Assembly (NCBI RefSeq): GCF_000012625.1
Contig: NC_007516.1
Location: 496,001 to 560,000 of the forward strand
Direction of reading: 5' to 3'
DNA: 64,000 nt
From: Synechococcus sp. CC9605
Lineage (GTDB): Bacteria > Cyanobacteriota > Cyanobacteriia > PCC-6307 > Cyanobiaceae
The number at the start of each line of letters is the position of its first letter. The stretch's first letter is position 1. Made by a program: the position numbers and the translations under genes. This document shows, piece by piece, positions 1 to 64,000 of the stretch. The notes below the pieces were generated by a model, which saw only the letters and a program-made list of their open reading frames with translations, had not been told where the DNA came from and did not search any database.

Positions 1-1191
1 CACCGTCATCAACAGCACGGCGTACATCAGTGCAGCCGTTTTCGCCGACAGACGATGGGCGCGGAGCAGAAAGCCCCAGTCGATGATGTCGAGGCCGACC
101 TTGATCAGGATTCCCGCCAGCAGCGCCGTGGGGATCTGTGCTGCCAGGGGGCCTGCCCCCAGCAGCACGAGCAGCAGAACCAGGGAATGGGTCATGCCCG
201 ACCAGGGCGTCTGACCACCGGATTTGATATTGATCACCGTTCGCATCGTGGCGCCAGCACCGGGAAGGCCTGAGAGAAACCCGGCCGCGGTGTTGGCGAT
301 GCCCTGGCCGATCAGCTCACGGTTGGAGTCGTGGTTGGTCTGGGTGATGTTGTCGGCTACCAGGGAGGTGAGCAACGAGTCGATCGCCCCCAGCAGGGCG
401 AGAACCATGCCGGCTTTCACCAGCTCCGGCAGGTGCTGACTGAAATCGGGAACCACCAGTTGTAAGCCCCCCTCCGGGATGGCTCCGATCCGCGCGATGG
501 GTTCAAGGCCCAGCTCCAGCAGCCGGTTGTCGTTGAACAGAACCAGCGACAACGGCGTCACGAGCAGCAGCGCCAGCAGAGGCGTTGGCACCCACTGACG
601 GATCCGCAAGGGGGTCAGAAACACCACGGCGAGTGTCATCAATCCAACGGCGAGCGCGGCTGGATTCCAGCTCTGTGCCTCGATCAGCGAACCCAGGGAC
701 GCAACCACGCCGCCCCCGGTGCTCACCCCGATGAAGGGCCCAAGTTGCAGCACCAGGATGATGAATCCGATTCCCGACATGAAGCCGGAGATCACCGAGT
801 AGGGCACCAGGGTGATGAAGCGCCCCAGCCGCAGCACACCGAGCAGTGCTTCGAACACACCACCGATCACCACAGCGGCCATCACCAACGGCAGCATCTC
901 GCCGGCATTGAGATCACGACTGATGCCGATGGCGGCCAGGCTTGAGATGATCCCCGCCACGGTGACGCTCATCGGTCCGGTGGGTCCGCTCACCTGAGCG
1001 GGAGTCCCACCGAGCAGGGCCGCCAGGAATCCGGTGACGATGGCGCCGTAAAGGCCATAAATGGCGCCGCCTGGCCCCAGGGCGGCATTGCCGAAGGCGA
1101 GGGCAAGGGGCAGTGCGACCACGGCTGCCGTCAGGCCTCCGAGAAGGTCGCCTCGGATGTTGCGCTGATGCAGGCCGTGAATCAGTGCCAT
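1..1191 (-). CDS. SulP family anion transporter (C-terminus beyond window)
   Basis: Inner-membrane SulP/SLC26 permease, moving sulfate, bicarbonate or a similar anion. The reverse strand is open from an ATG at 1191 to the window edge (397 codons). It starts with an RNIRGDLLGGLTAA segment typical of SulP/BicA proteins, followed by many hydrophobic helices and a VSGPTGPM motif; near the edge it reads GILIKVGLDIIDW, also typical of the family. The STAS domain and stop lie outside the window. The N-terminus resembles BicA-type bicarbonate transporters, but the substrate cannot be assigned from sequence alone. The ATG lies immediately after the ancestral stop of the thioredoxin-like gene upstream, suggesting an operon. 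Confidence 0.85.
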   Translation of the reverse strand, partial: MALIHGLHQRNIRGDLLGGLTAAVVALPLALAFGNAALGPGGAIYGLYGAIVTGFLAALLGGTPAQVSGPTGPMSVTVAGIISSLAAIGISRDLNAGEMLPLVMAAVVIGGVFEALLGVLRLGRFITLVPYSVISGFMSGIGFIILVLQLGPFIGVSTGGGVVASLGSLIEAQSWNPAALAVGLMTLAVVFLTPLRIRQWVPTPLLALLLVTPLSLVLFNDNRLLELGLEPIARIGAIPEGGLQLVVPDFSQHLPELVKAGMVLALLGAIDSLLTSLVADNITQTNHDSNRELIGQGIANTAAGFLSGLPGAGATMRTVINIKSGGQTPWSGMTHSLVLLLVLLGAGPLAAQIPTALLAGILIKVGLDIIDWGFLLRAHRLSAKTAALMYAVLLMTV

Positions 1192-1197
1192 CTCAGT

Positions 1198-1602
1198 TCA
1201 GGCCATCCCAGCGGCCCAGGGCTTCCAGGGACTGAATCCCAACTTTTCGGCGTCCATCGGGGAGAACCCAGGTGGGGTAGCCCGGATTTCTGCGGCTATG
1301 CAGGCGTCGGCTTGGTCCGGAAGCTGCTCCGGCTTGCGGCATTCCACATAAGTCAGGTCCGCTCCGGCCTGTTTTCCGAACAGATTCATCTGCTTGAAGC
1401 AGGCCGGGCAGGTCCAGGCGCCGTAAAACTCGGCCCCAATCGCCATCAGATGCTGCGTCAGTTCAAGGGCCTGCGGGCTGGAGTCGCGCAGGGGCTCTCC
1501 GATCGTGCTGGTCCAAGGAGCTGCCAATACCGGTGGGCCACCGATAGCTCCGCCAGCTGCGACCAGAACGGATGCCAGCAGAGATGAAGCCGTGCTCCTC
1601 AT
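1198..1602 (-). CDS. Exported thioredoxin-like protein, C-terminus frameshifted
   Basis: Periplasmic or lumenal thiol-disulfide protein. It has an N-terminal hydrophobic signal (residues 1-28) and a redox motif YGAWTCPACFKQ, like the thioredoxin domain that partners VKOR in cyanobacteria. After residue ~107 the frame runs into an unrelated tail. In the -1/+2 frame the expected ending RNPGYPTWVLPDGRR and KVGIQSLEALGRW continues to a stop at 1193-1195, two bases before the SulP start. One G appears to be missing from a G run near 1281-1284. This is either a real one-base deletion or a sequencing error. The cis-proline region (YPTW) is lost from the intact frame, so the product as written would probably be inactive. 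Confidence 0.75.
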   Translation of the reverse strand: MRSTASSLLASVLVAAGGAIGGPPVLAAPWTSTIGEPLRDSSPQALELTQHLMAIGAEFYGAWTCPACFKQMNLFGKQAGADLTYVECRKPEQLPDQADACIAAEIRATPPGFSPMDAEKLGFSPWKPWAAGMA

Positions 1603-1712
1603 GCTGATGCAGCGGTTGGCCTGAAGCTAGGTCGCAATAAGGCGTTCGGGCTTCCCTCCATGCAGAAGCAACAACGCAAGCCCTGTTGCGGTGAGACTGG
1701 ACCCACAACTGG

Positions 1713-2705
1713 ATGGGTATGGCAGGCAGCGGATACAAGGATTATTTCCAGGTGCTCGGTGTTGATCGCAGCGCTGATGCCAATGCCATCAAGAAAGCTT
1801 TTCGCAGCCTGGCGCGCCAGTACCACCCTGACGTCAACCCCGGTGATGCCCAGGCGGAAGCACGGTTCAAGGAGATCAGTGAGGCCTACGAAGTGCTCTC
1901 TGATCCCGAGAAACGGCGTCGTTATGAGCAATTTGGCCAGTACTGGAACCAGGCCGGTGGCATGGGCGGGGGAGCCGCACCCGGCATGGATGTCGACTTC
2001 GGTCGCTACGGCAATTTCGACGATTTCATCAACGACCTGCTGGGCCGTTTCGGTGGACCAGGCGGCGGTGGCTTCCAGGGGGGTGGTTTTCCTGGGGGTG
2101 GATTCCCCGGCGGGGGATTCGCAGGAGGTGGTTTCCCTCGTGGTGCTCAGGCTTCACGCGCTCCGGTGAATCTGGATGCCGAAGCTTCGGTGAATGTGAC
2201 GTTTGCGGAGGCTTTTCGAGGTGGAGAACGCAGCCTCTCGGTGAACAATGAGCGCGTTCAGGTGCGCATTCCTGCTGGGGTGAAGAACGGCTCGCGGCTG
2301 CGGTTGAAGGGCAAGGGCAACCTGCAACCAGGAACCGGACGGCGCGGCGATCTCTATCTCAATCTCAAGATTCAGGATCACCCGATCTGGCGGCTGGAGT
2401 CGGATCAGCTGCGGGCCGACCTGCCCGTCAGCCTCGATGAGCTGGCCCTTGGAGGCATGGTCTCGGTGATGACGCCCGATGGTGAGGCCCAGGTGAGCAT
2501 TCCGGCCGGCACCGCTCCGGGCCGCAGCCTGCGGCTGAAGGGAAAAGGTTGGCCGTCGAAAACCGGTCGTGGTGATCTCCTGCTCACAATGACGTTGGCC
2601 ATGCCGTCCTCATGGAGTGAAGAGGAGCGTCGCTTGCTCGAGCAGTTGCGTGCCAAGCGCACGGACCATCCACGTCAAGAGTGGCTTCGTTCGGCGTCTC
2701 TCTGA
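1713..2705 (+). CDS. J-domain co-chaperone, CbpA-like (DnaJ without zinc finger)
   Basis: Cytoplasmic Hsp40 that stimulates DnaK ATP hydrolysis and delivers substrates. The J domain spans residues ~8-72 with the HPD motif at 38-40. A Gly/Phe-rich linker follows (~83-147) with repeated GGGFPGG-type units. Two beta-sandwich CTD substrate-binding domains occupy ~153-310 (INVTFAEAF-like start, RLKGKG repeated twice). There is no CxxCxGxG zinc-finger region, so it is a type II/CbpA-like DnaJ (330 aa). ATG codons at 1713 and 1719 are both possible starts. It lies 39 bp before hemB on the same strand. Confidence 0.9.
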   Translation: MGMAGSGYKDYFQVLGVDRSADANAIKKAFRSLARQYHPDVNPGDAQAEARFKEISEAYEVLSDPEKRRRYEQFGQYWNQAGGMGGGAAPGMDVDFGRYGNFDDFINDLLGRFGGPGGGGFQGGGFPGGGFPGGGFAGGGFPRGAQASRAPVNLDAEASVNVTFAEAFRGGERSLSVNNERVQVRIPAGVKNGSRLRLKGKGNLQPGTGRRGDLYLNLKIQDHPIWRLESDQLRADLPVSLDELALGGMVSVMTPDGEAQVSIPAGTAPGRSLRLKGKGWPSKTGRGDLLLTMTLAMPSSWSEEERRLLEQLRAKRTDHPRQEWLRSASL

Positions 2706-2744
2706 TCCGGTGACCCTTACGATCGCACCTTGTATTTGGGTCTG

Positions 2745-3746
2745 ATGGAGCTCACCTACCGCCCCCGTCGTCTGCGGCGTACGCCCGCCCTACGCGCCAT
2801 GGTGCGTGAGCACAGCCTCTCGGCTGCAGACTTCATCTACCCCCTGTTTGTGCATGAAGGCGCTGAGGTGGAGCCGATTGGTGCCATGCCTGGTGCCAGC
2901 CGTTGGAGCCTGGCGGCCCTCACCGGCGAAGTGCAGCGTGCCTACGACCTGGGAGTGCGTTGCATCGTTCTGTTCCCCAAGGTGTCGGAGGGGCTGAAGA
3001 CCGAAGACGGGGCCGAATGCTTCAACGCCAATGGCCTGATCCCGCGAGCGATTCGCCAGATCAAGGAAGCCATCCCCGAGATGGCGATCATGACTGATGT
3101 CGCCCTGGATCCCTATTCCTGCGATGGTCATGACGGGATCGTCAGCCAGGACGGCGTAGTCCTCAACGACGAGACGATTGAACTGCTTTGCAAGCAGGCT
3201 GTTGTGCAGGCCGAAGCAGGCGCTGATCTGATCGGCCCCAGCGACATGATGGACGGCCGGGTCGGTGCCATCCGCGAAGCCCTCGACGACGAAGGCTTTG
3301 AACATGTGGGCATCATCAGCTACACGGCGAAGTACTCCTCCGCGTACTACGGACCTTTCCGTGATGCTCTCGACTCTGCCCCGCGTGCCGCCGGTAGCAA
3401 GCCGATCCCCAAAAACAAGGACACCTATCAGATGGATCCCGCCAATGCTCGGGAAGCCATCACCGAAGCCCAGCTCGATGAGCAGGAGGGCGCAGACATT
3501 ATGATGGTGAAACCCGGTCTGGCCTATCTCGATATCATTCACCTTCTGCGTGAGGAGTCGGAACTCCCCATCGCTGCTTACAACGTGAGTGGTGAATATT
3601 CGATGGTTAAGGCCGCGGCTGAGCGGGGCTGGATCGATGAAAAGGCCGTAGTGCTTGAGACGTTGCTGAGCTTCAAGCGCGCCGGTGCTGATCTGATCCT
3701 CACGTACCACGCCTGCGATGCAGCGGCTTGGTTGAAGGAGGCCTGA
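2745..3746 (+). CDS. hemB: Delta-aminolevulinic acid dehydratase (porphobilinogen synthase)
   Basis: Condenses two 5-aminolevulinate molecules to porphobilinogen in heme and chlorophyll synthesis (cytoplasm). At 333 aa it is full length. Start MELTYRPRRLRR is chosen over an upstream TTG at 2730 because it matches the family N-terminus. Schiff-base lysine regions are visible as SYTAKYSSAYYGPF and MMVKPGLAYLD. The metal-site segment reads DVALDPYSCDGHDG, with Asp/Ala rather than the zinc-binding cysteine triad, pointing to the Mg-type enzyme of phototrophs. Followed four bases later by a VOC gene and then mutS2. Confidence 0.97.
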   Translation: MELTYRPRRLRRTPALRAMVREHSLSAADFIYPLFVHEGAEVEPIGAMPGASRWSLAALTGEVQRAYDLGVRCIVLFPKVSEGLKTEDGAECFNANGLIPRAIRQIKEAIPEMAIMTDVALDPYSCDGHDGIVSQDGVVLNDETIELLCKQAVVQAEAGADLIGPSDMMDGRVGAIREALDDEGFEHVGIISYTAKYSSAYYGPFRDALDSAPRAAGSKPIPKNKDTYQMDPANAREAITEAQLDEQEGADIMMVKPGLAYLDIIHLLREESELPIAAYNVSGEYSMVKAAAERGWIDEKAVVLETLLSFKRAGADLILTYHACDAAAWLKEA

Positions 3747-3750
3747 TCAG

Positions 3751-4149
3751 ATGGCAACAGCCGATCAACCCAGGGGTGTGGATCGTCTCGGTCACGTTGC
3801 GATCCGTGTTGAGAACGTCGACCGGGCTGTTGCCTTCTACACCGATCTGGGCATGCGTCTGGTATGGCGTGCCGACGACTGGTGCTATCTGGAAGCTGGG
3901 GAAGGTCGCGACGGACTCGCCTTGTTAGGCCCGGATTACAAGGCCGCTGGCCCACATTTCGCCTTCCATTTCCGCGATCGTGCGGAGGTGGATGTGATTC
4001 ACGACCGTCTCAAAGCGCAGGGTGTGCACGTTGGTGCCGTCCATGACCACCGCGACGGCACGGCGTCTTTCTACCTAAAAGACCCGGAAGGCAACTGGCT
4101 CGAAATGCTCTATGAACCCCCCGGTGGCATCCCCTCCAACTGCGATTGA
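3751..4149 (+). CDS. VOC/glyoxalase-fold protein
   Basis: Small (132 aa) vicinal-oxygen-chelate superfamily protein, probably a metal-dependent lyase, isomerase or dioxygenase-like enzyme. It has the paired beta-alpha-beta-beta-beta modules: GHVAIRVENVDRAVAFYTDLG at the N-terminus and ASFYLKDPEGNWLEML at the C-terminus, providing the His and Glu ligands. It resembles lactoylglutathione lyase, but the substrate cannot be inferred. It sits between hemB and mutS2; its last 38 bp overlap the mutS2 start, so translation is probably coupled. Confidence 0.85.
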   Translation: MATADQPRGVDRLGHVAIRVENVDRAVAFYTDLGMRLVWRADDWCYLEAGEGRDGLALLGPDYKAAGPHFAFHFRDRAEVDVIHDRLKAQGVHVGAVHDHRDGTASFYLKDPEGNWLEMLYEPPGGIPSNCD

Positions 4150-6550
4150 CTTGAGTCAAGAGGCGGATCGGGCTCAGAAGGAAACCCTCGAACTGCTGGA
4201 GTGGCATCGGGTCTGTGACCATCTCAGCGGCTTTGCCAGCACCGGCATGGGCCGTGATGCGGCCCGGGTGCAACCGCTTCCGGCCAGCCTGGATGAGTCG
4301 AAACAACGCCTGGCCGAGACCGTTGAAATGGCGGTGCTTAATGACCTCACCGAGGGCGGGCTCAGCTTCCGCGGCGTGCAGAACCTCGAGCCCGTGGTGC
4401 TGCGTTGCAGCAAGGGAGGAGTGGCCTCCGGCGAAGAGCTGCTGGCCGTGGCGGAAACGTTGGCAGCGGCCCGTCGCCTGCGCCGTCAGATCGACGACCC
4501 CGAGCTGCGCCCGGTTTGCACCGCGTTGATTGAAACGATGGTGACGCTGCCGGAGTTGGAGCAGCGGCTCAAATTTGCCCTCGAAGAGGGCGGCCGCGTC
4601 GCTGATCGCGCCAGCTCGGCCTTATCGGCGCTTCGGCATCAATGGAACGGACTGCGCCAGGAGCGTCGCGACAAACTTCAGGAGTTGCTGCGTCGCCTGG
4701 CGCCATCTCTGCAGGACAGTGTGATCGCCGAGCGTCATGGCCGTCCTGTTCTGGCGGTGAAGGCCGGTGCCGTAAGCCAGGTGCCAGGGCAGGTGCACGA
4801 CAGTTCGGCTTCAGGCAGCACCATCTTCGTGGAACCCCGCTCGGTGCTCACCATGGGCAATAAGCTGGCGGAGCTGGAGTCCCGCATCCGGGATGAGGAA
4901 CGCAAGGTGTTGGCGGAGCTGAGTGCTCTGGTGGCTGAAGAGGCGTCTGCCCTCAACCAGGTGGTGGCCGTGCTGCGCACGCTTGATCTTGCTCTTGCCC
5001 GTGGGCGTTACGGCCGCTGGCTTGGCGGCGTCGAGCCGCAGCTTGAGCCGGCAGCGGAGGCTCCGTTTCGCTTTTCAGGTCTGCGGCACCCGCTGTTGGT
5101 GTGGCAGCACAAGCGCGCGGATGGGCCACCCGTGGTTCCCATTTCGGTGGAGGTTTCTCCGGAGCTGCGGGTTGTGGCGATTACCGGGCCCAACACCGGT
5201 GGCAAAACGGTCACCCTGAAAAGCATCGGCCTCGCTGCACTGATGGCGCGCGCCGGGATGCTCTTGCCCTGCTCGGGCCAACCCTCCCTCCCCTGGTGTG
5301 CCCAGGTGCTGGCGGACATCGGCGATGAGCAATCCCTTCAGCAGAGCCTGTCCACTTTCAGCGGCCACGTGAAGCGCATCGGGCGCATCCTTGAGGCGCT
5401 CCAGCGCGGCAGTGCCCCTGCCCTGGTGCTGCTGGATGAGGTGGGTGCTGGAACAGATCCCAGTGAGGGAACGGCCCTGGCCACGGCTCTGCTCAAGGCT
5501 CTTGCCGATCGAGCCCGGCTCACGATTGCCACCACCCATTTCGGCGAACTCAAGGCCCTCAAATACGACGACGCTCGTTTTGAGAATGCCTCTGTGGCCT
5601 TTAACCCTGAGACGTTATCCCCCACCTACGAGTTGCTTTGGGGAATTCCGGGACGCAGCAATGCGCTGGCGATCGCGACGCGCCTGGGGCTCGATTCGGA
5701 TGTGCTTCACCAGGCCCAGCAGCTTCTGGCCCCAGGAGGTGATGGTGAGGTGAACAGTGTGATCCGTGGCTTGGAGGAGCAACGGCAGCGCCAGCAGGCC
5801 GCGGCAGAAGATGCTGCAGCACTCCTGGCACGCACTGAGCTGCTGCACGAGGAGTTGCTGCAGCGCTGGCAGAAGCAAAAGCAGCAGACCGCGCAACGTC
5901 AGGAGCAGGGTCGTCAACGCCTGGAGCAGTCGATCCGTCAGGGCCAGAAGGAAGTTCGCACCCTGATTCGCCGTCTGCGGGATGAACGCGCGGATGGGGA
6001 AACCGCGCGGCGGGCTGGGCAACGGTTACGCAGCCTGGAGGACCATCACCGCCCCACCCCAGAACGGCGTGCACCCAAGCCAGGCTGGCGTCCGGCCGTG
6101 GGCGATCACGTGCGCTTGCTGGCCCTCGGTAAGGCTGCAGATGTGTTGGCCATCACCGATGACGGCCTTCAGCTGACAGTCCGTTGCGGGGTGATGCGCA
6201 CCACGGTGGATCTGACGGCGGTGGAAAGTCTGGATGGGCGTAAGCCCGAGCCGCCTCCAAAGCCGGTGGTGAAGGTGCATGCCCGTTCAGCCGGTGGCGG
6301 TGGTACACAGGTGCGCACCAGTCGCAATACCCTTGATGTGCGGGGCATGCGGGTGCATGAGGCCGAAGCAGCGGTTGAGGAATGCTTGCGCAGTGCCAAT
6401 GGCCCGGTTTGGGTGATCCATGGCATTGGCACGGGCAAGCTCAAGCGCGGCCTGCGCGCCTGGCTGGACACGGTGCCCTACGTGGAACGGGTGACTGATG
6501 CGGAGCAGGGGGACGGCGGACCGGGCTGCAGCGTTGTCTGGGTGCGCTGA
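4112..6550 (+). CDS. mutS2: Endonuclease MutS2
   Basis: 812-aa MutS2, an ATPase that suppresses homologous recombination and, in Bacillus, rescues collided ribosomes. It lacks the mismatch-recognition domain of MutS1. Core helical region ~40-330, Walker A GPNTGGKT at ~358-365, Walker B region LLDEVGAGTDPSEG, then a long Gln-rich coiled coil (~545-660) and a C-terminal Smr nuclease domain (~735-812) with LDVRGMRVHEAE and HGIGTGKLKRGL. The ATG at 4112 overlaps the end of the VOC gene. Confidence 0.95.
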   Translation: MNPPVASPPTAIDLSQEADRAQKETLELLEWHRVCDHLSGFASTGMGRDAARVQPLPASLDESKQRLAETVEMAVLNDLTEGGLSFRGVQNLEPVVLRCSKGGVASGEELLAVAETLAAARRLRRQIDDPELRPVCTALIETMVTLPELEQRLKFALEEGGRVADRASSALSALRHQWNGLRQERRDKLQELLRRLAPSLQDSVIAERHGRPVLAVKAGAVSQVPGQVHDSSASGSTIFVEPRSVLTMGNKLAELESRIRDEERKVLAELSALVAEEASALNQVVAVLRTLDLALARGRYGRWLGGVEPQLEPAAEAPFRFSGLRHPLLVWQHKRADGPPVVPISVEVSPELRVVAITGPNTGGKTVTLKSIGLAALMARAGMLLPCSGQPSLPWCAQVLADIGDEQSLQQSLSTFSGHVKRIGRILEALQRGSAPALVLLDEVGAGTDPSEGTALATALLKALADRARLTIATTHFGELKALKYDDARFENASVAFNPETLSPTYELLWGIPGRSNALAIATRLGLDSDVLHQAQQLLAPGGDGEVNSVIRGLEEQRQRQQAAAEDAAALLARTELLHEELLQRWQKQKQQTAQRQEQGRQRLEQSIRQGQKEVRTLIRRLRDERADGETARRAGQRLRSLEDHHRPTPERRAPKPGWRPAVGDHVRLLALGKAADVLAITDDGLQLTVRCGVMRTTVDLTAVESLDGRKPEPPPKPVVKVHARSAGGGGTQVRTSRNTLDVRGMRVHEAEAAVEECLRSANGPVWVIHGIGTGKLKRGLRAWLDTVPYVERVTDAEQGDGGPGCSVVWVR

Positions 6551-6572
6551 GTTGCCTCAGCCGTTGCAGTGA

Positions 6573-7751
6573 TCAACGGATCGCTTCTCCATCCGCCTCG
6601 AACAACCGCCAGCCTGTGGGGTCAGGGTCGAGATGGATGGCATCACCGGCCTTGATGTTGATGTCCGCTGAACCTCTGACTTGGATGAGTTGATCACCAT
6701 CCACGAGCCGACAGGTGAGGATCTGCTCATTGCCCAGACGCTCGCAATGGTTTACCTCGGCTTGCAGATTTCTGTTCGTTGCTGGTGCCAGATGCCAGTG
6801 TTCAGGCCTCAATCCTGCGGTGAGGTGTTGGCCTTCTCGTTGAAGTAAGGGCTCAACCATGTCACCTTCAACCTGAATGCGCTTGCTTCCCAAAATGAGG
6901 GTTGCATTGGGTCCCACCGTGATGGGCAACAGGCTCATCGCTGGGCTGCCGATGAACTGGGCCACAAAGATGTTGGAGGGCCACCGGTACAACTCCATCG
7001 GAGTTCCTAGTTGTTGCAAGCGCCCTTGGTTCAACAACGCGATGCGGTCGCCCATGGTCATCGCTTCCACCTGGTCGTGGGTCACATAAACCGTTGTTGT
7101 TCCGAGTTCTCGCTGCAGCTCGACGATTTTTTGGCGCGTGCTCGTTCTGAGTTTGGCGTCGAGATTGCTGAGCGGTTCATCCATCAAGAACACCTCAGGA
7201 TTGCGCGCCATGGCGCGTCCGAGGGCGACCCGTTGTTTCTGTCCACCGGACAGTTCCTTTGGCCTTCGATCGAGCAATTCCGTTAGTTCCAGAGATCTGG
7301 CAACGGTGTTCACCCGGGCTTCGATTTGTTCTTCTCTGACTGACCGCACCCGCAGTGGTTTGGGCAACATGCGCGTGGATCGAAAGGCTTGATCTTGGAT
7401 TCTCTGAAAAGTCGATCTTGCCTGGCTTCTGCGCAGCCCGAAGCTGAGGTTGTCCCTCACGCTGAGATGCGGGTAAAGCGCGTAGCTCTGGAACACCATG
7501 GCGACGTTGCGGCGCGCTGGCGGCACATCGCTGATGGGCCGAGTCCCGATTCTGATTTCACCGCTGCTGGGATGGTCGAGACCGGCTAGCAGTCGCAGCA
7601 AGGTGCTTTTGCCGCACCCCGAGGGACCGACCAGCACCAAAAACTCGCCATCGTTGATCGTCAGATTCAACTGACGAATCACATCAACGGGATCACCGCC
7701 GCCGCGTCCTGGGAACGTCTTGCTGAGGTCTTCGAAACGGACGCCGGCCAA
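6573..7751 (-). CDS. ABC transporter ATP-binding protein, MalK/UgpC family
   Basis: Energises import of a sugar-like solute; in marine Synechococcus this family includes the glucosylglycerol importer subunit GgtA, which is possible here but not shown because no permease or binding-protein gene is adjacent. 392 aa: Walker A GPSGCGKST (~42-50), Q-loop, signature LSGGQKQR, Walker B VFLMDEPLSNLDAK, then a TOBE-type C-terminal domain. A basic insertion of roughly 30-40 residues lies between the Q-loop region and the signature. The start is a TTG. It is convergent with mutS2 and divergent from obgE across 58 bp. Confidence 0.88.
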   Translation of the reverse strand: MAGVRFEDLSKTFPGRGGGDPVDVIRQLNLTINDGEFLVLVGPSGCGKSTLLRLLAGLDHPSSGEIRIGTRPISDVPPARRNVAMVFQSYALYPHLSVRDNLSFGLRRSQARSTFQRIQDQAFRSTRMLPKPLRVRSVREEQIEARVNTVARSLELTELLDRRPKELSGGQKQRVALGRAMARNPEVFLMDEPLSNLDAKLRTSTRQKIVELQRELGTTTVYVTHDQVEAMTMGDRIALLNQGRLQQLGTPMELYRWPSNIFVAQFIGSPAMSLLPITVGPNATLILGSKRIQVEGDMVEPLLQREGQHLTAGLRPEHWHLAPATNRNLQAEVNHCERLGNEQILTCRLVDGDQLIQVRGSADINIKAGDAIHLDPDPTGWRLFEADGEAIR

Positions 7752-7809
7752 CGGCAGAGCTGCAGCGGCTGAATCTTAGGGTTATGGATTGGATTGAGTC
7801 GGCAGCACC

Positions 7810-8799
7810 GTGCAGTTCATCGATCAGGCACGGATCACGGTCCGAGGCGGGCGCGGCGGCGACGGCATCGCTGCATTTCGCCGTGAAAAGTATGTGCCTG
7901 CTGGAGGCCCCTCCGGAGGTGACGGCGGGTGTGGGGCTCCTGTGGTTCTGGAGGCCGACAGCAACCTGCAAACCCTGCTCGACTTCAAATACAAGCGCCT
8001 GTTCGCTGCTGACGACGGGCGACGCGGTGGCCCGAACAAATGCACCGGTGCATCAGGGAAAGACCTGGTGATCAAGGTGCCTTGCGGCACGGAGGTACGC
8101 CATCTGCGCACCGGCATTCTTCTGGGTGACCTCACAGCGCCGGGTGAACGGCTCACCGTTGCCTTCGGTGGGCGAGGTGGTCTGGGCAATGCCCATTACC
8201 TGAGTAATCGCAACCGTGCGCCGGAGAAATTCACCGAGGGGCGTGAGGGTGAGGAATGGCCCCTTCAGCTGGAACTCAAGTTGCTGGCTGAGGTGGGCAT
8301 CATTGGACTTCCCAATGCCGGCAAAAGCACCTTGATCGCCGTGTTGTCGGCAGCGCGACCCAAGATTGCCGATTACCCCTTCACTACCTTGGTCCCCAAC
8401 CTTGGTGTGGTGCGCCGGCCAAGTGGTGATGGCACTGTTTTTGCAGACATCCCAGGCTTGATTGAAGGGGCCGCCCAGGGCTCTGGTCTTGGCCACGACT
8501 TTCTGCGTCATATCGAACGCACCCGTCTGCTGATTCACCTGGTGGACGCTGGATCCGAGGATCCCGTGGCTGACCTGAACGTCGTCCAGCAGGAGCTGGA
8601 GGCCTATGGCCATGGTTTGGTTGATCGGCCCCGTCTGCTGGTGATCAACAAGCAGGAGTTGGTGTCAGAGGACGATCTCCCCAAGTTGCAGCAGGAGCTT
8701 AAGGAGGCGAGCGGTCGGCCCGTGCTGTGCATTTCAGCCGCCATGGGAACCAACCTCGACCAGTTGCTGGCAGAAACCTGGGTCGAGCTCGGGGTGTGA
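7810..8799 (+). CDS. obgE: Obg family GTPase (CgtA)
   Basis: Ribosome-associated GTPase acting in late 50S assembly. The glycine-rich Obg fold covers ~1-158 ([19 protein letters not shown], repeated GG pairs). The G domain follows: G1 [10 protein letters not shown]2 region with [14 protein letters not shown]3 DIPGLIEGA, and a G4 that reads NKQE instead of the usual NKxD. 329 aa with a GTG start at 7810; no C-terminal OCT extension. The divergent ABC ATPase gene shares the short upstream region. Confidence 0.95.
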
Positions 8800-8892
8800 G
8801 CTGATGCTCCAGACAATCTTCATGTAATCAGCCATACCGATGCTTGTGGGCTGATCGCAGGAGAGCCATAACTGGAATGTCTCTCCCATGAC

Positions 8893-9075
8893 ATGACCTT
8901 TTACACCTGTCTGGACAACAAGGGCGGCGTGATTGCCCGGTGCCAAACGAAAGAGGATGTTGCTGTGCTTCAACGCATGGGACGCCCGATCGCTGAAGTG
9001 AAGGCAATGCGTAAGGAGGAGGCTGTCGTCTGCAGCCTGACCGGCAGCCCCTCCGATTACAACGAGGACTATTGA
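8893..9075 (+). CDS. Small conserved hypothetical protein
   Basis: 60 aa, beginning MTFYTCLDNKGGVIARC. I do not recognise a domain. The composition is soluble, with three cysteines, and the codon use matches neighbouring core genes. It sits between obgE and the convergent CP12-like gene. The good frame, G+C and position suggest a real lineage-specific gene; function unknown. Confidence 0.65.
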   Translation: MTFYTCLDNKGGVIARCQTKEDVAVLQRMGRPIAEVKAMRKEEAVVCSLTGSPSDYNEDY

Positions 9076-9105
9076 GCCCTCGTTGAATAAATCGCGTTTG
9101 TTGGC

Positions 9106-9324
9106 TCAGTCGTCGTAGACGCGGCACTCATCGGCATCGGGATTGGCCTCGCAATGCAGCTCGAGCGAGGTGGGGTCGTGGCTGTCGCCGGGGTGGTGTT
9201 CTTTGTATTCCTCCAGCGACTTCAACTCATCGGTGAGGTGACGAACCTTGGCGTCGTCTCCAGCTGCTTTGGCAGCTTCAATTTCCGATTGATCCTTCTG
9301 GATGTGTTCGTCGATGGACTTCAT
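9106..9324 (-). CDS. CP12-domain protein lacking the N-terminal cysteine pair
   Basis: 72 aa, ending LHCEANPDADECRVYDD, which matches the C-terminal loop of CP12, the intrinsically disordered protein that clamps GAPDH and phosphoribulokinase in the dark and so switches the Calvin cycle. The C-terminal Cys pair (C..8..C) that engages GAPDH is present. The N-terminal half is a charged helix with no cysteine, so the PRK-side disulfide of canonical CP12 is missing. It could be a CP12-like variant that binds GAPDH only. Convergent with the 8893-9075 gene. Confidence 0.75.
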   Translation of the reverse strand: MKSIDEHIQKDQSEIEAAKAAGDDAKVRHLTDELKSLEEYKEHHPGDSHDPTSLELHCEANPDADECRVYDD

Positions 9325-9423
9325 GAATTCAGACCGTGGCCTGGCTGCACATTACGGCGATTCATCGGTTTTGGAGTGGTGGAATCCCCCCCCATGACCA
9401 TCCGTCAATCTTGATCTGAGGTG

Positions 9424-9455
9424 GCGGTAGCCGTGGCTACAACCATGGCTACCGC
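9424..9455. terminator. Inverted repeat, probable terminator of the ABC-F gene
   Basis: A 13-bp stem (GCGGTAGCCGTGG / CCATGGCTACCGC, one G-T wobble) around a 6-nt loop, eight bases past the stop of the reverse-strand ABC-F gene. There is no long T run. Confidence 0.5.
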
Positions 9456-9462
9456 TGCTTGC

Positions 9463-11364
9463 TCAGGGGGCCAATTCGCTGAGTTCCAGCCAGCGTTCTT
9501 CGGCCTGTTCGATGCGGGAGATCAGATCAGCCAGATCAAGGCTCAGCTTGGCCATGTCGGCGCCCTCCTGCGTCATCTGCTGTTCCAGCTCCTCCTTCTG
9601 CAACTCCAGGTCAGGCAGCTGTTGATCGAGAGCCGCTAGCTCCTTGTTTTCCTTGAAGTTTCGACGCCGCGGACCATCGCGCTTGGTTTCGCTGCTGCGC
9701 TCCGGTTTTGGTGAGGAGGGTTTGCTCGCCTGGGTCTGGCTGCGTTCCTCCTGGCGCTGCTGCTCCAGAAACGCGCTGTAGTTCCCTTCAAATCGATTAA
9801 GCCGTCCTTGGTCGAAGCAGAACAGGCGATCAACGGTGCGATCGAGGAAATAACGGTCGTGGGAAACAACGATCACGCAGCCCCGGAAGTCTTCAAGTAA
9901 GTCTTCGAGAACGCTGAGGGTCTGAACATCCAGATCGTTGGTGGGTTCGTCCAACAGCAACACGTTGGGCGCCTGGATCAGCATCCGGCAGAGGGTGAGG
10001 CGGCGGCGCTCGCCTCCCGAGAGCTTGGCCAATGGGCTGTGCTGCTGGGCCGGTGGAAACAAAAAGCGTTCCAGAAGCTGCGATGCGGTGACCTGTTCTC
10101 CCCCCAGATCGATCCGGCTGGCGGCTTCTTCCACGAACTCGATCACTTTGCGATCGAGCCCTTTGCCTTTGTTGAAGTCTTCGGTGTGCTGGTCCAAGTA
10201 GCCGATGTGCACGGTCTCCCCAAGCAGCAGGCTGCCTTGGGTTGGCTCGCGCCGTCTGGCAATGAGATCAAGCAGGGTGGATTTGCCGCTGCCGTTGGGG
10301 CCGATGATGCCGATTCGGTCTTCAGGGCTGAAGCTGTAGCTGAAGCCATCAAGGAGTGGGCGACCGCCTTGGCTGCCATCGGCTGTGACCCCAACGTCTT
10401 CCGCTTCAATCACCTGTTTGCCGATGCGCCGGCTGATGCCAGTCATCTCCAGCTTCGCTTTGGCCTGATTGGGTTTCTGCTCGCGCATCGCTTCGATGCG
10501 TTGCAGTCGCGCCTTCTGTTTGGTGCTGCGCGCCTTGGGGCCCTGGCGTAGCCAGGCCAATTCGCGGCGAAGTACGCTTTTGAATTTGGCCACTGAGGCT
10601 GCTTCAGAGGCTTCTTCTTCCGCTTTGTGCTGCAGAAAGGTGCTGTAGTTCCCCTGATAGGTGCGGGCCTGGCCTCGGTCCACCTCCACCATCCGTCGCG
10701 TCACCCGATCGAGTACGTAACGGTCATGGGTGACCAGCACCAGAGCCCCGGGGTAGCGATCCAACCAGCTCTGCAGCCATTCCACGGCAGCTGCATCGAG
10801 ATGGTTGGTGGGCTCATCCAGCAGCAGCACGTCGGGGCAGGCCACCAGAGCTGATGCCAGACCCACCCGTTTGCGGTATCCGCCGGAGAGGTCGTCGACC
10901 GGGCGCTGGAGATCGCTGATGCCCAATTTCTGCAGCACTTCCCGGCATTGCTGCTCCAGGCTCCAGGCTTCTTCTTCATCCATCCGTTGGCTGAGCTGAC
11001 CCAGCTCCGCCATCAGTGCTTCATTGCTGGGGTCTGCCGCAATGGCGTCGCTGAGGGCGCTGAAGCGCACTAGCAGATCCCGTTTTGCGCCACAGCCCTC
11101 CAGCACCTGTTCCAGCACCGTGAGCCCCGGAGTGATTCGGCTCTCCTGACCCACCAGCTCCACCCGAAGCCGCGGCGAACAGCGGCGTTCCCCCTCACCG
11201 AGCGGCTCTTTCCCCGCCAGAACCTTCAACAGGGTGGATTTGCCGGCGCCATTGGGACCGATCAGCCCGAGCCGTTCTCCTTCAGCGATGTGGAGATCGA
11301 GATCGGAAAAGAGGGTGCGGATGCCGAAATCCTTGGCCGCACCCACCAGGCTGATCAGACTCAC
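9463..11364 (-). CDS. ABC-F family ATPase, Uup-like
   Basis: 633-aa soluble protein with two ABC domains and no membrane segment, a ribosome-binding translation factor family. First Walker A GPNGAGKST (~36), signature LSGGYRKR, Walker B LLLDEPTNHLD; linker with basic residues; second Walker A GPNGSGKST, signature LSGGERRR, LLLDEPTNDLD. A C-terminal coiled coil from ~555 (LPDLELQKEELEQQM) matches the Uup C-terminal domain. The last codons of the upstream DUF2301 gene overlap its start by 4 bp, so the two are probably co-transcribed. Confidence 0.92.
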   Translation of the reverse strand: MSLISLVGAAKDFGIRTLFSDLDLHIAEGERLGLIGPNGAGKSTLLKVLAGKEPLGEGERRCSPRLRVELVGQESRITPGLTVLEQVLEGCGAKRDLLVRFSALSDAIAADPSNEALMAELGQLSQRMDEEEAWSLEQQCREVLQKLGISDLQRPVDDLSGGYRKRVGLASALVACPDVLLLDEPTNHLDAAAVEWLQSWLDRYPGALVLVTHDRYVLDRVTRRMVEVDRGQARTYQGNYSTFLQHKAEEEASEAASVAKFKSVLRRELAWLRQGPKARSTKQKARLQRIEAMREQKPNQAKAKLEMTGISRRIGKQVIEAEDVGVTADGSQGGRPLLDGFSYSFSPEDRIGIIGPNGSGKSTLLDLIARRREPTQGSLLLGETVHIGYLDQHTEDFNKGKGLDRKVIEFVEEAASRIDLGGEQVTASQLLERFLFPPAQQHSPLAKLSGGERRRLTLCRMLIQAPNVLLLDEPTNDLDVQTLSVLEDLLEDFRGCVIVVSHDRYFLDRTVDRLFCFDQGRLNRFEGNYSAFLEQQRQEERSQTQASKPSSPKPERSSETKRDGPRRRNFKENKELAALDQQLPDLELQKEELEQQMTQEGADMAKLSLDLADLISRIEQAEERWLELSELAP

Positions 11365-11999
11365 GGCGTGCCAGCGGGCAATTGACCGTCCAGATAAGCA
11401 AACACGCTCTTATCGCCCACATCCGCTGCTGCCTCCATGCCGAATTTGCGCAGGGCCAGCAGCACCAGCAGCAACGCTGCAGCTTCCAGTAGAGCCAGGC
11501 AGAGGGGACCATTGATCAGCCCCACCAGATGCCCCAGCAGCGCTGCCGGCAGCAGCAAGGTGAGACCAATGGCTTCGGGCCGTTGGAAGCAGAAAAACTC
11601 CTTGAAGCCGATTCCTGCCAAGGCGGCAAACAGCGGCCCGATGGCCAGGATCCAAAGCGGCTGATCCCTGAGGACGGAGAGCACTTCGGTGGGGCCGGCC
11701 TGCAGCAGCAGGGCCCCCCAACCGATGCAACCGCTGAGCCAGAACAGTTGAAGGGCCCGGTGCAAGGGACGGAGATAAATGTGAATCCAGCGCAGCGCGA
11801 GGCCCAGGGCTGTGGCCATCGGCAGCACCCAGAGCCATGCCCAGGGGCTATCGGTCTGCCACCACTGCAGCACCCCTGCGGCCAGGCTGAGGCCGGTGAT
11901 CAACAGGGCGATTCGATAAAAACGCACCTCCTGGCGATCGGCAGCGGTGATCGAGTAGGTGCCGTAGACACCTTCGAAGGTTGGATCTGCGCTGGTCAT
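11361..11999 (-). CDS. DUF2301 family membrane protein
   Basis: 212 aa with five to seven predicted hydrophobic helices between residues ~25 and 190 and a short soluble N-terminus. The GIGFKEFFCFQRPEA segment and overall arrangement match the cyanobacterial/plastid DUF2301 family of unknown function. It overlaps the ABC-F gene downstream (4 bp) and the GST-like gene upstream (4 bp), giving a tight three-gene reverse operon. Confidence 0.8.
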   Translation of the reverse strand: MTSADPTFEGVYGTYSITAADRQEVRFYRIALLITGLSLAAGVLQWWQTDSPWAWLWVLPMATALGLALRWIHIYLRPLHRALQLFWLSGCIGWGALLLQAGPTEVLSVLRDQPLWILAIGPLFAALAGIGFKEFFCFQRPEAIGLTLLLPAALLGHLVGLINGPLCLALLEAAALLLVLLALRKFGMEAAADVGDKSVFAYLDGQLPAGTP

Positions 12000-12970
12000 C
12001 CCGACGCTGCAGTGCTGTTCACCAGTGTGCTCAGGTCAGGACCGGCTGGAACGATGCCGCTGGGATTGAGGGGGAACAGGGCACCGAAGTAATCGTGTCG
12101 CCAGGCGGTGCCGTCGCAGGTGTCCGCCACGCCTGGCAGGCGATAAAAGCGCTGTCGCCACTTCCAGAGGTTCGGGTAGTGCCAGAGCGGCTGCCGACTG
12201 CAGCCGAACAGGGGGGCATACACCAGCTCCCAGCGGATCAAGGTGGGGAACAGCCGCACATCCGCCAGGGTCAGTGCTTCCCCGCACAGCCATGGACCGT
12301 TGCTTTCGAGGCTCTGCTCCACCGCATCGAGGGCGGTGAAGAGATCGGCTTCAGCGTGGTCGTAGGCCGCTTGGTTGCGGGCGAAACCGCAGCGGTAAAC
12401 CCCATCGTTGATGGCCGGTTGCAGCCGATGCTGCCAGGCCTGGATCCTGTCGGTTGCTTCTGCTGGTGCCAGGTCCACAACCTCGTCGTGATGGGGCCAG
12501 CGGTTCAGTAGGTCCACCAGTGGTGCACTGTCATTTCCCAGCAGGGTGCGCGTCTTGGGATCCACCAGCACAGGCACGGTGGCCCGGTAGCTGGGGGGGG
12601 CGTCGCAGAGCTGGTACAACTCCAGCAGCGTTTTGCACCCCTCCCAGGCAGGATCGAGGGCCCAGCGTCCAGCGTTATGATCCGCCCGTGCCATCACGAG
12701 GGTGACGCTGTCGTGTAGATGGCGCAGCTGATGCACCAGCCAGGTGCGGTGGGCCCAGGGGCAGCTGCGCCCGATCACCAGCATCGGCCGTTGACCTGCG
12801 CTGCGCTGGAGCAGGTCCGGGGGTTTTAAGGCCGGCGGGGTGAGCGGATTGCTGCTTGGGCGGGTGTAACTGCCGGCCGCATCGGCTGGGCCCAGCCCAC
12901 CCATGAGCCGTTGCCATTGCCATCGCCAGCTGCGACGGGCGGCCGTGACCACGACAGGTGGGATCGACAT
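11996..12970 (-). CDS. Glutathione S-transferase, xi class (glutathionyl-hydroquinone reductase-like)
   Basis: 324 aa. The catalytic motif SCPWAHR places Cys70 at the end of the first strand, as in xi-class enzymes (YqjG/ECM4), which reduce glutathionyl-hydroquinones. The C-terminal all-helical domain follows with LADVRLFPTLIRWE and YPNLWKWRQRFY, both characteristic. Likely cytoplasmic, in quinone or thiol detoxification. First gene of the reverse operon with DUF2301 and the ABC-F ATPase. Confidence 0.88.
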   Translation of the reverse strand: MSIPPVVVTAARRSWRWQWQRLMGGLGPADAAGSYTRPSSNPLTPPALKPPDLLQRSAGQRPMLVIGRSCPWAHRTWLVHQLRHLHDSVTLVMARADHNAGRWALDPAWEGCKTLLELYQLCDAPPSYRATVPVLVDPKTRTLLGNDSAPLVDLLNRWPHHDEVVDLAPAEATDRIQAWQHRLQPAINDGVYRCGFARNQAAYDHAEADLFTALDAVEQSLESNGPWLCGEALTLADVRLFPTLIRWELVYAPLFGCSRQPLWHYPNLWKWRQRFYRLPGVADTCDGTAWRHDYFGALFPLNPSGIVPAGPDLSTLVNSTAASG

Positions 12971-13040
12971 AGCTCGGTTTGGATCGCTTTCATCCTCGCT
13001 GTGACTCGTGCTTCAGTCAGAACTTGGTTCGCTGTGGTCC

Positions 13041-13955
13041 ATGAGTAGCTGTGGCGTTCTTGTGGTGGCCGGTACCCATGGGAATGAGGTGAATGCCCCT
13101 TGGTTGCTGCAGCAGTGGCAGGCCAACCCTGATCTGATCGACGCGGCTGGCTTGGCGGTCCAGAAGGTGATCGGCAACCCAGAAGCGTTGCGCCGCCGCT
13201 GCCGATACGTCGATCGTGATCTCAACCGCTGCTTCCTCCCGGAACAGCTGGAGCAGGGTGCCTCCGGATTGGAGTTCCAGCGTGCTGGGGAACTCCTGCG
13301 TTTGCATGGCCCCAGTGGCGAGCAGCCCTGTGCTGTGGCCATCGATCTGCACAGCACCACTGCGGCCATGGGCAATTCCCTTGTGGTGTACGGCCGGCGT
13401 CCCGCTGATCTCGCCCTCGCGGCTTTGGTGCAGGGAGCGCTCGGCCTGCCGATTTATCTGCACGAAGCCGATGCTCAGCAGACTGGCTTCCTTGTTGAAT
13501 CCTGGCCCTGCGGACTGGTGATCGAGGTGGGGCCTGTGCCGCAAGGTCTGCTCAATGCCGGGGTCGTTGAACAGACCCGTCTTGGCTTGGAAAGCTGCCT
13601 CAGGGCCTTGTATCAGGTACGTCAGGAGTTAGCCCGGCTGCCGGATGCTCTGGTGGTGCACCGTCACTTGGGGAGTCGGGATCTTCCGAAGGCGGAGAAC
13701 GGAGAGCCACAGGCCCTTGTGCATCCCGAACTGCAGGGCCGCGATTGGCAGAACATCGCCTCAACCCAGGCCATGTTTCGTGCTGCTGATGGGACCGACC
13801 GTTGTGAAGCTTGGGTTGGAGGGGAAATTCCGGTGTTTGTGAACGAAGCGGCCTACGCGGAGAAAAGCATTGCTTTCTCCCTCACCCGCCGGGAGGTTTG
13901 GCCTGTGGAGCCCAACTGGCTACTGGCCCTCAAACAGCTGCTCGCTGCGGCTTAA
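13041..13955 (+). CDS. Aspartoacylase-like M14/AstE family amidohydrolase
   Basis: Zinc-dependent deacylase of the aspartoacylase/succinylglutamate desuccinylase family. Metal ligands appear as GTHGNE (His and Glu, ~residues 11-16) and in the IDLHSTT segment; RDLNRCF is the substrate-carboxylate motif. Length 304 aa is normal. ATG 13041 ([14 protein letters not shown]) preferred to the GTG at 13008 because the family begins just before the GTHGNE motif. The natural substrate in cyanobacteria is not known. Ends 4 bp into the convergent lipoprotein gene. Confidence 0.88.
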
Positions 13956-14278
13956 CCGCAGGCCCACACACCCTTCCCTTCTTCTGAGCAGATCAGATTG
14001 CTCGTCTGACCATCAGCCCAGTACATCCGCAATCGGTCGTCCTCGGTGCCGATCCGCAGGGTGAGGGATCGCAGCGGGCCGGTTGGTGTCTTGCTGTCGG
14101 GGGCGCCGGCAGGTGACCTGAGTTCTTGCAGCTTCTGCTCCAGCTGGTTGATCCTTCGTTCCAGCTGTTCGATCGAAGCGCTAGCGCTTGGCTTGTCGTT
14201 GCTGGAGGGAACCACTCCACAGCTGCTCAGCCCAACTGAGGTCATCCCAAGGCAAATCAGAGGAATCAAACGCCGCAT
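13952..14278 (-). CDS. Small putative lipoprotein
   Basis: 108 aa with a signal peptide ending in a lipobox (LSSC, Cys ~20), a coiled-coil stretch (~35-55, [18 protein letters not shown]) and a C-terminal globular segment with two cysteines. Probably anchored to a membrane and facing the periplasm. Function not recognised. Convergent with the aspartoacylase-like gene. Confidence 0.7.
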
Positions 14279-14305
14279 GGGCCAGTCCCGATTGGTCCCA
14301 GCCTC

Positions 14306-14452
14306 TCAGCAGATCTGGCCTTGGGCCAGTCGCTCACTCCAATACACCGTGGCACCTTGAGCCTCCAGCTCCAGTCGCCTGTGACGAGCCTGGTTCAGAG
14401 GAACGGTTTCCTCCAAGCGAAGGCCGGCTTGCATCCAGCGGATCAGAACCAA
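14306..14452 (-). CDS. Possible small ORF upstream of psbA
   Basis: A frame of 42-48 codons reads LVLIRWMQAGLRLEETVPLN and ends WSERLAQGQIC; TTG (14452) or ATG (14434) could start it. The amino-acid pattern looks protein-like, and no other feature occupies this stretch between the lipoprotein gene and psbA. Weak evidence only. Confidence 0.35.
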   Translation of the reverse strand: MVLIRWMQAGLRLEETVPLNQARHRRLELEAQGATVYWSERLAQGQIC

Positions 14453-14639
14453 AAAGTGCCCTGGTGAGTCTCATGAATCTTAAGCCTTTTGGAAGTCTCG
14501 CTTTCCCCGCTTGGGGCGGCTAAGCGTTGGTTTCGCAATCTGTGGACACACAGCGCAAACTTCCTTTACACTCCCCACCAGGCAGGGCTCTCCTGCCCTT
14601 CCTTAAACCGTTCCTTCGGGGACATTTCTTTCCGTTCTC

Positions 14640-15719
14640 ATGACCACCACCCTCCAGCAGCGCTCCGGCGCTTCCAGCTGGCAGGCCTTCTGTGAGTGGG
14701 TCACCTCCACCAACAACCGTCTGTACGTCGGTTGGTTCGGTGTGCTGATGATCCCCACACTGCTGGCTGCCACCATCTGCTTCGTCATCGCTTTCGTCGC
14801 CGCTCCTCCGGTCGACATCGATGGCATCCGTGAGCCCGTCGCTGGCTCCCTGATCTACGGCAACAACATCATCTCTGGTGCTGTTGTTCCTTCCAGCAAC
14901 GCCATCGGCCTGCACTTCTACCCCATCTGGGAAGCTGCTTCCCTCGATGAGTGGCTGTACAACGGCGGCCCCTTCCAGCTGGTTGTTTTCCACTTCCTCA
15001 TCGGCATCTACGCCTACATGGGTCGTGAGTGGGAACTCTCCTACCGCCTGGGCATGCGCCCCTGGATCTGCGTTGCCTACAGCGCACCTGTCGCTGCAGC
15101 CTCCGCTGTCTTCCTGGTTTACCCCTTCGGTCAGGGTTCTTTCTCTGACGCAATGCCCCTGGGCATCTCTGGCACCTTCAACTACATGTTGGTGTTCCAG
15201 GCCGAGCACAACATCCTGATGCACCCCTTCCACATGCTGGGCGTCGCAGGTGTTTTCGGCGGCAGCTTGTTCTCCGCCATGCACGGCTCCCTGGTGACTT
15301 CCTCCCTGGTGCGTGAAACCACCGAGAGCGAGTCTCAGAACTACGGCTACAAGTTTGGCCAAGAGGAAGAGACCTACAACATCGTGGCTGCCCACGGTTA
15401 CTTCGGTCGCCTGATCTTCCAATACGCCTCCTTCAACAACAGCCGTAGCCTTCACTTCTTCCTGGCTGCCTGGCCTGTTGTCGGCATCTGGTTCACCGCC
15501 CTCGGCGTGTCAACCATGGCCTTCAACCTGAACGGCTTCAACTTCAACCAGTCCATCCTTGATGGTCAGGGCCGCGTCCTGAACACCTGGGCTGATGTGC
15601 TGAACCGTGCCGGCCTCGGCATGGAAGTGATGCACGAGCGCAACGCTCACAACTTCCCCCTCGACCTGGCTGCTGCTGAGTCCACTCCTGTGGCTCTGCA
15701 GGCTCCTGCCATCGGTTGA
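14640..15719 (+). CDS. psbA: Photosystem II D1 protein, Glu130 (D1:2-like) form
   Basis: 359-aa D1 reaction-centre subunit, binding P680 chlorophylls, pheophytin, QB and the manganese cluster in the thylakoid membrane. Five transmembrane helices, His and Tyr ligands, and the C-terminal extension after the LDLAA processing site (Ala344) are intact. Residue 130 is Glu (GREWELS), the high-light D1:2 type, rather than Gln130. Strong cyanobacterial translation context; a good intrinsic terminator follows. Marine Synechococcus usually carry several psbA copies; this one stands alone. Confidence 0.99.
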
Positions 15720-15758
15720 TCTGGAATCAACAAACGATTCAGATCAACTGAATCGGAA

Positions 15759-15787
15759 AGCCCCCTCCTCGGAGGGGGCTTTTTGTT
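15759..15787 (+). terminator. psbA terminator
   Basis: GC-rich hairpin AGCCCCCTCC-TC-GGAGGGGGCT directly followed by TTTTGTTTT, 40 bp after the psbA stop. Confidence 0.9.
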
Positions 15788-16007
15788 TTAACTTTTGCTA
15801 CCCAAAAGCGGTGCTAAATAAGAAGAGATATGGATCTAAAACACTTTGAATGTCTCTATTATTAAGACTACAGAATTAATCTATTCTGAAAAAAGGCTCA
15901 ACTAAAACTGCTCTCAGGTTCCGTGCCGGAGTCTCCAAAACTTTGATTCGAGGTTGAGGCCTACTGGTAAAGCTGTCCTGGGACTACACCATTTCTTCAA
16001 AACAAAT

Positions 16008-17654
16008 ATGAATGGCGCGGAATTCTTGGTGAAGGCCTTAGAAGCCCATGGTGTCACCCACGTGTTTGGTATTCCCGGCGCCAAAGTCGACAGCGTGTTC
16101 ACGGCTTTGCTGGATTCACCCATCGAACTGGTGCTCTGCCGGCATGAGCAAAACGCGGCGTTTATGGCCCAGGCCTTTGGACGGCTCACCGGTCGCATTG
16201 GCGTGTGCCTTGCCACCTCAGGGCCAGGGGTAACCAACCTGGTCACTGGACTGGCCACCGCCACTACCGAGGGCGACCCCGTGCTGGCGATCGGAGGTGA
16301 GGTGCCCCTAGACGATCGCTACAAACACACCCATCAATCATTAGACGCTGTCGCGCTCATGCGACCGGTGACTCGCTTCTCACAATCGGCCCTAAATGCT
16401 CACGATCTGCCAGAGGTTTTGGGCAATGCGATTCGGGCTGCAGAGAAAGGGCGTCTCGGGGCCGCATTTTTGGGTTTACCCAAGGATGTCGGCCTCGCCA
16501 AGATTGATGCCGACCCTGCTGCGGGCTGGGGTCAACAAGTTCGTCAAGGGCCGAGTCACCCAGAAGATCTGAAAACAGCTGTAGATATTCTCAAAGATTT
16601 GCAACGTCCCTTGCTGTTGCTGGGCATGCAGGCCTCTGATCCGTGCATCAGCGAGGCGCTGCAAACTTATGTGCAGCGAAGTGGCATTCCATATTGCGCC
16701 ACATTCCAGGGCCCGGGATGCTGGGTCGCTCCGGAGCAGTACGTGGGCAGACTTGGACTGTTCCGCAATCAACCTGCCGATGCTCTTCTAGATGCAGCCG
16801 ACGGGGTGATCTGCATCGGCTTCGACCCGGTCGAATATGACCCGAGCATCTGGAACAGCGATCAACAGCGTCCGATTGTCAATGTAGATGTGCAGCCTGC
16901 GGATCAGGACAGGGCTTTTCTGCCCCGGGTGGAACTGATTGGTGATCTCCAGCAAACCCTCATCGCTTTGGCCACGTTGCCCAAGATGAGTGTTTCAGAT
17001 GACTTCCTACAGCTGGAACAAGCCTACGCATCTGAACTTCAGGCAACAGCCGCAGAAGGCCTCTCTATGGGAGGTGCTGCTCCCGTGCATCCATTGCGAT
17101 TGGTACACGAAATCAGCATTGTGACAACAGAGGACACAACGCTATGCCTTGATGTGGGCTCCCACTACATCTGGATGAACCGCTATGCACAGGCCGAGCG
17201 GGCCCGTCAGGTACTGGTCAGCAATGGACAGCAGACCCTGGGGGTTGCTCTTCCCTGGGCGATTGCAGCTGGCATGGTGAGGCATGGCTCGCCAGTGATC
17301 TCCGTGTCGGGCGACGGGGGCTTTCTGTTCACTGCAACCGAACTGGAAACGGCCATGCGCATGGGCAGCCGCTTTGTGCACGTGATCTGGAACAGTAATT
17401 CGTACAACATGGTGGAGTTCCAGGAGCAAGCCCACTACGGGAGGGTCTCCGGCATCCACCTGGGTGACTACGACGTGGTCAAATTTGCGGAATCCTTTGG
17501 CGCGAAGGGCTATACGATTAATCATGCCGACGAGCTCGGCCCCGTGCTTAGGGATGCCCTGAAGCAACCGGTGCCAGCCTTGATCAACGTGCCGGTGGAT
17601 TACACCGACAACATTCAGCTGATGCAAAATGTCCATCAAGAATTCATTCATTAA
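16008..17654 (+). CDS. Acetolactate synthase-like thiamine-pyrophosphate enzyme (AlsS type)
   Basis: 548 aa in the TPP-dependent decarboxylase family, closest in feel to catabolic acetolactate synthase (two pyruvate to acetolactate plus CO2). The Pyr domain begins MNGAEFLVKALEAHGVTHVF with catalytic Glu in LCRHEQNAAFMAQA; the central domain covers ~190-330; the PP domain has GDGGFLFTATELETA and NSNSYNMVEF for Mg-TPP binding. No regulatory (ilvN-like) or acetolactate decarboxylase gene is adjacent. ATG 16008 preferred to the in-frame codon at 15954. Upstream 15788-16007 is AT-rich and empty. Lower G+C than psbA suggests a possibly acquired gene. Confidence 0.8.
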   Translation: MNGAEFLVKALEAHGVTHVFGIPGAKVDSVFTALLDSPIELVLCRHEQNAAFMAQAFGRLTGRIGVCLATSGPGVTNLVTGLATATTEGDPVLAIGGEVPLDDRYKHTHQSLDAVALMRPVTRFSQSALNAHDLPEVLGNAIRAAEKGRLGAAFLGLPKDVGLAKIDADPAAGWGQQVRQGPSHPEDLKTAVDILKDLQRPLLLLGMQASDPCISEALQTYVQRSGIPYCATFQGPGCWVAPEQYVGRLGLFRNQPADALLDAADGVICIGFDPVEYDPSIWNSDQQRPIVNVDVQPADQDRAFLPRVELIGDLQQTLIALATLPKMSVSDDFLQLEQAYASELQATAAEGLSMGGAAPVHPLRLVHEISIVTTEDTTLCLDVGSHYIWMNRYAQAERARQVLVSNGQQTLGVALPWAIAAGMVRHGSPVISVSGDGGFLFTATELETAMRMGSRFVHVIWNSNSYNMVEFQEQAHYGRVSGIHLGDYDVVKFAESFGAKGYTINHADELGPVLRDALKQPVPALINVPVDYTDNIQLMQNVHQEFIH

Positions 17655-17665
17655 GATTGCGGTGA

Positions 17666-17703
17666 GGACTCAACAAGCAAGCTGCCACTTGCTTGTTGAG
17701 TCC
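17666..17703 (+). terminator. Long inverted repeat after the TPP enzyme gene
   Basis: Perfect 16-bp stem (GGACTCAACAAGCAAG with its complement) and 6-nt loop, 12 bp after the stop codon. No strong T tract follows, so it may act as an mRNA 3' stabiliser or a weak terminator. Confidence 0.6.
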
Positions 17704-17855
17704 ATTCGTATAGTTTGGCAAACTCAAGTTGTCAGCTGAGGCTGAAACCTCCAAGAGTTCAAGTTTCGGTTGAATCAGAAATTACCCTATTACACGAGTT
17801 TTTTGAACTAATCAGAGACTTCGTTAGTCAAAGTATAGCTGAACAAAATTTGCGT

Positions 17856-18239
17856 TCATTTTGTCGAATCGATCTCATCAAATACTTCCTTCGTGGCGAG
17901 TAAAGCGTTGGTTGCAGCGGGAAATCCACAATACGCAATCATCTGCGTGATGATTTCAAGAATCTCAGCTCGACTGCTTCCGGTATTAAGGGCCCCTTTG
18001 ACGTGAACCTTGAGTTCTGGTAAGGCGAATCCTTGAACTGTTAGAGCAGCTACTGTGCAAAGCTCACGCGTTTTGTCGTCCAGGACATCTCTTCGGTAAA
18101 GCTCGCCAAAGGGAAACTCAACATTGACTTTGGCAAATTCTGGATAAATATCATGAATTGCGGCAATCCAATCGTCAGCTGCATCTCCAAAGTGAGATCG
18201 CATTTCGTTCATGCCGTTTATATACTCAGCGGATGCCAT
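17856..18239 (-). CDS. Carboxymuconolactone decarboxylase-like protein
   Basis: 127-aa all-helical CMD/AhpD-superfamily protein. Segments DDKTRELCTVAALTVQG, KVHVKGALNTGSSRAEI and EIITQMIAYCGFPAATNAL match the carboxymuconolactone decarboxylase fold; the CxxC peroxidase motif of AhpD is absent, so a peroxidase role is unlikely. Exact reaction unknown. Convergent with the acetolactate-synthase-like gene. Confidence 0.8.
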   Translation of the reverse strand: MASAEYINGMNEMRSHFGDAADDWIAAIHDIYPEFAKVNVEFPFGELYRRDVLDDKTRELCTVAALTVQGFALPELKVHVKGALNTGSSRAEILEIITQMIAYCGFPAATNALLATKEVFDEIDSTK

Positions 18240-18312
18240 TGGCGCCTAAGATTTATTCCACATTTATAGCAAGATTAGCCAAATAAGCAAGAAGTAGATT
18301 GTTTATCCGTTC

Positions 18313-18480
18313 GTGAATCAACACACATCTGTGCCAAGTCTTTCCCGAAAGAGCAGCAGTTGGTGGCTTGATGTGTTGTTTAGTGCTGAGAATCTTTTAC
18401 GCCAAATCCCCTTCGCAATTTTTACAATACCCCTTCTAGCGATCTTGCCGAAGAAAAATTTTTTGGGTGTGCCTCAATGA
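18313..18480 (+). CDS. Small ORF with one hydrophobic segment, coupled to a Pmp3-like gene
   Basis: 55-aa frame from a GTG (18313) with a hydrophobic stretch IPFAIFTIPLLAILP near the C-terminus. Its TGA overlaps the ATG of the next ORF (ATGA), the usual arrangement for coupled translation, which argues that both small frames are real. Not recognised as a family. Confidence 0.45.
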   Translation: MNQHTSVPSLSRKSSSWWLDVLFSAENLLRQIPFAIFTIPLLAILPKKNFLGVPQ

Positions 18481-18644
18481 GCTGTGGAGACATCCATCGG
18501 CTCATCATTGCCTTGTGCATTCCACCTTTAGGCTTCTTCTCCAAGGTGGGATTGTCTCAGGACTTTTTTTGGATCAGCCTTGTAATCTATCCCTTTGCCG
18601 TGAATGGGCTCTATTTTAGGCGTGTGGCCAGCCACTGTGATTAA
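18477..18644 (+). CDS. Pmp3/YqaE (UPF0057)-like small membrane protein
   Basis: 55 aa with two hydrophobic helices and the signature-like core IALCIPPLGFFSKVG, close to the PPLGVFLKVG of the Pmp3/YqaE family, small plasma-membrane proteins often linked to salt and cold stress. Starts inside the stop of the upstream ORF. The family assignment rests on the one motif and length. Confidence 0.6.
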   Translation: MSCGDIHRLIIALCIPPLGFFSKVGLSQDFFWISLVIYPFAVNGLYFRRVASHCD

Positions 18645-18683
18645 AGATCTATGTGTCATCCTGTCCCGCAAATAAAACGCTCT

Positions 18684-18935
18684 TTAGCAGTCTGTCTGTG
18701 AACAGACTTCCCTTTCGATAAAGTTTTTTGCTCTATCTTTGGGTTCATCTTCAAGCACTTGCGCCTGAACGAGGCTTGTATCCGCGTCGTTGAAGATTTG
18801 CTCGAGGTCAACCTCGATATCCACTTCAGTGCCTTCCACAACGCTCACATTGATGCGTTGCACTTGCATCTGCAGTTCAAGGCCAGGGAAATGCCCTGAA
18901 AGTCTGCTGTTGATCGTGTCTTGAATGTTCTGAAG
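18684..18935 (-). pseudogene. Detached C-terminal part of the DUF389 protein
   Basis: This stretch continues in the same frame after the amber codon that ends the DUF389 gene at 18936. It reads LQNIQDTINSRLSGHFPGLE and then MQVQRINVSVVEGTEVDIEV, with no frame change, ending at 18684. It is probably the natural C-terminal ~83 residues, cut off by one TAG (likely from CAG). Confidence 0.65.
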
Positions 18936-19928
18936 CTACTTGTAACTCGGCAGCTTGGGGTCGAGTGATCGCACCACCACTTGGAAGCTTGGGGCTTGAT
19001 TTTGTTCCCAGTAGTTGGGCCAGTCGAAGACAACCTTTTCCAGTTCCACGGCGTCGTTGGCGCCAAAGGTCAACGTTTCATTCTTGAGGTAGTAGCGGAT
19101 CTCGGATTCAATCTGTTTTTGGGCAACCTCCGTATTCAGCTTGAATCGGTATTGGTCATACCTTCCATACAGTTTCTGACCGACAATTACGGCCAAACCC
19201 AATGCCAACAGCACGGGTAAGCGTGAGCGTCGTCGGCGCCTGAGTTTGTCGCGGAAGTACGGCTCACGAATCGCCAGCACTGTGATCCCCCCAATCAGAA
19301 TTCCAAGCAGGTTGGCGGCATAGAGCAGTGCAGGACCCTGGGCACTGCTGATGTCTGGCCCCGAGAGCATCAATCCCATCACGCACACCGGCGGCACCAA
19401 GGCCACGGCAATTGCCATGCCAGCCATGGAGCTCACGGCACCGGGGTTGACCTTCGCGTAGGTCGCGATCGCACCTGCCGCCAGGGCGATTCCCAGATCA
19501 AACGTGTTGGGCTCTAGTCGGGCGATGATCTGTCCTGGCAAGGCTTCGACCACAAGCACGCCTTGAGTGCGTGCGATGAGGCCCAATCCCATCGACAGGA
19601 TCAAGGTGATCCCTGCTCCGGCAACAAGGGTGATCAGTGATCGGGACAACAACCTGGCCTGCCCGATCAAAATCGCGAACACCGCCACCCGCAGCGGCAG
19701 AATCCATGGCGCCACAACCATGGCACCGATGATCACAGCATTGTTGTCGGCTACTAGACCCAGGCTGGCGATCAGGCTGGCGCCAATCGTCAGAACGATG
19801 AACGATTCGTTCAGCCGTTCTTCGCCGTCGTAACTGCGCTGCAGTTCTTCAAGACGATCTTGTTTTTCGAGAAGCGATTGTTGATCAACAACCACGGCTG
19901 GCGTTGATTCAGCTGCGTCGCCCCACAA
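18936..19928 (-). CDS. DUF389 membrane protein, truncated by in-frame amber
   Basis: 330 aa as read. N-terminal coiled coil, then DUF389 core with multiple hydrophobic helices (~45-250): LTIGASLIASLGLVADN, VIIGAMVVAPWILPL, TYAKVNPGAVSSMAG. A soluble C-terminal domain begins after ~270. The ancestral protein would be ~414 aa, since the frame reopens after the TAG at 18936-18938. Function of DUF389 is unknown. Its start overlaps the upstream SPFH gene by 20 bp, so the two are likely one operon. Confidence 0.85.
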   Translation of the reverse strand: MWGDAAESTPAVVVDQQSLLEKQDRLEELQRSYDGEERLNESFIVLTIGASLIASLGLVADNNAVIIGAMVVAPWILPLRVAVFAILIGQARLLSRSLITLVAGAGITLILSMGLGLIARTQGVLVVEALPGQIIARLEPNTFDLGIALAAGAIATYAKVNPGAVSSMAGMAIAVALVPPVCVMGLMLSGPDISSAQGPALLYAANLLGILIGGITVLAIREPYFRDKLRRRRRSRLPVLLALGLAVIVGQKLYGRYDQYRFKLNTEVAQKQIESEIRYYLKNETLTFGANDAVELEKVVFDWPNYWEQNQAPSFQVVVRSLDPKLPSYK

Positions 19929-20703
19929 TTACTGGAGGTGTGCTGCCATTGCTGCCCGGAAGGGCCGGTACCACCTCCGTTTGCCCATCCCACTTGTCGA
20001 GGAACAGCTTGTAGAGCACCTGATCATCAAGACTGCGATTCAGGGTGTCGTAACGCAGGGCTTCCTGTTCAGCGATCTTCACTTCGGTCTGGGCGCGGAG
20101 CAGTTGTTGCTCGGCGATCTGTTTCTGTTCAATGGCGGCGCGATATTCCTCGGCGATCTGCAGGCCTGTGAGGTCCAGACCGCGCACTTCCACATAATCA
20201 AACTTGTCCAGCTCTTCGGCAACCGTGCGCTCCACCAGGGCGGAGATGTCGTTCCATTCGGTGGCAATGGTGACCAGCTCGTACTGGGAGAAGACCGACT
20301 TCAGGGCTTTCAGCAATGACGGCTGAATGATGCGGGGATAGATCTCACGGTCATTGCCGGCGATCGTTCGGTAGATCCGTCCGGCTTCGTTGAGACGAAC
20401 CGCGTATTTCACAGTTGCGGTGGCTTCAATCACTTGGAGGTCTTTGGTGAGGGTGGCAAATTCCTCCGGTTTGACCTGGGTGCGGACATCAAAGGGATAC
20501 ACCGATTGAACGAAAGGCACCTTGAGATTGAGGCCGGGCAGTCGAGATCCTCCGCTCACCTTGCCCAAGGTGGTGACCACGGCAACCTTGCCGGCTGGAA
20601 CGATGAACAGAGCCTGCCCCAACAACAGCAGTGCGCTGAGAACGATGGCAACCACGACGGCGAGGCTGTTGGCGGGATCGTTGATCCGTCGTGGGGTCTG
20701 CAT
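19909..20703 (-). CDS. SPFH/prohibitin family membrane protein
   Basis: 264 aa: one N-terminal transmembrane segment (~12-35), then the SPFH/band-7 domain (PAGKVAVVTTLGKVSGG, LPGLNLKVPFVQSVYPFDVR) and a coiled-coil tail (EEYRAAIEQKQIAEQQLLRA). Prohibitin-like proteins form ring scaffolds in membranes and modulate FtsH-type proteolysis. Located upstream of and overlapping the DUF389 gene. Confidence 0.9.
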   Translation of the reverse strand: MQTPRRINDPANSLAVVVAIVLSALLLLGQALFIVPAGKVAVVTTLGKVSGGSRLPGLNLKVPFVQSVYPFDVRTQVKPEEFATLTKDLQVIEATATVKYAVRLNEAGRIYRTIAGNDREIYPRIIQPSLLKALKSVFSQYELVTIATEWNDISALVERTVAEELDKFDYVEVRGLDLTGLQIAEEYRAAIEQKQIAEQQLLRAQTEVKIAEQEALRYDTLNRSLDDQVLYKLFLDKWDGQTEVVPALPGSNGSTPPVIVGRRS

Positions 20704-20723
20704 GATTCGGCTTTATCCTGACT

Positions 20724-20791
20724 TGATGATGTCGGTTTTGTTCTTACGCCGTTGGCTCAGTGACTGCTTCTCCGCCAAACCGACATCATCA
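20724..20791. repeat. 15-bp inverted repeat between genes
   Basis: Arms TGATGATGTCGGTTT (20724-20738) and its exact complement (20777-20791), 38 bp apart, in the gap upstream of the SPFH gene and after the small exported protein gene. Could fold into a long stem in RNA; function not evident. Confidence 0.5.
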
Positions 20792-20806
20792 GGATCAGAC
20801 GGATGT

Positions 20807-21085
20807 TCAGTTCAACCAGAGCGCTTTGAAAGCGCTTGGGTGGGGATCTCGCATGGTCATCGAGGTCTCGCGGATGAAGGTGATGCAGGCTTTGGATCCG
20901 TCAAAGACCTTCTCTTTGATCATCATCTCCATGGCTTGCTGAAGCGTTTTTCCTTCTTTGATGCTGGTGTCGATGATCTTCACCGCTTTGGCGGGCTCAC
21001 AAGGACCCATCTCCAGAGCTCCTGCCGCAGACGAGAGCAGACTTAGAGCAATCGAGAGAGGCAGCAGTCCGTTGAGGGAACGCAT
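20807..21085 (-). CDS. Small exported protein of unknown function
   Basis: 92 aa with a clear N-terminal signal peptide (residues 1-23, LSSAAGA then LEM). The mature part is short and charged, with two cysteines (GPCEPAK and KACITF) that could form a disulfide in the periplasm. No family recognised. Good frame and promoter-sized gap upstream. Confidence 0.7.
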   Translation of the reverse strand: MRSLNGLLPLSIALSLLSSAAGALEMGPCEPAKAVKIIDTSIKEGKTLQQAMEMMIKEKVFDGSKACITFIRETSMTMRDPHPSAFKALWLN

Positions 21086-21322
21086 CAGCCGGGATCCTGT
21101 GATGGATGCACGGAGCTTATGGTGTGGGTCTGTAGGGATCTGACTCGTTTCTCACGGAGTTGTTGTCTGATCCCACTGGGCTGGGTCAGAACCAAAGAAA
21201 GCTCCAGTCCACTCAGATCAATGAACAAAGTTGTGCTCCTTTGGCTCAGCTCCGCTGTGCAGACGCGCTCCTTGGATGCAAAGGCTCTCCAGACAGGTCT
21301 GCCTTGTTGAGGAACAAGCCAT

Positions 21323-21602
21323 AAAAAAACCTCCGTTGAACGGAGGATTAGGCCAAGTAATCCCCATCACCTGGCATTCCAATAAGTGTAGTGCTTCTCG
21401 TCAAGTTTGCGCAGCAGAGCCACCACATCTGGTGGATTGAATTTCACAAGACATCGCTTGGCGGCGTTTTATCCACAGGAAGGTGGATAACTTTGACGAA
21501 CTGCGTTGTCGCCGTTTCTTCAAAAGGCCTGCAATCACTGGATCGTTCAGGTAGGTTGTGGATATCCCCATCACCCGGCCGCCCATATATGGCGGCTTTT
21601 TT
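21323..21602 (-). ncRNA. Candidate structured RNA, paired-motif unit A; gap 21086-21643
   Basis: The 558-bp gap holds no convincing gene. Read on the minus strand it has a hairpin (21578-21596), a GGGTGATGGGGAT motif (21564-21576), about 190 nt, a second GGTGATGGGGAT (21360-21372), and then a hairpin CCTCCG-loop-CGGAGG followed by seven T (21323-21346), a good intrinsic terminator. The same order occurs at 38571-38804. No protein gene fits. Its identity as an RNA is inference. Confidence 0.35.
21578..21602 (+). terminator. Intrinsic terminator, forward strand
   Basis: GCCGCC-CATATAT-GGCGGC hairpin followed by TTTTTT. It would stop forward transcription entering the gene at 21644, or may be a stem of the reverse-strand RNA candidate. 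Confidence 0.6.
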
Positions 21603-21643
21603 GTGCCCGTGCTGCCAGTGTGGGCCCGTATTCCACAAGCCCT

Positions 21644-21937
21644 ATGACGGTGAATCGGGAGCAGGCCAGGGATGCACTGGCGACACTTCTCGAGGTTTTC
21701 GCAGGGCCGAACTACTCGGGTGCGTTGCGCGATGGTGATCTCACCACCCGCCTCGAACGATGCACCGGTTGGGTGAAGGCTGAAGCCTCTGAGGCGGCAT
21801 CCCTGATCGAGTCATGTGTTCCTCATGGCAAGCCAATGCTTGCCCAGGCGCAGCAACGCCTGGCTGTTCTGGAATCGTTGAAGACCTTGCAAGAGGTTGC
21901 CGTCAACCATTTCGGCCCCCTCGAAGATCCCAGCTAA
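21644..21937 (+). CDS. Small conserved hypothetical protein
   Basis: 97 aa, starting MTVNREQARDALATLLEVF. Predicted helical and soluble, with Ala/Leu-rich helices suggesting a small bundle. ATG 21644 chosen because upstream codons fall within a terminator-like hairpin. No family recognised. Its end lies seven bases from the convergent gene at 21944. Confidence 0.6.
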   Translation: MTVNREQARDALATLLEVFAGPNYSGALRDGDLTTRLERCTGWVKAEASEAASLIESCVPHGKPMLAQAQQRLAVLESLKTLQEVAVNHFGPLEDPS

Positions 21938-21943
21938 GGGGCG

Positions 21944-22240
21944 TCAGTCGCGACGCAGCCAGGGCGAGGCATTGCTGAACCAGTCGCCGAGATCATCCTC
22001 TGGATGTTCAGGGTCGTCTGGATTGCGTCGCCCCAGATCGAGATTGGCCATTAAGCCGTCGAGCCCTTGTTGCGTGCCTTCCCGTTGAAAACGCTGCGCT
22101 CTGCTCACCCACGTGCTGACGCTGCGATCGCGTTCGGCAAATTTTTGAAGGTAGACGCGTTCCTGGAGGGATACGAACTCACCCTGGGCCAGACGGCTGC
22201 AGATGTTTTGCAGTTTCAAGCGTGTTGATGTGGTCAGCAT
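21944..22240 (-). CDS. Conserved cyanobacterial hypothetical protein
   Basis: 98 aa, helical and charged: LKLQNICSRLAQGEFVSLQE in the N-terminal half and an acidic Asp/Pro-rich stretch before the C-terminal NASPWL. I recognise the style of a conserved marine picocyanobacterial protein but not a function. Convergent with the preceding gene. Confidence 0.65.
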   Translation of the reverse strand: MLTTSTRLKLQNICSRLAQGEFVSLQERVYLQKFAERDRSVSTWVSRAQRFQREGTQQGLDGLMANLDLGRRNPDDPEHPEDDLGDWFSNASPWLRRD

Positions 22241-22347
22241 GATCGGTTCACCTTTTTCAGGTGATAGGGAGTCGCGACCCTGGCGTCAGTGGCTCAAGGC
22301 ACCATTTGTTGGACTGGTGCATGGCCTGGTTTTCATATCCTGACGGG

Positions 22348-22836
22348 ATGGAACACGAGGAAGCCCAGAGCCTGAGGCCGATTTCATCGGATTCGCCCTG
22401 GTTGGAGCGCTGCGGCACCTTGTTGCGTCCGCAGGGCGACCCTGCAATGTTCGGTCCCGCTGATGCAGATCTGTATTTCGCTGCAGATGGCCTGCCACGC
22501 TTCTACGTGATGCGGATCCGCCGCCGGCCTCCCGTGCTCAAGTCGATGACGCGGCACTATCGCGTGAGCCAATGTTTGGGGTCTGCCGATGCACAGCCCT
22601 GGTGGCTGGCCATGGCTCCTTCAACGGATTCAGGCTGTCCGCCTGCCGTATCCTCCATCGCTCTGATCAAGTTTCAAGCAGGTGAAGCCTTCAAGCTGCA
22701 TCCCGGGACGTGGCATGCAGGCCCTTTTGTTCAGGAGCAATCAGCGCTGTTTTTCAACCTTGAATTGAGAACGACCAATGAAGACGACCATAATTCGCTC
22801 GCATTGCCGCAGCTTTTGCGGTTGAACTTGATTTAA
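22348..22836 (+). CDS. Cupin, ureidoglycolate lyase-like
   Basis: 162 aa from ATG 22348 (MEHEEAQSLRPISSD); an ATG at 22321 is an alternative. The C-terminal half has the cupin segment FKLHPGTWHAGPFVQEQSALFFNLE, the pattern of ureidoglycolate lyase/AllA-type cupins, with the metal or substrate histidine in WHAG. In cyanobacteria such proteins often lack a purine catabolic context, as here, so the real substrate is uncertain. Confidence 0.7.
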   Translation: MEHEEAQSLRPISSDSPWLERCGTLLRPQGDPAMFGPADADLYFAADGLPRFYVMRIRRRPPVLKSMTRHYRVSQCLGSADAQPWWLAMAPSTDSGCPPAVSSIALIKFQAGEAFKLHPGTWHAGPFVQEQSALFFNLELRTTNEDDHNSLALPQLLRLNLI

Positions 22837-22894
22837 TTGCCTCTCGCTGTTGCGTGATGAACAGCGCAACCGGGCTTGGGTGCCCTATATTTAG

Positions 22895-22974
22895 TTTGTA
22901 GCAACTGCTACAAACGTTCACTTCGCTACACAGCGAAGCGCAGTTCGACTCAGGGCATGGAACGGGGCCTGAGC
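22895..22974 (+). promoter_or_regulatory. Glutamine-II (downstream-peptide) riboswitch-like leader 1
   Basis: Directly upstream of a 68-codon gene. Elements in order: CGTTCAC (22915-22921), hairpin CTTCGCT/AGCGAAG, GCGCAG (22938-22943), and GGAACGGGG (22959-22967), where CGTTC and GAACG can pair as a pseudoknot. This matches the downstream-peptide motif RNA, known as a glutamine riboswitch in marine cyanobacteria that lies before small peptides. A GTAGC/GCTAC hairpin precedes it. A second copy is at 36771. Confidence 0.7.
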
Positions 22975-22991
22975 TTTCTACGAGGAACACT

Positions 22992-23198
22992 ATGAATGCT
23001 CTTCAGCTTCTGAAGCAGCGTGAGCTGCGCGTGCAGCTCCGCAACAGCTCCAAAAAGGCCGTAGCTCGCGGATCCGAATCTAGCGACTACACCTCTGCCC
23101 ATCTCTCTCCCGTCAAGCTGGCGAAAGAGAAGGTTGCTCCAACTCAGTTGAAATACCGAGGCGTGACCTACGAGGCCATGCGTGCCAATTGGCTCTGA
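22992..23198 (+). CDS. DUF4278-like small protein under a riboswitch-like leader
   Basis: 68 aa: basic N-terminal helix (LLKQRELRVQLRNSSKKAV) and a C-terminal LKYRGVTYEAMR, which matches the LxYRGxxY core of DUF4278-type cyanobacterial small proteins. Preceded by a glutamine-II-like riboswitch and followed by a strong terminator, so it is a self-contained transcription unit probably set by nitrogen (glutamine) status. Confidence 0.7.
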   Translation: MNALQLLKQRELRVQLRNSSKKAVARGSESSDYTSAHLSPVKLAKEKVAPTQLKYRGVTYEAMRANWL

Positions 23199-23222
23199 CC
23201 CCTGTTTCATTCAAGGGATGAC

Positions 23223-23249
23223 GCCCCACTTCGGTGGGGCTTTTTGTTT
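23223..23249 (+). terminator. Intrinsic terminator
   Basis: GCCCCAC-TTCG-GTGGGGC hairpin with a TTCG tetraloop-like turn followed by TTTTTGTTT, 25 bp after the stop of the 22992-23198 gene. Confidence 0.9.
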
Positions 23250-23309
23250 GGATGGACTGATCGTGTGTGCAAGTCGACAGTGGCCTTTGATGTTGCGACC
23301 ACTGGATCA

Positions 23310-23564
23310 ATGTCGTATCTGGATGTCAGGGATCAATTGCCATCGATTGACCCTGAAAATCTTTCACCGCAGGACGTTCTGACCATTCTTCTGCATCTGT
23401 TCCAGCAGCAGCCCGGGTTTGTTGACCGGGGCCATGAGGTCAACAACAAAGAGACAGCTTGGGTGAATGGCTTTCTCTTTCGTCTTCAGAATGACGCCAC
23501 AGCTGAGCGTCTTTCCATAGAGGAAGTTGGTTCAAGCGTCGACAAAATCTCGGCTTTACGCTGA
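23310..23564 (+). CDS. Small hypothetical protein
   Basis: 84 aa from ATG 23310 (MSYLDVRDQLPSIDPENLSP). Contains LSPQDVLTILLHLFQQQPGF and a C-terminal helix. Soluble, no domain recognised. The start was set after the preceding terminator, which excludes longer upstream frames. Confidence 0.5.
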   Translation: MSYLDVRDQLPSIDPENLSPQDVLTILLHLFQQQPGFVDRGHEVNNKETAWVNGFLFRLQNDATAERLSIEEVGSSVDKISALR

Positions 23565-23659
23565 TTACAACAGCTGATCAAGTGATCCCAACGAGTTTCT
23601 GTTGATCCTGCACAGAACCCGTGTGCCCCTCGAGCCTTTGTTCAGTTCGAGTCAAGCGC

Positions 23660-23851
23660 ATGTTTGCGGTTCAAGAGCTAACTGTTGAAGGTTGGTCCAA
23701 CCGTGCCGAGCACGCTTCAAAAGACAACGCGTTCTGGCATGCCCGTGCCCGCAGTGATGCTGATGGGCATACATATCGCCTGATCAGCGAGGAGAACCAT
23801 GTTGTGTGCCTGCTCACCAGTCGTGGTTCTGAGTGCTGGGAGCTCGACTGA
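23660..23851 (+). CDS. Small conserved protein, TYRL-type
   Basis: 63 aa: FAVQELTVEGWSNRAEHASK then ARARSDADGHTYRLI and LTSRGSECWELD. A distant look-alike lies on E1 at 50656 (A..A....GNTYRV), hinting at a small paralogous family in this genome. Function unknown. ATG 23660 chosen by similarity of the N-terminus to that relative. Confidence 0.55.
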   Translation: MFAVQELTVEGWSNRAEHASKDNAFWHARARSDADGHTYRLISEENHVVCLLTSRGSECWELD

Positions 23852-23890
23852 TCCGCTGCTCTGGTCGTCCTGTTCAGGCATGATTGGTTG

Positions 23891-24208
23891 ATGAGCGACG
23901 ACACGCAACAAACCCATCCGCTTTACGCCATCGATCGCGACCAGATCGATGCTGTTTTGGGTCACGAGGGCACGCCAGGTCCGCAGCAGTTGACAACGAT
24001 TGCTGCATTGTTTTCTCGCTATGCGGATTTTCCTGGCGCTGAAGATATTCGCGATGATCTTCAAAAATGTCTCACGCTATGGGGATTATCGCGCGACGAG
24101 TTGAATCTTAAGACGCGGGAAATCTGGGAAAGTGGTTGGCGGCCTGGGCAAGATCCCGTGGCTGAGGGTGTTGGTTCTGGGGCCGATGTTGAAGATGCAG
24201 ATGCTTGA
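23891..24208 (+). CDS. DUF3288 family protein
   Basis: 105 aa, beginning MSDDTQQTHPLYAIDRDQID, with LARLLIRY-like ALFSRYADFPGAEDIRDDLQ and LTLWGLSRDELNLKTREIW. This arrangement matches DUF3288, a helical protein conserved in cyanobacteria and of unknown function. Two consecutive ATG codons (23888, 23891) are possible starts. Confidence 0.75.
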   Translation: MSDDTQQTHPLYAIDRDQIDAVLGHEGTPGPQQLTTIAALFSRYADFPGAEDIRDDLQKCLTLWGLSRDELNLKTREIWESGWRPGQDPVAEGVGSGADVEDADA

Positions 24209-24288
24209 TGCTTGTCTGCATGGCTTTTCCTGAAGTGTTGAACGTGAGCCTGAGATGAGACCAGGCTGTTGCTGTTTCAGGGTGATCA

Positions 24289-24712
24289 GCCAAAGAGGAA
24301 GGCCGCCCTTCCCGGTGGAAAGACGGCCTAACTCGCTCGTTTGTGCATCGTTCAACCCATCACTTCAGCGAAGAAAAGAAAGGGTCGAAGCGTCTGGCTC
24401 GAGGCGCCCTGGGGCCATGGGCTCGAGGTGTTGGGTCGTTTTCTCCACTTGCACCTGAGACGGTGCAAGTGGAGCGTCGATTGGCGTGGCGGACCATTGC
24501 GTGCCCACTAAAGGACCAACCCAGATCATTGTTGAGACTGTTGGAGCAGGGGCCAGAAAGTCAGTCTGCTTCTTTGGTCTGCTGGGGTGGAGTGTCGTCC
24601 GTCATGGGCTCCTCCGATCTCGATGCCCATAGTTTTGTGCCTTCTGGGCACAAAGTCATCAGCATTAAGGCGCATTGCCTCGAGGGCCTGAACGATCGAT
24701 TGTTGGGATGGC
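24289..24712. repeat. Segmental duplication, copy A
   Basis: Shares blocks with 27129-27570 in the same order and orientation: AAGAGGAAGGCCGCCC and GACGGCCTAACTCGCTCGTT near the start, GGTCGAAGCGTCTGGCT and CCTGGGGCCAT in the middle, GGAGCAGGGGCCAGAAA and CATGGGCTCCTCCGATCTCG later. The first block can form a GGCCGTC/GGCGGCC-type hairpin on the minus strand. One copy lies before the island, the other inside E4. Confidence 0.6.
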
Positions 24713-24714
24713 AT
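24526..24714 (-). CDS. Weak small ORF within duplication copy A
   Basis: 62 codons beginning MPSQQSIVQALEAMRLNADD. The N-terminal half looks protein-like. In the duplicate at 27.5 kb this half is not conserved, whereas a shorter overlapping frame starting at an ATG after GGAGGAGCCC (MTDDTPPQQ... / MTAEPHLSK...) has a good ribosome-binding site in both copies. Which, if either, is translated is unclear. Confidence 0.3.
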   Translation of the reverse strand: MPSQQSIVQALEAMRLNADDFVPRRHKTMGIEIGGAHDGRHSTPADQRSRLTFWPLLQQSQQ

Positions 24715-24775
24715 GCCTTTCAGTCGACTGAAGCGGGCGCTTGATCTTGCGTGGATCCGGGGGCAAGCGATCTCA

Positions 24776-24979
24776 TCAGACCCCGGTCTGGTGGTCGACA
24801 TCTCTTGAGGCTCGTTCTTCCTCGGTGAGGTACTCCTCGATGAGGGGGGAGCTTTCACCCCGCTGAACGGCGGCGATCTCCCGTTCGATGTTCTGAATGA
24901 ACAGCTCGTTTCCGTTCCGCTTGGCCACCGCAAGCACCCGTTCGAGGCGTTCCAGTTCCGCCTGCTGCTCGTTATTCAT
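24776..24979 (-). CDS. Small coiled-coil hypothetical protein
   Basis: 67 aa from the ATG at 24979 (MNNEQQAELERLERVLAVAK), almost entirely charged helix with heptad-like Leu/Val spacing, then an acidic tail. No family recognised; probably a small soluble coiled-coil protein. A further ATG lies four codons upstream (24991). Confidence 0.6.
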   Translation of the reverse strand: MNNEQQAELERLERVLAVAKRNGNELFIQNIEREIAAVQRGESSPLIEEYLTEEERASRDVDHQTGV

Positions 24980-25099
24980 CCCATGGAACATCAGTCACTG
25001 CCCACGCTGGCAGGGTTGGATCCATAACGCTGAACAAGCTGGCCCGACGTGCGGCTGATTTCGATGGAGTTTTGATCTGAGGCTGATGTCAAAACCCGC

Positions 25100-25243
25100 T
25101 TAAGCAGCCTCTGATTCCGCCTCCTTAAACAGAACTTTGAGTTGATCGAGCTCAACCATCAGATATTGAATTTCAAGCCAGTCTGTCGACAGGTCAATGG
25201 CGGTTTCCAGGCGGTCGATCTGACGCTTGAGAAGCTCCGGCAT
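25100..25243 (-). CDS. Very small helical ORF (47 aa)
   Basis: Frame MPELLKRQIDRLETAIDLST then LMVELDQLKVLFKEAESE, stop at 25100. Amphipathic helices with acidic and leucine residues, codon use like the neighbours. The open frame extends ~40 codons further upstream without an ATG, so an alternative start is possible. Not recognised. Confidence 0.45.
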   Translation of the reverse strand: MPELLKRQIDRLETAIDLSTDWLEIQYLMVELDQLKVLFKEAESEAA

Positions 25244-25410
25244 TCCGCCATCTGGCTGTATGGCTCCCAAGTAACCGCGCTTGACGCTGGATGCAAGACG
25301 ACTGCCGATGACGATTGAGGGATGGGCCTGCAGCGTTCCATCCCTCCGTGTTCGCCCTCACAGACAAGCTGTCTGGTCTGTGGGAATGTTCGTTGGCTTC
25401 AACACCTTCC

Positions 25411-25683
25411 ATGACCTTTTTGATGCACTGGTCGTTCAAGACCGGCTACCACGAAATTGCTGCCAAGAAGTTCCTGTCAACGGGTGCGCCTTTCCCTGAG
25501 TGCAAGTCCTGGAAGCGTTGGCATGCCCCTGGCTCGGTTGAAGGCTGGATCCTCGTGGAGGCCGACACCGCCGATGCCTGTTACGAGCATGCCGCCGAGT
25601 GGGCCGAGTGCCTTGACTGGGAGGTCACCCCAGTGCTGTCAGATGAGCAGGCTGGCCCCCTGATTGCCAAGGCCTACAGCTGA
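25411..25683 (+). CDS. DUF3303 family protein
   Basis: 90 aa from ATG 25411 (MTFLMHWSFKTGYHEIAAKK). MHWSFK, a conserved FLxTGAPFP region, GRWHA-like KRWHAPGSVEGW and LVEADTADACYEHAAEWAE fit the DUF3303 fold (dimeric alpha-beta ferredoxin-like), function unknown. Last gene before the first tRNA-derived repeat, and followed by a terminator. Confidence 0.75.
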   Translation: MTFLMHWSFKTGYHEIAAKKFLSTGAPFPECKSWKRWHAPGSVEGWILVEADTADACYEHAAEWAECLDWEVTPVLSDEQAGPLIAKAYS

Positions 25684-25701
25684 GCATCTGATGGGAGCGA
25701 T

Positions 25702-25723
25702 GCCCCTCAACAATCCGAGGGGC
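25702..25723 (+). terminator. Hairpin after DUF3303 gene
   Basis: GCCCCTC-AACAATCC-GAGGGGC, 19 bp past the stop; only a short T tract. Confidence 0.6.
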
Positions 25724-25780
25724 TTCATAACCCGTTTGAACCATTCCAAGACGTTTTCGTTGGAGTGGCTTCTTCGTCGA

Positions 25781-25827
25781 CGCCCCCTGATGGATTCGAA
25801 CCATCGACCGACTGCTAAGAAGGCAGT
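25781..25827. repeat. Partial tRNA-Arg copy, att site 1
   Basis: 47 bp equal to the 3' half (anticodon stem to discriminator) of the tRNA-Arg at 55438, same orientation, with one substitution next to the anticodon loop. Left edge of segment E4 and of the whole island. Confidence 0.85.
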
Positions 25828-26047
25828 AAGTCCTGGTGCCTAAACCCATTGCAGTGACTGGGATTTATGGGGTGGCAGCTGGTCGCTTAGAGCCAGAATT
25901 AGAACCAATGTGATTAGCCCTGATCAAGCAGCTCTAGATCCAGCGCGAGCAGCTGCCTGGGCTGCGCTTGCTCATTCAGATTTTTCGATTTTGGCCATTG
26001 TCTGCGGCCGATTTCGGCCCGATATTGGAAGCCGCAGCAGGCTTCCG

Positions 26048-26278
26048 ATGCCCTCACCTCAGCCGATCATTCACGCAATGACTGAGGTGAACAAAAAGCT
26101 GCAGGTGCATTTTCAGCACCTCTCCAACCCTGAGCTGGATGCTTCGGATCGCGAAACGATCGGCATCCATGCAGCCGAGGGGGTGCGTCGTGGCTTCACC
26201 GTGATGGTGCTGCATCAGCGGTTCTTCAACCTGATGCTGGATGAGCTGGAGCAGGAAGCCCTGGCAGTGCAGAGCTGA
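26048..26278 (+). CDS. Small hypothetical protein
   Basis: 76 aa from ATG 26048 (MPSPQPIIHAMTEVNKKLQV); a second ATG at 26078 is possible. Helical and soluble, with GIHAAEGVRRGFTVMVLHQR. Its TGA overlaps the ATG of the next gene (TGATG), so the two are almost certainly one operon. Family not recognised. Confidence 0.6.
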   Translation: MPSPQPIIHAMTEVNKKLQVHFQHLSNPELDASDRETIGIHAAEGVRRGFTVMVLHQRFFNLMLDELEQEALAVQS

Positions 26279-26463
26279 TGGCTGAGCCGATGAAACCCAG
26301 GGCTCTGACCTACACCGAAATGATGAACGGCGGCCGCCAGCAGATGGACGAGGCTGAGCACGCCCGCGAGCAACAGCTGAAGCAGCGGGTAGATGCCCTG
26401 CAGAAGGACGTTGATCAGCTGGAGAAATCGCTCGAGGGCGGTAGCGAAAGCGCCAGTTCGTAA
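26278..26463 (+). CDS. Small coiled-coil protein, coupled to the gene before
   Basis: 61 aa: MAEPMKPRALTYTEMMNGG then a heptad-patterned helix (REQQLKQRVDALQKDVDQLE). Starts on the stop codon of the upstream gene. Likely a small partner protein; function unknown. Confidence 0.6.
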   Translation: MAEPMKPRALTYTEMMNGGRQQMDEAEHAREQQLKQRVDALQKDVDQLEKSLEGGSESASS

Positions 26464-26655
26464 TCGGTAGCTAAAAACATCTGGCTACCCCTGAAGACTA
26501 GTGATTGCTCCTCTGTCGTCAGTGCTGGCGAGAATTATGCGGTTTTTCTCATTGCCTAAATCACGTGGTGCTGACTGGCATATGCCGGTCGGCGGCAGCG
26601 AGCTTTTCGGGGTTGTCGATATTCGAGCCAATGACCGTTTGCCCAAGTGAGGGCA

Positions 26656-26829
26656 CTAACTCCATTCCGCTGGATAGAGCCGTGTCTTAGTCGCGCTGAG
26701 GCCAGGGGTGTCCTCAATGAGCTGCTGTGCGGCCCACATACCCCTGACTACGCGGCAGACACCTTCTTGATCGCAGACCCTGTAGTACTCGAAGCCCTGT
26801 GGAGCGGTGGTGAGTTTGGTTGCTCTCAT
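26656..26829 (-). CDS. Small hypothetical protein (57 aa)
   Basis: Frame MRATKLTTAPQGFEYYRVCD with CRVVRGMWAAQQLIEDTPGL, ends PAEWS. Well-formed codon use, mixed alpha/beta composition, two cysteines. Upstream on its strand is a short purine-rich stretch before the ATG. No domain known to me. Confidence 0.5.
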   Translation of the reverse strand: MRATKLTTAPQGFEYYRVCDQEGVCRVVRGMWAAQQLIEDTPGLSATKTRLYPAEWS

Positions 26830-26961
26830 GATCGTTATCCCTGCTAATCCAATAAGTAGGCAGCAGGGCGGGACCTGGCTGAGTAACTCGAGACAGAACG
26901 TTAGTCTCGTTACAAATCCTTGGTTGTCTTAACGACTGCGCCAAGAGGTATCAATCCCTTG

Positions 26962-27054
26962 TTATGCCGTTGCCTTAACAACAAAAGTCATGACAAGGAC
27001 TGCAATCGCGACAGTGCCACCGAAGTAGGCAACGTTCGTGTGGAGTCCTTTCAT
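26962..27054 (-). CDS. 30-aa single-pass membrane peptide
   Basis: ATG to TAA encoding MKGLHTNVAYFGGTVAIAVL and ending VKATA: one strongly hydrophobic helix with a basic C-terminal end, similar in size to the tiny subunits of photosynthetic complexes, though none is matched. Its stop falls 200 bp from the next ORF on that strand. Confidence 0.45.
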   Translation of the reverse strand: MKGLHTNVAYFGGTVAIAVLVMTFVVKATA

Positions 27055-27128
27055 TCAGCAATTGCGGATTCAGTGAGTCTGCTGTTTTTCCTCTGGCCGA
27101 TGGCTAAGGCTTAACGCCTAAATCCGCC

Positions 27129-27570
27129 CCAAAGAGGAAGGCCGCCCCTTCCAGATGGAAGAGACGGCCTAACTCGCTCGTTTATGCATTGCAGTCGACC
27201 TAGTCAGTACGTGTTGCCTTTGGGGATCTCCTTGGCAATGGGCCTGAGAGAGGAAGGTCGAAGCGTCTGGCTTGTGGCAACCCTGGGGCCATTTGGACCA
27301 GGTGTGAAGCGGGACTCCTACGGGGCACCTAGACGAACGGTGCAGAGGAGTGTCGACTGATCAGACGCACATCAGTGTCGTCACAGACGAGGCGCTCACG
27401 GTTGGGTTGAAAAGTTGGAGCAGGGGCCAGAAAAGTCAGGCTGCTTCTGCGATTTGCTCAGGTGGGGTTCGGCCGTCATGGGCTCCTCCGATCTCGATGC
27501 ACACACTCTCGGAAGCGGTGGAGCATCAGGCAATCAGCTGTCGTGCTCATTGCCTTCTGGGCCGAATCGG
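27129..27570. repeat. Segmental duplication, copy B; gap 27055-27594
   Basis: Diverged copy of 24289-24712 (blocks listed there). The 540-bp gap has no other convincing feature. The hairpin-forming GGAAGGCCGCC / GACGGCC block is the best conserved part. Confidence 0.6.
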
Positions 27571-27594
27571 TCGATTTTGGAACCGGCGTGCTGA

Positions 27595-27795
27595 ATGCTG
27601 ACTGTGTTTCGTCTCAGTGCAGCGGAAAGGCGTTTCGCCCTCACTTCCTTTGCCGTGAAGGTTGCGATTTTTTGGATTGCTCAGTTGATGGTCTGCGTGT
27701 TGGATCCGCGTCGGCTGGTGTGCGGTGTCGTAGAGAAGGGGTTCCTGCCCTGCCTGATCAGCTTTGCGGTGATGGATTTTCTGGTGATCCCGTAG
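27595..27795 (+). CDS. Possible small membrane protein
   Basis: 66 codons with two hydrophobic stretches (SFAVKVAIFWIAQLMVCVL and FLPCLISFAVMDFLVI) separated by a basic loop. Composition fits a two-pass membrane protein, but there is no recognised family and the surroundings are decayed; could be chance. Confidence 0.35.
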   Translation: MLTVFRLSAAERRFALTSFAVKVAIFWIAQLMVCVLDPRRLVCGVVEKGFLPCLISFAVMDFLVIP

Positions 27796-28175
27796 CTGAG
27801 GTGTCGCTGGGACCGCTAGCCCCGTTGCTCGACCACGTTTGCCTGAATGGTGCGGGGAAGAGTCCTTGCGGCCCTCGATTCCCCTGTTGTCAGGAAGGAG
27901 GCCAAGTGGTCCTCGACTCCCAGGTGCAGACCCCTCTTGGCCTGCAGGGTCAAGATGCGCTTGCCATCTAGTCGGTCTAACGAAGCCCCCAGTTTTCTTC
28001 AGGGGGCCTTCGCCCCTCAGTCGCCATCGTTATTCGTCTGATTGTCCTTTGAGAAAAACTCTCTAGCGAGGGCTCTGGCGTCCAGTCCAGCCAGCGTTCG
28101 TCTTTTGTCAGGCTCTCAAGCCGCACATCCCCCATTCGAGGTATAAGTTCTGCCGAACTACTTCTTCCCGACTTT
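27796..28175. other. Gene-poor stretch with one hairpin
   Basis: 380 bp with no convincing gene. GCCCCC / GGGGGC hairpin at 27983-28005 followed by CTTC could end transcription from 27595-27795. Nothing else seen. Confidence 0.4.
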
Positions 28176-28379
28176 CTAGTCGACTAGTTCCGTGTCCTTA
28201 CGGACAAGCCAATCGCTCTCGTCCGCGAACTTTTTATCTATCCGGCGCCGAGTCTCTACAACGTGGCGATGTTGTGCCCACAACTTCACCACGAACTTCG
28301 CGAGCCGCTCCTTTCGATCACCAAGCTGCTCAGGCAGCGAAGGATCTTGTTCGGTCACTTCTGGAAAACCGGCGCTCAT
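28176..28379 (-). CDS. Small hypothetical protein
   Basis: 67 aa: SLPEQLGDRKERLAKFVVKL then AQHRHVVETRRRIDKKFADE. A charged helical protein with no recognised family. Reading frame is coherent, but surroundings are decayed island DNA. Confidence 0.4.
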   Translation of the reverse strand: MSAGFPEVTEQDPSLPEQLGDRKERLAKFVVKLWAQHRHVVETRRRIDKKFADESDWLVRKDTELVD

Positions 28380-28638
28380 GGAGATCGATTGGTCGAACTC
28401 AACAGATAGCTAGATGTGCCATTGAGAGCCACATCCCAATGAGAAGCCCCCGCCAAAGGCAGGGGCCACAGAACGCGTTTCAGGAGTGTCACCTTGTTTC
28501 CACTCCCGTGAGGCGCCTCCTCACAAGATCAAGTTGGCAACGCCACTGGAATTGCGACTACAAAAGTGGACAGCTGCTGACTCGTCCAGGAGGACGCCTT
28601 CGATCGTCGGCAGCAGAGAGACGACAACGGCTTGTCGA

Positions 28639-28840
28639 TCAGTCAGGCTCCCATAGCGGCTCTTTCCAGTTGTCTGGCTTGGGCCAAGGGCAAGCCTTCA
28701 AGCGGTCTCCCCAGAAGAGGTTGGCGGCTTCCGTAATGATCTGAAGGTTGCCTGGGTGCTCTTGGGCCTCCAAGCTTGAGCGGGAGCATGTGATCGACGT
28801 GCAGGTCGCCTGGCATTGCTTCCGCAGCAAGCCTGCTTAA
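28639..28840 (-). pseudogene. HNH endonuclease remnant
   Basis: Reverse-strand fragment: one frame gives AMPGDLHVDHMLPLKLGG (the HNH DH motif), then after a one-base shift near 28770 the next frame gives QEHPGNLQIITEAANLFWGD and stops at 28639. Together they form the C-terminal half of an HNH nuclease domain. The N-terminus is absent; the fragment ends about 45 bp from att site 2, consistent with truncation by recombination. Confidence 0.65.
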
Positions 28841-28884
28841 GCGGTGAATCGCTTAAGCCCCTGCTGTGACTTGGGTTTTGGCGA

Positions 28885-28929
28885 CGCCCCCTGATGGATT
28901 CGAACCATCGACCGACTGCTTAGAAGGCA
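28885..28929. repeat. Partial tRNA-Arg copy, att site 2
   Basis: 45 bp identical to the 3' half of the tRNA-Arg (55438). Flanked on the left by sequence resembling the bases left of the intact tRNA (GCCCCTGCTG...TTGG.TTTT). Confidence 0.85.
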
Positions 28930-29021
28930 AAAAAAATCTCAGTTGGCTTTTGACTTTTTCAAGCTATGACTGGGATCGTGGCTTTCAACGATGTGCAATG
29001 CCGTCAATGAAACCCGCGAAA

Positions 29022-29049
29022 CTGGCCCCGTTTTGAGGGCTGGGGCCAG
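29022..29049. terminator. Bidirectional terminator; gap 28930-29312
   Basis: CTGGCCCC / GGGGCCAG stem around a 12-nt loop, T-rich on both sides (AGTTT forward, AGTTTCG reverse). The 383-bp gap shows no gene I would support; a reverse frame at 28985-29191 runs through this stem and is rejected. Confidence 0.65.
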
Positions 29050-29312
29050 TTTGATGACGCCAAATCCGATCGACCGAATGCTTGGGTGGCAGTAGAGCCT
29101 TCACTCGTTTTCGCTTGTTGGCGTAGCGAGGTTTTTGCTGGCCTGATCCCTGCAGGCAGTTTTTGGCCTTTGGTCCGAGGATGATGACCATAGATATTTA
29201 TGCTCCCTGGTCGATTGCTGCTGGTCCCTTAGTTTCAGCTGGTACTCAGATCTGTCGGCCCTCTTTCGATCGCGCAAGGCCCTGAGCCTGCAGCTGTCGA
29301 GAACGCCATTTC

Positions 29313-29459
29313 ATGACTGACCGCACTTACAGCATTTCCGCTGCACTGCGCGAAGCGCAGCTGCAGCGCATCGAAGCCTCCCTGGCCTGCAAGCCAGCAC
29401 CCATCCCTCAGGCGACAACACGCCTCGTCAAAGACAAGGACGCAAAGACAAGCGACTAA
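29313..29459 (+). CDS. Small hypothetical protein (48 aa)
   Basis: ATG to TAA: MTDRTYSISAALREAQLQRI and a basic Lys/Asp-rich tail. Good codon use. Soluble; family not recognised. First of two closely spaced small ORFs. Confidence 0.5.
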   Translation: MTDRTYSISAALREAQLQRIEASLACKPAPIPQATTRLVKDKDAKTSD

Positions 29460-29543
29460 TAGCAACTGTACCCACGCATTCCTTGATCAGATCGGCATAT
29501 TTATGGACATCCGCCACACGCCGGTGTCCTTAATAGTCCTGCC

Positions 29544-29657
29544 GTGGAGTTACTGGTCTCGATCCTGCTTGGGGTTGCCCTGGCTTGGCTGATCACCCGG
29601 ATGATCATCTTCCTTAGTGATAGTGCCCGCTGCTTAGGCCGTGCCTCGAAGGATTAA
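29544..29657 (+). CDS. 37-aa single-pass membrane peptide
   Basis: GTG start; VELLVSILLGVALAWLITRM then a short polar tail. One transmembrane helix. Its last four bases overlap the convergent gene at 29654. Unrecognised. Confidence 0.45.
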   Translation: MELLVSILLGVALAWLITRMIIFLSDSARCLGRASKD

Positions 29658-29872
29658 CGCAGTCTCGGCGGCAGCTCTAAGGCATCAAGACGCTCCAGGA
29701 TCATCGCCTTCATGATCCGGTCGCTATGGACCTGCAGATGAGTGCCGAAGAGCCGCAAAAGCAGTGCGGCCAGGTCTGGATCTGATGTTTCCCAGGCGTC
29801 CTGCCATGGCCCAGAGAGGGCTTCAAGATCGGCGAACGCCTGCTGACAGCTCAGCTCAACGCTGATGGGCAT
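29654..29872 (-). CDS. Small hypothetical protein
   Basis: 72 aa, helical, acidic: CQQAFADLEALSGPWQDAWE and HSDRIMKAMILERLDALELP. No domain recognised. Convergent overlap with the 37-aa membrane peptide. Confidence 0.5.
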   Translation of the reverse strand: MPISVELSCQQAFADLEALSGPWQDAWETSDPDLAALLLRLFGTHLQVHSDRIMKAMILERLDALELPPRLR

Positions 29873-30076
29873 CCCTTGGTTGGTGGGGGGCTCTTCAGAT
29901 GCTGGGGATGATTTGAGCTTCAGGACAGGGAAGGATTCCTAAAGAGGTTCAGGCGAGCTTATGTAATCAGTTGCCTAAGAGATTCAGAGCCTGGGAATTC
30001 GCCACAAATATCCCTCAACTGAGGGATGTGGGGTGACGGGTATCCCTGTGACTGTGAACGCAGAGAAAACAAGACC

Positions 30077-30092
30077 AATCACGTGACTGATT
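30077..30092. promoter_or_regulatory. Operator-like inverted repeat
   Basis: AATCA-CGTGAC-TGATT, one base before the ATG at 30094 of the E3 forward operon. Its position suggests repression or translational control of the phage-like small genes; binding protein unknown. Confidence 0.35.
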
Positions 30093-30093
30093 A

Positions 30094-30282
30094 ATGACGA
30101 ATTCAGATTTCGCCTACGTCGCTCTGCCGTCTCATTCCAATGAGGCCTGGCTTGAGCCTCAACAAAACCTCATCCCAGCTGAACCACAAAAAGATCTACT
30201 GGGCCAACTACTCCGTGCTGCCGTCAGCCCTTTCGCTCACGTCGCCGTTCTCTTCATCGTCCTCACCGGCATTGACCAATGA
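30094..30282 (+). CDS. Small protein, C-terminal membrane helix
   Basis: 62 aa with a polar N-terminus and a hydrophobic C-terminus (FAHVAVLFIVLTGI). First gene of a tight forward operon; its stop overlaps the next ATG by 4 bp (ATGA). Function unknown. Confidence 0.55.
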   Translation: MTNSDFAYVALPSHSNEAWLEPQQNLIPAEPQKDLLGQLLRAAVSPFAHVAVLFIVLTGIDQ

Positions 30283-30709
30283 CCAGCATCAAAGAAGCCC
30301 AATTCCCCGCAACTCCTTCTTCAGGCGAACTCCGCAAAAAATACGGAGAGCTTCGTGAAGCTGCGCAGTTCCTCAGCCGCAGCCGGGGTCAGTACAAAGG
30401 CCAAGTGACACGCCTCACCACCCGCATCACCGAGATGGAGTGTGAGCTGCGTCAGTTCGCATCAGCTGCTGAGATGACTCTCCGTCAAAAAGCAGAACTC
30501 GACAACCTGCTTCTCAATACCACGACGTCTTTGAAGGCTTTGAGATCGCCGGTGATGAGCTGGAGGACGCATGGAACAACTATCAGGGACGCGTCTGGCG
30601 TGGCAATGCCATCGGTCAGTTGCTCGAGTCCGTGACCCGCTTCATCCATCAGTGGCTTGCAGCCAAAAAAGCCAAGCGTGAACTGGAGGGAACCAATGAA
30701 TCTGCGTAG
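30279..30709 (+). CDS. Coiled-coil protein interrupted by a frameshift
   Basis: The first frame runs from 30279 as SGELRKKYGELREAAQFLSR and LTTRITEMECELRQFASAAE to ~30525. The frame then changes, and the natural continuation is QYHDVFEGFEIAGDELEDAW and ESVTRFIHQWLAAKKAKREL, stop at 30707-30709. One base appears to be missing near 30520. The restored end overlaps the next gene start (30696) by 14 bp, as expected for an intact operon. Looks like a phage/satellite structural or regulatory coiled-coil protein; function unknown. Confidence 0.6.
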
Positions 30710-31079
30710 CGTCATCGAGCGTTCTGTTGAAGCAGATCGCACCCTTGCTCGGCTTGTTGGTCAGCACATTGACGACAGCGCAAAAGGGCTTCGTGAGCTG
30801 AAAGACATCAGCACCAAAGAAGAAGCCGCTGAGACCTATCAGCTGGTTGGCACTGCTTTAGGGCCTGCCTCTTTTGACGAGCTGAACGCACTCACTGACA
30901 AGCGCCTGCGGCAAATGCTTACGGCCCAGAAAATCCCTGGCCGTGGTGCCAAGGGCATGAAGAAAGCTGACCGCATCCAGCTGTTACTGGATCACAAGGC
31001 GCCAATGCTCCCGAGCTACGAACAGCTCCTTCGCTTCTGGTACGACCAAAGCGCGCCTCAGATCATCACTGCTCGCTAA
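30696..31079 (+). CDS. Hypothetical protein with SAP-like segment
   Basis: 127 aa from ATG 30696 (MNLRSVIERSVEADRTLARL). Residues ~70-100 (LTDKRLRQMLTAQKIPGRGA then KKADRIQLLL) resemble a SAP helix-extended-helix DNA/RNA-binding motif. Third gene of the E3 forward operon, overlapping the gene before. A nucleic-acid-binding role is an inference from that motif only. Confidence 0.55.
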   Translation: MNLRSVIERSVEADRTLARLVGQHIDDSAKGLRELKDISTKEEAAETYQLVGTALGPASFDELNALTDKRLRQMLTAQKIPGRGAKGMKKADRIQLLLDHKAPMLPSYEQLLRFWYDQSAPQIITAR

Positions 31080-31099
31080 ACCCAACCAAGGAACAACCA

Positions 31100-31771
31100 A
31101 TCAAAATCATCACCGCAATCACCCCCGCAACTCTTGCTGTTGCAGCACCTGCTCAAGCCCAATGGGAAACATTCGACGGCCTATGCGGTAGCTCACGCAC
31201 CAAGTGCCAAGTCAAATTTGACGGCGAGAAGATGACCATGCCTGGTGTCGTCATCTACGCCGAAGACGTTGTCGCCTGGAACATGTCCGACAACACGATA
31301 CAACGCAGTTACCACGGCTGGTTTGGCGCCAAGAGCTTTTATAGCCCTAACGAAGACCAGCGCTTCTTCATCAAGTACATGGGCGACGACGGCACTCGCC
31401 AATTGGTCCAAGTTGCTTTCCTAAATCACAAGCCCGCTCGAAGCTTCATCAACATGATGGGCCTCTGGTCTGGTCTGGAATCTGAGAACCTCAGAACCAC
31501 TATCACTGCAGACAAGCGAACAGCTGTAAAAGACCCAGGCACTGTCAAACCCTTTGAAGACGTAACCACCAGCCCTAACGCTCAAAACAAGGGTGCTCAC
31601 AACCTTGGGCAGGGAAGCGTGCCTGCAAAGCGCTACCGCAAAACACCAAAGCCCCAGCTCAAAGCCTGCTGGTCTGTACATCTCGAAGCCAACCCTTCAA
31701 TGAAGGTCTGGGCTGACTCCAACCCAGAAGCAGCTGAGAAGGTGAAGTCCAAGAAATACGACGACTGCTGA
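31100..31771 (+). CDS. Exported protein of a two-member island family; start codon altered
   Basis: Frame opens at an ATC (31100) after a good AAGGAA ribosome-binding site: (M)KIITAITPATLAVAAPAQA is a textbook signal peptide. The first internal ATG (31232) would delete it, so the start was probably ATG and is now ATC. The mature protein has an N-terminal FDGLCGSSRTKCQVKFDG segment and a C-terminal CWSVHLEANPSMKVWADSNP with a final Cys. Both ends match the exported protein on E1 (47445-48149). About 223 aa; function unknown. Confidence 0.6.
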   Translation: MKIITAITPATLAVAAPAQAQWETFDGLCGSSRTKCQVKFDGEKMTMPGVVIYAEDVVAWNMSDNTIQRSYHGWFGAKSFYSPNEDQRFFIKYMGDDGTRQLVQVAFLNHKPARSFINMMGLWSGLESENLRTTITADKRTAVKDPGTVKPFEDVTTSPNAQNKGAHNLGQGSVPAKRYRKTPKPQLKACWSVHLEANPSMKVWADSNPEAAEKVKSKKYDDC

Positions 31772-31868
31772 TCACTACCCATAAACACAACCAACGGCAG
31801 CCAGAACTCCCGCTGGGTCATCTCACTGCTCAATCGCACATGCGCGCCAAGGTTGATTTGTATGGCGT

Positions 31869-33357
31869 TCACCAAACCTGTCCCAAGCGGCTTTGGGAAC
31901 TGCCCATCTTCCACTTGGTTCGATACCACTGCACCCAATACCGAACCGCATCGAGCGAGTGGTTGGCGCAGCCATCGGCAATCCGCTCCACATCACGCGG
32001 GTGGCGGGGCAGCGTCGGCCAGGTCGCCATCAATCCCTCGCACGCCCGGGTCCACAACAGCCATGGCGTCTCCGCATCGCACCCAGCGGCATGAAGCATC
32101 GTCCGCACCAAGGCCAATCCATTGGCCTCACGGGCGTTCATCTTCCCGGCGCGGCGCAGGGGGCAGCCCGCAGCTTTGAAGTCACCAGCTGTTGAACCGC
32201 GAGCACTGCCGGTGGCGTTGAACACGGCATCGTCCGCAATCACCTTCGTGGTGCCCGGCCGCAGGTTCCAACGGGCCAGCCACTCGATGATTCCCGTCGC
32301 CTGCTCGGCGTTGCTCAGGTATTGCCCACGGCTCCAGTCCCGTTGCCCACCAACAGTGCTGGCCGCCACATAGAACTCATCCAACAACCAGATCGAACCC
32401 CTGGGGGTGCCGGCTGGTTCCGGTAGGCAGAGATACGCCACGGTCGGGGCGCCATCGCCACAAACGCCCGCTTCAGCTCCTCCGGTGGCACCCCACCAGG
32501 CCGCACATCCCGCAGGCTGCGGCGCATCCCGTAACTGCTCCCGAAGAACGCTCCAGCGATGTCGACATCGAGGCGGCCATGGAGCCAGGCATCGAGCAAC
32601 GCCGAGTCATCGGCGCACGCAACCTTGATGTTCCGGATGTATTGATCCAGATCCAGGTGCTGGTTACTGGCCGCCGTGAAGCTGGCGAAGATGCAGTGCT
32701 TGCCCAGATCCTCTAAGAACCGGGAGGCCTTCCCCGCCTCCGGATAGCCAGCGGGGATTCCATACCGGGCTTGCAGCACCGGGTGAAACGGACCCCCGGG
32801 GTTGCCCAGCAGGATCGTTCTTGTCGGGACCCCAGCCGGACCCCTCAACGTCGCCGCTGATGAGTCAATGAACCCGGCGTCGAAGTGGTTTCCCACCTCA
32901 TCGTGGATGGCACAAATGAAGCTCCGGCCCTGCAGCCTCGCCAGCGCTCGCACCTGCTCTGCCGGCCCCGCGCCGGTATACGCCAACTCCACCCGCCCGA
33001 ACGGCATTTCCTTCCCGCCAACCCGGAAGGTCATGTCGCTGCCGGAATACGTCTTCCCCGGGAACGCCACCGGGAGATAACGCCACAGCAATCACTGCAG
33101 TTCAGTCAGGCCTGATACGTCGTTCTGGTGATCAGACAGGAATAACGCTCCTTCCAATGTGCAGCGTCCCGCGCCACCAGCATCACGATCTCCCAGCTCT
33201 TACCCGTGCCCCTGGCCGAGATGACGCACAGGTCATCCCCGAACGGGGCGTCGAGCATCAGCTGCTGCGTCAGCGTCGGATCCTTGATTTCAGGCCCTGC
33301 GGCTGTTGCTGGGGCTTGCGTCGGTGTTACTGCCATGCACCAGTCTGGCCAGCGCAA
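31869..33357 (-). pseudogene. Decayed phage terminase large subunit
   Basis: Three reverse frames join into one TerL. 33357-33106 starts with LTQQLMLDAPFGDDLCVISA and Walker A SARGTGKSW. 33091-~32450 carries the rest of the ATPase region (ICAIHDEVGN, LLGNPGG) and NQHLDLDQYIRN. 32441-31869 has the nuclease domain (GSIWLLDEFYV, ATWPTLPRHPRDVERIADG). Between them are a one-base shift plus a TGA near 33090 and another shift near 32440. It would have powered DNA packaging into a capsid. The segment NxHLDxxQ...AFFG matches the TerL remnant in E2, so the two are homologous. Confidence 0.8.
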
Positions 33358-33375
33358 ATTGCAGCTTTATGGCAA

Positions 33376-33399
33376 CAAAAAACCCCGCCTTGCGACGGG
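33376..33399 (-). terminator. Reverse-strand intrinsic terminator
   Basis: On the minus strand CCCGTCGCAAGGCGGG followed by TTTTTTG; lies downstream of the 33460-33660 gene. Confidence 0.7.
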
Positions 33400-33459
33400 A
33401 TAAAGCATATTGCGCATCTATAGCCTTCTCAATGTTGACTTAGATACGCAAACTCAATG

Positions 33460-33660
33460 TCAAAAATTGTGGCGGAAGGATCCCTTTGGAGTAGAGACGT
33501 CTGCTTTCGCTGAAGAGAACTTGGGAAGAGCTAACCTTGGGAATCCAATCGAGGGAATTTCAAAATTAAATTCTTCTGATATTGACTTCACAGCCTCAAA
33601 AATAATGAAACCTGCGACACCGACCATCACAACTGCAAACAAAATGGTGTTGAGTTCCAT
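33460..33660 (-). CDS. Small single-pass membrane protein
   Basis: 66 aa: NTILFAVVMVGVAGFIIFEA forms one N-terminal transmembrane helix, then a polar tail with LPKFSSAKADVSTPK. Followed by its own terminator. A+T-richer than core genes, fitting island cargo. Function unknown. Confidence 0.6.
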   Translation of the reverse strand: MELNTILFAVVMVGVAGFIIFEAVKSISEEFNFEIPSIGFPRLALPKFSSAKADVSTPKGSFRHNF

Positions 33661-33823
33661 GAGAAAATTGCCGAGGAAGCTATTAAAGCCTCAACAATCC
33701 GAAACAGAGAGCGTGTAAAGCTTAGCAACTGATTACAAAATTAAATAGGTATTTACGCTTATTCGCTTTTTGCTTGCCTGGGACGCGAAGACCCCGATTT
33801 GCGACGGGGTGATTTAGCTTATT

Positions 33824-34111
33824 TCAAATAAAATTACATACATCAGCTACAATCCTAGATTCAAAAATGTTATTTGGCTCCCTCCATTCACCCCATTTCA
33901 TTTCGTCGTCGGTAGAGTTAAAAACTCTGCCCTCGCATACAACTGCCACATGCAGTTTTTGTTTTTGATCCCTTTCGGCTGGAATTACGATTGACTGGCC
34001 CATCTTTCTTGCCCGCGTGAAATCAAGAGTTAGCGCTCCATATCCCCGCACCTCCGCTTCTGCAGTAAAAGCAAGCAGGAGACTCGCTGCGACGAATAGA
34101 AAGCGTTTCAT
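33824..34111 (-). CDS. Small exported protein
   Basis: 95 aa with a signal peptide MKRFLFVAASLLLAFTAEA and a mature part containing two cysteines (VVCEGRVFN, VADVCNFI) that may pair. One of several exported proteins in the island. A CCCC/GGGG hairpin at 33793-33812 lies just past the stop. Family not recognised. Confidence 0.65.
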   Translation of the reverse strand: MKRFLFVAASLLLAFTAEAEVRGYGALTLDFTRARKMGQSIVIPAERDQKQKLHVAVVCEGRVFNSTDDEMKWGEWREPNNIFESRIVADVCNFI

Positions 34112-34205
34112 GGAGCCGATTTATTGAATCTATGTATATTGCAAAGCATTTGTATTGGTTGATGCAATTGCTACCGATATTCAATAGCTAAAAATGAATT
34201 GCTCG

Positions 34206-34265
34206 CGTTGATTTGCACTTGGGAGCGGCGAGGTCACCTAGCGAAAGGGTGGCTTCGCTTGCCTA
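34206..34265. repeat. E3 direct repeat, copy 1 (copy 2 at 35047-35113)
   Basis: Shares GTTGATTTGCA, GAGCGGCG, GTCACCT and GGTGGCTTCGCTTG in the same order with 35047-35113. Non-coding; looks like a duplicated intergenic unit. Confidence 0.55.
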
Positions 34266-34304
34266 GAAAAAAGCCCTCGAACAACGAAACCTGGCCGAGG
34301 GCTT
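34265..34304 (-). terminator. Reverse-strand intrinsic terminator
   Basis: AAGCCCTCG / CGAGGGCTT stem followed on the minus strand by TTTTTTC; ends the DUF3764-like gene. Confidence 0.8.
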
Positions 34305-34354
34305 CCCCCAACTAAGGCAAAATTATGGCAAATGACACAGGGGAGTTGAGGGTC

Positions 34355-34633
34355 TTATGCAAGCCAACGAGTGATCACGGTGCCTTCATAGACGTGACCC
34401 GAAGCTTCAACAATTGGCTTGGTCTCTGGGTTCGTGAAGATGTTGTAGAGGACGTCCTCGGGTCCTTGAAACATTACTGTCGCTCTTTGGGGGTCGTCCT
34501 TGCAGACGCCAATAAAGAAGGTCTTGACCCCCATCTCGCCAAACATCGCTTGCTGCTCAGGAGCATTCATATGTGCGCGATATTCCTCAAACGTGTTGCT
34601 GAGCTTGAAGTCCAGAACAGTTGTCTCAGTCAT
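34355..34633 (-). CDS. DUF3764-like protein
   Basis: 92 aa from ATG 34633 (MTETTVLDFKLSNTFEEYRA). FKLSNTFEEYRAH, FFIGVCKDDPQRATVMFQG and SGHVYEGT fit DUF3764, small ferredoxin-like-fold proteins of marine picocyanobacteria with unknown function. Has its own terminator downstream. Confidence 0.65.
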   Translation of the reverse strand: MTETTVLDFKLSNTFEEYRAHMNAPEQQAMFGEMGVKTFFIGVCKDDPQRATVMFQGPEDVLYNIFTNPETKPIVEASGHVYEGTVITRWLA

Positions 34634-34667
34634 GGTTTGAGTGGTTCTAGTTCGCAATAGAACTGTT

Positions 34668-34796
34668 TTAACCAGCTTCAGGTGCCCAGCCCACTTCCTT
34701 CTTCCAGGTGGGGGCCCAGAGCTTGCAGCGCTTCTTTAATGCTGCCCCTGCTGCAGCTGCTTCTGCCTGAGGTTGCAACCCAACATCGTGTGGCAA
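34668..34796 (-). CDS. Small ORF ending in a repeated PTWKKEVGWAPEAG tail
   Basis: TTG-started frame of ~42 aa: PHDVGLQPQAEAAAAGAALK, ending APTWKKEVGWAPEAG. The same C-terminal peptide (RPTWQKEVGWAPEAG) is encoded on the same strand at about 35229-35275, and a degenerate trace lies near 35965. A duplicated small-gene 3' end; whether this copy is translated is uncertain. Confidence 0.4.
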   Translation of the reverse strand: MPHDVGLQPQAEAAAAGAALKKRCKLWAPTWKKEVGWAPEAG

Positions 34797-35318
34797 TTCT
34801 GACAGTTGTCAGGGAGAAGGAGGCAGCCCTAAGCCTCCCCTCCGCTACGGCAAGAAAGACCCCTGGTGCAGCTCTCAACTCCAGAGGCTGAGCTCTCCTC
34901 GCCGACTCCAAGTTGATGCACCTGTGTGACCAAGCTGCGATCGGCAGGCACGGGGTTCATGACCAGGTCCAACTCGCAGGCCAACCCGCCTCAGTAGCAA
35001 GTGATGCGTCAGGCCATTGGTACCAGGGTCACGATTGCACCGCTCGCAGTTGATTTGCAGCCTCTGAGAGCGGCGTCGTCACCTCTGTGCAGGGGGTGGC
35101 TTCGCTTGGCTAATCGCAGACAGGGTGATCCGGCCAGCCGTCGGAACAGATCACCCGAGCCGTAGTCCGCCCCACATCTGGCCGACTCGTCTCATCTCCA
35201 CCGATAGCCAAGAGAGAGAACTGGGTCATCCCGCTTCAGGAGCCCAGCCCACTTCCTTTTGCCAGGTGGGTCTTTTTCTATCTGCCGTGAGTGTTCCCCG
35301 CTCGCCAGACTTCGCTCC
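34797..35318. other. Gene-poor stretch with repeats
   Basis: 520 bp with no gene I would support. Contains copy 2 of the E3 direct repeat (35047-35113) and, on the minus strand at ~35229-35275, the second copy of the PTWxKEVGWAPEAG coding tail without a clear start. Confidence 0.45.
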
Positions 35319-35591
35319 ATGGCGAATAAGGACCGCAGCTTTCACGAAGCGCCAGAAAAGCCCGGTGGTGAGGGTCGGCTCTACTCCGAACAGCATCAGA
35401 AGCTCTGTCACTTCAAACTCTCCATGGCCACGGTCCACGCGCAGTGGGTAGAGGTCCGCACCTTCAGCTGGATCCCGCCACGCTCACCCGTCCCGATGAC
35501 CCAGCGGCGGTTGCTGCGGCACAACGCGATTAAGGCTTGGCAGACGATGCAGAAGACGGGCTGGAGGCGCTGCCCGCCGCCTGTGCGTTAA
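35319..35591 (+). CDS. DUF1651-like protein
   Basis: 90 aa from ATG 35319 (MANKDRSFHEAPEKPGGEGR). The C-terminus TQRRLLRHNAIKAWQTMQKT then GWRRCPPPVR matches the RR..R..AI.LW..L...GW..cpP pattern of DUF1651, a family found almost only in marine picocyanobacteria. Two C-terminal fragments of the same family occur at 36430-36456 and 37067-37237. Confidence 0.6.
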   Translation: MANKDRSFHEAPEKPGGEGRLYSEQHQKLCHFKLSMATVHAQWVEVRTFSWIPPRSPVPMTQRRLLRHNAIKAWQTMQKTGWRRCPPPVR

Positions 35592-35642
35592 CTCGCGCAT
35601 ACCAGGGATTGAATGGAGGTTTCGACCTCCGACTTCAAGGGC

Positions 35643-35846
35643 TCAACCCACCCTCGCTAGATGAAAGGCGGTTGAGTAAGGGAACGAAAACCCCGTCTCC
35701 ATAACACTTAGCTCTTGTTCTGCCGAGTAAAGAGTTCTTGTGATGCGGCAGTTGTTTTCACCGTCGCAAACAATGAATTGGCCGTCCTCGGTCTTTTGGA
35801 TCGAGGCGCCGTGAGGTGTCTCAACGATGAGGTTTGATTTCGCCAT
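35643..35846 (-). CDS. Small hypothetical protein
   Basis: 67 aa from ATG 35846 (MAKSNLIVETPHGASIQKTE). Beta-rich composition with two cysteines (FIVCDGENNCRI). No family recognised. The longer frame upstream lacks support. Confidence 0.5.
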   Translation of the reverse strand: MAKSNLIVETPHGASIQKTEDGQFIVCDGENNCRITRTLYSAEQELSVMETGFSFPYSTAFHLARVG

Positions 35847-36039
35847 GGATGAAGCCTCGACATACATGTGATGGCTCAGCTCAGCTCGTTCTGACGTATC
35901 CAAGAGCACCGACTTTGCAAACAGCAATGATGCCCGCTGTCTTAAGGGGTAAGACACGCTGGAGGCGCTGCCCACTTCCTATCAGGTGAGCAGACACCTG
36001 CCTAAATCCATGGAACACTCAGCCATCGCTTGAGATCAG

Positions 36040-36429
36040 ATGGCCAGCTTTGATAAGTCCACACCGTTCATGTTGCTGGCGCGAATCCACGTCAAGCCAG
36101 GTTGTGTTGACCAGTACCTCGAGCTCGCCCGCGTCACCGACGAGGCCGTTCAGACATCTGAGCCAGGAATGATTCACCACACCTTTGATCAGGATCCAGA
36201 AGATCCCCAGGCATTCGTGTGGTCAGAGGTCTACGCCAACGATGAGGCGTTCAGTGCCCATGTTTCTAACCCTCCAGTTCAGGAGTATCTGCAAAAGCAT
36301 GTGGAGCTTGGAGATGGGTTCAGCGTTGAGGTCTACGGCACGATTGGTGATGAATGCCGCCAGTTAATGGAGTCGTTTGGACTTCCGCTCAAGATCTTTG
36401 AAACCAAGCTCGGCTACAGCAGGGTTTAA
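36040..36429 (+). CDS. Antibiotic biosynthesis monooxygenase (ABM)-domain protein
   Basis: 129 aa with one dimeric alpha-beta ABM fold: MLLARIHVKPGCVDQYLELA, GMIHHTFDQDPEDPQAFVWSE and DEAFSAHVSNPPVQEYLQKH. Similar to YgiN/quinol monooxygenase-type enzymes; it needs no cofactor. Reaction and substrate unknown. Appears intact and may be useful cargo of E3. Confidence 0.8.
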   Translation: MASFDKSTPFMLLARIHVKPGCVDQYLELARVTDEAVQTSEPGMIHHTFDQDPEDPQAFVWSEVYANDEAFSAHVSNPPVQEYLQKHVELGDGFSVEVYGTIGDECRQLMESFGLPLKIFETKLGYSRV

Positions 36430-36465
36430 GAGTGCTGGCTCCGATGCCGGCCACCCGTGCGGTGA

Positions 36466-36609
36466 TTAGCGAATAACCATCTTCTGAACAGGGCAGTGTT
36501 CATTCGCCATCTGTCGTAAGACCGCAGCGACTCCATGAGCGTTGCGGAATGCTTGGTAGACAGCCAATTGAGTGTTCAGGTCTTGGCAGCTCTTGCTTTT
36601 GTGATCCAT
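36466..36609 (-). CDS. Small hypothetical protein (47 aa)
   Basis: ATG to TAA: MDHKSKSCQDLNTQLAVYQA then RNAHGVAAVLRQMANEHCPV. Compact helical peptide with two cysteines. Good frame; family unknown. Immediately left of its stop, 36430-36456 encodes a forward CRPPVR tail of DUF1651 type. Confidence 0.45.
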   Translation of the reverse strand: MDHKSKSCQDLNTQLAVYQAFRNAHGVAAVLRQMANEHCPVQKMVIR

Positions 36610-36770
36610 TTGGTCAGTTCAGAGAACTGACTTAACGCTGGCCTTGGTTCGCGGCAATTGAAGTGTGATCTGGCACCAATTGTTGACTACTGCTGTCGCT
36701 GCATTTCTCTCCTTGTGTGCAATCCCTGGCCAGAGTTGCGCAGCGACCGCCAGGAGGGCTATCAAGTACG

Positions 36771-36848
36771 TGTAGCGACCGCTACCAAACGTTCACCTCG
36801 CTTCTGTGGGGCGCAGCTCAATCCAAGCCATGGAACGGGGGCTTGGAC
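36771..36848 (+). promoter_or_regulatory. Glutamine-II (downstream-peptide) riboswitch-like leader 2
   Basis: Second copy of the leader at 22895: GTAGC/GCTAC hairpin, CGTTCAC (36790-36796), GCGCAG (36811-36816) and GGAACGGGG (36832-36840), within stem TCCAAGC/GCTTGGA. The flanking stem differs in sequence from copy 1 (CTCAGG/CCTGAG) but keeps its pairing, which supports a structured RNA. Precedes the 58-codon gene at 36864. Confidence 0.7.
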
Positions 36849-36863
36849 TCTGCAGGAGCTGTG

Positions 36864-37040
36864 ATGACCACGTTGTATTGGAACGGTTCAGCATTTGCAC
36901 CAGTGAATAAGACCGCCGCCAAAAAAGAGGCCGCCTTATTGCGTCTGGAAGCAGCTTTCATGGGTGCCGATGCCATTCCCTCACAGAAGCATCGAGGGTT
37001 GATGTATCTCCGCCAAAACGGATTCGCAGCAACCCGCTGA
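36864..37040 (+). CDS. Small protein under riboswitch-like leader 2
   Basis: 58 aa: TTLYWNGSAFAPVNKTAAKK then LRLEAAFMGADAIPSQKHRG and LMYLRQNGF. Start set by its position 15 bp after the leader. Not similar to the protein under leader 1. Likely made in response to glutamine; function unknown. Confidence 0.6.
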   Translation: MTTLYWNGSAFAPVNKTAAKKEAALLRLEAAFMGADAIPSQKHRGLMYLRQNGFAATR

Positions 37041-37066
37041 ACATCCCAGCGCTCTTTTTGGCACCG

Positions 37067-37237
37067 GTGGTTCGTCGGTGGGAGTCATTAGCTGACCTCC
37101 TGCAGCCGCATCCGTCGGTTCTGCTCCTGCACCCGGCGCCGATGACCCAGCGACGGATGCTTCGCCACAACGCCATCGAGGCCTGGGGAACGATGCAGAA
37201 GACCGGCTGGGTTAGGTGCCGGCCACCGGTGCGGTGA
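37067..37237 (+). pseudogene. DUF1651 C-terminal fragment
   Basis: Frame ends TQRRMLRHNAIEAWGTMQKT then GWVRCRPPVR, a clear DUF1651 C-terminus like that at 35319-35591. The N-terminal half is not found, so it is a truncated duplicate near the right end of E3. Confidence 0.55.
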
Positions 37238-37389
37238 TCAGGCAGCGCCCTGATTGGCCTCAAATTGCTTACTAAGCAGCGCCTCATTGATTGACTGACC
37301 CCAGGGGGTCTGCTGGGCATGAAAAAGGCCCCTGCGAGAGGAGCTTGTCTTCTTTGGGATGCCAGTGCTGAACAGGCTTTTAGTGGTGA

Positions 37390-37436
37390 CGCCCCCTGAT
37401 GGATTCGAACCATCGACCGACTGCTAAGAAGGCAGT
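37390..37436. repeat. Partial tRNA-Arg copy, att site 3
   Basis: 47 bp from the 3' half of the tRNA-Arg, carrying the same single substitution as att 1 (CTAAG for CTTAG). Left edge of E2. Confidence 0.85.
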
Positions 37437-37481
37437 CGCTCGCTGCTTTGCAGCAGGTGATCTCAGCCAATTTTTCGTGTC

Positions 37482-37534
37482 TGCACGGAAGATTGATCTC
37501 AGCCCTGCTCGTTGTTTCCAGTAGTTGCACGAAG
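37482..37534. repeat. Arm-type sites, E2 left arm
   Basis: TGCACGGAA at 37482-37490 and variant TGCACGAAG at 37526-37534, same spacing as at 45122 in E1. Confidence 0.6.
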
Positions 37535-37729
37535 CCGCCATTCTGCACTAATACAGATGTACTGACAAGAGGAGTATGCCGGTTGATCATGCAAGCGCCG
37601 TTGCAGCGCCTTGGCGACCGAGAGATAAGACTTGCCGAAGCGACGGCCGCAGGTGGCGATCCTGGACGTCGCCGGATCGGCGAACACCGCGCTTGCCTTC
37701 GGCTTCAACGTCAGATGAAGTTGACTCAT
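37499..37729 (-). pseudogene. Terminase large subunit N-terminal fragment
   Basis: MSQLHLTLKPKASAVFADPA then TSRIATCGRRFGKSYLSVAK: the opening of a phage TerL with Walker A GRRFGKS. After ~60 residues it runs into the E2 left arm and ends at a stop; the rest of the ATPase domain is missing. It points outward toward att 3. Confidence 0.6.
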
Positions 37730-37749
37730 TACACATCCGTGCCCGAGCT

Positions 37750-38091
37750 ATGAGGTCCATTGCTGTTCTTACAGCTGCGGTGCTTGCAACTGTTGTTAGT
37801 CCCGCCAACGCCGAGAAGTTGAAGCTCCGCTGCGAAAGCCCTCTAGTCCCGTCCGCCAGTTCGACTTTGTATATCGATGAAGTGAATGGTCAAATCACCC
37901 AAATTTGGGATTCCACCGGTTACGAGGAAACCAGCCCGGCCACATTTAAAGAAGGGGTCTGGAGATGGTTGGGCTGGAGAACCCGAGAGTCCCACGGGGT
38001 TACCGACATCAGCCTTGATCGTCGAACGGGAGAAATTTTCGGTACAACACCCTCGGGGAAGCTCTTGCCACTCGGGCCGTTTTGTCGTTGA
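37750..38091 (+). CDS. Small exported protein
   Basis: 113 aa from ATG 37750: signal peptide MRSIAVLTAAVLATVVSPANA, mature part with STLYIDEVNGQITQIWDSTG and ISLDRRTGEIFGTTPSGKL, two cysteines. Beta-rich, periplasmic or secreted. I do not recognise a family. The start lies 20 bp from the divergent terminase fragment. Confidence 0.7.
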   Translation: MRSIAVLTAAVLATVVSPANAEKLKLRCESPLVPSASSTLYIDEVNGQITQIWDSTGYEETSPATFKEGVWRWLGWRTRESHGVTDISLDRRTGEIFGTTPSGKLLPLGPFCR

Positions 38092-38159
38092 CATAACGAT
38101 CCTTCCGTCAACCGACCCGCTTCAGCAGAACCCTGCTCAGCAGAACTGCGCCCACGGCT

Positions 38160-38330
38160 GTGATCGTCACCGACACGGAAGTTGCCTGGCGCATGGCGGA
38201 TGTGATTTGGGTCGATGGCGGTGCCAGAAACCCGAAGGTTCCAATTTTGTTCCAGGTGGCTGATGTCGACACCGGCGTCATCAACTGGATCAACGCAGAC
38301 CTCGTGACTCACATCGTCCCCAGGGTTTGA
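38160..38330 (+). CDS. DUF3104-like protein
   Basis: 56 aa from a GTG: VIVTDTEVAWRMADVIWVDG then GGARNPKVPILFQVADVDTG and INADLVTHIV. Matches DUF3104, a small family of marine picocyanobacteria and some cyanophages; function unknown. Its N-terminus looks shortened compared with the family. Confidence 0.65.
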   Translation: MIVTDTEVAWRMADVIWVDGGARNPKVPILFQVADVDTGVINWINADLVTHIVPRV

Positions 38331-38570
38331 AGCAGGCGCGCTCTTCTTTTTGCTTGCCTTTGAATCAAGCGCGTGGCTAGTTTGTGGCAGTGAGGAAAAA
38401 CCTTGCGGGTTGGAAACAAGGACACAACCCCGCGAGTTTTCGAAACCTCTGCCTTTGGCGGGGGTTTCTTTTTGACCTCAGTTATCCACAGGGTCGTGGA
38501 TCCATACCGTGTCTTTGGATCGCAACAGCTGCTCGGAGCACTACCCCTAGCGCTTCAGAGCACAAAAAAA

Positions 38571-38804
38571 CCCGTGTGACTCGCACAACGGGCCGGGTGA
38601 TGGGGGAAACCTAAATATGGCCCAGCTACTACGTGCTGACCAGCCCCACATATGGTGTCACCCAAGAGTCTCACTACACAATTCAATAAAACGTTCCTTG
38701 TGGCACAAATAAGTCCAATGAGGCTAGATTTGTCTTGTCCGGTTGGGTGATGGGGATCAGCCATAAGGATTTTGACCTCGGAGATGTCTCCGGGGTTTCT
38801 TTTT
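38571..38804 (+). ncRNA. Candidate structured RNA, paired-motif unit B; gap 38331-39359
   Basis: Hairpin CCCGTGTG...CACAACGGG (38571-38589), GGGTGATGGGGG (38595-38606), ~140 nt, GGGTGATGGGGAT (38745-38757), then a CCTCGGAG/CTCCGGGG terminator with TTTCTTTTT (38776-38804). Same order as unit A at 21.3-21.6 kb on the opposite strand. On the reverse strand the first hairpin is followed by seven T. The rest of this 1-kb gap shows no gene I would support. Confidence 0.35.
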
Positions 38805-39359
38805 GGCAACTCAGTTGCTGATGTCGGACACGTTGGGGGTTCTAGGCGAACAACGCTTTGATATCTGACTCTGCTCTAAAACAGGCAGCACCCTCCAGGG
38901 CCTAACGGCTCCTGAGGGAGGGAGGCTACTGAGGCCGCGAGAAGAACTCTGTCCTTCCCGAGCGATGCGGCATCGGTGAACATACGTTCGCCGTGTTACG
39001 TAGTTTCCCTACGAACACACCAAGTGTCTTCAGAATTCCGTTGCACAGAACGGTGTCTCCCGCGATCGCTCACGCAGGAGACAGGGGTTCTGCCAACACT
39101 CGGATCGCTCTTCCGAGGTCGTCGCGTGTGGAAGAACTCCCCATTTCCGCGCACAGCAAATATGGGGGTAACCAGCGTGTTCTGCAACACCTCTTTTGGT
39201 CATTTTTTGATTCCAAAAAAATCACCCGTGAAGACCTGTGTACTTGGTGTGCCACGACACCGACAGAAGTCTCCTATCCGCCAGATCGCTGCATGTGACT
39301 GACTTCTTACAAGTTCGGATGATGTGGGTCATCGGCTATAGCGAACCGTCAAACGTCGA

Positions 39360-39497
39360 TCATGTTGAGCGTTCCACCAAAGGCTCATCAGTCGGAATCA
39401 CGACCGATGGCAGCAACCGCTCCCGTTCCAGCCGTAGGTAGCGCTTCCGCTTGGCTCGTTCGAGAGACGATGGGGACAAAGGGCTAACCAGCGTCAT
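39360..39497 (-). CDS. Small basic ORF, island repeat family
   Basis: 45 aa: TLVSPLSPSSLERAKRKRYL then RLERERLLPSVVIPTDEPLV. About 105 bp of it recurs at 46031-46135 in E1 with the frame kept. Highly basic first half; function unknown. Confidence 0.5.
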   Translation of the reverse strand: MTLVSPLSPSSLERAKRKRYLRLERERLLPSVVIPTDEPLVERST

Positions 39498-39524
39498 CTT
39501 GAGTTAGAAACGTCGATCTCCCTG

Positions 39525-40205
39525 ATGCCATCCCTAGAGCTGTATGGATGCTGGCGCTCCAGCGCCTCCCAACGTCTGCAGATTGGTTTGCGACTGAAAA
39601 AGCTGCCATTCAGTTACACCCCTGTCTCCTTGGATCGAGGCGAGCAACATCGCGATTGGTACCGGACCATCAATCCCCGAGCTGAGCTGCCAACCCTGGT
39701 GGTTGATGGCGAGCCTTGGGTTCAAACACTGGCGATCCTCGAGACGCTGGAAGAGACCTTCCCCGAACAGGGGCACTCCCTGCTGCCGAACACGCATCGC
39801 GAACGACGAATCTGCCGTGCGATTGCTGAACAAATCAACAGTTCAATGCAACCACTGCTTCTCCCGGCACGTTTGCGCAAACCCATCATCGAGGCGGGTG
39901 GTCAAACGGCTGCCGCGCCACTGGAGCCTGCCCTCCATGCGGGCATTCGACAGCATCAGCTCAATGCACTCAACTCCCTCAACACCTGGCTGGCGTCGTT
40001 GCCTGGACCCTTTTGCCTCGATTCCTCACCAACAATGGCCGACGCCTGCGTGGTCCCTCAGCTCGACGCGGTGATGCGCCTGGGGCTGGATCTCAGCCCG
40101 TTTGAGCGGCTTGTAGCCCTGCATAGGCATTGTCAAAGCTTGGAAGCTTTCGCAATGGCAGCACCGGATCAGCAACCTGATGCACCGAACCGTTTGAGCG
40201 GCTGA
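39525..40205 (+). CDS. Glutathione S-transferase, zeta/maleylacetoacetate isomerase-like
   Basis: 226 aa. N-terminal thioredoxin-like domain with the zeta-class SSxSxR-like motif (YGCWRSSASQRLQIGLRLKK) and INPRAELPTLVVDGEPWVQT LAILETLEE-type glutathione-binding residues; C-terminal helical domain (~90-220) with PTMADACVVPQLDAVMR. Zeta enzymes isomerise maleylacetoacetate or dehalogenate small acids; no tyrosine-degradation genes are nearby. Cargo of E2, intact. Confidence 0.82.
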   Translation: MPSLELYGCWRSSASQRLQIGLRLKKLPFSYTPVSLDRGEQHRDWYRTINPRAELPTLVVDGEPWVQTLAILETLEETFPEQGHSLLPNTHRERRICRAIAEQINSSMQPLLLPARLRKPIIEAGGQTAAAPLEPALHAGIRQHQLNALNSLNTWLASLPGPFCLDSSPTMADACVVPQLDAVMRLGLDLSPFERLVALHRHCQSLEAFAMAAPDQQPDAPNRLSG

Positions 40206-40222
40206 GCAAAGGGGCTCCCACG

Positions 40223-41812
40223 CTAAAGATCAGAAAGCTCCTCGAGATAGCCTGCCAGCAGAGGATGCGTCTCTATACCTGCCCACTGCTCCCGAGCGGC
40301 CGTCGCCACCAACGCCTCGGCTCGAGGAGACAGATGCTGACGCCAATTGTCTGTGGTTCCCGCTCGAAAATACAGCTTGGGATTGAGATGAAAACTGCCT
40401 GGATTCTCCGTAATGCCTTGTTTCATGGCCTGAAACTCTGTTCCAGCGGCAATTGCTGCAGCCCGCTCTGGTTCCAAAGTCGCTGAGGGGAAAAGGAACT
40501 GCTGAAGCTGCTCAACGGTTTCAGCTTTGCGCTCCACCATGTCCTCATAACGAAGCGCACAGATCTGGGATGCCTGCAGTCGGGGTTCGGGTGTTAACCA
40601 ACCGCGGATATGACGGAAATAACTACCGAAGTAGAGATCTCCCTGCACAAACAGCTCAGCGAAACGATCCAGTTCGAGTTCGGGATCCACTTGCAGAAGT
40701 GGGTGGCGCACCCAGAAAAAGTACTGGGAAACCAGCGCGGCTCGCGGATCGCGAATGGCCACAACGAAACGCGTTTGAGGATGAATGCGTCGGCATGGCA
40801 AATCGTCAACGGCGCAATGCAGATACCAAAGCCGTGGGCAATCCGAGGTGGCTGCCTGGAACCGTTGCCAATCGCCGGGGGTCTCTTGGGACAACAGAAC
40901 CTCAGGCCAGGGCATCGCTCCGTGACCGATATCACCATCCACCATCGGATGTCTGCCGGGCAGCTCAACATTGGCTCGCACCAGTTCCACCAGAAATTTT
41001 TTCGCCAGATGGGTACCAACTTTCTGATGGGTCGCTAAAAACACGTCATTCGGCTGAGTGTCCCAAGTCTTTGTGAGGTGCTCGGTAGCTCGATAGTCGA
41101 TGAATGGTGGATAGCAACGACCATTCCAGCGGTGATGCAAGAAGCCTTCTTCATGGGCCAGAAGTGCTGGTTCAAAGGTGCGGAAGCTGTGGCCAGGACG
41201 CAGCGCCTCGAGGCGATCACGCAGCACTTCGATGGTGTGATCAAGCTTGAGCGATCGCTGCTGCAGTGCCCGACTTGCGTACATGACCTGCACCGATGGC
41301 TGGATTGCATTGGCCACCGCTTCCAGTTGGGTTTGGTCAGCAGCAGAAAAGGGCTTTCCATCGATGCGGTTCAAGACTTGAAGCGCTCCGACAACCTCCA
41401 ACGCATCTCCGTTGATAGGCACAGTGATCGCGGTGGACACCTTGTAAGAAAGAGCTTCACCAACTTTTTGGTGTGCTCCCTCCAAAATCTCCAGCCCTGA
41501 GCGGTTGACACAGCTGCCGGTGCTTACGCACTCACCCACCATCGAACCCTCAACGTCAGCACAGATCTGTCGTTGCACAACCTTCGTGCCGGCCTCTAGC
41601 CAAAGCTCATCAGCATCGGGATCGAGCACAAACACTCCGCACCGCTCAGCCCGCAACAAATCTGGCAACGTCACGACCAGCAGCTGGAACAGATCGTTGT
41701 TCCGCAAAGCATCCCATCGCTGTGCCAGTTCCTGACGCCGGACTACAACACGCTGCATACGTTGGTCGAGCGATTGCATGGAACGGAGTCGGCGGAACCT
41801 CATTATTGGCAT
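40223..41812 (-). CDS. GAF domain-sulfotransferase fusion
   Basis: 529 aa. Residues ~35-180 form a GAF-type sensor domain (LFQLLVVTLPDLLRAERCGV, STAITVPINGDALEVVGALQ, RIDGKPFSAADQTQLEAV). A short coiled linker follows, then a sulfotransferase domain (~235-529): DVFLATHQKVGTHLAKKF in the place of the 5'-phosphosulfate loop, VVAIRDPRAALVSQYFF in the 3'-phosphate loop and FRAGTTDNWRQHLS like the RxGxxGDWK PAPS motif. It would move sulfate from PAPS to an alcohol or amine, perhaps under control of a small ligand or redox state sensed by GAF. ATGs at 41812, 41803 and 41779 are all possible starts. Confidence 0.8.
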   Translation of the reverse strand: MPIMRFRRLRSMQSLDQRMQRVVVRRQELAQRWDALRNNDLFQLLVVTLPDLLRAERCGVFVLDPDADELWLEAGTKVVQRQICADVEGSMVGECVSTGSCVNRSGLEILEGAHQKVGEALSYKVSTAITVPINGDALEVVGALQVLNRIDGKPFSAADQTQLEAVANAIQPSVQVMYASRALQQRSLKLDHTIEVLRDRLEALRPGHSFRTFEPALLAHEEGFLHHRWNGRCYPPFIDYRATEHLTKTWDTQPNDVFLATHQKVGTHLAKKFLVELVRANVELPGRHPMVDGDIGHGAMPWPEVLLSQETPGDWQRFQAATSDCPRLWYLHCAVDDLPCRRIHPQTRFVVAIRDPRAALVSQYFFWVRHPLLQVDPELELDRFAELFVQGDLYFGSYFRHIRGWLTPEPRLQASQICALRYEDMVERKAETVEQLQQFLFPSATLEPERAAAIAAGTEFQAMKQGITENPGSFHLNPKLYFRAGTTDNWRQHLSPRAEALVATAAREQWAGIETHPLLAGYLEELSDL

Positions 41813-42070
41813 CTTATTGATGGCTGCTTAATCGCGAGGCAACGGCCCAATTTTCTTCAAGCATTGGGTTTCTGTTGAGTAGCAATAACCATGGTAAGTA
41901 CTCTGGAAAATTACTCTTGGACCGAACATTTACTCTCCTAGCCGTGGAGGGAATTCATCGCCTCAAAGGCTTGATTAACTTGGACCAATATAATAGTAAA
42001 AAATAAAATTTCGGCGTCCCCGAGGCTTTGGTTTCTCTTGTCGCTCTCTATGATACAAGGATAAGTAAGT

Positions 42071-42250
42071 TCACCAAGGAAGGGAATAGCACTCAGCAGC
42101 TTGTTTTGGATCAATCTCAGCTACTGCAACCTGCAGCATGTCAGCCACCTTCCCAGACTTCTCGAATGGGTTAGCTGGAGCAATCTTGCTGGCATCAATT
42201 CCCGCCACCTGACAGGCTTTTGCCAATAACTCAATTTCAGTTTTGGTCAT
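42071..42250 (-). CDS. Small hypothetical protein
   Basis: 59 aa from ATG 42250 (MTKTEIELLAKACQVAGIDA): helical, then KSGKVADMLQVAVAEIDPKQ. Longer start at 42289 is possible. No family recognised. Confidence 0.45.
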   Translation of the reverse strand: MTKTEIELLAKACQVAGIDASKIAPANPFEKSGKVADMLQVAVAEIDPKQAAECYSLPW

Positions 42251-42321
42251 CCTTTTTGCGGGCTTCAATGTCCCTGATAGACCCTTCAATTTTAGTTGGC
42301 GCTAAACAACAACTTCCCAGC

Positions 42322-42346
42322 AAAAACCCCGCCATTGCTGACGGGG
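42322..42346 (-). terminator. Reverse-strand terminator-like hairpin
   Basis: CCCCGTCAGCAATGGCGGGG on the minus strand followed by TTTTTG. No gene on that strand ends here, so the transcript it would stop is unknown. Confidence 0.55.
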
Positions 42347-42535
42347 TGAATGTTTTGTCGGGAGATGGATAGCGACAACAACGCCCCTTGCTTTTCCCTT
42401 GCGGGTCTTGTATGGCTTTCAGCGCAGATAGCGAAGATGCTCAAATACAACCATTCGATGGGATTAAAAAAACCTATATTTTAATCACTACTAAAACAAA
42501 ATACATTAATTTAAAAAATGTACGAATGAAGTCTC

Positions 42536-43633
42536 ATGCATCACAAAGGCTTTGCTGTATTCGCTCTAAGTCTCATTGTTGCGTCATCAGCACTTGACGT
42601 AAACGCACACAAGAAGACGTCTTCAGCATCTTGCCCTGATCCAGGCATCACGAATTTGTCAAGCACCTCAAACAAGGTTAGTGTCGACAAATCCAATTAT
42701 GCAAAAGCAGAAACAACGGATGTTTTAAAAGATTACATAAAGAAAATATCAAAGGGCACATGCACTACAGGGGTGGGAGTGTTCATGCATCAGAGATCTG
42801 CTATGGATCCTGCAGATAGGACAATATTAAGACCCAATTTTGACACTCTTTATTCATTTGCAGTGCTAGACCTTAAAAATCCTGCAACAATTAATTTACC
42901 CGAAATCACTCGATACCAAATACTAGAAATTGTTACTGGTGAGCACTGGATACCCCTTGTTAGTGACAAGCCTGGCACTTATCAGATAACCCAAGAGCTG
43001 ACAGGAAGTAGATATGCTTTCGCGATGGTAAGAACACAGGTCAACATGCAGGATGAAAACGATCTCAAAAATGCTAGAGAAGCTCAAGATAAATTAGAAC
43101 TAGTTCAGGCTTCTCAAGGAGTTTATGAGCAAGACAAAGAATTCAATAGGAGTGAAATACTGTCACTTCGAGCTGAATATAATCAAAGAAGACAGCCCGA
43201 GGGCATAACATCCGAAATGATTTTTGGAAAGGAAGGAGAAATTAGCCCTGAAATGCGGAACTTTGGAGTCGCTATTGGCTGGGGGGGACTTCCAAAGCAA
43301 GGGGCCGTATATCCAATGCCAAAACTTACAGAATCGACCGATCCACAAAGGCTAATCATGAAAAATGTGCCTATGGAGAAAGGTTCTTTTTGGTCCGTCA
43401 CCGTTTATGATGAAAACGGTTTTTCTACGGGTAAGTATTACAATATTAACAGCGCATTTGCGAAGGAAAGCAACCCCGGCGAATACATAATCAATCTTGG
43501 CGGATCCGAAAATGAAGATAATTTCTTGAATATATTCCCAGGGTGGAATGCCGTAATCCGAATCTATTCACCTACTAAAGACTATTTCAATGGTTCTTGG
43601 GAAGTCCCTCAGTATGAGCCTAAAAATCAATAA
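42536..43633 (+). CDS. Exported DUF1254/DUF1214 protein
   Basis: 365 aa with a signal peptide (HHKGFAVFALSLIVASSALD). The DUF1254 half has PNFDTLYSFAVLDLKNPATI; the DUF1214 half has SFWSVTVYDENGFSTGKYY and IINLGGSENEDNFLNIFPGW. The family is widespread in bacteria and large viruses with unknown function. Strikingly A+T-rich compared with the core genome, suggesting recent transfer. Flanked by AT-rich non-coding DNA. Confidence 0.85.
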   Translation: MHHKGFAVFALSLIVASSALDVNAHKKTSSASCPDPGITNLSSTSNKVSVDKSNYAKAETTDVLKDYIKKISKGTCTTGVGVFMHQRSAMDPADRTILRPNFDTLYSFAVLDLKNPATINLPEITRYQILEIVTGEHWIPLVSDKPGTYQITQELTGSRYAFAMVRTQVNMQDENDLKNAREAQDKLELVQASQGVYEQDKEFNRSEILSLRAEYNQRRQPEGITSEMIFGKEGEISPEMRNFGVAIGWGGLPKQGAVYPMPKLTESTDPQRLIMKNVPMEKGSFWSVTVYDENGFSTGKYYNINSAFAKESNPGEYIINLGGSENEDNFLNIFPGWNAVIRIYSPTKDYFNGSWEVPQYEPKNQ

Positions 43634-43754
43634 TCACTGCTTCTTTGTTGACTAGTCATATCCGCTAAGCGCAAGCTTCGTTCCAGCTGGGAATCAACTC
43701 CCCCAACTGAGTGATTTATTCAGCGGGGTTCATCCCCCATCTGGGTAGGGGGGC

Positions 43755-44105
43755 TCAGGACAGCGGTGCCCAAAACTCACATTCATCAGTTCCAGTCCGC
43801 CGCACTCGATCAATACTCTTCGCCTTCAGCTGATTCCATACATGCACCCGATCAGTTAGCTCCACTGTCTTCAACCGCGTCGTCAGCACCGTAGTAATTG
43901 GCTGCCTCCCAAATATCCCGTGTTTGCTCTCCAGCTGCACCCGCACCTTGCACCATTCACCATCAACACTCGTCACCTCACCATCAAGTTGGATCTGACA
44001 GCCATCCACATCGCTGACCTTCAATAGCTGGGCGCTGTCTCCGCAACTGAGGAGGACACAATCACCAGCAACAATTCCCTCCTTAACAACAACATCCATC
44101 ACCAC
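43755..44105 (-). CDS. Hypothetical protein downstream of terminase fragment
   Basis: 116 aa, beta-rich: VVVKEGIVAGDCVLLSCGDS, QIQLDGEVTSVDGEWCKVRV and a C-terminal DECEFWAPL. ATG overlaps the end of the TerL fragment, so it was probably the next gene in a phage packaging/structural operon. No family recognised. Confidence 0.5.
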   Translation of the reverse strand: MVMDVVVKEGIVAGDCVLLSCGDSAQLLKVSDVDGCQIQLDGEVTSVDGEWCKVRVQLESKHGIFGRQPITTVLTTRLKTVELTDRVHVWNQLKAKSIDRVRRTGTDECEFWAPLS

Positions 44106-45029
44106 ACCCTCGGACCACGACCAACTGAATAAGGCTTCTGGCAGTAATTAACGGCGTATCGCCAGGTATCAATGCTGTGGGTGATCGCTGTGGGATCCAG
44201 CAGCTCCCTTTTCTTCGTGTCCCTCGCCAATAGCGGCGTTAACTCCCAGAACGCTCTGCAGCGCCTACTCGCCTTCAGCCACGGCTGACTTTCGTCCCGA
44301 TCAGTCGCCCACAACATCGTTCGCAACCGCGCCAGACCCGCCTCTTCTGTCATCTGCGCCTTGCCCGCTCGCTTAAACGGAATGCCCCCCTTCCGAAACT
44401 CATCCCCGATGGTCATCGCGTGACCAGTCCGGTTCCAGCAGGTCATCCATGATCCAGCCCAAGTCCTGTGGCTCCAGCCCCCAACGGCTGATCCACTCCT
44501 GCAAAATCTGCGCCTGCTGCAGGTTGCTAGCCTCTAACCCTGCATTCCAGTCCGGTTCACCAGCCCTGGTCGCCTTCGCCAAATCGCACTCATCAATCGC
44601 GAACGGGCTGCCCCTTGGCAACAGCGGGTGATTGGTGATGAACAACGTGGCGCAGCTTGGTGCCGCAATGCCCCAGTCGAAGCTCACCAGCAGTCGTGAC
44701 CCAGTAGGGATCTCAGGCCGATCACCGCCATTCAGCTCCAGCAGGTTGCGCCGGCTAGACATCGCATCACCGAAGAACGATCCGGTTACATCACCCTCGA
44801 AGCTGCTCTCCAGCCAGGCACGCAGCAGCTCTGGATCACCGCCAGCCGCAATCTCGATCTGACGCCTGGTCTGTTCGAAGTCGAGGTGCGGGTTGGCCGC
44901 AATGTTCGAGCCGATGTAAACGGTGCTGCTGGCCGTGTCCTCGCGGTAGAACCGCACCGGTTGATCTGGTGCAGGGAATCCCGCTGGGTGGCGGGTGAGG
45001 ATTGGCTGAAAAGCCCTGGTGTAACTGGA
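44099..45029 (-). pseudogene. Terminase large subunit C-terminal fragment
   Basis: From att 4 leftward: PAGFPAPDQPVRFYREDTAS, STVYIGSNIAANPHLDFEQT, FEGDVTGSFFGDAM, LVSFDWGIAAPSCATLFITN (nuclease motif), then a frame change near 44420-44450 to GDEFRKGGIPFKRAGKAQ and a stop at 44099. The ATPase half is absent because the gene is cut by att 4. Homologous to the E3 TerL remnant (NxHLDxxQ...FFG). Confidence 0.75.
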
Positions 45030-45081
45030 CGCCCCCTGATGGATTCGAACCATCGACCGACTGCTTAGAAGGCAGTTGCTC
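45030..45081. repeat. Partial tRNA-Arg copy, att site 4
   Basis: 52 bp identical to the 3' half of the tRNA-Arg including the anticodon loop. This is the displaced 3' half left of E1, i.e. its attL. Confidence 0.9.
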
Positions 45082-45121
45082 GCTGCTTTGCAGCAATCGA
45101 TTTCAGCCAATTTTTCGTGTT

Positions 45122-45174
45122 TGCACGGAAGATTGATCTCAGCCCTGCTCGTTGTTCTTCGTAGTTGCACGAAG
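45122..45174. repeat. Arm-type sites, E1 left arm
   Basis: TGCACGGAA at 45122-45130 and TGCACGAAG at 45166-45174. The same 9-mer occurs five times beside the integrase start (55302-55382). Likely integrase arm-binding sites. Confidence 0.65.
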
Positions 45175-45215
45175 CTGCCAGGGCCAGACTGTGGTGACTG
45201 TCGGGCTCTTCAGAG

Positions 45216-46016
45216 ATGGAGCTTCTTGGCTTTCTGTTGGCAGCCCTGGCGGTTGCCTTTGTTATCGCCAAAGTGCTTTTCAAGCAGCAGGCTGGTCCCT
45301 CTCCGAATAACTCACGAGCTGTAAGCCATTCAGCAGTAAATGAAGCCGAATCTTGGGTTGAAAAGGACGCAGAGTCCCTGCTCGATGGGATCCCGCTCAA
45401 GGGGATGGTCTTTCATGCAACCTTCAAGCTCACTACTCCCTTGGCGGTATTGGAGCAGCACGGTTTGCTCGTCCCGCAAGGTGAGCCATTGCCAAAGGTG
45501 ATGCCCGGTGCTGGCAGCTCAGAGGATCCTTTCGGCGCCTATGGGATGTGGTTCCACGAAATCGACTACGAAGCACAGGGTTTCATTCCTCCAGCGCCTT
45601 CGCTGATTTGGACGCAGCTTGGTCATTACAGGGAAAACGATCCTGAATACGCAGAGCTCCTGGAATTTTTGAAGGGGTTTCGGCGCATTGTCGAAAGCAC
45701 CGATGACGTCATGGAGGCCCTTGATCATCTTCAAGACTTCTCACGTCAGTCGCAGTCTCATCAACGCGTCTGGGAGAGGTACACAGACCTGTTCCCCGAG
45801 TTCCCCATGCACTATTTCGCTGAGCAACTTCGCTTCAACATTGGTGGCTCGAAAAAACATGCCAGGTGTCTTATCGACGCTGGCTACACCAGCCCCCAAA
45901 AGGTCAGGGATGCTTCCGATGCAGAGTTGCTGCAGGTCAAAGGCATCGGGTCGATCACTGTGAAGCGGATCCGAGAGAGGCTTGCCAATCCAGGCGAGCG
46001 CTTCGATATGGACTGA
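45216..46016 (+). CDS. Membrane-anchored helix-hairpin-helix protein
   Basis: 266 aa. An N-terminal transmembrane helix (LLGFLLAALAVAFVIAKVLF) is followed by a mostly helical region and, at ~205-260, a helix-hairpin-helix DNA-binding segment (AGYTSPQKVRDASDAELLQV then KGIGSITVKRIRERL). It would hold DNA at the membrane, an unusual arrangement reminiscent of ComEA-like proteins, although ComEA is shorter. First cargo gene right of attL; role unknown. Confidence 0.65.
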   Translation: MELLGFLLAALAVAFVIAKVLFKQQAGPSPNNSRAVSHSAVNEAESWVEKDAESLLDGIPLKGMVFHATFKLTTPLAVLEQHGLLVPQGEPLPKVMPGAGSSEDPFGAYGMWFHEIDYEAQGFIPPAPSLIWTQLGHYRENDPEYAELLEFLKGFRRIVESTDDVMEALDHLQDFSRQSQSHQRVWERYTDLFPEFPMHYFAEQLRFNIGGSKKHARCLIDAGYTSPQKVRDASDAELLQVKGIGSITVKRIRERLANPGERFDMD

Positions 46017-46030
46017 TTTTCAAACGTCAA

Positions 46031-46135
46031 TCAAGTTGGACGTTCCACCAAAGGCTCATCAGTCGGAATCACGACCGATGGCAGCAACCGCTCCCGTTCC
46101 AGACGTAGGTAGCGCTTCCGCTGGGCTGAGCACAT
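46031..46135 (-). CDS. Small basic ORF, island repeat family (copy 2)
   Basis: 34 aa: CSAQRKRYLRLERERLLPSV then VIPTDEPLVERPT. Same 3' part as 39360-39497 with a different 5' end; differences between copies are few. Possibly a truncated copy. Confidence 0.4.
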   Translation of the reverse strand: MCSAQRKRYLRLERERLLPSVVIPTDEPLVERPT

Positions 46136-46395
46136 AGGCCCTGGCTCAGGCAGGTGGACGTGCCAGCCAGCAGCAAGACGTTCATTAGTCTACTCAAAGG
46201 TCACTGATATGCACCAGCAGTGGGACATGACCCAGTTGCGGCGAAGTCGGCTAGCAATTAGATCAAGGAATCTGAAGCTCCAATTGAGTCATCAATTTTG
46301 CGTCAAATGCCAGTCGCAAACGCGAGTGCATATTCGGCCATGCACTAAGCAGCGACATAACAAACGACAATCATCTCCAAAGCTTTTATCATTCA

Positions 46396-46584
46396 TTAGT
46401 CAAGACTATTACTAACTCGCTGCCATTTTTCCGCTCCCCAGGAACAGCTTGATAACTCAATTTGCTCAGGCTTGCTAGGTTTTTCTTCCGATAGCAATAA
46501 CTGGTCAGCAACAGCCTGGGAATGATGCAACGATTCAAACCAAGCGAGAACAGAGATATAGATGAGCAAAGAAATGAATTTCAT
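46396..46584 (-). CDS. Small putative exported protein
   Basis: 62 aa with a hydrophobic N-terminus (KFISLLIYISVLAWFES) and a polar C-terminus containing one Cys. A+T-rich. Start lies 75 bp from the CRP-type palindrome at 46659. Function unknown. Confidence 0.5.
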   Translation of the reverse strand: MKFISLLIYISVLAWFESLHHSQAVADQLLLSEEKPSKPEQIELSSCSWGAEKWQRVSNSLD

Positions 46585-46658
46585 TTAACCAGAAGACATC
46601 AACAAATTAAGCATCAGCCTTTTCGTATTGTATGGATATGATTTGGATCTCAGCAGCC

Positions 46659-46674
46659 TGTGATCAAGATCACA
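46659..46674. promoter_or_regulatory. CRP-type palindrome TGTGATCAAGATCACA
   Basis: Perfect TGTGA-N6-TCACA dyad, extended by CC/GG to 20 bp of symmetry. Between divergent exported-protein genes (46396-46584 reverse, 46873 forward). CRP-family binding is an inference from the consensus. Confidence 0.5.
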
Positions 46675-46872
46675 GGTGTTGCATTAGTTAACCGCGATCA
46701 TTGGGATGTTATTCAGTAAATACTTTCCGGTCGTATGACGGATTTGTGCCAGGCAAACGGTCGCAACAAGCATTACGTCAAGTACAGAGGCCCTAACGAT
46801 CATTGATTAAAGTACAGCCACCACATGATGACGTGTTAAACCAGTGAAATCCTCAAAAAAACTGGGATCCTC

Positions 46873-47166
46873 TTGGTACTTGCTGCAGGGTTTCACACCC
46901 CCAAAGCACTCGCCGAGATAACTGTTTATAACGTCAATGCAATTCACGAGCTTTTTAGTGAAAACGAAATAGCTGCTAAAAAGATCTATCACAACAAAAA
47001 AGCTCTTGTATTCGGGAGAGTAGATAAAGTTGACGACGAAAACGTGATAATTGAGGGAGACAGCGAATTTGGGCGCTTATTCTGCAGATACGGCAGTCAA
47101 GATTTGAATAAAGTTCTTGCTCTTAGGGAAGACAGCAGAGTAAGGTCCGTGGAACACTTGAAATAA
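46873..47166 (+). CDS. Exported OB-fold (tRNA_anti-like) protein
   Basis: 97 aa from TTG 46873; the frame upstream adds (SEILKKTGIL)LVLAAGFHTPKALA, a signal peptide. A GTG at 46841 would start it properly if the A7 run at ~46856 had one more A, so a one-base loss is possible. The mature part, ITVYNVNAIHELFSENEIAA then KKALVFGRVDKVDDENVIIE, fits the tRNA_anti-like OB fold found in many exported bacterial proteins. Function unknown. Confidence 0.6.
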   Translation: MVLAAGFHTPKALAEITVYNVNAIHELFSENEIAAKKIYHNKKALVFGRVDKVDDENVIIEGDSEFGRLFCRYGSQDLNKVLALREDSRVRSVEHLK

Positions 47167-47444
47167 GCTGGGCCCCTTGGGGCATGTTCCTAAACATGTA
47201 CGACTGCAGGGTGATCTAATTCCAGGGCATATGAGCTGGCCCGAGATGGTCGCAAGCTGTTTTACGGAAGGCAAGAAATCGGAATTGAGAACCCGAACGA
47301 CAAATGTCAATCAAGTCGCATCTCAAAGCACAGTAAAGTAAAAACCAAGATCACAAACAGGTCGTAATATCAAACCAAAGAAACAAAACTTGACAGAAGG
47401 GTTGCTTGTTATATACTCAAACAACCAAGAGAAGACTTAAGCGA

Positions 47445-48149
47445 GTGAAAAAACAAATTCTTGCCGCCACTACCCTTCTTCTTCTTGGATCGGGAAGCGC
47501 ATTAGCAGGAACTTATGACGCTCTATGCGGAGACATGGAATGCCAGATCTCAGTAAGCGGGAAGGGGGTAAGTAGCCCTGCAGGTTTTACACCCATAGAT
47601 CTGATATCACAGTGGAATGTCGGCAAGGCATCTGATTACAACGCAGGCAAAGGTGTTGCAGGCGGCCTTGGCGGAGCCACTGCAGGAGCAATAGGAGGAG
47701 CGGTGTTACTCGGCCCTATAGGCCTCTTAGGCGGACTAATTGGTGGAGCAATTGCAGGAGCTGATGCAGGCAAAGAATTTGAGGGTTATTTTACAATCGT
47801 TGGATACAATAAAAAAGGAGAAAAGATTGCTCATAATTTCTTCTTCATTAATCGCAAGCCTGTCAAAAGATTACTCTCTGAGTTGCCACTTATAACTGGT
47901 CTTGCCTTAGGAGAGGAACGGGATCTTAGCGAGATAGAAGCCGCATTTTCAGGACAAAGCAAAAGTACAAACGCCAAAGAAAATCTTCCTTCAAGGCTTG
48001 GTCAAACGAAGACAGCTGCTAAAAAAGATAAGTGCTGGGAGGACTTCCTCAACTCGAATCCTGCAATGGCGGTGTGGGCGAACAATAACCCTCAGCTAGC
48101 TGATAAACAAAGAGTTAAAAGTGGATATAACTTATGCGAAAAAAATTAA
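47445..48149 (+). CDS. Exported glycine-zipper protein, island family member 2
   Basis: 234 aa from GTG 47445: signal peptide KKQILAATTLLLLGSGSALA, YDALCGDMECQISVSGKG, then a glycine-zipper membrane-like segment (~75-115: GGLGGATAGAIGGAVLLGPI GLLGG... pattern), and a C-terminal CWEDFLNSNPAMAVWANNNP with a final Cys. N- and C-terminal motifs match the E3 protein at 31100-31771, which lacks the glycine zipper. May sit in the outer membrane or envelope. Function unknown. Confidence 0.7.
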   Translation: MKKQILAATTLLLLGSGSALAGTYDALCGDMECQISVSGKGVSSPAGFTPIDLISQWNVGKASDYNAGKGVAGGLGGATAGAIGGAVLLGPIGLLGGLIGGAIAGADAGKEFEGYFTIVGYNKKGEKIAHNFFFINRKPVKRLLSELPLITGLALGEERDLSEIEAAFSGQSKSTNAKENLPSRLGQTKTAAKKDKCWEDFLNSNPAMAVWANNNPQLADKQRVKSGYNLCEKN

Positions 48150-48230
48150 TTCGTTGGCCTTGAACTAAACAGTCTCAATACGCATTACGTACTATCACCT
48201 GATCTGAGAGGCGATACCAAAACCAAATCC

Positions 48231-48650
48231 TTAGACAGTGACAGTCTTGCTGTCCTCGAGGGATTGTAATGTCTGCCGGATCTCTTGCAGCTGCCGCCGC
48301 TGCTCAGCCTCCAAGACGTTCTCGCGCAGGATCTTGAAGCTCTCGCTGATGGCCTGCGTTCTGGCATAGGCCTTCACATTGGGATCCAGCGCGATCTGGA
48401 TCAGCTCGTCCGCGAGGCGTGGTGCAGCTGAAGTCAACAAGTTGTTGGCGACGTTGAGGTTTTCACGTACCAACGTTTCGATGAACTCTTCAGCCCTGCG
48501 GTCTCGATACCACTTGCGTAGGCATGGTGCCTTGATACCAACAGCAGCTGCCGCATCAGCCCAAGTGGAACCATTGGCACAAAGCGTCAGGGCTTTGATG
48601 ATGTGCGGCGGTATTGCGTCAAATCTGTTGACGAGCTGATTCTCACTCAT
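48231..48650 (-). CDS. Candidate terminase small subunit
   Basis: 139 aa from ATG 48650. N-terminal HTH (KALTLCANGSTWADAAAAVG then IKAPCLRKWYRD) followed by a long helical oligomerisation region (NLNVANNLLTSAAPRLADEL) and a C-terminal coiled coil. This layout and length match phage small terminase (TerS), which recognises pac/cos DNA. In satellites TerS redirects helper-phage packaging. Overlaps its upstream partner by 4 bp. Could instead be another HTH phage regulator. Confidence 0.6.
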   Translation of the reverse strand: MSENQLVNRFDAIPPHIIKALTLCANGSTWADAAAAVGIKAPCLRKWYRDRRAEEFIETLVRENLNVANNLLTSAAPRLADELIQIALDPNVKAYARTQAISESFKILRENVLEAEQRRQLQEIRQTLQSLEDSKTVTV

Positions 48651-48901
48651 GACATCGCTCCAGGGAAACCTTTGGATTTCAGCTGCTTCCATTTGCGAAG
48701 CCTGCGCTGGTCGCTCATCCCAGGAGCCCTGCGGTCCCGTAGTTGCTCAGGCGTGACACCTTCGAGCATCCAGCGCTGATATGCAAGCCTTGCAAATTCA
48801 TCTGCTGCATGTCGATCTCTGCTGAACAGTTGTTCTGCCACCCGGTTGCAACGTGAGAGGACTAGCCACTCATCCATTGTTGTGTTCCAGGGTGTACTCA
48901 T
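48647..48901 (-). CDS. Small protein in the terS operon
   Basis: 84 aa: TTMDEWLVLSRCNRVAEQLF, HAADEFARLAYQRWMLEGVT, ending RLRKWKQLKSKGFPGAMS. Its stop overlaps the TerS candidate start (ATGA). No known domain. May be a TerS partner or capsid-modifying factor. Confidence 0.55.
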   Translation of the reverse strand: MSTPWNTTMDEWLVLSRCNRVAEQLFSRDRHAADEFARLAYQRWMLEGVTPEQLRDRRAPGMSDQRRLRKWKQLKSKGFPGAMS

Positions 48902-49218
48902 CTCGACCAGATGCGCTTTCTTAAATACTACCTAGTGTTTTTATCTAGCGGCTGTGCTACATTAAACCTATCGAGAATTGGTGCTATTTTAAAAGGTTCT
49001 CTGGGGGTCGCTGATAACATCAGAAATCCGAACCTCACCCCCCTAAGTAATCAGCAAAGCTAATAACAGTAAGTGTCATCTAATAGACCAATTGCATAAG
49101 AAATAGTCAGCAAAGATGCGTCATTCCTTGTGATCCCAAGGAATGAACACCGCGTAAAATACTAATAAGACGCGGTGGCAGACCAGCACTGCGTTCTTGG
49201 CTAATTAAAACTAAAAAA
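48902..49218. promoter_or_regulatory. Divergent intergenic region
   Basis: 317 bp, A+T-rich, between the terS operon (reverse) and the mini recombinase (forward); it must hold both promoters. No clear operator repeat seen. Confidence 0.4.
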
Positions 49219-49794
49219 ATGAAGTCCAATCGACACGGGCAGTCGCGTGTGTTGAGCACCGACGAGCTCGATTTATTGATTTCAAAGCTGCCTGAGCAGC
49301 ATCACAAGATCGTTGCCGAGATTTGTCGCCGTACTGGCTGCCGTATTGGTGAGGCAACGCAGCTCACCTGGGGGATGGTTTCGGAATCTGCCGTTACGTT
49401 CCAGAAAGGAATCACCAAAGGAAAGCTGGCGAGTCGGTCGGTGCCAGTTACGCCAGCGTTGTGGGAAGCCCTGCGCTCCTGGAGAGGTGCTTGGGTGGTG
49501 CGGCAGGGTCGTGAACCTGCGGCTGGTGACCATCTCGTGCCAGGCAGATTTGCAGGTTCTTGCCTGAGTACGCGCAGCTTTATGGATGCCCTTGAAAGGG
49601 CCGCGGCTGAATCGGGCCTAGAAGGCGTTTCTAGCCACTCTTTTCGGCGTTCGGCTTTAACTTCGGCGCACAATGCTGGCGTGCCGTTGAGGGTGCTTAT
49701 GGCCCTGTCTGGGCACAAATCGATGTCAGCCCTGCAGCGTTATCTCGAAGTGACGCCTGCTCAACGTGAAGCTGCCGCTGCTGCCTTTGCTTGA
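49219..49794 (+). CDS. Minimal tyrosine recombinase (191 aa)
   Basis: Only the catalytic domain is present. Catalytic set: R42 (GCRIGEA), K in KGITKGK, H140 and R143 (SSHSFRRS), H166 (SGHKSM) and Y175 (QRYLEV). The N-terminal core-binding domain found in integrases is missing. It could act on a local site, such as the paired inverted repeats just downstream, or serve as a resolvase or copy-number factor for E1. It differs from the main integrase at 54043. Confidence 0.85.
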   Translation: MKSNRHGQSRVLSTDELDLLISKLPEQHHKIVAEICRRTGCRIGEATQLTWGMVSESAVTFQKGITKGKLASRSVPVTPALWEALRSWRGAWVVRQGREPAAGDHLVPGRFAGSCLSTRSFMDALERAAAESGLEGVSSHSFRRSALTSAHNAGVPLRVLMALSGHKSMSALQRYLEVTPAQREAAAAAFA

Positions 49795-49855
49795 GTAGTT
49801 AGCGTGTGCCACGCTAATCGATATCGGAAAACCGATAACGGATTTTTGGTCGAAT

Positions 49856-49929
49856 TTCTGACAATTTGTCCGAACCCTCCGAAAATCGGATGTTTGGGAT
49901 TCGTCGAAGTTCTGACAATTTGTCAGAAC
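49856..49929. repeat. Two TTCTGACAATTTGTC repeats after the mini recombinase
   Basis: Inverted repeats at 49856-49874 (TTCTGACA / TGTCCGAA) and 49909-49929 (GTTCTGACA / TGTCAGAAC), each around ATT, 54 bp apart, between two converging genes. Candidate crossover or operator sites. Confidence 0.5.
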
Positions 49930-49930
49930 C

Positions 49931-50161
49931 TCAACTAAGAGGGCAAAGTTTGCCGATGGGTTGGCCGTTGTCATTGGCTGGCCTATCGCCATCGACTCGA
50001 ACAACGATCCACGGTTGGAATGTCTCCACACCATCCGGTGGCTCTGGCACTTCCTCACCGCGAAAGACTCCGGTGGCCACCCACAAGGGTGGTCGTGTTT
50101 TCTCCAGATGCACTTGTTGTGCTTTGCGCAGCAATCGCGCCAGTTCGCGTGAATTGTCCAT
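49931..50161 (-). CDS. Small hypothetical protein
   Basis: 76 aa: DNSRELARLLRKAQQVHLEK then a Pro-rich segment with PWIVVRVDGDRP. Soluble; no family known. Convergent with the mini recombinase; its promoter side faces the iteron array. Confidence 0.55.
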   Translation of the reverse strand: MDNSRELARLLRKAQQVHLEKTRPPLWVATGVFRGEEVPEPPDGVETFQPWIVVRVDGDRPANDNGQPIGKLCPLS

Positions 50162-50295
50162 GGTTATTTGAGCCCTGCTGCTCTTGTTCTACCGGCATTT
50201 AACTATTGGAATCCCAATAATTGAAGCAAGCGCTTACGGCGGGATTTTTCCCTGTGGAGATACGCGGCTTTTGGAACGGCTTTTTGCGTCAAAGG

Positions 50296-50564
50296 TGTCC
50301 CGGACATCACGCGAGTCAATTCCATTGTCGCCGAAATCCCCTGCAATAACTACGCCCGGACGTTCCGGACAGCCCGGACATCATCATTTCGGTGTTCGTT
50401 CAACCCTGGGTGGCGGTGGTGCTTAAACCGCTGCTTATCCCTTTCACTTTTTCTTTCTCATAGAAAGGAGAGTCAATAGTGTCCGGTATGTCCAGAGGCA
50501 GCCACCGCAGGGCTTTTCAGCGAAATGGTCGTAAATGTCCGGGCTATTCCGGACATGTCCGGTC
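50296..50564. repeat. Iteron-like CCGGACA/TGTCCGG array, candidate origin
   Basis: At least eight copies of the core CCGGAC or GTCCGG, mostly as CCGGACA/TGTCCGG: 50300, 50356, 50365, 50374, 50480, 50536, 50549 and 50556. The last two form a palindrome TTCCGGACATGTCCGG. A T/C-rich, lower-G+C stretch lies between the groups (50425-50470). Lies past the end of the primase-helicase gene, where satellite Rep proteins often act. Confidence 0.65.
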
Positions 50565-50655
50565 GCTAATTGAAGACATGATCCCGAAGCTGGCTTGTAG
50601 TTAGAGAGCGTCTACTCGCAGCCTCATCAAGCTGCGGGTCCTCTGTACTCGAGCG

Positions 50656-50871
50656 ATGTACTGCGTTGAACGTGACAATGGCCCCGACCAGTGGGCCAGA
50701 GAAACTTGCTTTCAAACTGAATTCAAGGCGTTCGTTCATGCCCGCACAAAATCGCTGGCAACAGGGAACACCTATCGAGTTCTGTTCAGTAGCCCCTCCA
50801 TTACAGGAGAGGTGCTGAGAGTTTCGAAAGGGAAGGCACTCTTAGATACCGATGACCAACTAGTTGGGTAG
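50656..50871 (+). CDS. Small TYRV-type protein
   Basis: 71 aa: YCVERDNGPDQWARETCFQT then ARTKSLATGNTYRVLFSSPS. Resembles 23660-23851 in overall pattern. Its last 12 bp overlap the end of the convergent primase gene. May be a real small gene or a chance frame. Confidence 0.45.
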   Translation: MYCVERDNGPDQWARETCFQTEFKAFVHARTKSLATGNTYRVLFSSPSITGEVLRVSKGKALLDTDDQLVG

Positions 50872-53568
50872 CCGTTGGTGCTCAAACACCTGTTCAGGCG
50901 TAGGTGCTTCAGCCTTATGACTGACCAAAGCAGCCCAGTTGCCTTCGCGGTAATTGCGTTTCTCCCACCGAGCGCAATCAACCTCTGGGCGTATCCGGAA
51001 ACCAAACAACTGAGGGTTCACCTTCTTGGTTGAGTTGGTGCCAGGTACGGAACGACGTTGGGTGTGCAGGTTGGGTAACGCCTGTTTGATCCGAGTCAGC
51101 AGCGTCCTCCTGTTGAGCACCTTGGTGTATCCAAAGTCCTCGCAGAATTGCTTGAACGTTTCGTACAGCACCCCCAACTTCGGCATGTAATCGCCCCCGC
51201 AGGGCTCACAGCAGTTGTCGAGGAATTGGCGAACCACATCCATGTCGGCCTCAACGTTGTGTTGAGCGTCGATAAAGGTCTGGTTACCGCTGACAAGCAC
51301 ACGCTTCACATCAGCGTGTTTGGCCTGAAGCGCCCAACTAACGATTGAGCCAAGTTCACCAGCAAGCTTCTGATCCAAGTCAGCATCCGGCTTTTCAGCA
51401 GGTCGCTGAGTTTCGAGGATCAAAGCCCTGCGTGCCATGCCGCTACCAGCGTTCTCAAACTGAGGCGCTTGGCTGCTGCAAATGACGACGCGACCAGTGA
51501 AGACGACGCCTTCGGTGTCATCGGTAAATAGGTTGCGTTGAGCCATCAAGCCGCCATCAACCATCGAATAGATGGTGGTCACCCCGGTTTGCAAACCCTG
51601 CACATCCGGGAACGCGACCAGTTGCTTACCCGAGACGTACTGCCGGATCTTTTCCGGTGAGTTGATCTCTTTGATGCTGCTGGTGATGGAGCTGACGCAG
51701 CTAGGCGGGAACAACTTCTCAATCAGTCGTTCCAAGACGCCTTTACCGCTGCCAGATGGACCGATGACCATCACGATCTTTCGGTTAGGCAGCGTCGGAT
51801 CAACCATGTAGCGCAGCAACTGCTGCACCGGTTCGACGTAGTGATCGCCAAAGCTGCTGACGATGAAGTCATGCAGGTGCGGCGGACACTCAACACAGTC
51901 CGGAATGAAGTCACCTTGGATCGAATAAGTGAGCCGGTACTCAGGCTTATGAGGAACCAGCTCACCCTTATCGATCAAGTAGGTGCCATTAGCGAAGGCA
52001 ATGGCGGGGGTTTGATCCATCTCTGCATCAGCAGTCATGGTTTCGAGCCACTCAATCGAGGACTTCACCCGTGATGCGGTTGAGAACCGAAACACCTTTT
52101 CCTCGTCCTTGTTGTACGAGAAGCACTTGAGCAGCAGGTCTGCGACCTCACGCTTCATCGCATCACGCGAAACGTGCAACCAACAGCCCTGGTCCGGGTT
52201 GTAACGGACAAAGCGCCCCCGACTGTGGGCCAACGGTTGATTGGTCAGATCGCCTTTCAATCCAATGGCGTTCTCAATGACCACCTCGCAGGTCTTGATG
52301 CGGCAGACCGTCCAAAACGAGTCATCGATGTTTGCGGTCCAATCGGCTGGATTGGATGCGGGGACTAAACGCTTGTGCCAGCCATACGAATGACGCCACA
52401 AACCTTCGTGTTCAAAGTGCGCCCGCAACTTCCGTTTGAGATAGGTGTCGCAGTAATCGGACGTGCCGCAAGGTTCAGGCCGGTAATGCTCTTCAAGAGC
52501 TGCTTCGACATCACCACCTTTCATGCCGCTAGCGCGGATGAAATCCGACATCAACGTCATTTCGATGCTGTCGGCATCCACAACGGTGCAACCGAGTGAC
52601 TCAAGGTGCAGGCGACCAGCACGCAGGTGCTTGCTTAGTTGCCAGCACTTACGCCAACGGTCATCAGAGTCAGGATCCAAGCCTTTCAACAGACCTAGCG
52701 TCTTTGGAGCAAGTGCCTGAATCAGATGACCCGGGGGCAGGGTTGAAAAGTCGGGAAACTGCTCATGGTCATCAGGTTCAGGACCATCTGCTGGCCTGAA
52801 GTCACCACCGCTGTCAGTGACGTCATCAACTGGTTCATCCAGTTCAGGCAAGAACGACAGCACCTCATCTAGCTCATAGGTGTGAGGTGACAGGTGGATG
52901 ATTTCAGCCCTGCGGCCGGTTTTGGGATGCACTGAGCCAGCAAGACGCTGTACCTGAACAGCGCTGTGCAAGTTGTGATCGGTTTGGACACCAGGGTTGG
53001 CATCTTCAATCGCTTTGCTCAGTCGCTCTCGACAGAACTCAGCAGCAGTAAGAGAAACCGGTGTTCTGAAGACCCAACTCCAGTGGATGGACTTGTTTCC
53101 TGTGAAGACACCAATGGTTGGAGTCGGCAGATTCGCTTTCTTCCAAGCAACCTTTTGACCCTCAAGATCGAGACCCTCATCGATCTCATACGACATGCAC
53201 ACCACACCGGTGATCGTGTCGCGGCGCTTACTCGTGCCACCAATGGCAGAGAGGAACCCGAGGTTTGGAGTCTTCGGATTTTGAAGGTGGTGGCGTACTA
53301 AGTCGAAGCGACGATCACCGTTGAACTTGGCAACTACCTGGTCCCAGTCGTAAGGCAGATCATTTTTCAGATCACGTGCCGGAACGTACCGGGAGGTGTC
53401 GCCATAGCAAGCAAGGATGCAGGGGTCGTCTTCACCAAAGCCAACAGCCTCCAAGTGCCGTTGCGCTTCTTTCTCATCGATGTCTGTGAGTTCGAGAGGC
53501 TCTTCTTCTAATACAATAGAAGCCTGAACATCGACAACTTCAGAAGTCTGCTTGCAGGGAGTACCCAT
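50860..53568 (-). CDS. Primase-SF3 helicase (D5/Rep-like)
   Basis: 902-aa replication protein. The N-terminal half carries AEP-type primase motifs: an acidic CMSYEIDEGLD segment (~125), GNKSIHWSW (~155) and QRLAGSVHPKTGRR (~205). A middle D5_N-like region leads to an SF3 helicase: Walker A GPSGSGKG (603-610), Walker B region QLVAFPDVQG, sensor VVICSSQAPQF. The C-terminus has a winged-helix-like part. Such proteins replicate plasmids, phages and satellites; its origin is probably the nearby iteron array. Follows the HTH gene on the same strand. Confidence 0.9.
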   Translation of the reverse strand: MGTPCKQTSEVVDVQASIVLEEEPLELTDIDEKEAQRHLEAVGFGEDDPCILACYGDTSRYVPARDLKNDLPYDWDQVVAKFNGDRRFDLVRHHLQNPKTPNLGFLSAIGGTSKRRDTITGVVCMSYEIDEGLDLEGQKVAWKKANLPTPTIGVFTGNKSIHWSWVFRTPVSLTAAEFCRERLSKAIEDANPGVQTDHNLHSAVQVQRLAGSVHPKTGRRAEIIHLSPHTYELDEVLSFLPELDEPVDDVTDSGGDFRPADGPEPDDHEQFPDFSTLPPGHLIQALAPKTLGLLKGLDPDSDDRWRKCWQLSKHLRAGRLHLESLGCTVVDADSIEMTLMSDFIRASGMKGGDVEAALEEHYRPEPCGTSDYCDTYLKRKLRAHFEHEGLWRHSYGWHKRLVPASNPADWTANIDDSFWTVCRIKTCEVVIENAIGLKGDLTNQPLAHSRGRFVRYNPDQGCWLHVSRDAMKREVADLLLKCFSYNKDEEKVFRFSTASRVKSSIEWLETMTADAEMDQTPAIAFANGTYLIDKGELVPHKPEYRLTYSIQGDFIPDCVECPPHLHDFIVSSFGDHYVEPVQQLLRYMVDPTLPNRKIVMVIGPSGSGKGVLERLIEKLFPPSCVSSITSSIKEINSPEKIRQYVSGKQLVAFPDVQGLQTGVTTIYSMVDGGLMAQRNLFTDDTEGVVFTGRVVICSSQAPQFENAGSGMARRALILETQRPAEKPDADLDQKLAGELGSIVSWALQAKHADVKRVLVSGNQTFIDAQHNVEADMDVVRQFLDNCCEPCGGDYMPKLGVLYETFKQFCEDFGYTKVLNRRTLLTRIKQALPNLHTQRRSVPGTNSTKKVNPQLFGFRIRPEVDCARWEKRNYREGNWAALVSHKAEAPTPEQVFEHQRLPN

Positions 53569-53606
53569 CTAGAATCAAGGGGTGAACGACAACATCTGTT
53601 TCCGGA

Positions 53607-53635
53607 GGTCACCGAGGGGCACGGTGGCCTTTTTT
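53607..53635 (+). terminator. Forward-strand terminator between two reverse genes
   Basis: GGTCACCG-AGGGGCA-CGGTGGCC hairpin then TTTTTT. It points opposite to both neighbours, so it would end an antisense or unknown forward transcript. Confidence 0.6.
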
Positions 53636-53642
53636 ATGCCAA

Positions 53643-53879
53643 CTATTTGTGCTCAGAAAAGAACGGAAAGCCCTGTTGCTCCATGGCTTCTTTCACCTCC
53701 TCCATGTGCCAAGCAGTCTTCGATGTTCTGTAAGGACCTTTCTTGAAGTGTTTGCCTTCAAGGAGAAATCCTGATTCTGCGTTTGCATAACGCCGTAGCG
53801 ACCATTCACTGATTCCCAGCACCCTGGCTGCTTGTCGAGTTGACAACCAGGTTTCACCCTTTGGGACTGTTAGGAACAT
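53643..53879 (-). CDS. Small helix-turn-helix protein (excisionase/AlpA-like)
   Basis: 78 aa. HTH at ~13-32 (STRQAARVLGISEWSLRRYA), then a wing-like GKHFKKGPYRTSKTAWHMEE. The MerR/excisionase-type fold and position between integrase and primase suggest a directionality factor or operon activator. Basic C-terminal half supports DNA binding. Confidence 0.7.
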   Translation of the reverse strand: MFLTVPKGETWLSTRQAARVLGISEWSLRRYANAESGFLLEGKHFKKGPYRTSKTAWHMEEVKEAMEQQGFPFFSEHK

Positions 53880-54042
53880 GCTGCTTTAAAGATCTAGTCA
53901 GTTCAACGTAGCCCCTGAATTTGCGCGCACAGGGCTATTTACCACCATCCATAGTGTCCCGTGAAAATGTTACTTTCTTGGCTAGTACATCAGACCATCG
54001 ATTTCGTTCTGCTTGCTGTCTATTCGCTGCTTGTTTGAGTTT

Positions 54043-55287
54043 CTAGATTGCTACTTTAGAAGTATTGGATGTTTCAAACGCTTCTTTCACGAGTTTCAGG
54101 CTGTGTTGCCGCTGGTACGTCTGAAGGTGAACTTGCAGGCTGTGCCCCATCGCTACTGCAGCCGCTTTTGGTGGGATTGGCGGCGTGGCCATCGCGCATC
54201 GATCGGCAAAGCAATGGCGAAGGCTGTAGAGGCTCACCCGCTGCCCCAATGCCTTTGCGTCTGACTTGTATTCCATCCAGACGTCGTTTCGCCGCAGGAA
54301 AGTGTCAATGGCTCCCGACGCGGCCTTATCGGTGCTTCCCAATGGAGGCAGTTCAGTGATGCCGCTGCTCAGTGTCATCAGCAGCTGTTGCCCAAGCCCT
54401 GCTCGCCCTGCGGGGTCAAGGATTGGTACGTCTCTTGCTTCTGTTGACCCTTTGGCAGTCCGTTTCCCGTAGTTGACGTGCAGGTGGTCGCGGTGAGCGG
54501 TGGCGTACTTCAGTTCCACCCCCCGCAGGCCGAAGACACCGATCAACCCCACTGCCAGCTTCCAGCGTGCGTTGGCAATCGAGTCGAACAAACGCAAAAA
54601 CTGTTCGTCAGACAGGGCTAACGCTTGCCCCGATTGGCTGGCCTTGCTGCTGTTGGGTGCTGGCTCACCTATTAAGTCCCGGATGGTGTCTTCGTCTGGG
54701 GGAAGCCAGCGACCTGAAGCACCGCACTTCGACACCGCAAACCTGAGCATCTGCACGGCGTACTGGATACGCAGCTTCCGGCTGCGACTTCCCGGCGCAT
54801 CGCCTTGCCCGTTTCGCCCTGCGCGCATGGCGGCCAAAGCAAGTTCGGCGTTGTTTGGTACGTCTGCTCCAGTTAGTACGTCAATCAGCCAAAGCAGCCG
54901 AGGTGCGTACTCCTTTTCCCAGGTGGTCTCCTTGACCTTCGCCGGCACTTTGAAGTCGTAGAAGCGGCTGTAAATCTCCCGCCAGTTCGTTTGCACCTTC
55001 GGCCCTGCGGTGAGGTCGAAAGTCAGCCGCACTGCGTCCTTAAGCGAAAGCCCCTTGGCGATTGCGGCATTGATGCCGTGCAGGGCATTGAGGACTTCTC
55101 GCTCGCAGCCACGCCGCCACTCAATGGGCAAGGTCGCGGCTTGGCGTTTTCCGGTGTCTTTCCAATACCGCTCGACCTGCACCTTCCCGCGCATAGGTCG
55201 TACCGAATAGCCCCATTTGTGCTGCGTCTTGATCGCACGCTTAAGTGCCGCCTCCCAAGGCTGTGCGTCAGCGCGCTCCTTTGGCAT
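54043..55287 (-). CDS. Tyrosine recombinase integrase of E1
   Basis: 414 aa. N-terminal arm-binding region (~1-90), core-binding domain (~95-220), catalytic domain (~225-414) with R255 (FGLRGVEL), K in RTAKGS, Y354-S-L-R357-H358 (HxxR with Tyr in the first place), H382 (MGHS) and nucleophile Y391 (QTYQRQ). It starts 150 bp from the tRNA-Arg, with five TGCACGGAA sites between, so it almost certainly integrates at the tRNA 3' half. Confidence 0.92.
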   Translation of the reverse strand: MPKERADAQPWEAALKRAIKTQHKWGYSVRPMRGKVQVERYWKDTGKRQAATLPIEWRRGCEREVLNALHGINAAIAKGLSLKDAVRLTFDLTAGPKVQTNWREIYSRFYDFKVPAKVKETTWEKEYAPRLLWLIDVLTGADVPNNAELALAAMRAGRNGQGDAPGSRSRKLRIQYAVQMLRFAVSKCGASGRWLPPDEDTIRDLIGEPAPNSSKASQSGQALALSDEQFLRLFDSIANARWKLAVGLIGVFGLRGVELKYATAHRDHLHVNYGKRTAKGSTEARDVPILDPAGRAGLGQQLLMTLSSGITELPPLGSTDKAASGAIDTFLRRNDVWMEYKSDAKALGQRVSLYSLRHCFADRCAMATPPIPPKAAAVAMGHSLQVHLQTYQRQHSLKLVKEAFETSNTSKVAI

Positions 55288-55301
55288 GTGCGTCTCTCCC
55301 G

Positions 55302-55382
55302 TGCACGGAAACTACCGAGCTGCACGGAAGATTGCACGGAAACAGCACGGAAGATGCTCAAACATCCTCAAAATGCACGGAA
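55302..55382. repeat. Arm-type sites, E1 right arm
   Basis: Five TGCACGGAA (or AGCACGGAA) copies at 55302, 55321, 55333, 55344 and 55374, between the integrase start and the tRNA; same 9-mer in the left arms of E1 and E2. Confidence 0.7.
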
Positions 55383-55437
55383 GCTGGCAGGGCTCGTCTC
55401 GGTGTGAGAAGCCCTGCTGCTGCTTGGCTTTTAGTAA

Positions 55438-55511
55438 CGCCCCCTGATGGATTCGAACCATCGACCGACTGCTTAGAAGGCAGTTGCTCTATCCAGCTGA
55501 GCTAAGGGAGC
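55438..55511 (-). tRNA. tRNA-Arg (anticodon UCU)
   Basis: 74-nt cloverleaf on the minus strand: acceptor GCTCCCT pairs AGGGGGC (one G-T), D arm, anticodon stem ACTGC/GCAGT with loop CTTCTAA, T arm GGTTCGAATCC, discriminator G. CCA not encoded. It is the intact target of the island; its 3' half repeats at four places leftward. Confidence 0.97.
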
Positions 55512-55600
55512 AAGCGTCCACATCTTGGCAGGCTGCTTCAAGGCAGGCTGGTTTTAGAAGCCTTGCGCCGCCTAAGGTGATGAGCTCTTGATCGGCATCC

Positions 55601-56320
55601 ATGGCCCCGCGTCGTCTCAGCGACAGCGAGAAGCAGGATCTGGTCGGTCGTTACAAGGCCGGCGAGTCAACAGCTGCTTTGGCTGAGGCCTTTAGCTGCA
55701 GTCCCAATACTGTGAGTCGCACGGTGAAAGCGCTGTTGCCCGCTGACGCTTATGCCGCACTGAAGGCCAGCCGGCAAAAAGGGTTGGTCTCCCCTCCTCC
55801 CTCAACCGTCACGGAGGCTGAACAACCTGAGGTTGACGAGGTTGACTCCCTCAAGGAAGACGACAGCAGCCTGGCCCTGGATGACGCGGATGACTTCGGC
55901 GAAGACTCTGAGGAGGAGCTCGCTGAAGACGATGACAACGCCAGCGTTGAAACGTTCACGGAGCTTGTTCCCCTTCTGGGCGTGGGAGACCTCAATGATC
56001 GTCCGCTCAATCAAGCCCAACCGTTCAGTGTCGACCTGTTGCCCGACAGCGCTTATATGCTGGTTGACAAGGTGGTTGAGCTGGACGCGCGCCCTCTTAA
56101 GGAGTTTCCCGAGTTGGGCCTCCTTGACGATGCCGAGCAGGAACGCCAGGGGTTGTGCCTGTTTGCCAGCCCTCGCGCGGCCAAGCGCCAGTGCGGGCGG
56201 AGTCAGCGGGTGATCAAGGTTCCCGACACGGCTGTGTTTCAGCGCACCAGCAGCTACCTGCTGGCTCGAGGCATCACTCGCTTGGTGTTGGACGGAACCT
56301 TGATTGCGCTGGATACCTGA
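55601..56320 (+). CDS. HTH-containing cyanobacterial protein
   Basis: 239 aa. N-terminal resolvase-like HTH (RRLSDSEKQDLVGRYKAGES, FSCSPNTVSRTVKALL), a long acidic linker rich in Asp/Glu/Ser (~85-125), and a conserved C-terminal domain (~130-239) with PDSAYMLVDKVVELDARPLK and RTSSYLLARGITRLVLDGTL. Probably a DNA-binding protein conserved in picocyanobacteria; regulon unknown. Core genome next to the tRNA. Confidence 0.75.
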   Translation: MAPRRLSDSEKQDLVGRYKAGESTAALAEAFSCSPNTVSRTVKALLPADAYAALKASRQKGLVSPPPSTVTEAEQPEVDEVDSLKEDDSSLALDDADDFGEDSEEELAEDDDNASVETFTELVPLLGVGDLNDRPLNQAQPFSVDLLPDSAYMLVDKVVELDARPLKEFPELGLLDDAEQERQGLCLFASPRAAKRQCGRSQRVIKVPDTAVFQRTSSYLLARGITRLVLDGTLIALDT

Positions 56321-56353
56321 TCACCGGAGTTGATTATTCTCAGCTGATTGCTC

Positions 56354-56590
56354 TTAATCGAAGCGATCGCGCTGATCGGGAAGCAAGACGGCCGTTACGG
56401 TTCCGCCACTGATCACACCGATCACAAGAGCAACGCCCACGAGAAAACCCGTGGGAAGAGGCACCGAACGCTGCCCTCCGAGTTGGAGCGTGTGGCGATC
56501 CTGAAGGTTCTGTGCTCCAAGGCAGAGCAGCAGCAGCAGCAGCAGGCTGCCGCCAAAGCTGATCAGCAGAAGACGAAGGCGAATCAACAC
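56354..56590 (-). CDS. LapA-like small membrane protein
   Basis: 78 aa from GTG 56590. Two hydrophobic helices (LLISFGGSLLLLLLLCLGAQ and TGFLVGVALVIGVISGGTVT) with AQN after the first, as in LapA/DUF1049-type proteins. Located 19 bp downstream of rsmI on the same strand, probably co-transcribed. Confidence 0.6.
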   Translation of the reverse strand: MLIRLRLLLISFGGSLLLLLLLCLGAQNLQDRHTLQLGGQRSVPLPTGFLVGVALVIGVISGGTVTAVLLPDQRDRFD

Positions 56591-56609
56591 AGCACAACCG
56601 TCGACGGGC

Positions 56610-57470
56610 TCAGTTTGACGTGCCCTGGTGCAGAAGGGCATACAACCGTCGTTTGGACAGCCCTGTGGACTGGGCCAATTGCCGCGCAGCGTCGCTGGCA
56701 CTTGCACCCGCGTCCTGCAGCGCCTGAAGCTGCCTGAGCAGGTCATCGTCATCAGGTTCTTTTGCATCTTCCAGTGGTGCTCCTCCAATCACAACCGTGC
56801 ATTCCCCTTGGGGAGGGTGCTGCTGGAAGTGCAGCAGGGCACGATCCACGGTCGGCCCCACCTGCTCTTCATGGCGTTTGGTCAGTTCCCGTGCCACCTT
56901 CAGGGGACGGTCTCCTCCGCAGTGGTGCTGGAGTTCCTCGAGCAATGTGATCAGGCGGTGCGGCGCTTCGTACAACACCGTTGTGCGGGGTTCATGGCTG
57001 ATGGCGTCCAGGCGGGCCCGCCGTTCCTTGCCTTTGGCCGGCAGAAATCCTTCGAAGCAAAAGCGTCCGCTGGGCAGGCCGCTGCTTACCAGAGCAGTGG
57101 TGGCGGCGCAAGGGCCAGGGATGCAGATCACGGGATGGCCGGCCTGGTGCGCGGCGGCCACCAGCTCTTCCCCGGGGTCGCTGATGCCCGGCAGCCCGGC
57201 ATCACTGATCACCGCCAGGCTTTGCCCCTCCGCCAGCAGATTCAGCATTTGGGGCACGCGGGTGCGGGTGTTGTGCTGATGAAAGGACAGTTTGTGGCCG
57301 CCTGCTCCAAGGCTGCTGAGCAGCTGTCCGCTGTGGCGGGTGTCTTCACAGGCGATCACATCCACGCTGCGGAGCAAGTCGCGGGCTCGTGGCGACAGAT
57401 CCCCCAGATGACCAATGGGCGTGCCCACCAGATAAAGGCTGCCGCCGCTTGGTTCATCCCGCTGCATCAC
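56610..57470 (-). CDS. rsmI: 16S rRNA (cytidine1402-2'-O)-methyltransferase
   Basis: 286 aa, SAM-dependent tetrapyrrole-methylase fold. LYLVGTPIGHLGDLSPRA at the N-terminus, CEDTRHSGQLLS, ISDAGLPGISDPGEELV and PGPCAATTALVSSGLPSGRF are the RsmI hallmarks. Modifies the decoding centre of 16S rRNA. Start divergent from cysQ with only 23 bp between. Confidence 0.95.
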   Translation of the reverse strand: MMQRDEPSGGSLYLVGTPIGHLGDLSPRARDLLRSVDVIACEDTRHSGQLLSSLGAGGHKLSFHQHNTRTRVPQMLNLLAEGQSLAVISDAGLPGISDPGEELVAAAHQAGHPVICIPGPCAATTALVSSGLPSGRFCFEGFLPAKGKERRARLDAISHEPRTTVLYEAPHRLITLLEELQHHCGGDRPLKVARELTKRHEEQVGPTVDRALLHFQQHPPQGECTVVIGGAPLEDAKEPDDDDLLRQLQALQDAGASASDAARQLAQSTGLSKRRLYALLHQGTSN

Positions 57471-57493
57471 AATGGCGAGCGCCTCTGTTGATC

Positions 57494-58411
57494 ATGATGC
57501 CCAGCTCTGCCGTCCTCCCCGCTGGCGTGAACAAGGAGGCTCTGCTGACTGAACTGCGTCGCCTCAGTTGGGTAGCCGCCGACATCCTGCGGGCCTATGC
57601 CCGCGGCGAGCAGCCCCCGCATGGTTTCCCCAAGGCCTTGAGTGTTGATGAAGGCGGAGAGGGCCCGGTGTCTGCGGCTGATCTGGCTGTGAACAAGTGG
57701 TTGCTGGATGGTCTGTCCGCCGCGTTCCCCAAGGCCAACTGGACTCTGCTGAGCGAGGAGACCGCCAAGGAGCAGCTCACGGAAGGTCAACCGCTGTCGG
57801 CGGAGTGGCTGTGGATTCTCGATCCCCTGGATGGCACCAAGGATTTTCTGCAGGGCACAGGCGAATACGCCGTTCATCTGGCCCTCGTGCGCGACAAGCG
57901 GCCGGTGATCGGTGTTGTGCTCCTGCCGGAAGCCGATGAACTTTGGATCGGCATCGTTGGCGAGGGTGCCTGGTGTGAAGACCGTCAGGGTGAGCGGTCG
58001 CCGGTTCGCTTCAGCGACAGAACTGAGGTTTCAGACCTGATCCTGGTGGCCAGCCGTAGCCACCGCGACGACCGTTTGGTCAAGCTCATTGATGCCCTTG
58101 ACCTCGGCGGTTCCAAAGCCGTCGGCAGCGTTGGCTTCAAGGTGGCCACGATCCTGAGGGGCGAAACCGACCTTTACGTCTCCCTCTCCGGCAAGAGCGC
58201 TCCCAAGGATTGGGACATGGCTGCTCCGGAGGCGGTGCTGCTCGCGGCCGGTGGTCGTTTCACCCATGCGGATCAGGCCGACCTCACCTACAACACCGGC
58301 GATGTACGTCAGGCCGGCTGTCTGATCGCCAGCCACGGAAAAGCCCACGCCGAGCTCGGAGAGCGTGCGACGCGGGCCATGGCCGAGATAGATCCCGGCT
58401 TTCAGGTCTGA
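57494..58411 (+). CDS. cysQ: 3'(2'),5'-bisphosphate nucleotidase CysQ-like
   Basis: 305 aa, inositol-monophosphatase superfamily. Metal sites: LLSEETAKEQ (Glu), WILDPLDGTKDFLQGTGEYA (DPxDGT signature), and SAPKDWDMAAPEAVLLAAGG (WD). Removes 3'-phosphate from PAP/PAPS after sulfation, which is also relevant to PAPS-using enzymes such as the E2 sulfotransferase. Two adjacent ATGs (57494, 57497) are possible starts. Confidence 0.9.
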   Translation: MMPSSAVLPAGVNKEALLTELRRLSWVAADILRAYARGEQPPHGFPKALSVDEGGEGPVSAADLAVNKWLLDGLSAAFPKANWTLLSEETAKEQLTEGQPLSAEWLWILDPLDGTKDFLQGTGEYAVHLALVRDKRPVIGVVLLPEADELWIGIVGEGAWCEDRQGERSPVRFSDRTEVSDLILVASRSHRDDRLVKLIDALDLGGSKAVGSVGFKVATILRGETDLYVSLSGKSAPKDWDMAAPEAVLLAAGGRFTHADQADLTYNTGDVRQAGCLIASHGKAHAELGERATRAMAEIDPGFQV

Positions 58412-58418
58412 GGCCTGA

Positions 58419-60584
58419 TCAGCTGAGCGGTGCCACCGGGGTGGGCTGAGGCTCCACATCGGCAGCGTCGCCGGCCTGGGGCACGCCTCTCAGGGTGAGG
58501 TTGATGCGGCCGCGGTTGTCGATTTCGCGCACCCGCACGGTCACCTCGTCGCCCACCTTCACAACGTCTTCGACCTTCTCAACGCGAGCTTCGGAGAGCT
58601 GCGAGATGTGGATCATGCCTTCCTTGCCAGGGAGGATCTCCACGAAGGCGCCGATCGGGATGATCCGGGTGATCGAGCCGGAGAACACCTCGCCCTCGTT
58701 CACCTTGCGGGTCAGGCCTTCGATGATCTTCTGGGCTTCTTCAGCTGCAGCACCATCGTGGGAGGCGATGGTCACGATGCCGCCGTCCTCGATGTCGATC
58801 TTGGTGTTGGTGCGCTCGGTGATGCCTTTGATCGTGCGTCCACCTGGGCCGATCACGGTGCCGATCAACTCAGGATCAATGCGGAAGCTGAGCAGACGTG
58901 GGGCATGGGGAGACAGGTTGTCCCGAGGGGTGTCAATCGCCTCGAGCATCTTTTCGAGGATGTGGAGCCGTGCCGGACGTGCCTGGTTGACGGCTTCGGC
59001 CACCGTCTTCACCGAGAGGCCGGTGATCTTCATGTCCATCTGCAGGGCTGTGATGCCCTTCTCGCTACCGGCCACCTTGAAGTCCATATCACCAAGGAAG
59101 TCCTCGATGCCTTGGATGTCGGTGAGGATCCGCACCTCATCGCCCTCTTTGATCAGACCCATGGCAGCGCCACTCACCGGGGCCTTTAGCGGCACACCGG
59201 CATCCATCAGCGACAGGGTGCTGCCGCAGACGGAACCCATCGAGGTGGAGCCATTGGAGCTGAGCACTTCGCTCACCACACGCACTACGTAGGGGAAGGT
59301 GTCTTTCTCGGGAAGCACCGGAAGAATGGCGCGTTCGGCCAGTGCGCCATGGCCGATCTCACGACGACCGGGGGAGCGCATCGGCCGCGTTTCACCGACG
59401 GAGTAAGGAGGGAAGTTGTAGTGGTGCAGGTACAGCTTCTCGGTGTTGGGATGGAGATCGTCCATCTCCTGGGCATCGCTGGGGGTGCCCAGCGTTGCGG
59501 TGGAGAGCACCTGGGTGAGTCCGCGCTGGAACAGACCGGAGCCATGCACCCGGCGCGGCAGCACGCCGGCCATGGCGCTGATCTGACGCACCTCGTCGAG
59601 GCCGCGTCCGTCCACACGCTTGCCGTCCTTGAGAATCTGCTGACGCATCAGCTTCTTGGTCAGCGCCTTGAAGCTGTTGCCAAGGAGTTTGGGGCTGCTG
59701 GCCAGAGCCTGGCGAACGGCATGGTCTTCCTTCAGACCTGCGATGGTCTCGGACACCTCGCCCTTCACGGTTTCCAGGGCTGTGTCCCGCTCGTCCTTGC
59801 TCTGATCAAATTTGCTGAGGACGGCGCTGATCGCTTTGCTGCACTGCTTCTCCAGGTAGGCGGGAACGGTGCTGTCTTCGTCCGGTTTCTCCGGCTTCAC
59901 CTGAGTGATGCCCAGATCCTTCAGCAGTTGTTCCTGAGCCTTGATTAGTTCGCAAATGGCTTCGTAACCGAAATCGATCGCCTCGATCACGTCCTGCTCG
60001 GGCAGCTGGTTGGCGCCGGCCTCGACCATCACCACGCCGTCGGGGGTGCCGGCAACCACCAGGTCCAGATCACCCCGTTCGATCTCCCGGTAACTCGGGT
60101 TGAGGACGAAGTCATCGCCCAGCAGGCCCACCCGAACGGCTGCCATCGGGCCGTTGAAGGGGATGCCCGCCAGAAGCGTGGCAATCGAGGCGCCCGTCAC
60201 CGCCAGAACATCGGCGGGGACCCGCTCATCGAGGGACAGGCAGGTGGCCACCACCTGCAGGTCGTCGCGCAGCCAGCTGGGGAAGAGCGGCCGCATGGGG
60301 CGGTCAATCAGTCGAGCGGTGAGAGTGGCGCGTTCAGGTGGGCGGCTCTCACGACGCATGTAGCTGCCGGGAATGCGGCCGGCTGCATAAAGCCGCTCTT
60401 CGTAGTCGCAGATCAGCGGCAGAAAATCAATGCCTTCACGACCGCCCGAACGGGTTGCGGTCACAAGCACGGCGGTGTCGCCACACTCCACCAAGACGGA
60501 TCCTCCCGCCTGAGGGGCGAAGCGCCCGGTGGTCAGTCGAATCTCGCGTCCGTCAAAGGAGATCGACTGGGTTTGTCCTTGCAC
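58419..60584 (-). CDS. pnp: Polyribonucleotide nucleotidyltransferase (PNPase)
   Basis: 721 aa, GTG start. Two RNase PH domains (first ~10-230; second ~320-550 with [15 protein letters not shown]-like [20 protein letters not shown]), an all-helical linker, KH domain ([20 protein letters not shown], ~560-620) and S1 domain ([20 protein letters not shown], ~630-700). Phosphorolytic 3'-5' RNA decay and, in cyanobacteria, tail synthesis. Convergent with cysQ. Confidence 0.97.
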
Positions 60585-60646
60585 GACGTCTTATGTCCTT
60601 TTGTCAATCCCAAGTCTGACATTTCATGGCTGCCCTTCACAAGAAA

Positions 60647-60665
60647 GGGGAGGCCAAGCCTCCCC
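60647..60665 (-). terminator. rpsN terminator
   Basis: GGGGAGGC-TTG-GCCTCCCC on the minus strand followed by TTTCTTGT, 25 bp after the rpsN stop. Confidence 0.75.
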
Positions 60666-60690
60666 TCACGACGCTATGGCGACGAGCTGA

Positions 60691-60993
60691 TCACCAGCTG
60701 GACTTGACCACGCCGGGCAGCTCTCCTTTGTGGGCGCGCTCACGCAGCTGGTTACGGCAAAGACCGAAATCGCGATAAACGCCGCGGGGTTTGCCGGTGG
60801 CCCAGCAGCGGTTGCGCACACGGATGCGTGCGCTGTTGCGAGGCAGAGCCTGAATCTTGCGATGGATCTCCAGGCGATCCATCGGATCTTCGGCTGCGTT
60901 GAAGGCTGCCATCAGTGCTGCGCGCTTGGCCGCATAGCGCTCAACCGTTTTCTTGCGCTTCACATCGCGAGCGATCATCGACTTCTTGGCCAT
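60691..60993 (-). CDS. rpsN: 30S ribosomal protein S14
   Basis: 100 aa from ATG 60993 ([20 protein letters not shown]). The long, zinc-free S14 type: [20 protein letters not shown] and [20 protein letters not shown]. Part of the 30S head. Longer upstream frame rejected because the family starts at MAKKS. Confidence 0.97.
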
Positions 60994-61050
60994 GCAGCTG
61001 AGGGCAGCGAGTGAACGAATCGTCAACGATACACGGGCGTCTTCGCCCGC

Positions 61051-62133
61051 TCAGCGACCCATCAATTGCTGGACCACCGGCAGTTGTGTGGTGTCACGCA
61101 CGATCAGCACAAGCGTGAGCCCCACCAGAAGAAGAAAACCGGATTGCACGAAGGCCATTTGGATCCGTTCCGACACCGGACGACCCCGAACGGACTGAAT
61201 CGCGAGCATCATCATCTGCCAGCCATCAAGCAGCGGCAGCGGCAGGGAATTGAGCACGGCCAAATTGATTGAGATCAGGGCTGAGAACAGCGCCAACCCG
61301 GATCCCCCCTGCTGGCTGAGCTGAGCGCCCATCTCAACGATCTTCACGGGACCACTCACCTGGCCTGCCGTGGCTCGGAAGTTGGTCAGGAGCCCGGCGT
61401 AGCCGCGCACGGTTTGCTCCAGCATTTGGCTGAATTGCGAGCCGGTGGTGAGCACCAGTTCACCGGGATTGTGCACGGGGCGCATCTCCCCACTGATGTT
61501 GGCCTGCAGCTGGGCACCGATTTTTCCTGTGCCCTGTTGATCCTCGGGGATCAGTTCAACGGTTGAGGTCGCGTCGCCCCGCTTTCGCTCCACACGAATG
61601 GGTTGCTCGGGTGCTGCTTTCACATCCCGCACCATCGCGGCAACGCCCCGTTGTCCTGCGGCGAGGGGTTGGTCATTCAGACTGAGGATCTGGTCGCCTG
61701 CACGAAGCCCGGAGCGGGCGGCAGCACCACCCGGTTGCACCTGAACCACGAGGACCCCGGGATCTGGCGCGGCGGGCACGCCGACAATCGCTGCCTGAGC
61801 GAACAGCACCACCAGTGCCAAGGCCAGGTTGGCCAACACGCCTGCAGCAACCACCAAGGCCTGCTGGGGGATCGGCCGGTTGCGCAGCAGATCCGGATCA
61901 TCAGCAGGGATCGTGCTCTCCTCGTCGTCGTCGGGGAAGGCAACGAAACCACCCAGGGGCAGCAGCCGCAGGGCGTAGGTCACCCCACGCCGTTGTTTCT
62001 TGATCAGGGCTGGGCCAAAGCCAATGGAAAAGCCGCTGACGTGAATTCCCTGGAGTGTCGCAGCGAGGAAATGGCCGGCCTCATGCACCACGATCAGCAG
62101 GGCTAGCACCAAAAGGGCGGCCAACACGTTCAT
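61051..62133 (-). CDS. rseP: RIP metalloprotease RseP (site-2 protease)
   Basis: 360-aa membrane metalloprotease. HEAGH motif at ~17-21 (VVHEAGHFLAATLQG), PDZ domain (~120-200, GAAARSGLRAGDQILSL) and second metal-ligand motif NSLPLPLLDGWQMM near ~295, with four transmembrane helices. Cleaves membrane anchors such as anti-sigma factors. Lies 24 bp after serS, so likely co-transcribed. Confidence 0.95.
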   Translation of the reverse strand: MNVLAALLVLALLIVVHEAGHFLAATLQGIHVSGFSIGFGPALIKKQRRGVTYALRLLPLGGFVAFPDDDEESTIPADDPDLLRNRPIPQQALVVAAGVLANLALALVVLFAQAAIVGVPAAPDPGVLVVQVQPGGAAARSGLRAGDQILSLNDQPLAAGQRGVAAMVRDVKAAPEQPIRVERKRGDATSTVELIPEDQQGTGKIGAQLQANISGEMRPVHNPGELVLTTGSQFSQMLEQTVRGYAGLLTNFRATAGQVSGPVKIVEMGAQLSQQGGSGLALFSALISINLAVLNSLPLPLLDGWQMMMLAIQSVRGRPVSERIQMAFVQSGFLLLVGLTLVLIVRDTTQLPVVQQLMGR

Positions 62134-62157
62134 ATGTCCATCAGGAATCCAGTCGGG

Positions 62158-63435
62158 TCATTCTGGCTGGAGTCGCTCGCGGCCGACGTAGGGCACCAGA
62201 GCTTTGGGCAGCAGGACGCTGCCGTCGGACTGTTGGCCGTTCTCCAACAGAGCCGCCATGGTTCTGCCGACGGCCAGGCCACTTCCATTCAGGGTGTGCA
62301 CCAATTTCGTGGCCTTGCCTTCTTTGGTGCGGATTGAGGACCGTCGTGCCTGAAAATCGCCACAGACGCTGCAACTGGAGATTTCCCGGTAAGCCCCTGC
62401 TCCCGGCAGCCACACCTCGAGGTCGTAGGTCCGGCGGGCGGAAAAGCCGAGGTCGGCGGTGCAAAGGTCCAAGACCCGATAAGGAAGCTCCAGCGCCTGA
62501 AGCACGGCTTCTGCATCGGCCGTGATCCGTTGGTGCGCCTCGTCGGAGTGATCGGGGTGCACAAACCAGTACAGCTCCACCTTGTTGAACTGGTGCAGGC
62601 GGATCAAGCCACGGGTGTCGCGGCCGTAGCTGCCGGCCTCACGGCGGAAGCAGGGGCTGTAGGCGGCATAACGGAGGGGCAGTTGGTCTGCCGGGATGAT
62701 TTCGTCCCGGTGCAGGGAGGTCACCGGCACCTCAGCGGTTGGAGTTAGCCAGAGGTCGTCCTCCGCGCACCGGAAGCTTTCCTCGGCGAACTTGGGCAGC
62801 TGCCCTGATCCGGTGAGGCTGGCGCTGTTCACCAGCACCGGGGGCAGCACCTCGCGGTAACCCTTGCTCGTGTGGAGGTCGAGCATGAAATTGATCAGGG
62901 CACGCTCCAGCCGTGCCCCTTGCCCCATCAGCGTGACGAAACGGCTCTGCGCAATGCGGACGGAGCGTTCGGTGTCGAACAGCTGCAGCCTCTCGGCGAT
63001 CTGCCAGTGCTCGTAGAGGCCGTCATCAACCCGGGGGGTTCCCCAGCGGCGCACTTCAACGTTGTCGTCTTCACTCCGCCCATCCGGGCAGGCTTCTGAA
63101 GGCAGGTTGGGGAACCCCAGCAGCTGCTGCTTGAGCTCACTGGAAAGCTGCTTTTCCTCCTCCTCCAGCACCGCCACCTTCTGCTTGATGGCATTGCCCT
63201 GCTGGCGGAGTTCGGCGACCTCGTCGCCTTTGGGATCGGCGCCCGACTTAATGCGTTGGCCAACCTCCTTGCCGATCCGGTTGCCTTCCGCCTGCAGGCC
63301 GCTGCGTTGTTGCTCTAGATCGCGCTGCTGCTGGGCAATCAGCTGCAGTTTGGTGAGATCAACTGCCTTACCTCGACGCCCCAGTTGCTGGGCGATCGTT
63401 TCGGGGTTGTCACGCACAAGGCGCTGATCGAGCAC
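62158..63435 (-). CDS. serS: Seryl-tRNA synthetase
   Basis: 425 aa, GTG start. N-terminal tRNA-binding coiled coil (~30-105, [20 protein letters not shown]) and class II catalytic core: motif 2 in [20 protein letters not shown] and motif 3 in [20 protein letters not shown]. Charges tRNA-Ser. First gene of the serS-rseP pair. Confidence 0.97.
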
Positions 63436-63477
63436 GGTTTCAGGGGCGTCAGCGCCGGCAGCCTATGGCAGTCCGTT

Positions 63478-63639
63478 TCAGAGCACTTGGCCAACCATCA
63501 CCGCAGCAATGCCTGAGAACAGGGTGATGCCAAGGGCAGTGAGGGGGCTTTGCCCCTGGGCCACGGCCATGGTCGTGATCACACCGGCACCAAGGCAGGC
63601 CACGCAGAGCTGAGTGGCGATGTCGTTGCGGCTCTCCAC
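63478..63639 (-). CDS. Small membrane protein
   Basis: 53 aa from GTG 63639: ESRNDIATQLCVACLGAGVI then a second hydrophobic segment LTALGITLFSGIAAVMVGQV. Two transmembrane helices. Between the AAA+ gene and serS on the same strand. Looks like a conserved picocyanobacterial gene of unknown function; the open frame extends ~25 codons upstream. Confidence 0.6.
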   Translation of the reverse strand: MESRNDIATQLCVACLGAGVITTMAVAQGQSPLTALGITLFSGIAAVMVGQVL

Positions 63640-63717
63640 ATTGGTCCTGCTGTTGATGGGACCGTAGGGAGCGCGCCGGCCAGCGACTTGCCCAAGGCTG
63701 GCGTTCGTTACGCCGCG

Positions 63718-64000
63718 TCAGGCTTCGTTACCTGCAGCAACAGAGGCGGGGCGGGCGCGGCCGCCGGCAGCCCACTGCTTTAGCCGCTCGAGCTGTTCGC
63801 TTGCGGTGCGGGAGAGGGGGATGAGCTGGGAGGCCGCTCCAATCAGATCCGGCTCCGTCAACTCACGGTTGTCGGCGAAGGCCAAGTGCATCGCTTCGAT
63901 CACGGTCTGCTCCAGCTCTGCTCCGGAGAAGCCCTCACTGCGGCTCACCACCGTGTCCAGGGGAAGCTTCAGCCCCGGGCGTCTCCGTTCCAGATGCAGC
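63718..64000 (-). CDS. AAA+ ATPase, Ycf46-like (N-terminus beyond window)
   Basis: C-terminal ~93 residues of an AAA+ ATPase, frame open to the window edge: LHLERRRPGLKLPLDTVVSR then SEGFSGAELEQTVIEAMHLA, the small helical domain with the sensor-2 region. Arrangement fits Ycf46 of cyanobacteria and plastids or a related AAA protein rather than FtsH, which would continue into a protease domain. Confidence 0.75.
   Translation of the reverse strand, partial: LHLERRRPGLKLPLDTVVSRSEGFSGAELEQTVIEAMHLAFADNRELTEPDLIGAASQLIPLSRTASEQLERLKQWAAGGRARPASVAAGNEA

Follow-up and report, generated by a model that had tools for sequence, protein, structure and literature searches.

At the tRNA-Arg gene of Synechococcus sp. 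CC9605, within the 64,000 nucleotides that we analysed (the window), there is a discrete tRNA-targeted insertion, which we call E1. It carries a recurrent core that consists of an integrase, an HTH protein, an AEP primase-helicase, a small tyrosine recombinase (the mini recombinase), an 84-aa partner protein and a small terminase subunit (TerS). We consider it probable that E1 is an integrative phage satellite of the TerS-only kind, working much as PICIs and SaPIs do. The features of E1 and its neighbours are as follows.

25780..45028, no strand: older stacked elements E4 (from 25780), E3 (from 28884) and E2 (from 37389), seen as tRNA-half copies; the whole block is missing in L116 and L117
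31869..33357, minus: E3 terminase large subunit (TerL), decayed, three ORFs (phmmer match to L053 TerL)
44099..45027, minus: E2 TerL, 5'-truncated, cut at the E1 att (81-82% to L053 TerL; phmmer)
45029..45081, no strand: att repeat, distal end of E1, 53 bp (Rfam partial tRNA 45038-45094)
45216..46016, plus: cargo ORF, 266 aa, C-terminal helix-hairpin-helix (Pfam HHH_5 1.2e-6)
46020..46127, no strand: non-coding block with further copies in E2 (39349-39456) and at 911 kb
47406..48149, plus: cargo ORF, 247 aa, related to 31232-31771 in E3
48231..48692, minus: predicted TerS, 153 aa (phrog_7344 TerS 2.1e-4; AF2 model resembles small terminases)
48647..48901, minus: 84-aa helical partner, overlaps the TerS start (aligned with 19 relatives)
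49148..49177, no strand: inverted repeat of 30 nt (8-14-8) ahead of the mini recombinase gene, putative operator or recombinase site
49219..49794, plus: mini tyrosine recombinase, catalytic domain only, 191 aa (Phage_integrase 5.2e-22)
49846..49930, no strand: two 31-nt direct repeats (49846-49876 and 49900-49930), possible replication origin
49931..50161, minus: small conserved protein, 76 aa, function unassigned (relatives in L115, L040, L125, L041, L159 and L162)
50860..53568, minus: AEP primase-SF3/D5 helicase, 902 aa (Pfam D5_N 1.2e-8, Pox_D5 2.9e-7; PDB 6zp9)
53643..53879, minus: HTH protein, excisionase/regulator-like, 78 aa (phrog_66 excisionase/regulator 8.6e-5)
54043..55287, minus: tyrosine integrase, 414 aa (phrog_1 integrase 2.1e-12)
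55437..55489, no strand: att repeat, integrase end, 53 bp (53/53 identical to 45029-45081)
55437..55512, minus: tRNA-Arg(TCT), integration target, intact copy (ARAGORN; Rfam tRNA 67.6 bits)

E1 spans 45029-55436, about 10 kb, and is delimited by two identical 53-bp copies of the 3' half of tRNA-Arg. When 45029-45081 is compared with 55437-55489, identity stops at 53 bp and does not extend leftwards. The site is empty in two genomes of the same genus (L116 and L117). A specific attachment site is one criterion for a PICI, and E1 has one in the 53-bp repeat and the empty sites, a comparison that concerns the presence of such a site rather than its exclusivity to PICI-type elements. Four elements are stacked at this tRNA-Arg, with E1 closest to the tRNA; the other copies of the tRNA half begin at 37389, 28884 and 25780, and 51, 46 and 49 of their 53 bases, respectively, are identical. 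The first-pass annotation had described a tRNA-adjacent element with an integrase, an HTH protein and a primase-helicase, and the att repeat together with the PHROG, Pfam and PDB profile matches bears this out. The integrase has no Pfam match. In the 902-aa protein the AEP domain occupies residues 109-241 (PDB 6zp9 PrimPol, 1.3e-11). The iteron-like array reported earlier was overstated: there are just two 31-nt copies, and Tandem Repeats Finder detected no repeat array anywhere in the window. These two copies stand beside the replication side when compared with the organisation of PICI origins, the region around them (49796-49940) has an RNA fold z of -6.1, and the DNA similarity between E1 and L040 ends there.

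Relatives lie between tRNA repeats in two other genomes. L115 in G215 (11.6 kb, 53-bp repeats) is very close to E1 in its integrase (98.6%), HTH protein (87%), mini recombinase (95%), partner (87%) and TerS (94%) and has a different helicase, and L126 in G208 (48-bp repeats 10,019 bp apart) is more distant (62%, 43%, 63%, 43% and 58%, respectively); both integrases stand beside the same tRNA. The order integrase, HTH protein, replication gene, mini recombinase, partner and TerS is kept and the helicase and cargo vary, so E1 is not a lone remnant. A sister element, L053, encodes an integrase and a primase together with a TerS-like protein and a TerL of 475 aa (Terminase_3 1.4e-6).

The pairing of the mini recombinase with packaging genes is the new part of this work; the kind of satellite itself is known. 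The mini recombinase occurs in 57 of 400 genomes of the family, in 17 of 59 genera, and in E1 it is divergent from the TerS module. Among 40 loci chosen by the mini recombinase (40 of 78 matches, mostly the better scoring), 27 have TerS or TerL within 4 kb, divergently in 26; the neighbour is an E1-type TerS in 18 and a TerL in 9, and 13 of the 40 have neither by the queries used. Nine more loci came from TerS searches, from the shared tRNA or from IMG/VR, which makes 49 mini loci in all, and in these 27 of 28 TerS pairs and all 9 TerL pairs are divergent; the TerS match in L196 is doubtful, as it also matches a coiled-coil family. No mini recombinase match was present at 8 of the 12 loci fetched for TerS. 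Distances correlate best for TerS and the mini recombinase (r 0.67), which says little because the integrase and primase also correlate with both (0.45-0.56).

The mini recombinases keep their catalytic residues. In the aligned set K, H, R, H and Y are present in 50 of 50 and a further catalytic R in 49 of 50, one mini recombinase being truncated. At about 190-200 aa, with intact catalytic residues and an inverted repeat near the gene, the mini recombinase resembles the small catalytic-domain tyrosine recombinases of FimB size and dif/res multimer resolution, and it differs from them in its linkage to phage packaging genes; its activity is putative. An inverted repeat stands upstream of 25 of 50 mini genes (control, single-base shuffles). 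In a genome-wide search for the palindrome pattern, the reversed pattern that served as control has two matches as well. The number of matches is thus no more than chance would give, and only the position before mini genes is informative. Palindromes at this same position have differing arms around one constant centre. Because only sites with 6 or more exactly complementary pairs were chosen, Watson-Crick upkeep is built in, and the news lies in the different arms around one centre. In L211, an IMG/VR contig of 8,167 bp whose ends form a direct repeat of 40 bp and which carries a mini recombinase, a helicase and a TerS, the site is 11-7-11, the shape of tyrosine recombinase core sites.

The chances are about even that the palindrome is merely an operator or an RNA leader and no recombination site. 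It lies 42-71 nt upstream of the E1 mini start codon, its fold z as RNA is -5.6, and it has no second copy in its own genome and none that is convincing inside the elements. For this last reason, a DNA inversion system was also rejected. The varied arms around a constant centre in the same place, the 11-7-11 site in L211 and the invariant catalytic residues argue against a mere operator or leader. A further proposal, which we put forward tentatively, is that E1 is the type of a large unnamed family of picocyanobacterial satellites that possess a self-contained multimer-resolution unit. This unit would consist of the catalytic-only recombinase and its own palindrome of about 24-30 nt, usually back to back with TerS or with TerS and TerL, so that replication products might be resolved or kept concatemeric in step with hijacked packaging.

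The assignment of 48231-48692 as TerS is supported by its predicted fold, weak profile matches and its setting, none of which is decisive alone. The AF2 model has helices at 29-62 and long helices at 65-102 and 108-148, consistent with an N-terminal HTH and a helical oligomerisation region, and gives matches of about 100 residues to small terminases at moderate scores. The first-pass annotation had proposed such a fold check, and the outcome did not refute its view: five of the seven structures that align over at least 98 residues are named small terminases, at scores that chance can reach. The structures aligning at this length include the small terminases of PaP3, NV1, SPP1-like, E217 and G20C and the phage protein phBC6A51. 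Eleven of the best 50 matches displayed in a viral-model fold search are named TerS. Foldseek E-values are weak (best 0.016), and VIA-align Z scores are all below 8, with an rmsd of 5.4 to 12.3 for terminases, in the range of chance helical matches. In the PDB profile search the E217 TerS appears only at 0.39, and unrelated chains rank higher. Pfam called none of five E1-type proteins TerS, that of E1 matching HTH families only, and phrog_7344 at 1e-3 was matched by just two of four E1-type proteins scanned; the E1 protein also matches an 'RNase E' family (phrog_645, 0.0035). The earlier description of a TerS-like gene with a coupled partner holds, given the phrog_7344 match and the overlap with the partner. 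The AF2 model of this partner has four helices (pLDDT 81), and a fold search with it gave no match. Comparison with the copy at 910 kb (dS 0.49, dN 0.053) indicates that TerS is under purifying selection. A distant relative is found in L198 (8e-8); tblastn with E up to 1 gave no match in 50,697 phage records, and 72,556 plasmid records also gave none.

As the similarity to TerS is modest and the cargo of E1-type elements varies, E1 might instead be an integrative cargo element of a plasmid-like or tycheposon-like type, spreading by vesicles, conjugation or transformation, and its TerS-like protein might be a DNA-binding regulator. Tycheposons are indeed described, in the sections available of two papers, as tRNA-bordered cargo elements of marine bacteria (PMC10872708, PMC10803314). 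We regard this as improbable, since at 9 of 40 loci it is a TerL that stands divergently next to the mini recombinase, and a large terminase is no regulator. The conservation of the helical part and the C-terminal end of TerS in the family also argues against it.

If E1 is a satellite, its cycle might run as follows. A tailed helper phage would infect the cell, and the HTH protein may help the integrase to excise E1. Replication of the circle by the primase-helicase would start at the repeats near 49.8 kb, and the mini recombinase would use its own palindrome as substrate, with multimer resolution as its most likely role. TerS and the 84-aa partner would mark E1 DNA and recruit the large terminase of the helper, and E1 would be packed into helper capsids, in the way that the portion consulted of a PICI paper describes for pac SaPIs, with their own TerS plus Ppi (PMC6739421). 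It is also conceivable, and in our opinion unlikely, that E1 is a satellite whose TerS and partner mostly poison helper packaging as a defence, with little transfer of E1 itself. The same portion of that paper describes a PICI protein, Rpp, that binds and redirects the helper TerS (PMC6739421), and the variable cargo behind TerS contains, in relatives, nuclease genes reminiscent of anti-phage defence. Against this, related elements with exchanged modules occupy the same tRNA in G000, G215, G203 and G208, and the site is empty in G131 and G197, which points to transfer.

Neither Pfam nor PHROGs revealed a credible head, tail or lysis gene in E1, in agreement with the first reading. Two weak matches were discounted, one to the 'head protein' phrog_27534 (5.7e-5), which covers only the helix-hairpin-helix part of 45216-46016, and one of 47406-48149 to the tape measure family phrog_167 (3.1e-4). 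In a wider scan of 58 of the 59 picked ORFs of E1, L115, L126 and L159, no capsid or tail family was present among the 25 of 56 matched families displayed. L211 carries a weak head-morphogenesis-like gene, and two members of the TerL-type set match head proteins (PHROG; 81 of 132 picked ORFs, 25 of 67 families displayed), and capsid genes may therefore occur in part of the wider family. A decayed prophage, stripped of its structural genes and with early genes and terS left over by chance, is a very unlikely reading of E1. In its favour, terS beside replication genes is a phage trait, the adjoining E2 and E3 hold broken TerL genes, and the P-SS2 paper, in the part available, takes the island terminase genes of marine Synechococcus genomes as remnant prophages (PMC2784084). 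Against it, the core ORFs of E1 are open, its TerS is under purifying selection, and elements bounded by tRNA repeats in G215 and G208 share this core, the displayed families including none for capsid or tail. This recurrence goes part of the way towards the many independent copies without virion genes that would speak decisively against decay. Structural and lysis genes such as define a prophage are not credibly present, and one capsid family, Phage_capsid PF05065, has no match in the genome that carries E1, for which reason a resident helper prophage with a capsid of that family was also rejected. The satellite reading of the first-pass annotation stood as regards integration, replication and packaging-recognition modules without virion genes, which the profile scans recovered, and was weakened as regards the iteron array. 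It did not include the core shared with relatives, the empty sites or the selection on TerS, which we add here.

The layout of PICIs and SaPIs typically comprises an integrase, a regulator, a primase-replication module and TerS, without a full virion set. E1 has the same gene layout and differs in host lineage, in its proteins, in an AEP-type primase and in a second, catalytic-only recombinase divergent from TerS. With regard to PICI genes, it matched only general integrase, primase and TerS families in Pfam and PHROGs. The helicase half has a relative in P4 alpha (23%, covering 40% of the query), and the HTH protein is excisionase-like, as in P4. P4 depends on helper cos and Sid and, unlike E1, is not known to have a TerS of its own. 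VEIMEs and tycheposons of marine bacteria are mobile islands that include many possible satellites, according to the passages available (PMC10803314), and tycheposons are tRNA-bordered and carry a tyrosine recombinase, according to those of a second paper (PMC10872708). E1, as a tRNA-targeted tyrosine recombinase element with cargo, fits this description and on this likeness may be among the elements already catalogued. PICMI of Vibrio is a small marine satellite with an integrase, a primase and alpA and without capsid-remodelling genes, and for PICMI115 the excerpt seen reports no terS, sid or ppi homologue (PMC10803314). E1 differs from PICMI115 as there described in having TerS, and the absence of a terS-type packaging gene is a PICMI criterion. 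If E1-type elements are working satellites, a common second parasite may ride on marine and freshwater cyanophage infections and move cargo, including nuclease genes, among picocyanobacteria of many genera. The combination of a minimal recombinase with packaging genes raises the testable question of how satellites control multimers before packing.

A check of IMG/VR for a virion or vesicle origin gave no close relative of the E1 primase, TerS or mini recombinase, and nothing with a set of marine TerS proteins, a set of mini recombinases, the L053 TerL or the L164 TerS; L211 is a distant, terminally redundant relative that is not known as a particle sequence. The one contig there with an E1-type TerS, L054, has by eye an apparent ribonucleotide reductase gene and may therefore be host DNA. 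Regarding cargo, PADLOC assigned no family to either cargo ORF of E1. An attC-like function of the block 46020-46127 was rejected (fold z -1.2 and -0.2), as was a recombination cassette at 46777-48167, where the shared flank is 9 nt only. This interval is missing from the 910-kb relative.

E1, the satellite-like element in which no credible capsid gene was found with Pfam and PHROGs, lies in the window 496001-560000 of a single parent contig of 2.51 Mb and borders on the following gene:

55437-55512: tRNA-Arg(TCT), intact

Copies of the 3' half of this tRNA start at positions 45029, 37389, 28884, and 25780, with 53, 51, 46, and 49 of 53 bases identical, respectively, and these positions define E1 as 45029-55436. 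Four elements are stacked here; E1 is the closest to the tRNA and probably the youngest. In two genomes of the same genus (G131, locus L116; G197, locus L117), the host sequence ending at 25827 joins one intact tRNA and then the sequence that follows 55437, so that this locus is an empty site. Relatives of E1 are found at the same tRNA. In genome G215 (locus L115) there is one 11.6-kb element with the same 53-bp repeats, and its identity with E1 is 98.6% for the integrase, 87% for the HTH protein, 95% for the mini tyrosine recombinase, 87% for the 84-aa partner of TerS, and 94% for TerS. The 10.0-kb element of G208 (L126) has exact 48-bp repeats and lower identities (62, 43, 63, 43, and 58% in the same order), and G203 (L125) contains a decayed copy. 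The L115 primase resembles that of E1 in its N-terminal part only and ends in DUF3987, and the L126 helicase is AAA_25. The cargo beyond TerS also differs, with HNH and T5orf172/GIY-YIG-like ORFs in L115 and a PLD-like nuclease in L126. The place taken by the repeats in E1, between the mini recombinase gene and a small conserved ORF, is occupied in L115 by a PAP_fibrillin gene (12175-12768; 2.7e-17). A non-coding block of 59 to 112 nt, more than 90% alike across elements, is present at 46020-46127 (directly after an E1 cargo ORF) and 39349-39456 in the window, at 911177-911288 in the same genome, and at 14984-15042 in locus L053.

Pfam and PHROGs were used to check the first-pass assignments of an integrase, an HTH protein, a primase-helicase, a mini recombinase, and TerS. 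The first-pass annotation had described the 902-aa protein as an AEP primase-SF3 helicase, and this was confirmed, as its AEP domain matches PDB 6zp9 (1.3e-11) and is fused to a D5/SF3-type helicase. The iteron-like array consists of two 31-nt repeats. The mini recombinase consists of a catalytic domain and nothing else. The 84-aa partner is predicted to fold into four helices, and a fold search with it gave no match.

Sequence support for TerS is modest. The E1 protein matches phrog_7344 (TerS, 2.1e-4) and also the 'RNase E' family phrog_645 (0.0035). Two of the four E1-type TerS proteins in the PHROG-scanned set match phrog_7344, none of the five scanned matches a Pfam TerS family, and a distant relative in L198 has a TerS match at 8e-8. 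The AlphaFold2 model (pLDDT 74, pTM 0.45) has short helices, which would fit an HTH, followed by two long helices. Among the 50 structural matches listed, seven align at least 98 residues of the model: the phage protein phBC6A51 (2ao9, Z 7.8), which we take to be a TerS relative, five small terminases (PaP3, NV1, SPP1-like, E217, and G20C; Z 4.2 to 5.7), and one mitoribosome chain. Foldseek gave 0.016 for phBC6A51 and 0.35 for NV1 TerS, and 11 of the 50 matches listed in a viral-model search are named TerS. The predicted fold does not speak against a TerS, though these scores are within the chance range for helical proteins, and therefore the genomic setting outweighs the fold match.

Compared with the 910-kb copy, the E1 relative in the same genome, TerS has a dS of 0.49 and a dN of 0.053, and the partner has values of 1.26 and 0.28. 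The mini genes at 49219-49794 of the window and 908950-909522 of the genome belong to elements separated by 364 kb and have the same DNA sequence, while the TerS genes adjoining them differ at about half of the synonymous sites (dS 0.49). These values and the identical mini DNA indicate that selection acts and that elements have exchanged genes; identical mini genes beside diverged TerS genes indicate that the exchange, or a conversion, was recent.

At E up to 1e-5, TerS has relatives in 20 of the 201 family genomes searched; primase relatives (1e-10) are present in 11 of 201, and mini recombinase relatives (1e-12) in 57 of 400, covering 17 of 59 genera. Within 4 kb of the mini gene, 18 of the 40 loci examined (from 78 mini matches) have an E1-type TerS and 9 have TerL, the terminase large subunit. 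In 13 of the 40, neither was matched within that distance by the queries used; one of these, L191, encodes a protein matching TerS PHROGs (1.2e-8). When all 49 mini loci are counted, those originally found via TerS among them, 27 of 28 TerS partners and 9 of 9 TerL partners lie on the opposite strand and upstream of where the mini gene starts. The pairing is not reciprocal, as 8 of 12 loci chosen by TerS (L043-L050) had no mini match at 1e-3. No report of the pairing was found in search listings and the parts of a few papers they led to. In 18 of 50 compared loci, though not in E1, there is an ORF of roughly 160 aa that resembles a coiled coil (e.g., L054 4775-5254), mostly between the 84-aa-type gene and TerS; its product might serve as a scaffold or set capsid size. 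At L041 104-5487 (G045), genes that by eye resemble a type I restriction-modification system lie close to the TerS module.

Upstream of the E1 mini gene there is a palindrome:

49148-49177: 8-14-8 inverted repeat

An inverted repeat (arms of at least 7, spacer 7 to 14; total length 24 to 30 nt) precedes 25 of the 50 mini genes at the same position; 100 shuffles gave 1.4 on average (at most 5), and random windows taken from these loci gave 2.5 (at most 6). The centre is AAAAT in ten sites, and arm pairs 2 to 6 vary among elements on both sides; these sites were selected for exact pairing, which is therefore no finding in itself, and three of the elements, E1, L115, and L125, are closely related. 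The genome has two matches to the E1 pattern, each before a mini gene, but the pattern read backward, used as a control, likewise has two. The palindrome is likely the target of the mini recombinase, and as there is one per element, its natural use would be multimer resolution. That it is an operator is an equally good explanation. The partner and mini genes are separated by 317 bp whose conservation is 0.88 in G215 and 0.86 in G203, compared with 0.74 to 0.81 and 0.57 to 0.83, respectively, for nearby third codon positions (for the 910-kb copy, the identical mini gene distorts such a comparison). This higher conservation marks the region as functional, and we consider it a candidate packaging site.

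The closest working model for TerS and its partner in E1 would be the SaPI pair of an own TerS and Ppi, named in PMC6739421. The list defining PICIs in PMC6092414 includes induction, interference, and packaging, which lie beyond sequence analysis, and E1 is therefore not classed as a PICI. It may already be counted among the VEIME/tycheposon elements.

One relative, L211, is an IMG/VR contig of 8,167 bp with an exact 40-bp direct terminal repeat. Its genes include one for a mini recombinase, accompanied by an inverted repeat of the form 11-7-11, and others for a helicase, TerS (phrog_4102, 3e-6), and a protein with a weak likeness to head-morphogenesis proteins; two integrase queries found no further integrase. 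A terminal repeat of this kind is compatible with a circular or concatemeric molecule, so that L211 may be an extrachromosomal form, and does not prove encapsidation.

A sister element at tRNA-Val (L053, G186) has an integrase, a relative of the E1 primase, a TerS-like protein matching phrog_645 only, and a 475-aa TerL, and gave no mini recombinase match. Relatives of this TerL occur in 9 of 201 genomes, and E2 and E3, the older elements adjoining E1, contain broken copies. A PHROG scan of 81 of 132 picked ORFs from 10 loci of the TerL kind found TerL in 9 and, among 25 of 67 families listed, head-morphogenesis or protease families in 2, and therefore some of these elements may carry head genes. 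Two tandem TerL-bearing elements, each with an integrase-like gene, lie near a tRNA-Pro in the same genome (L201 and L202, 1546-1585 kb), which has a further Terminase_6N match at 447480. A small protein with a common N-terminal motif (by eye) is encoded near terminase genes at 42071-42289 of the window, L201 13431-13976, and L202 7244-7723.
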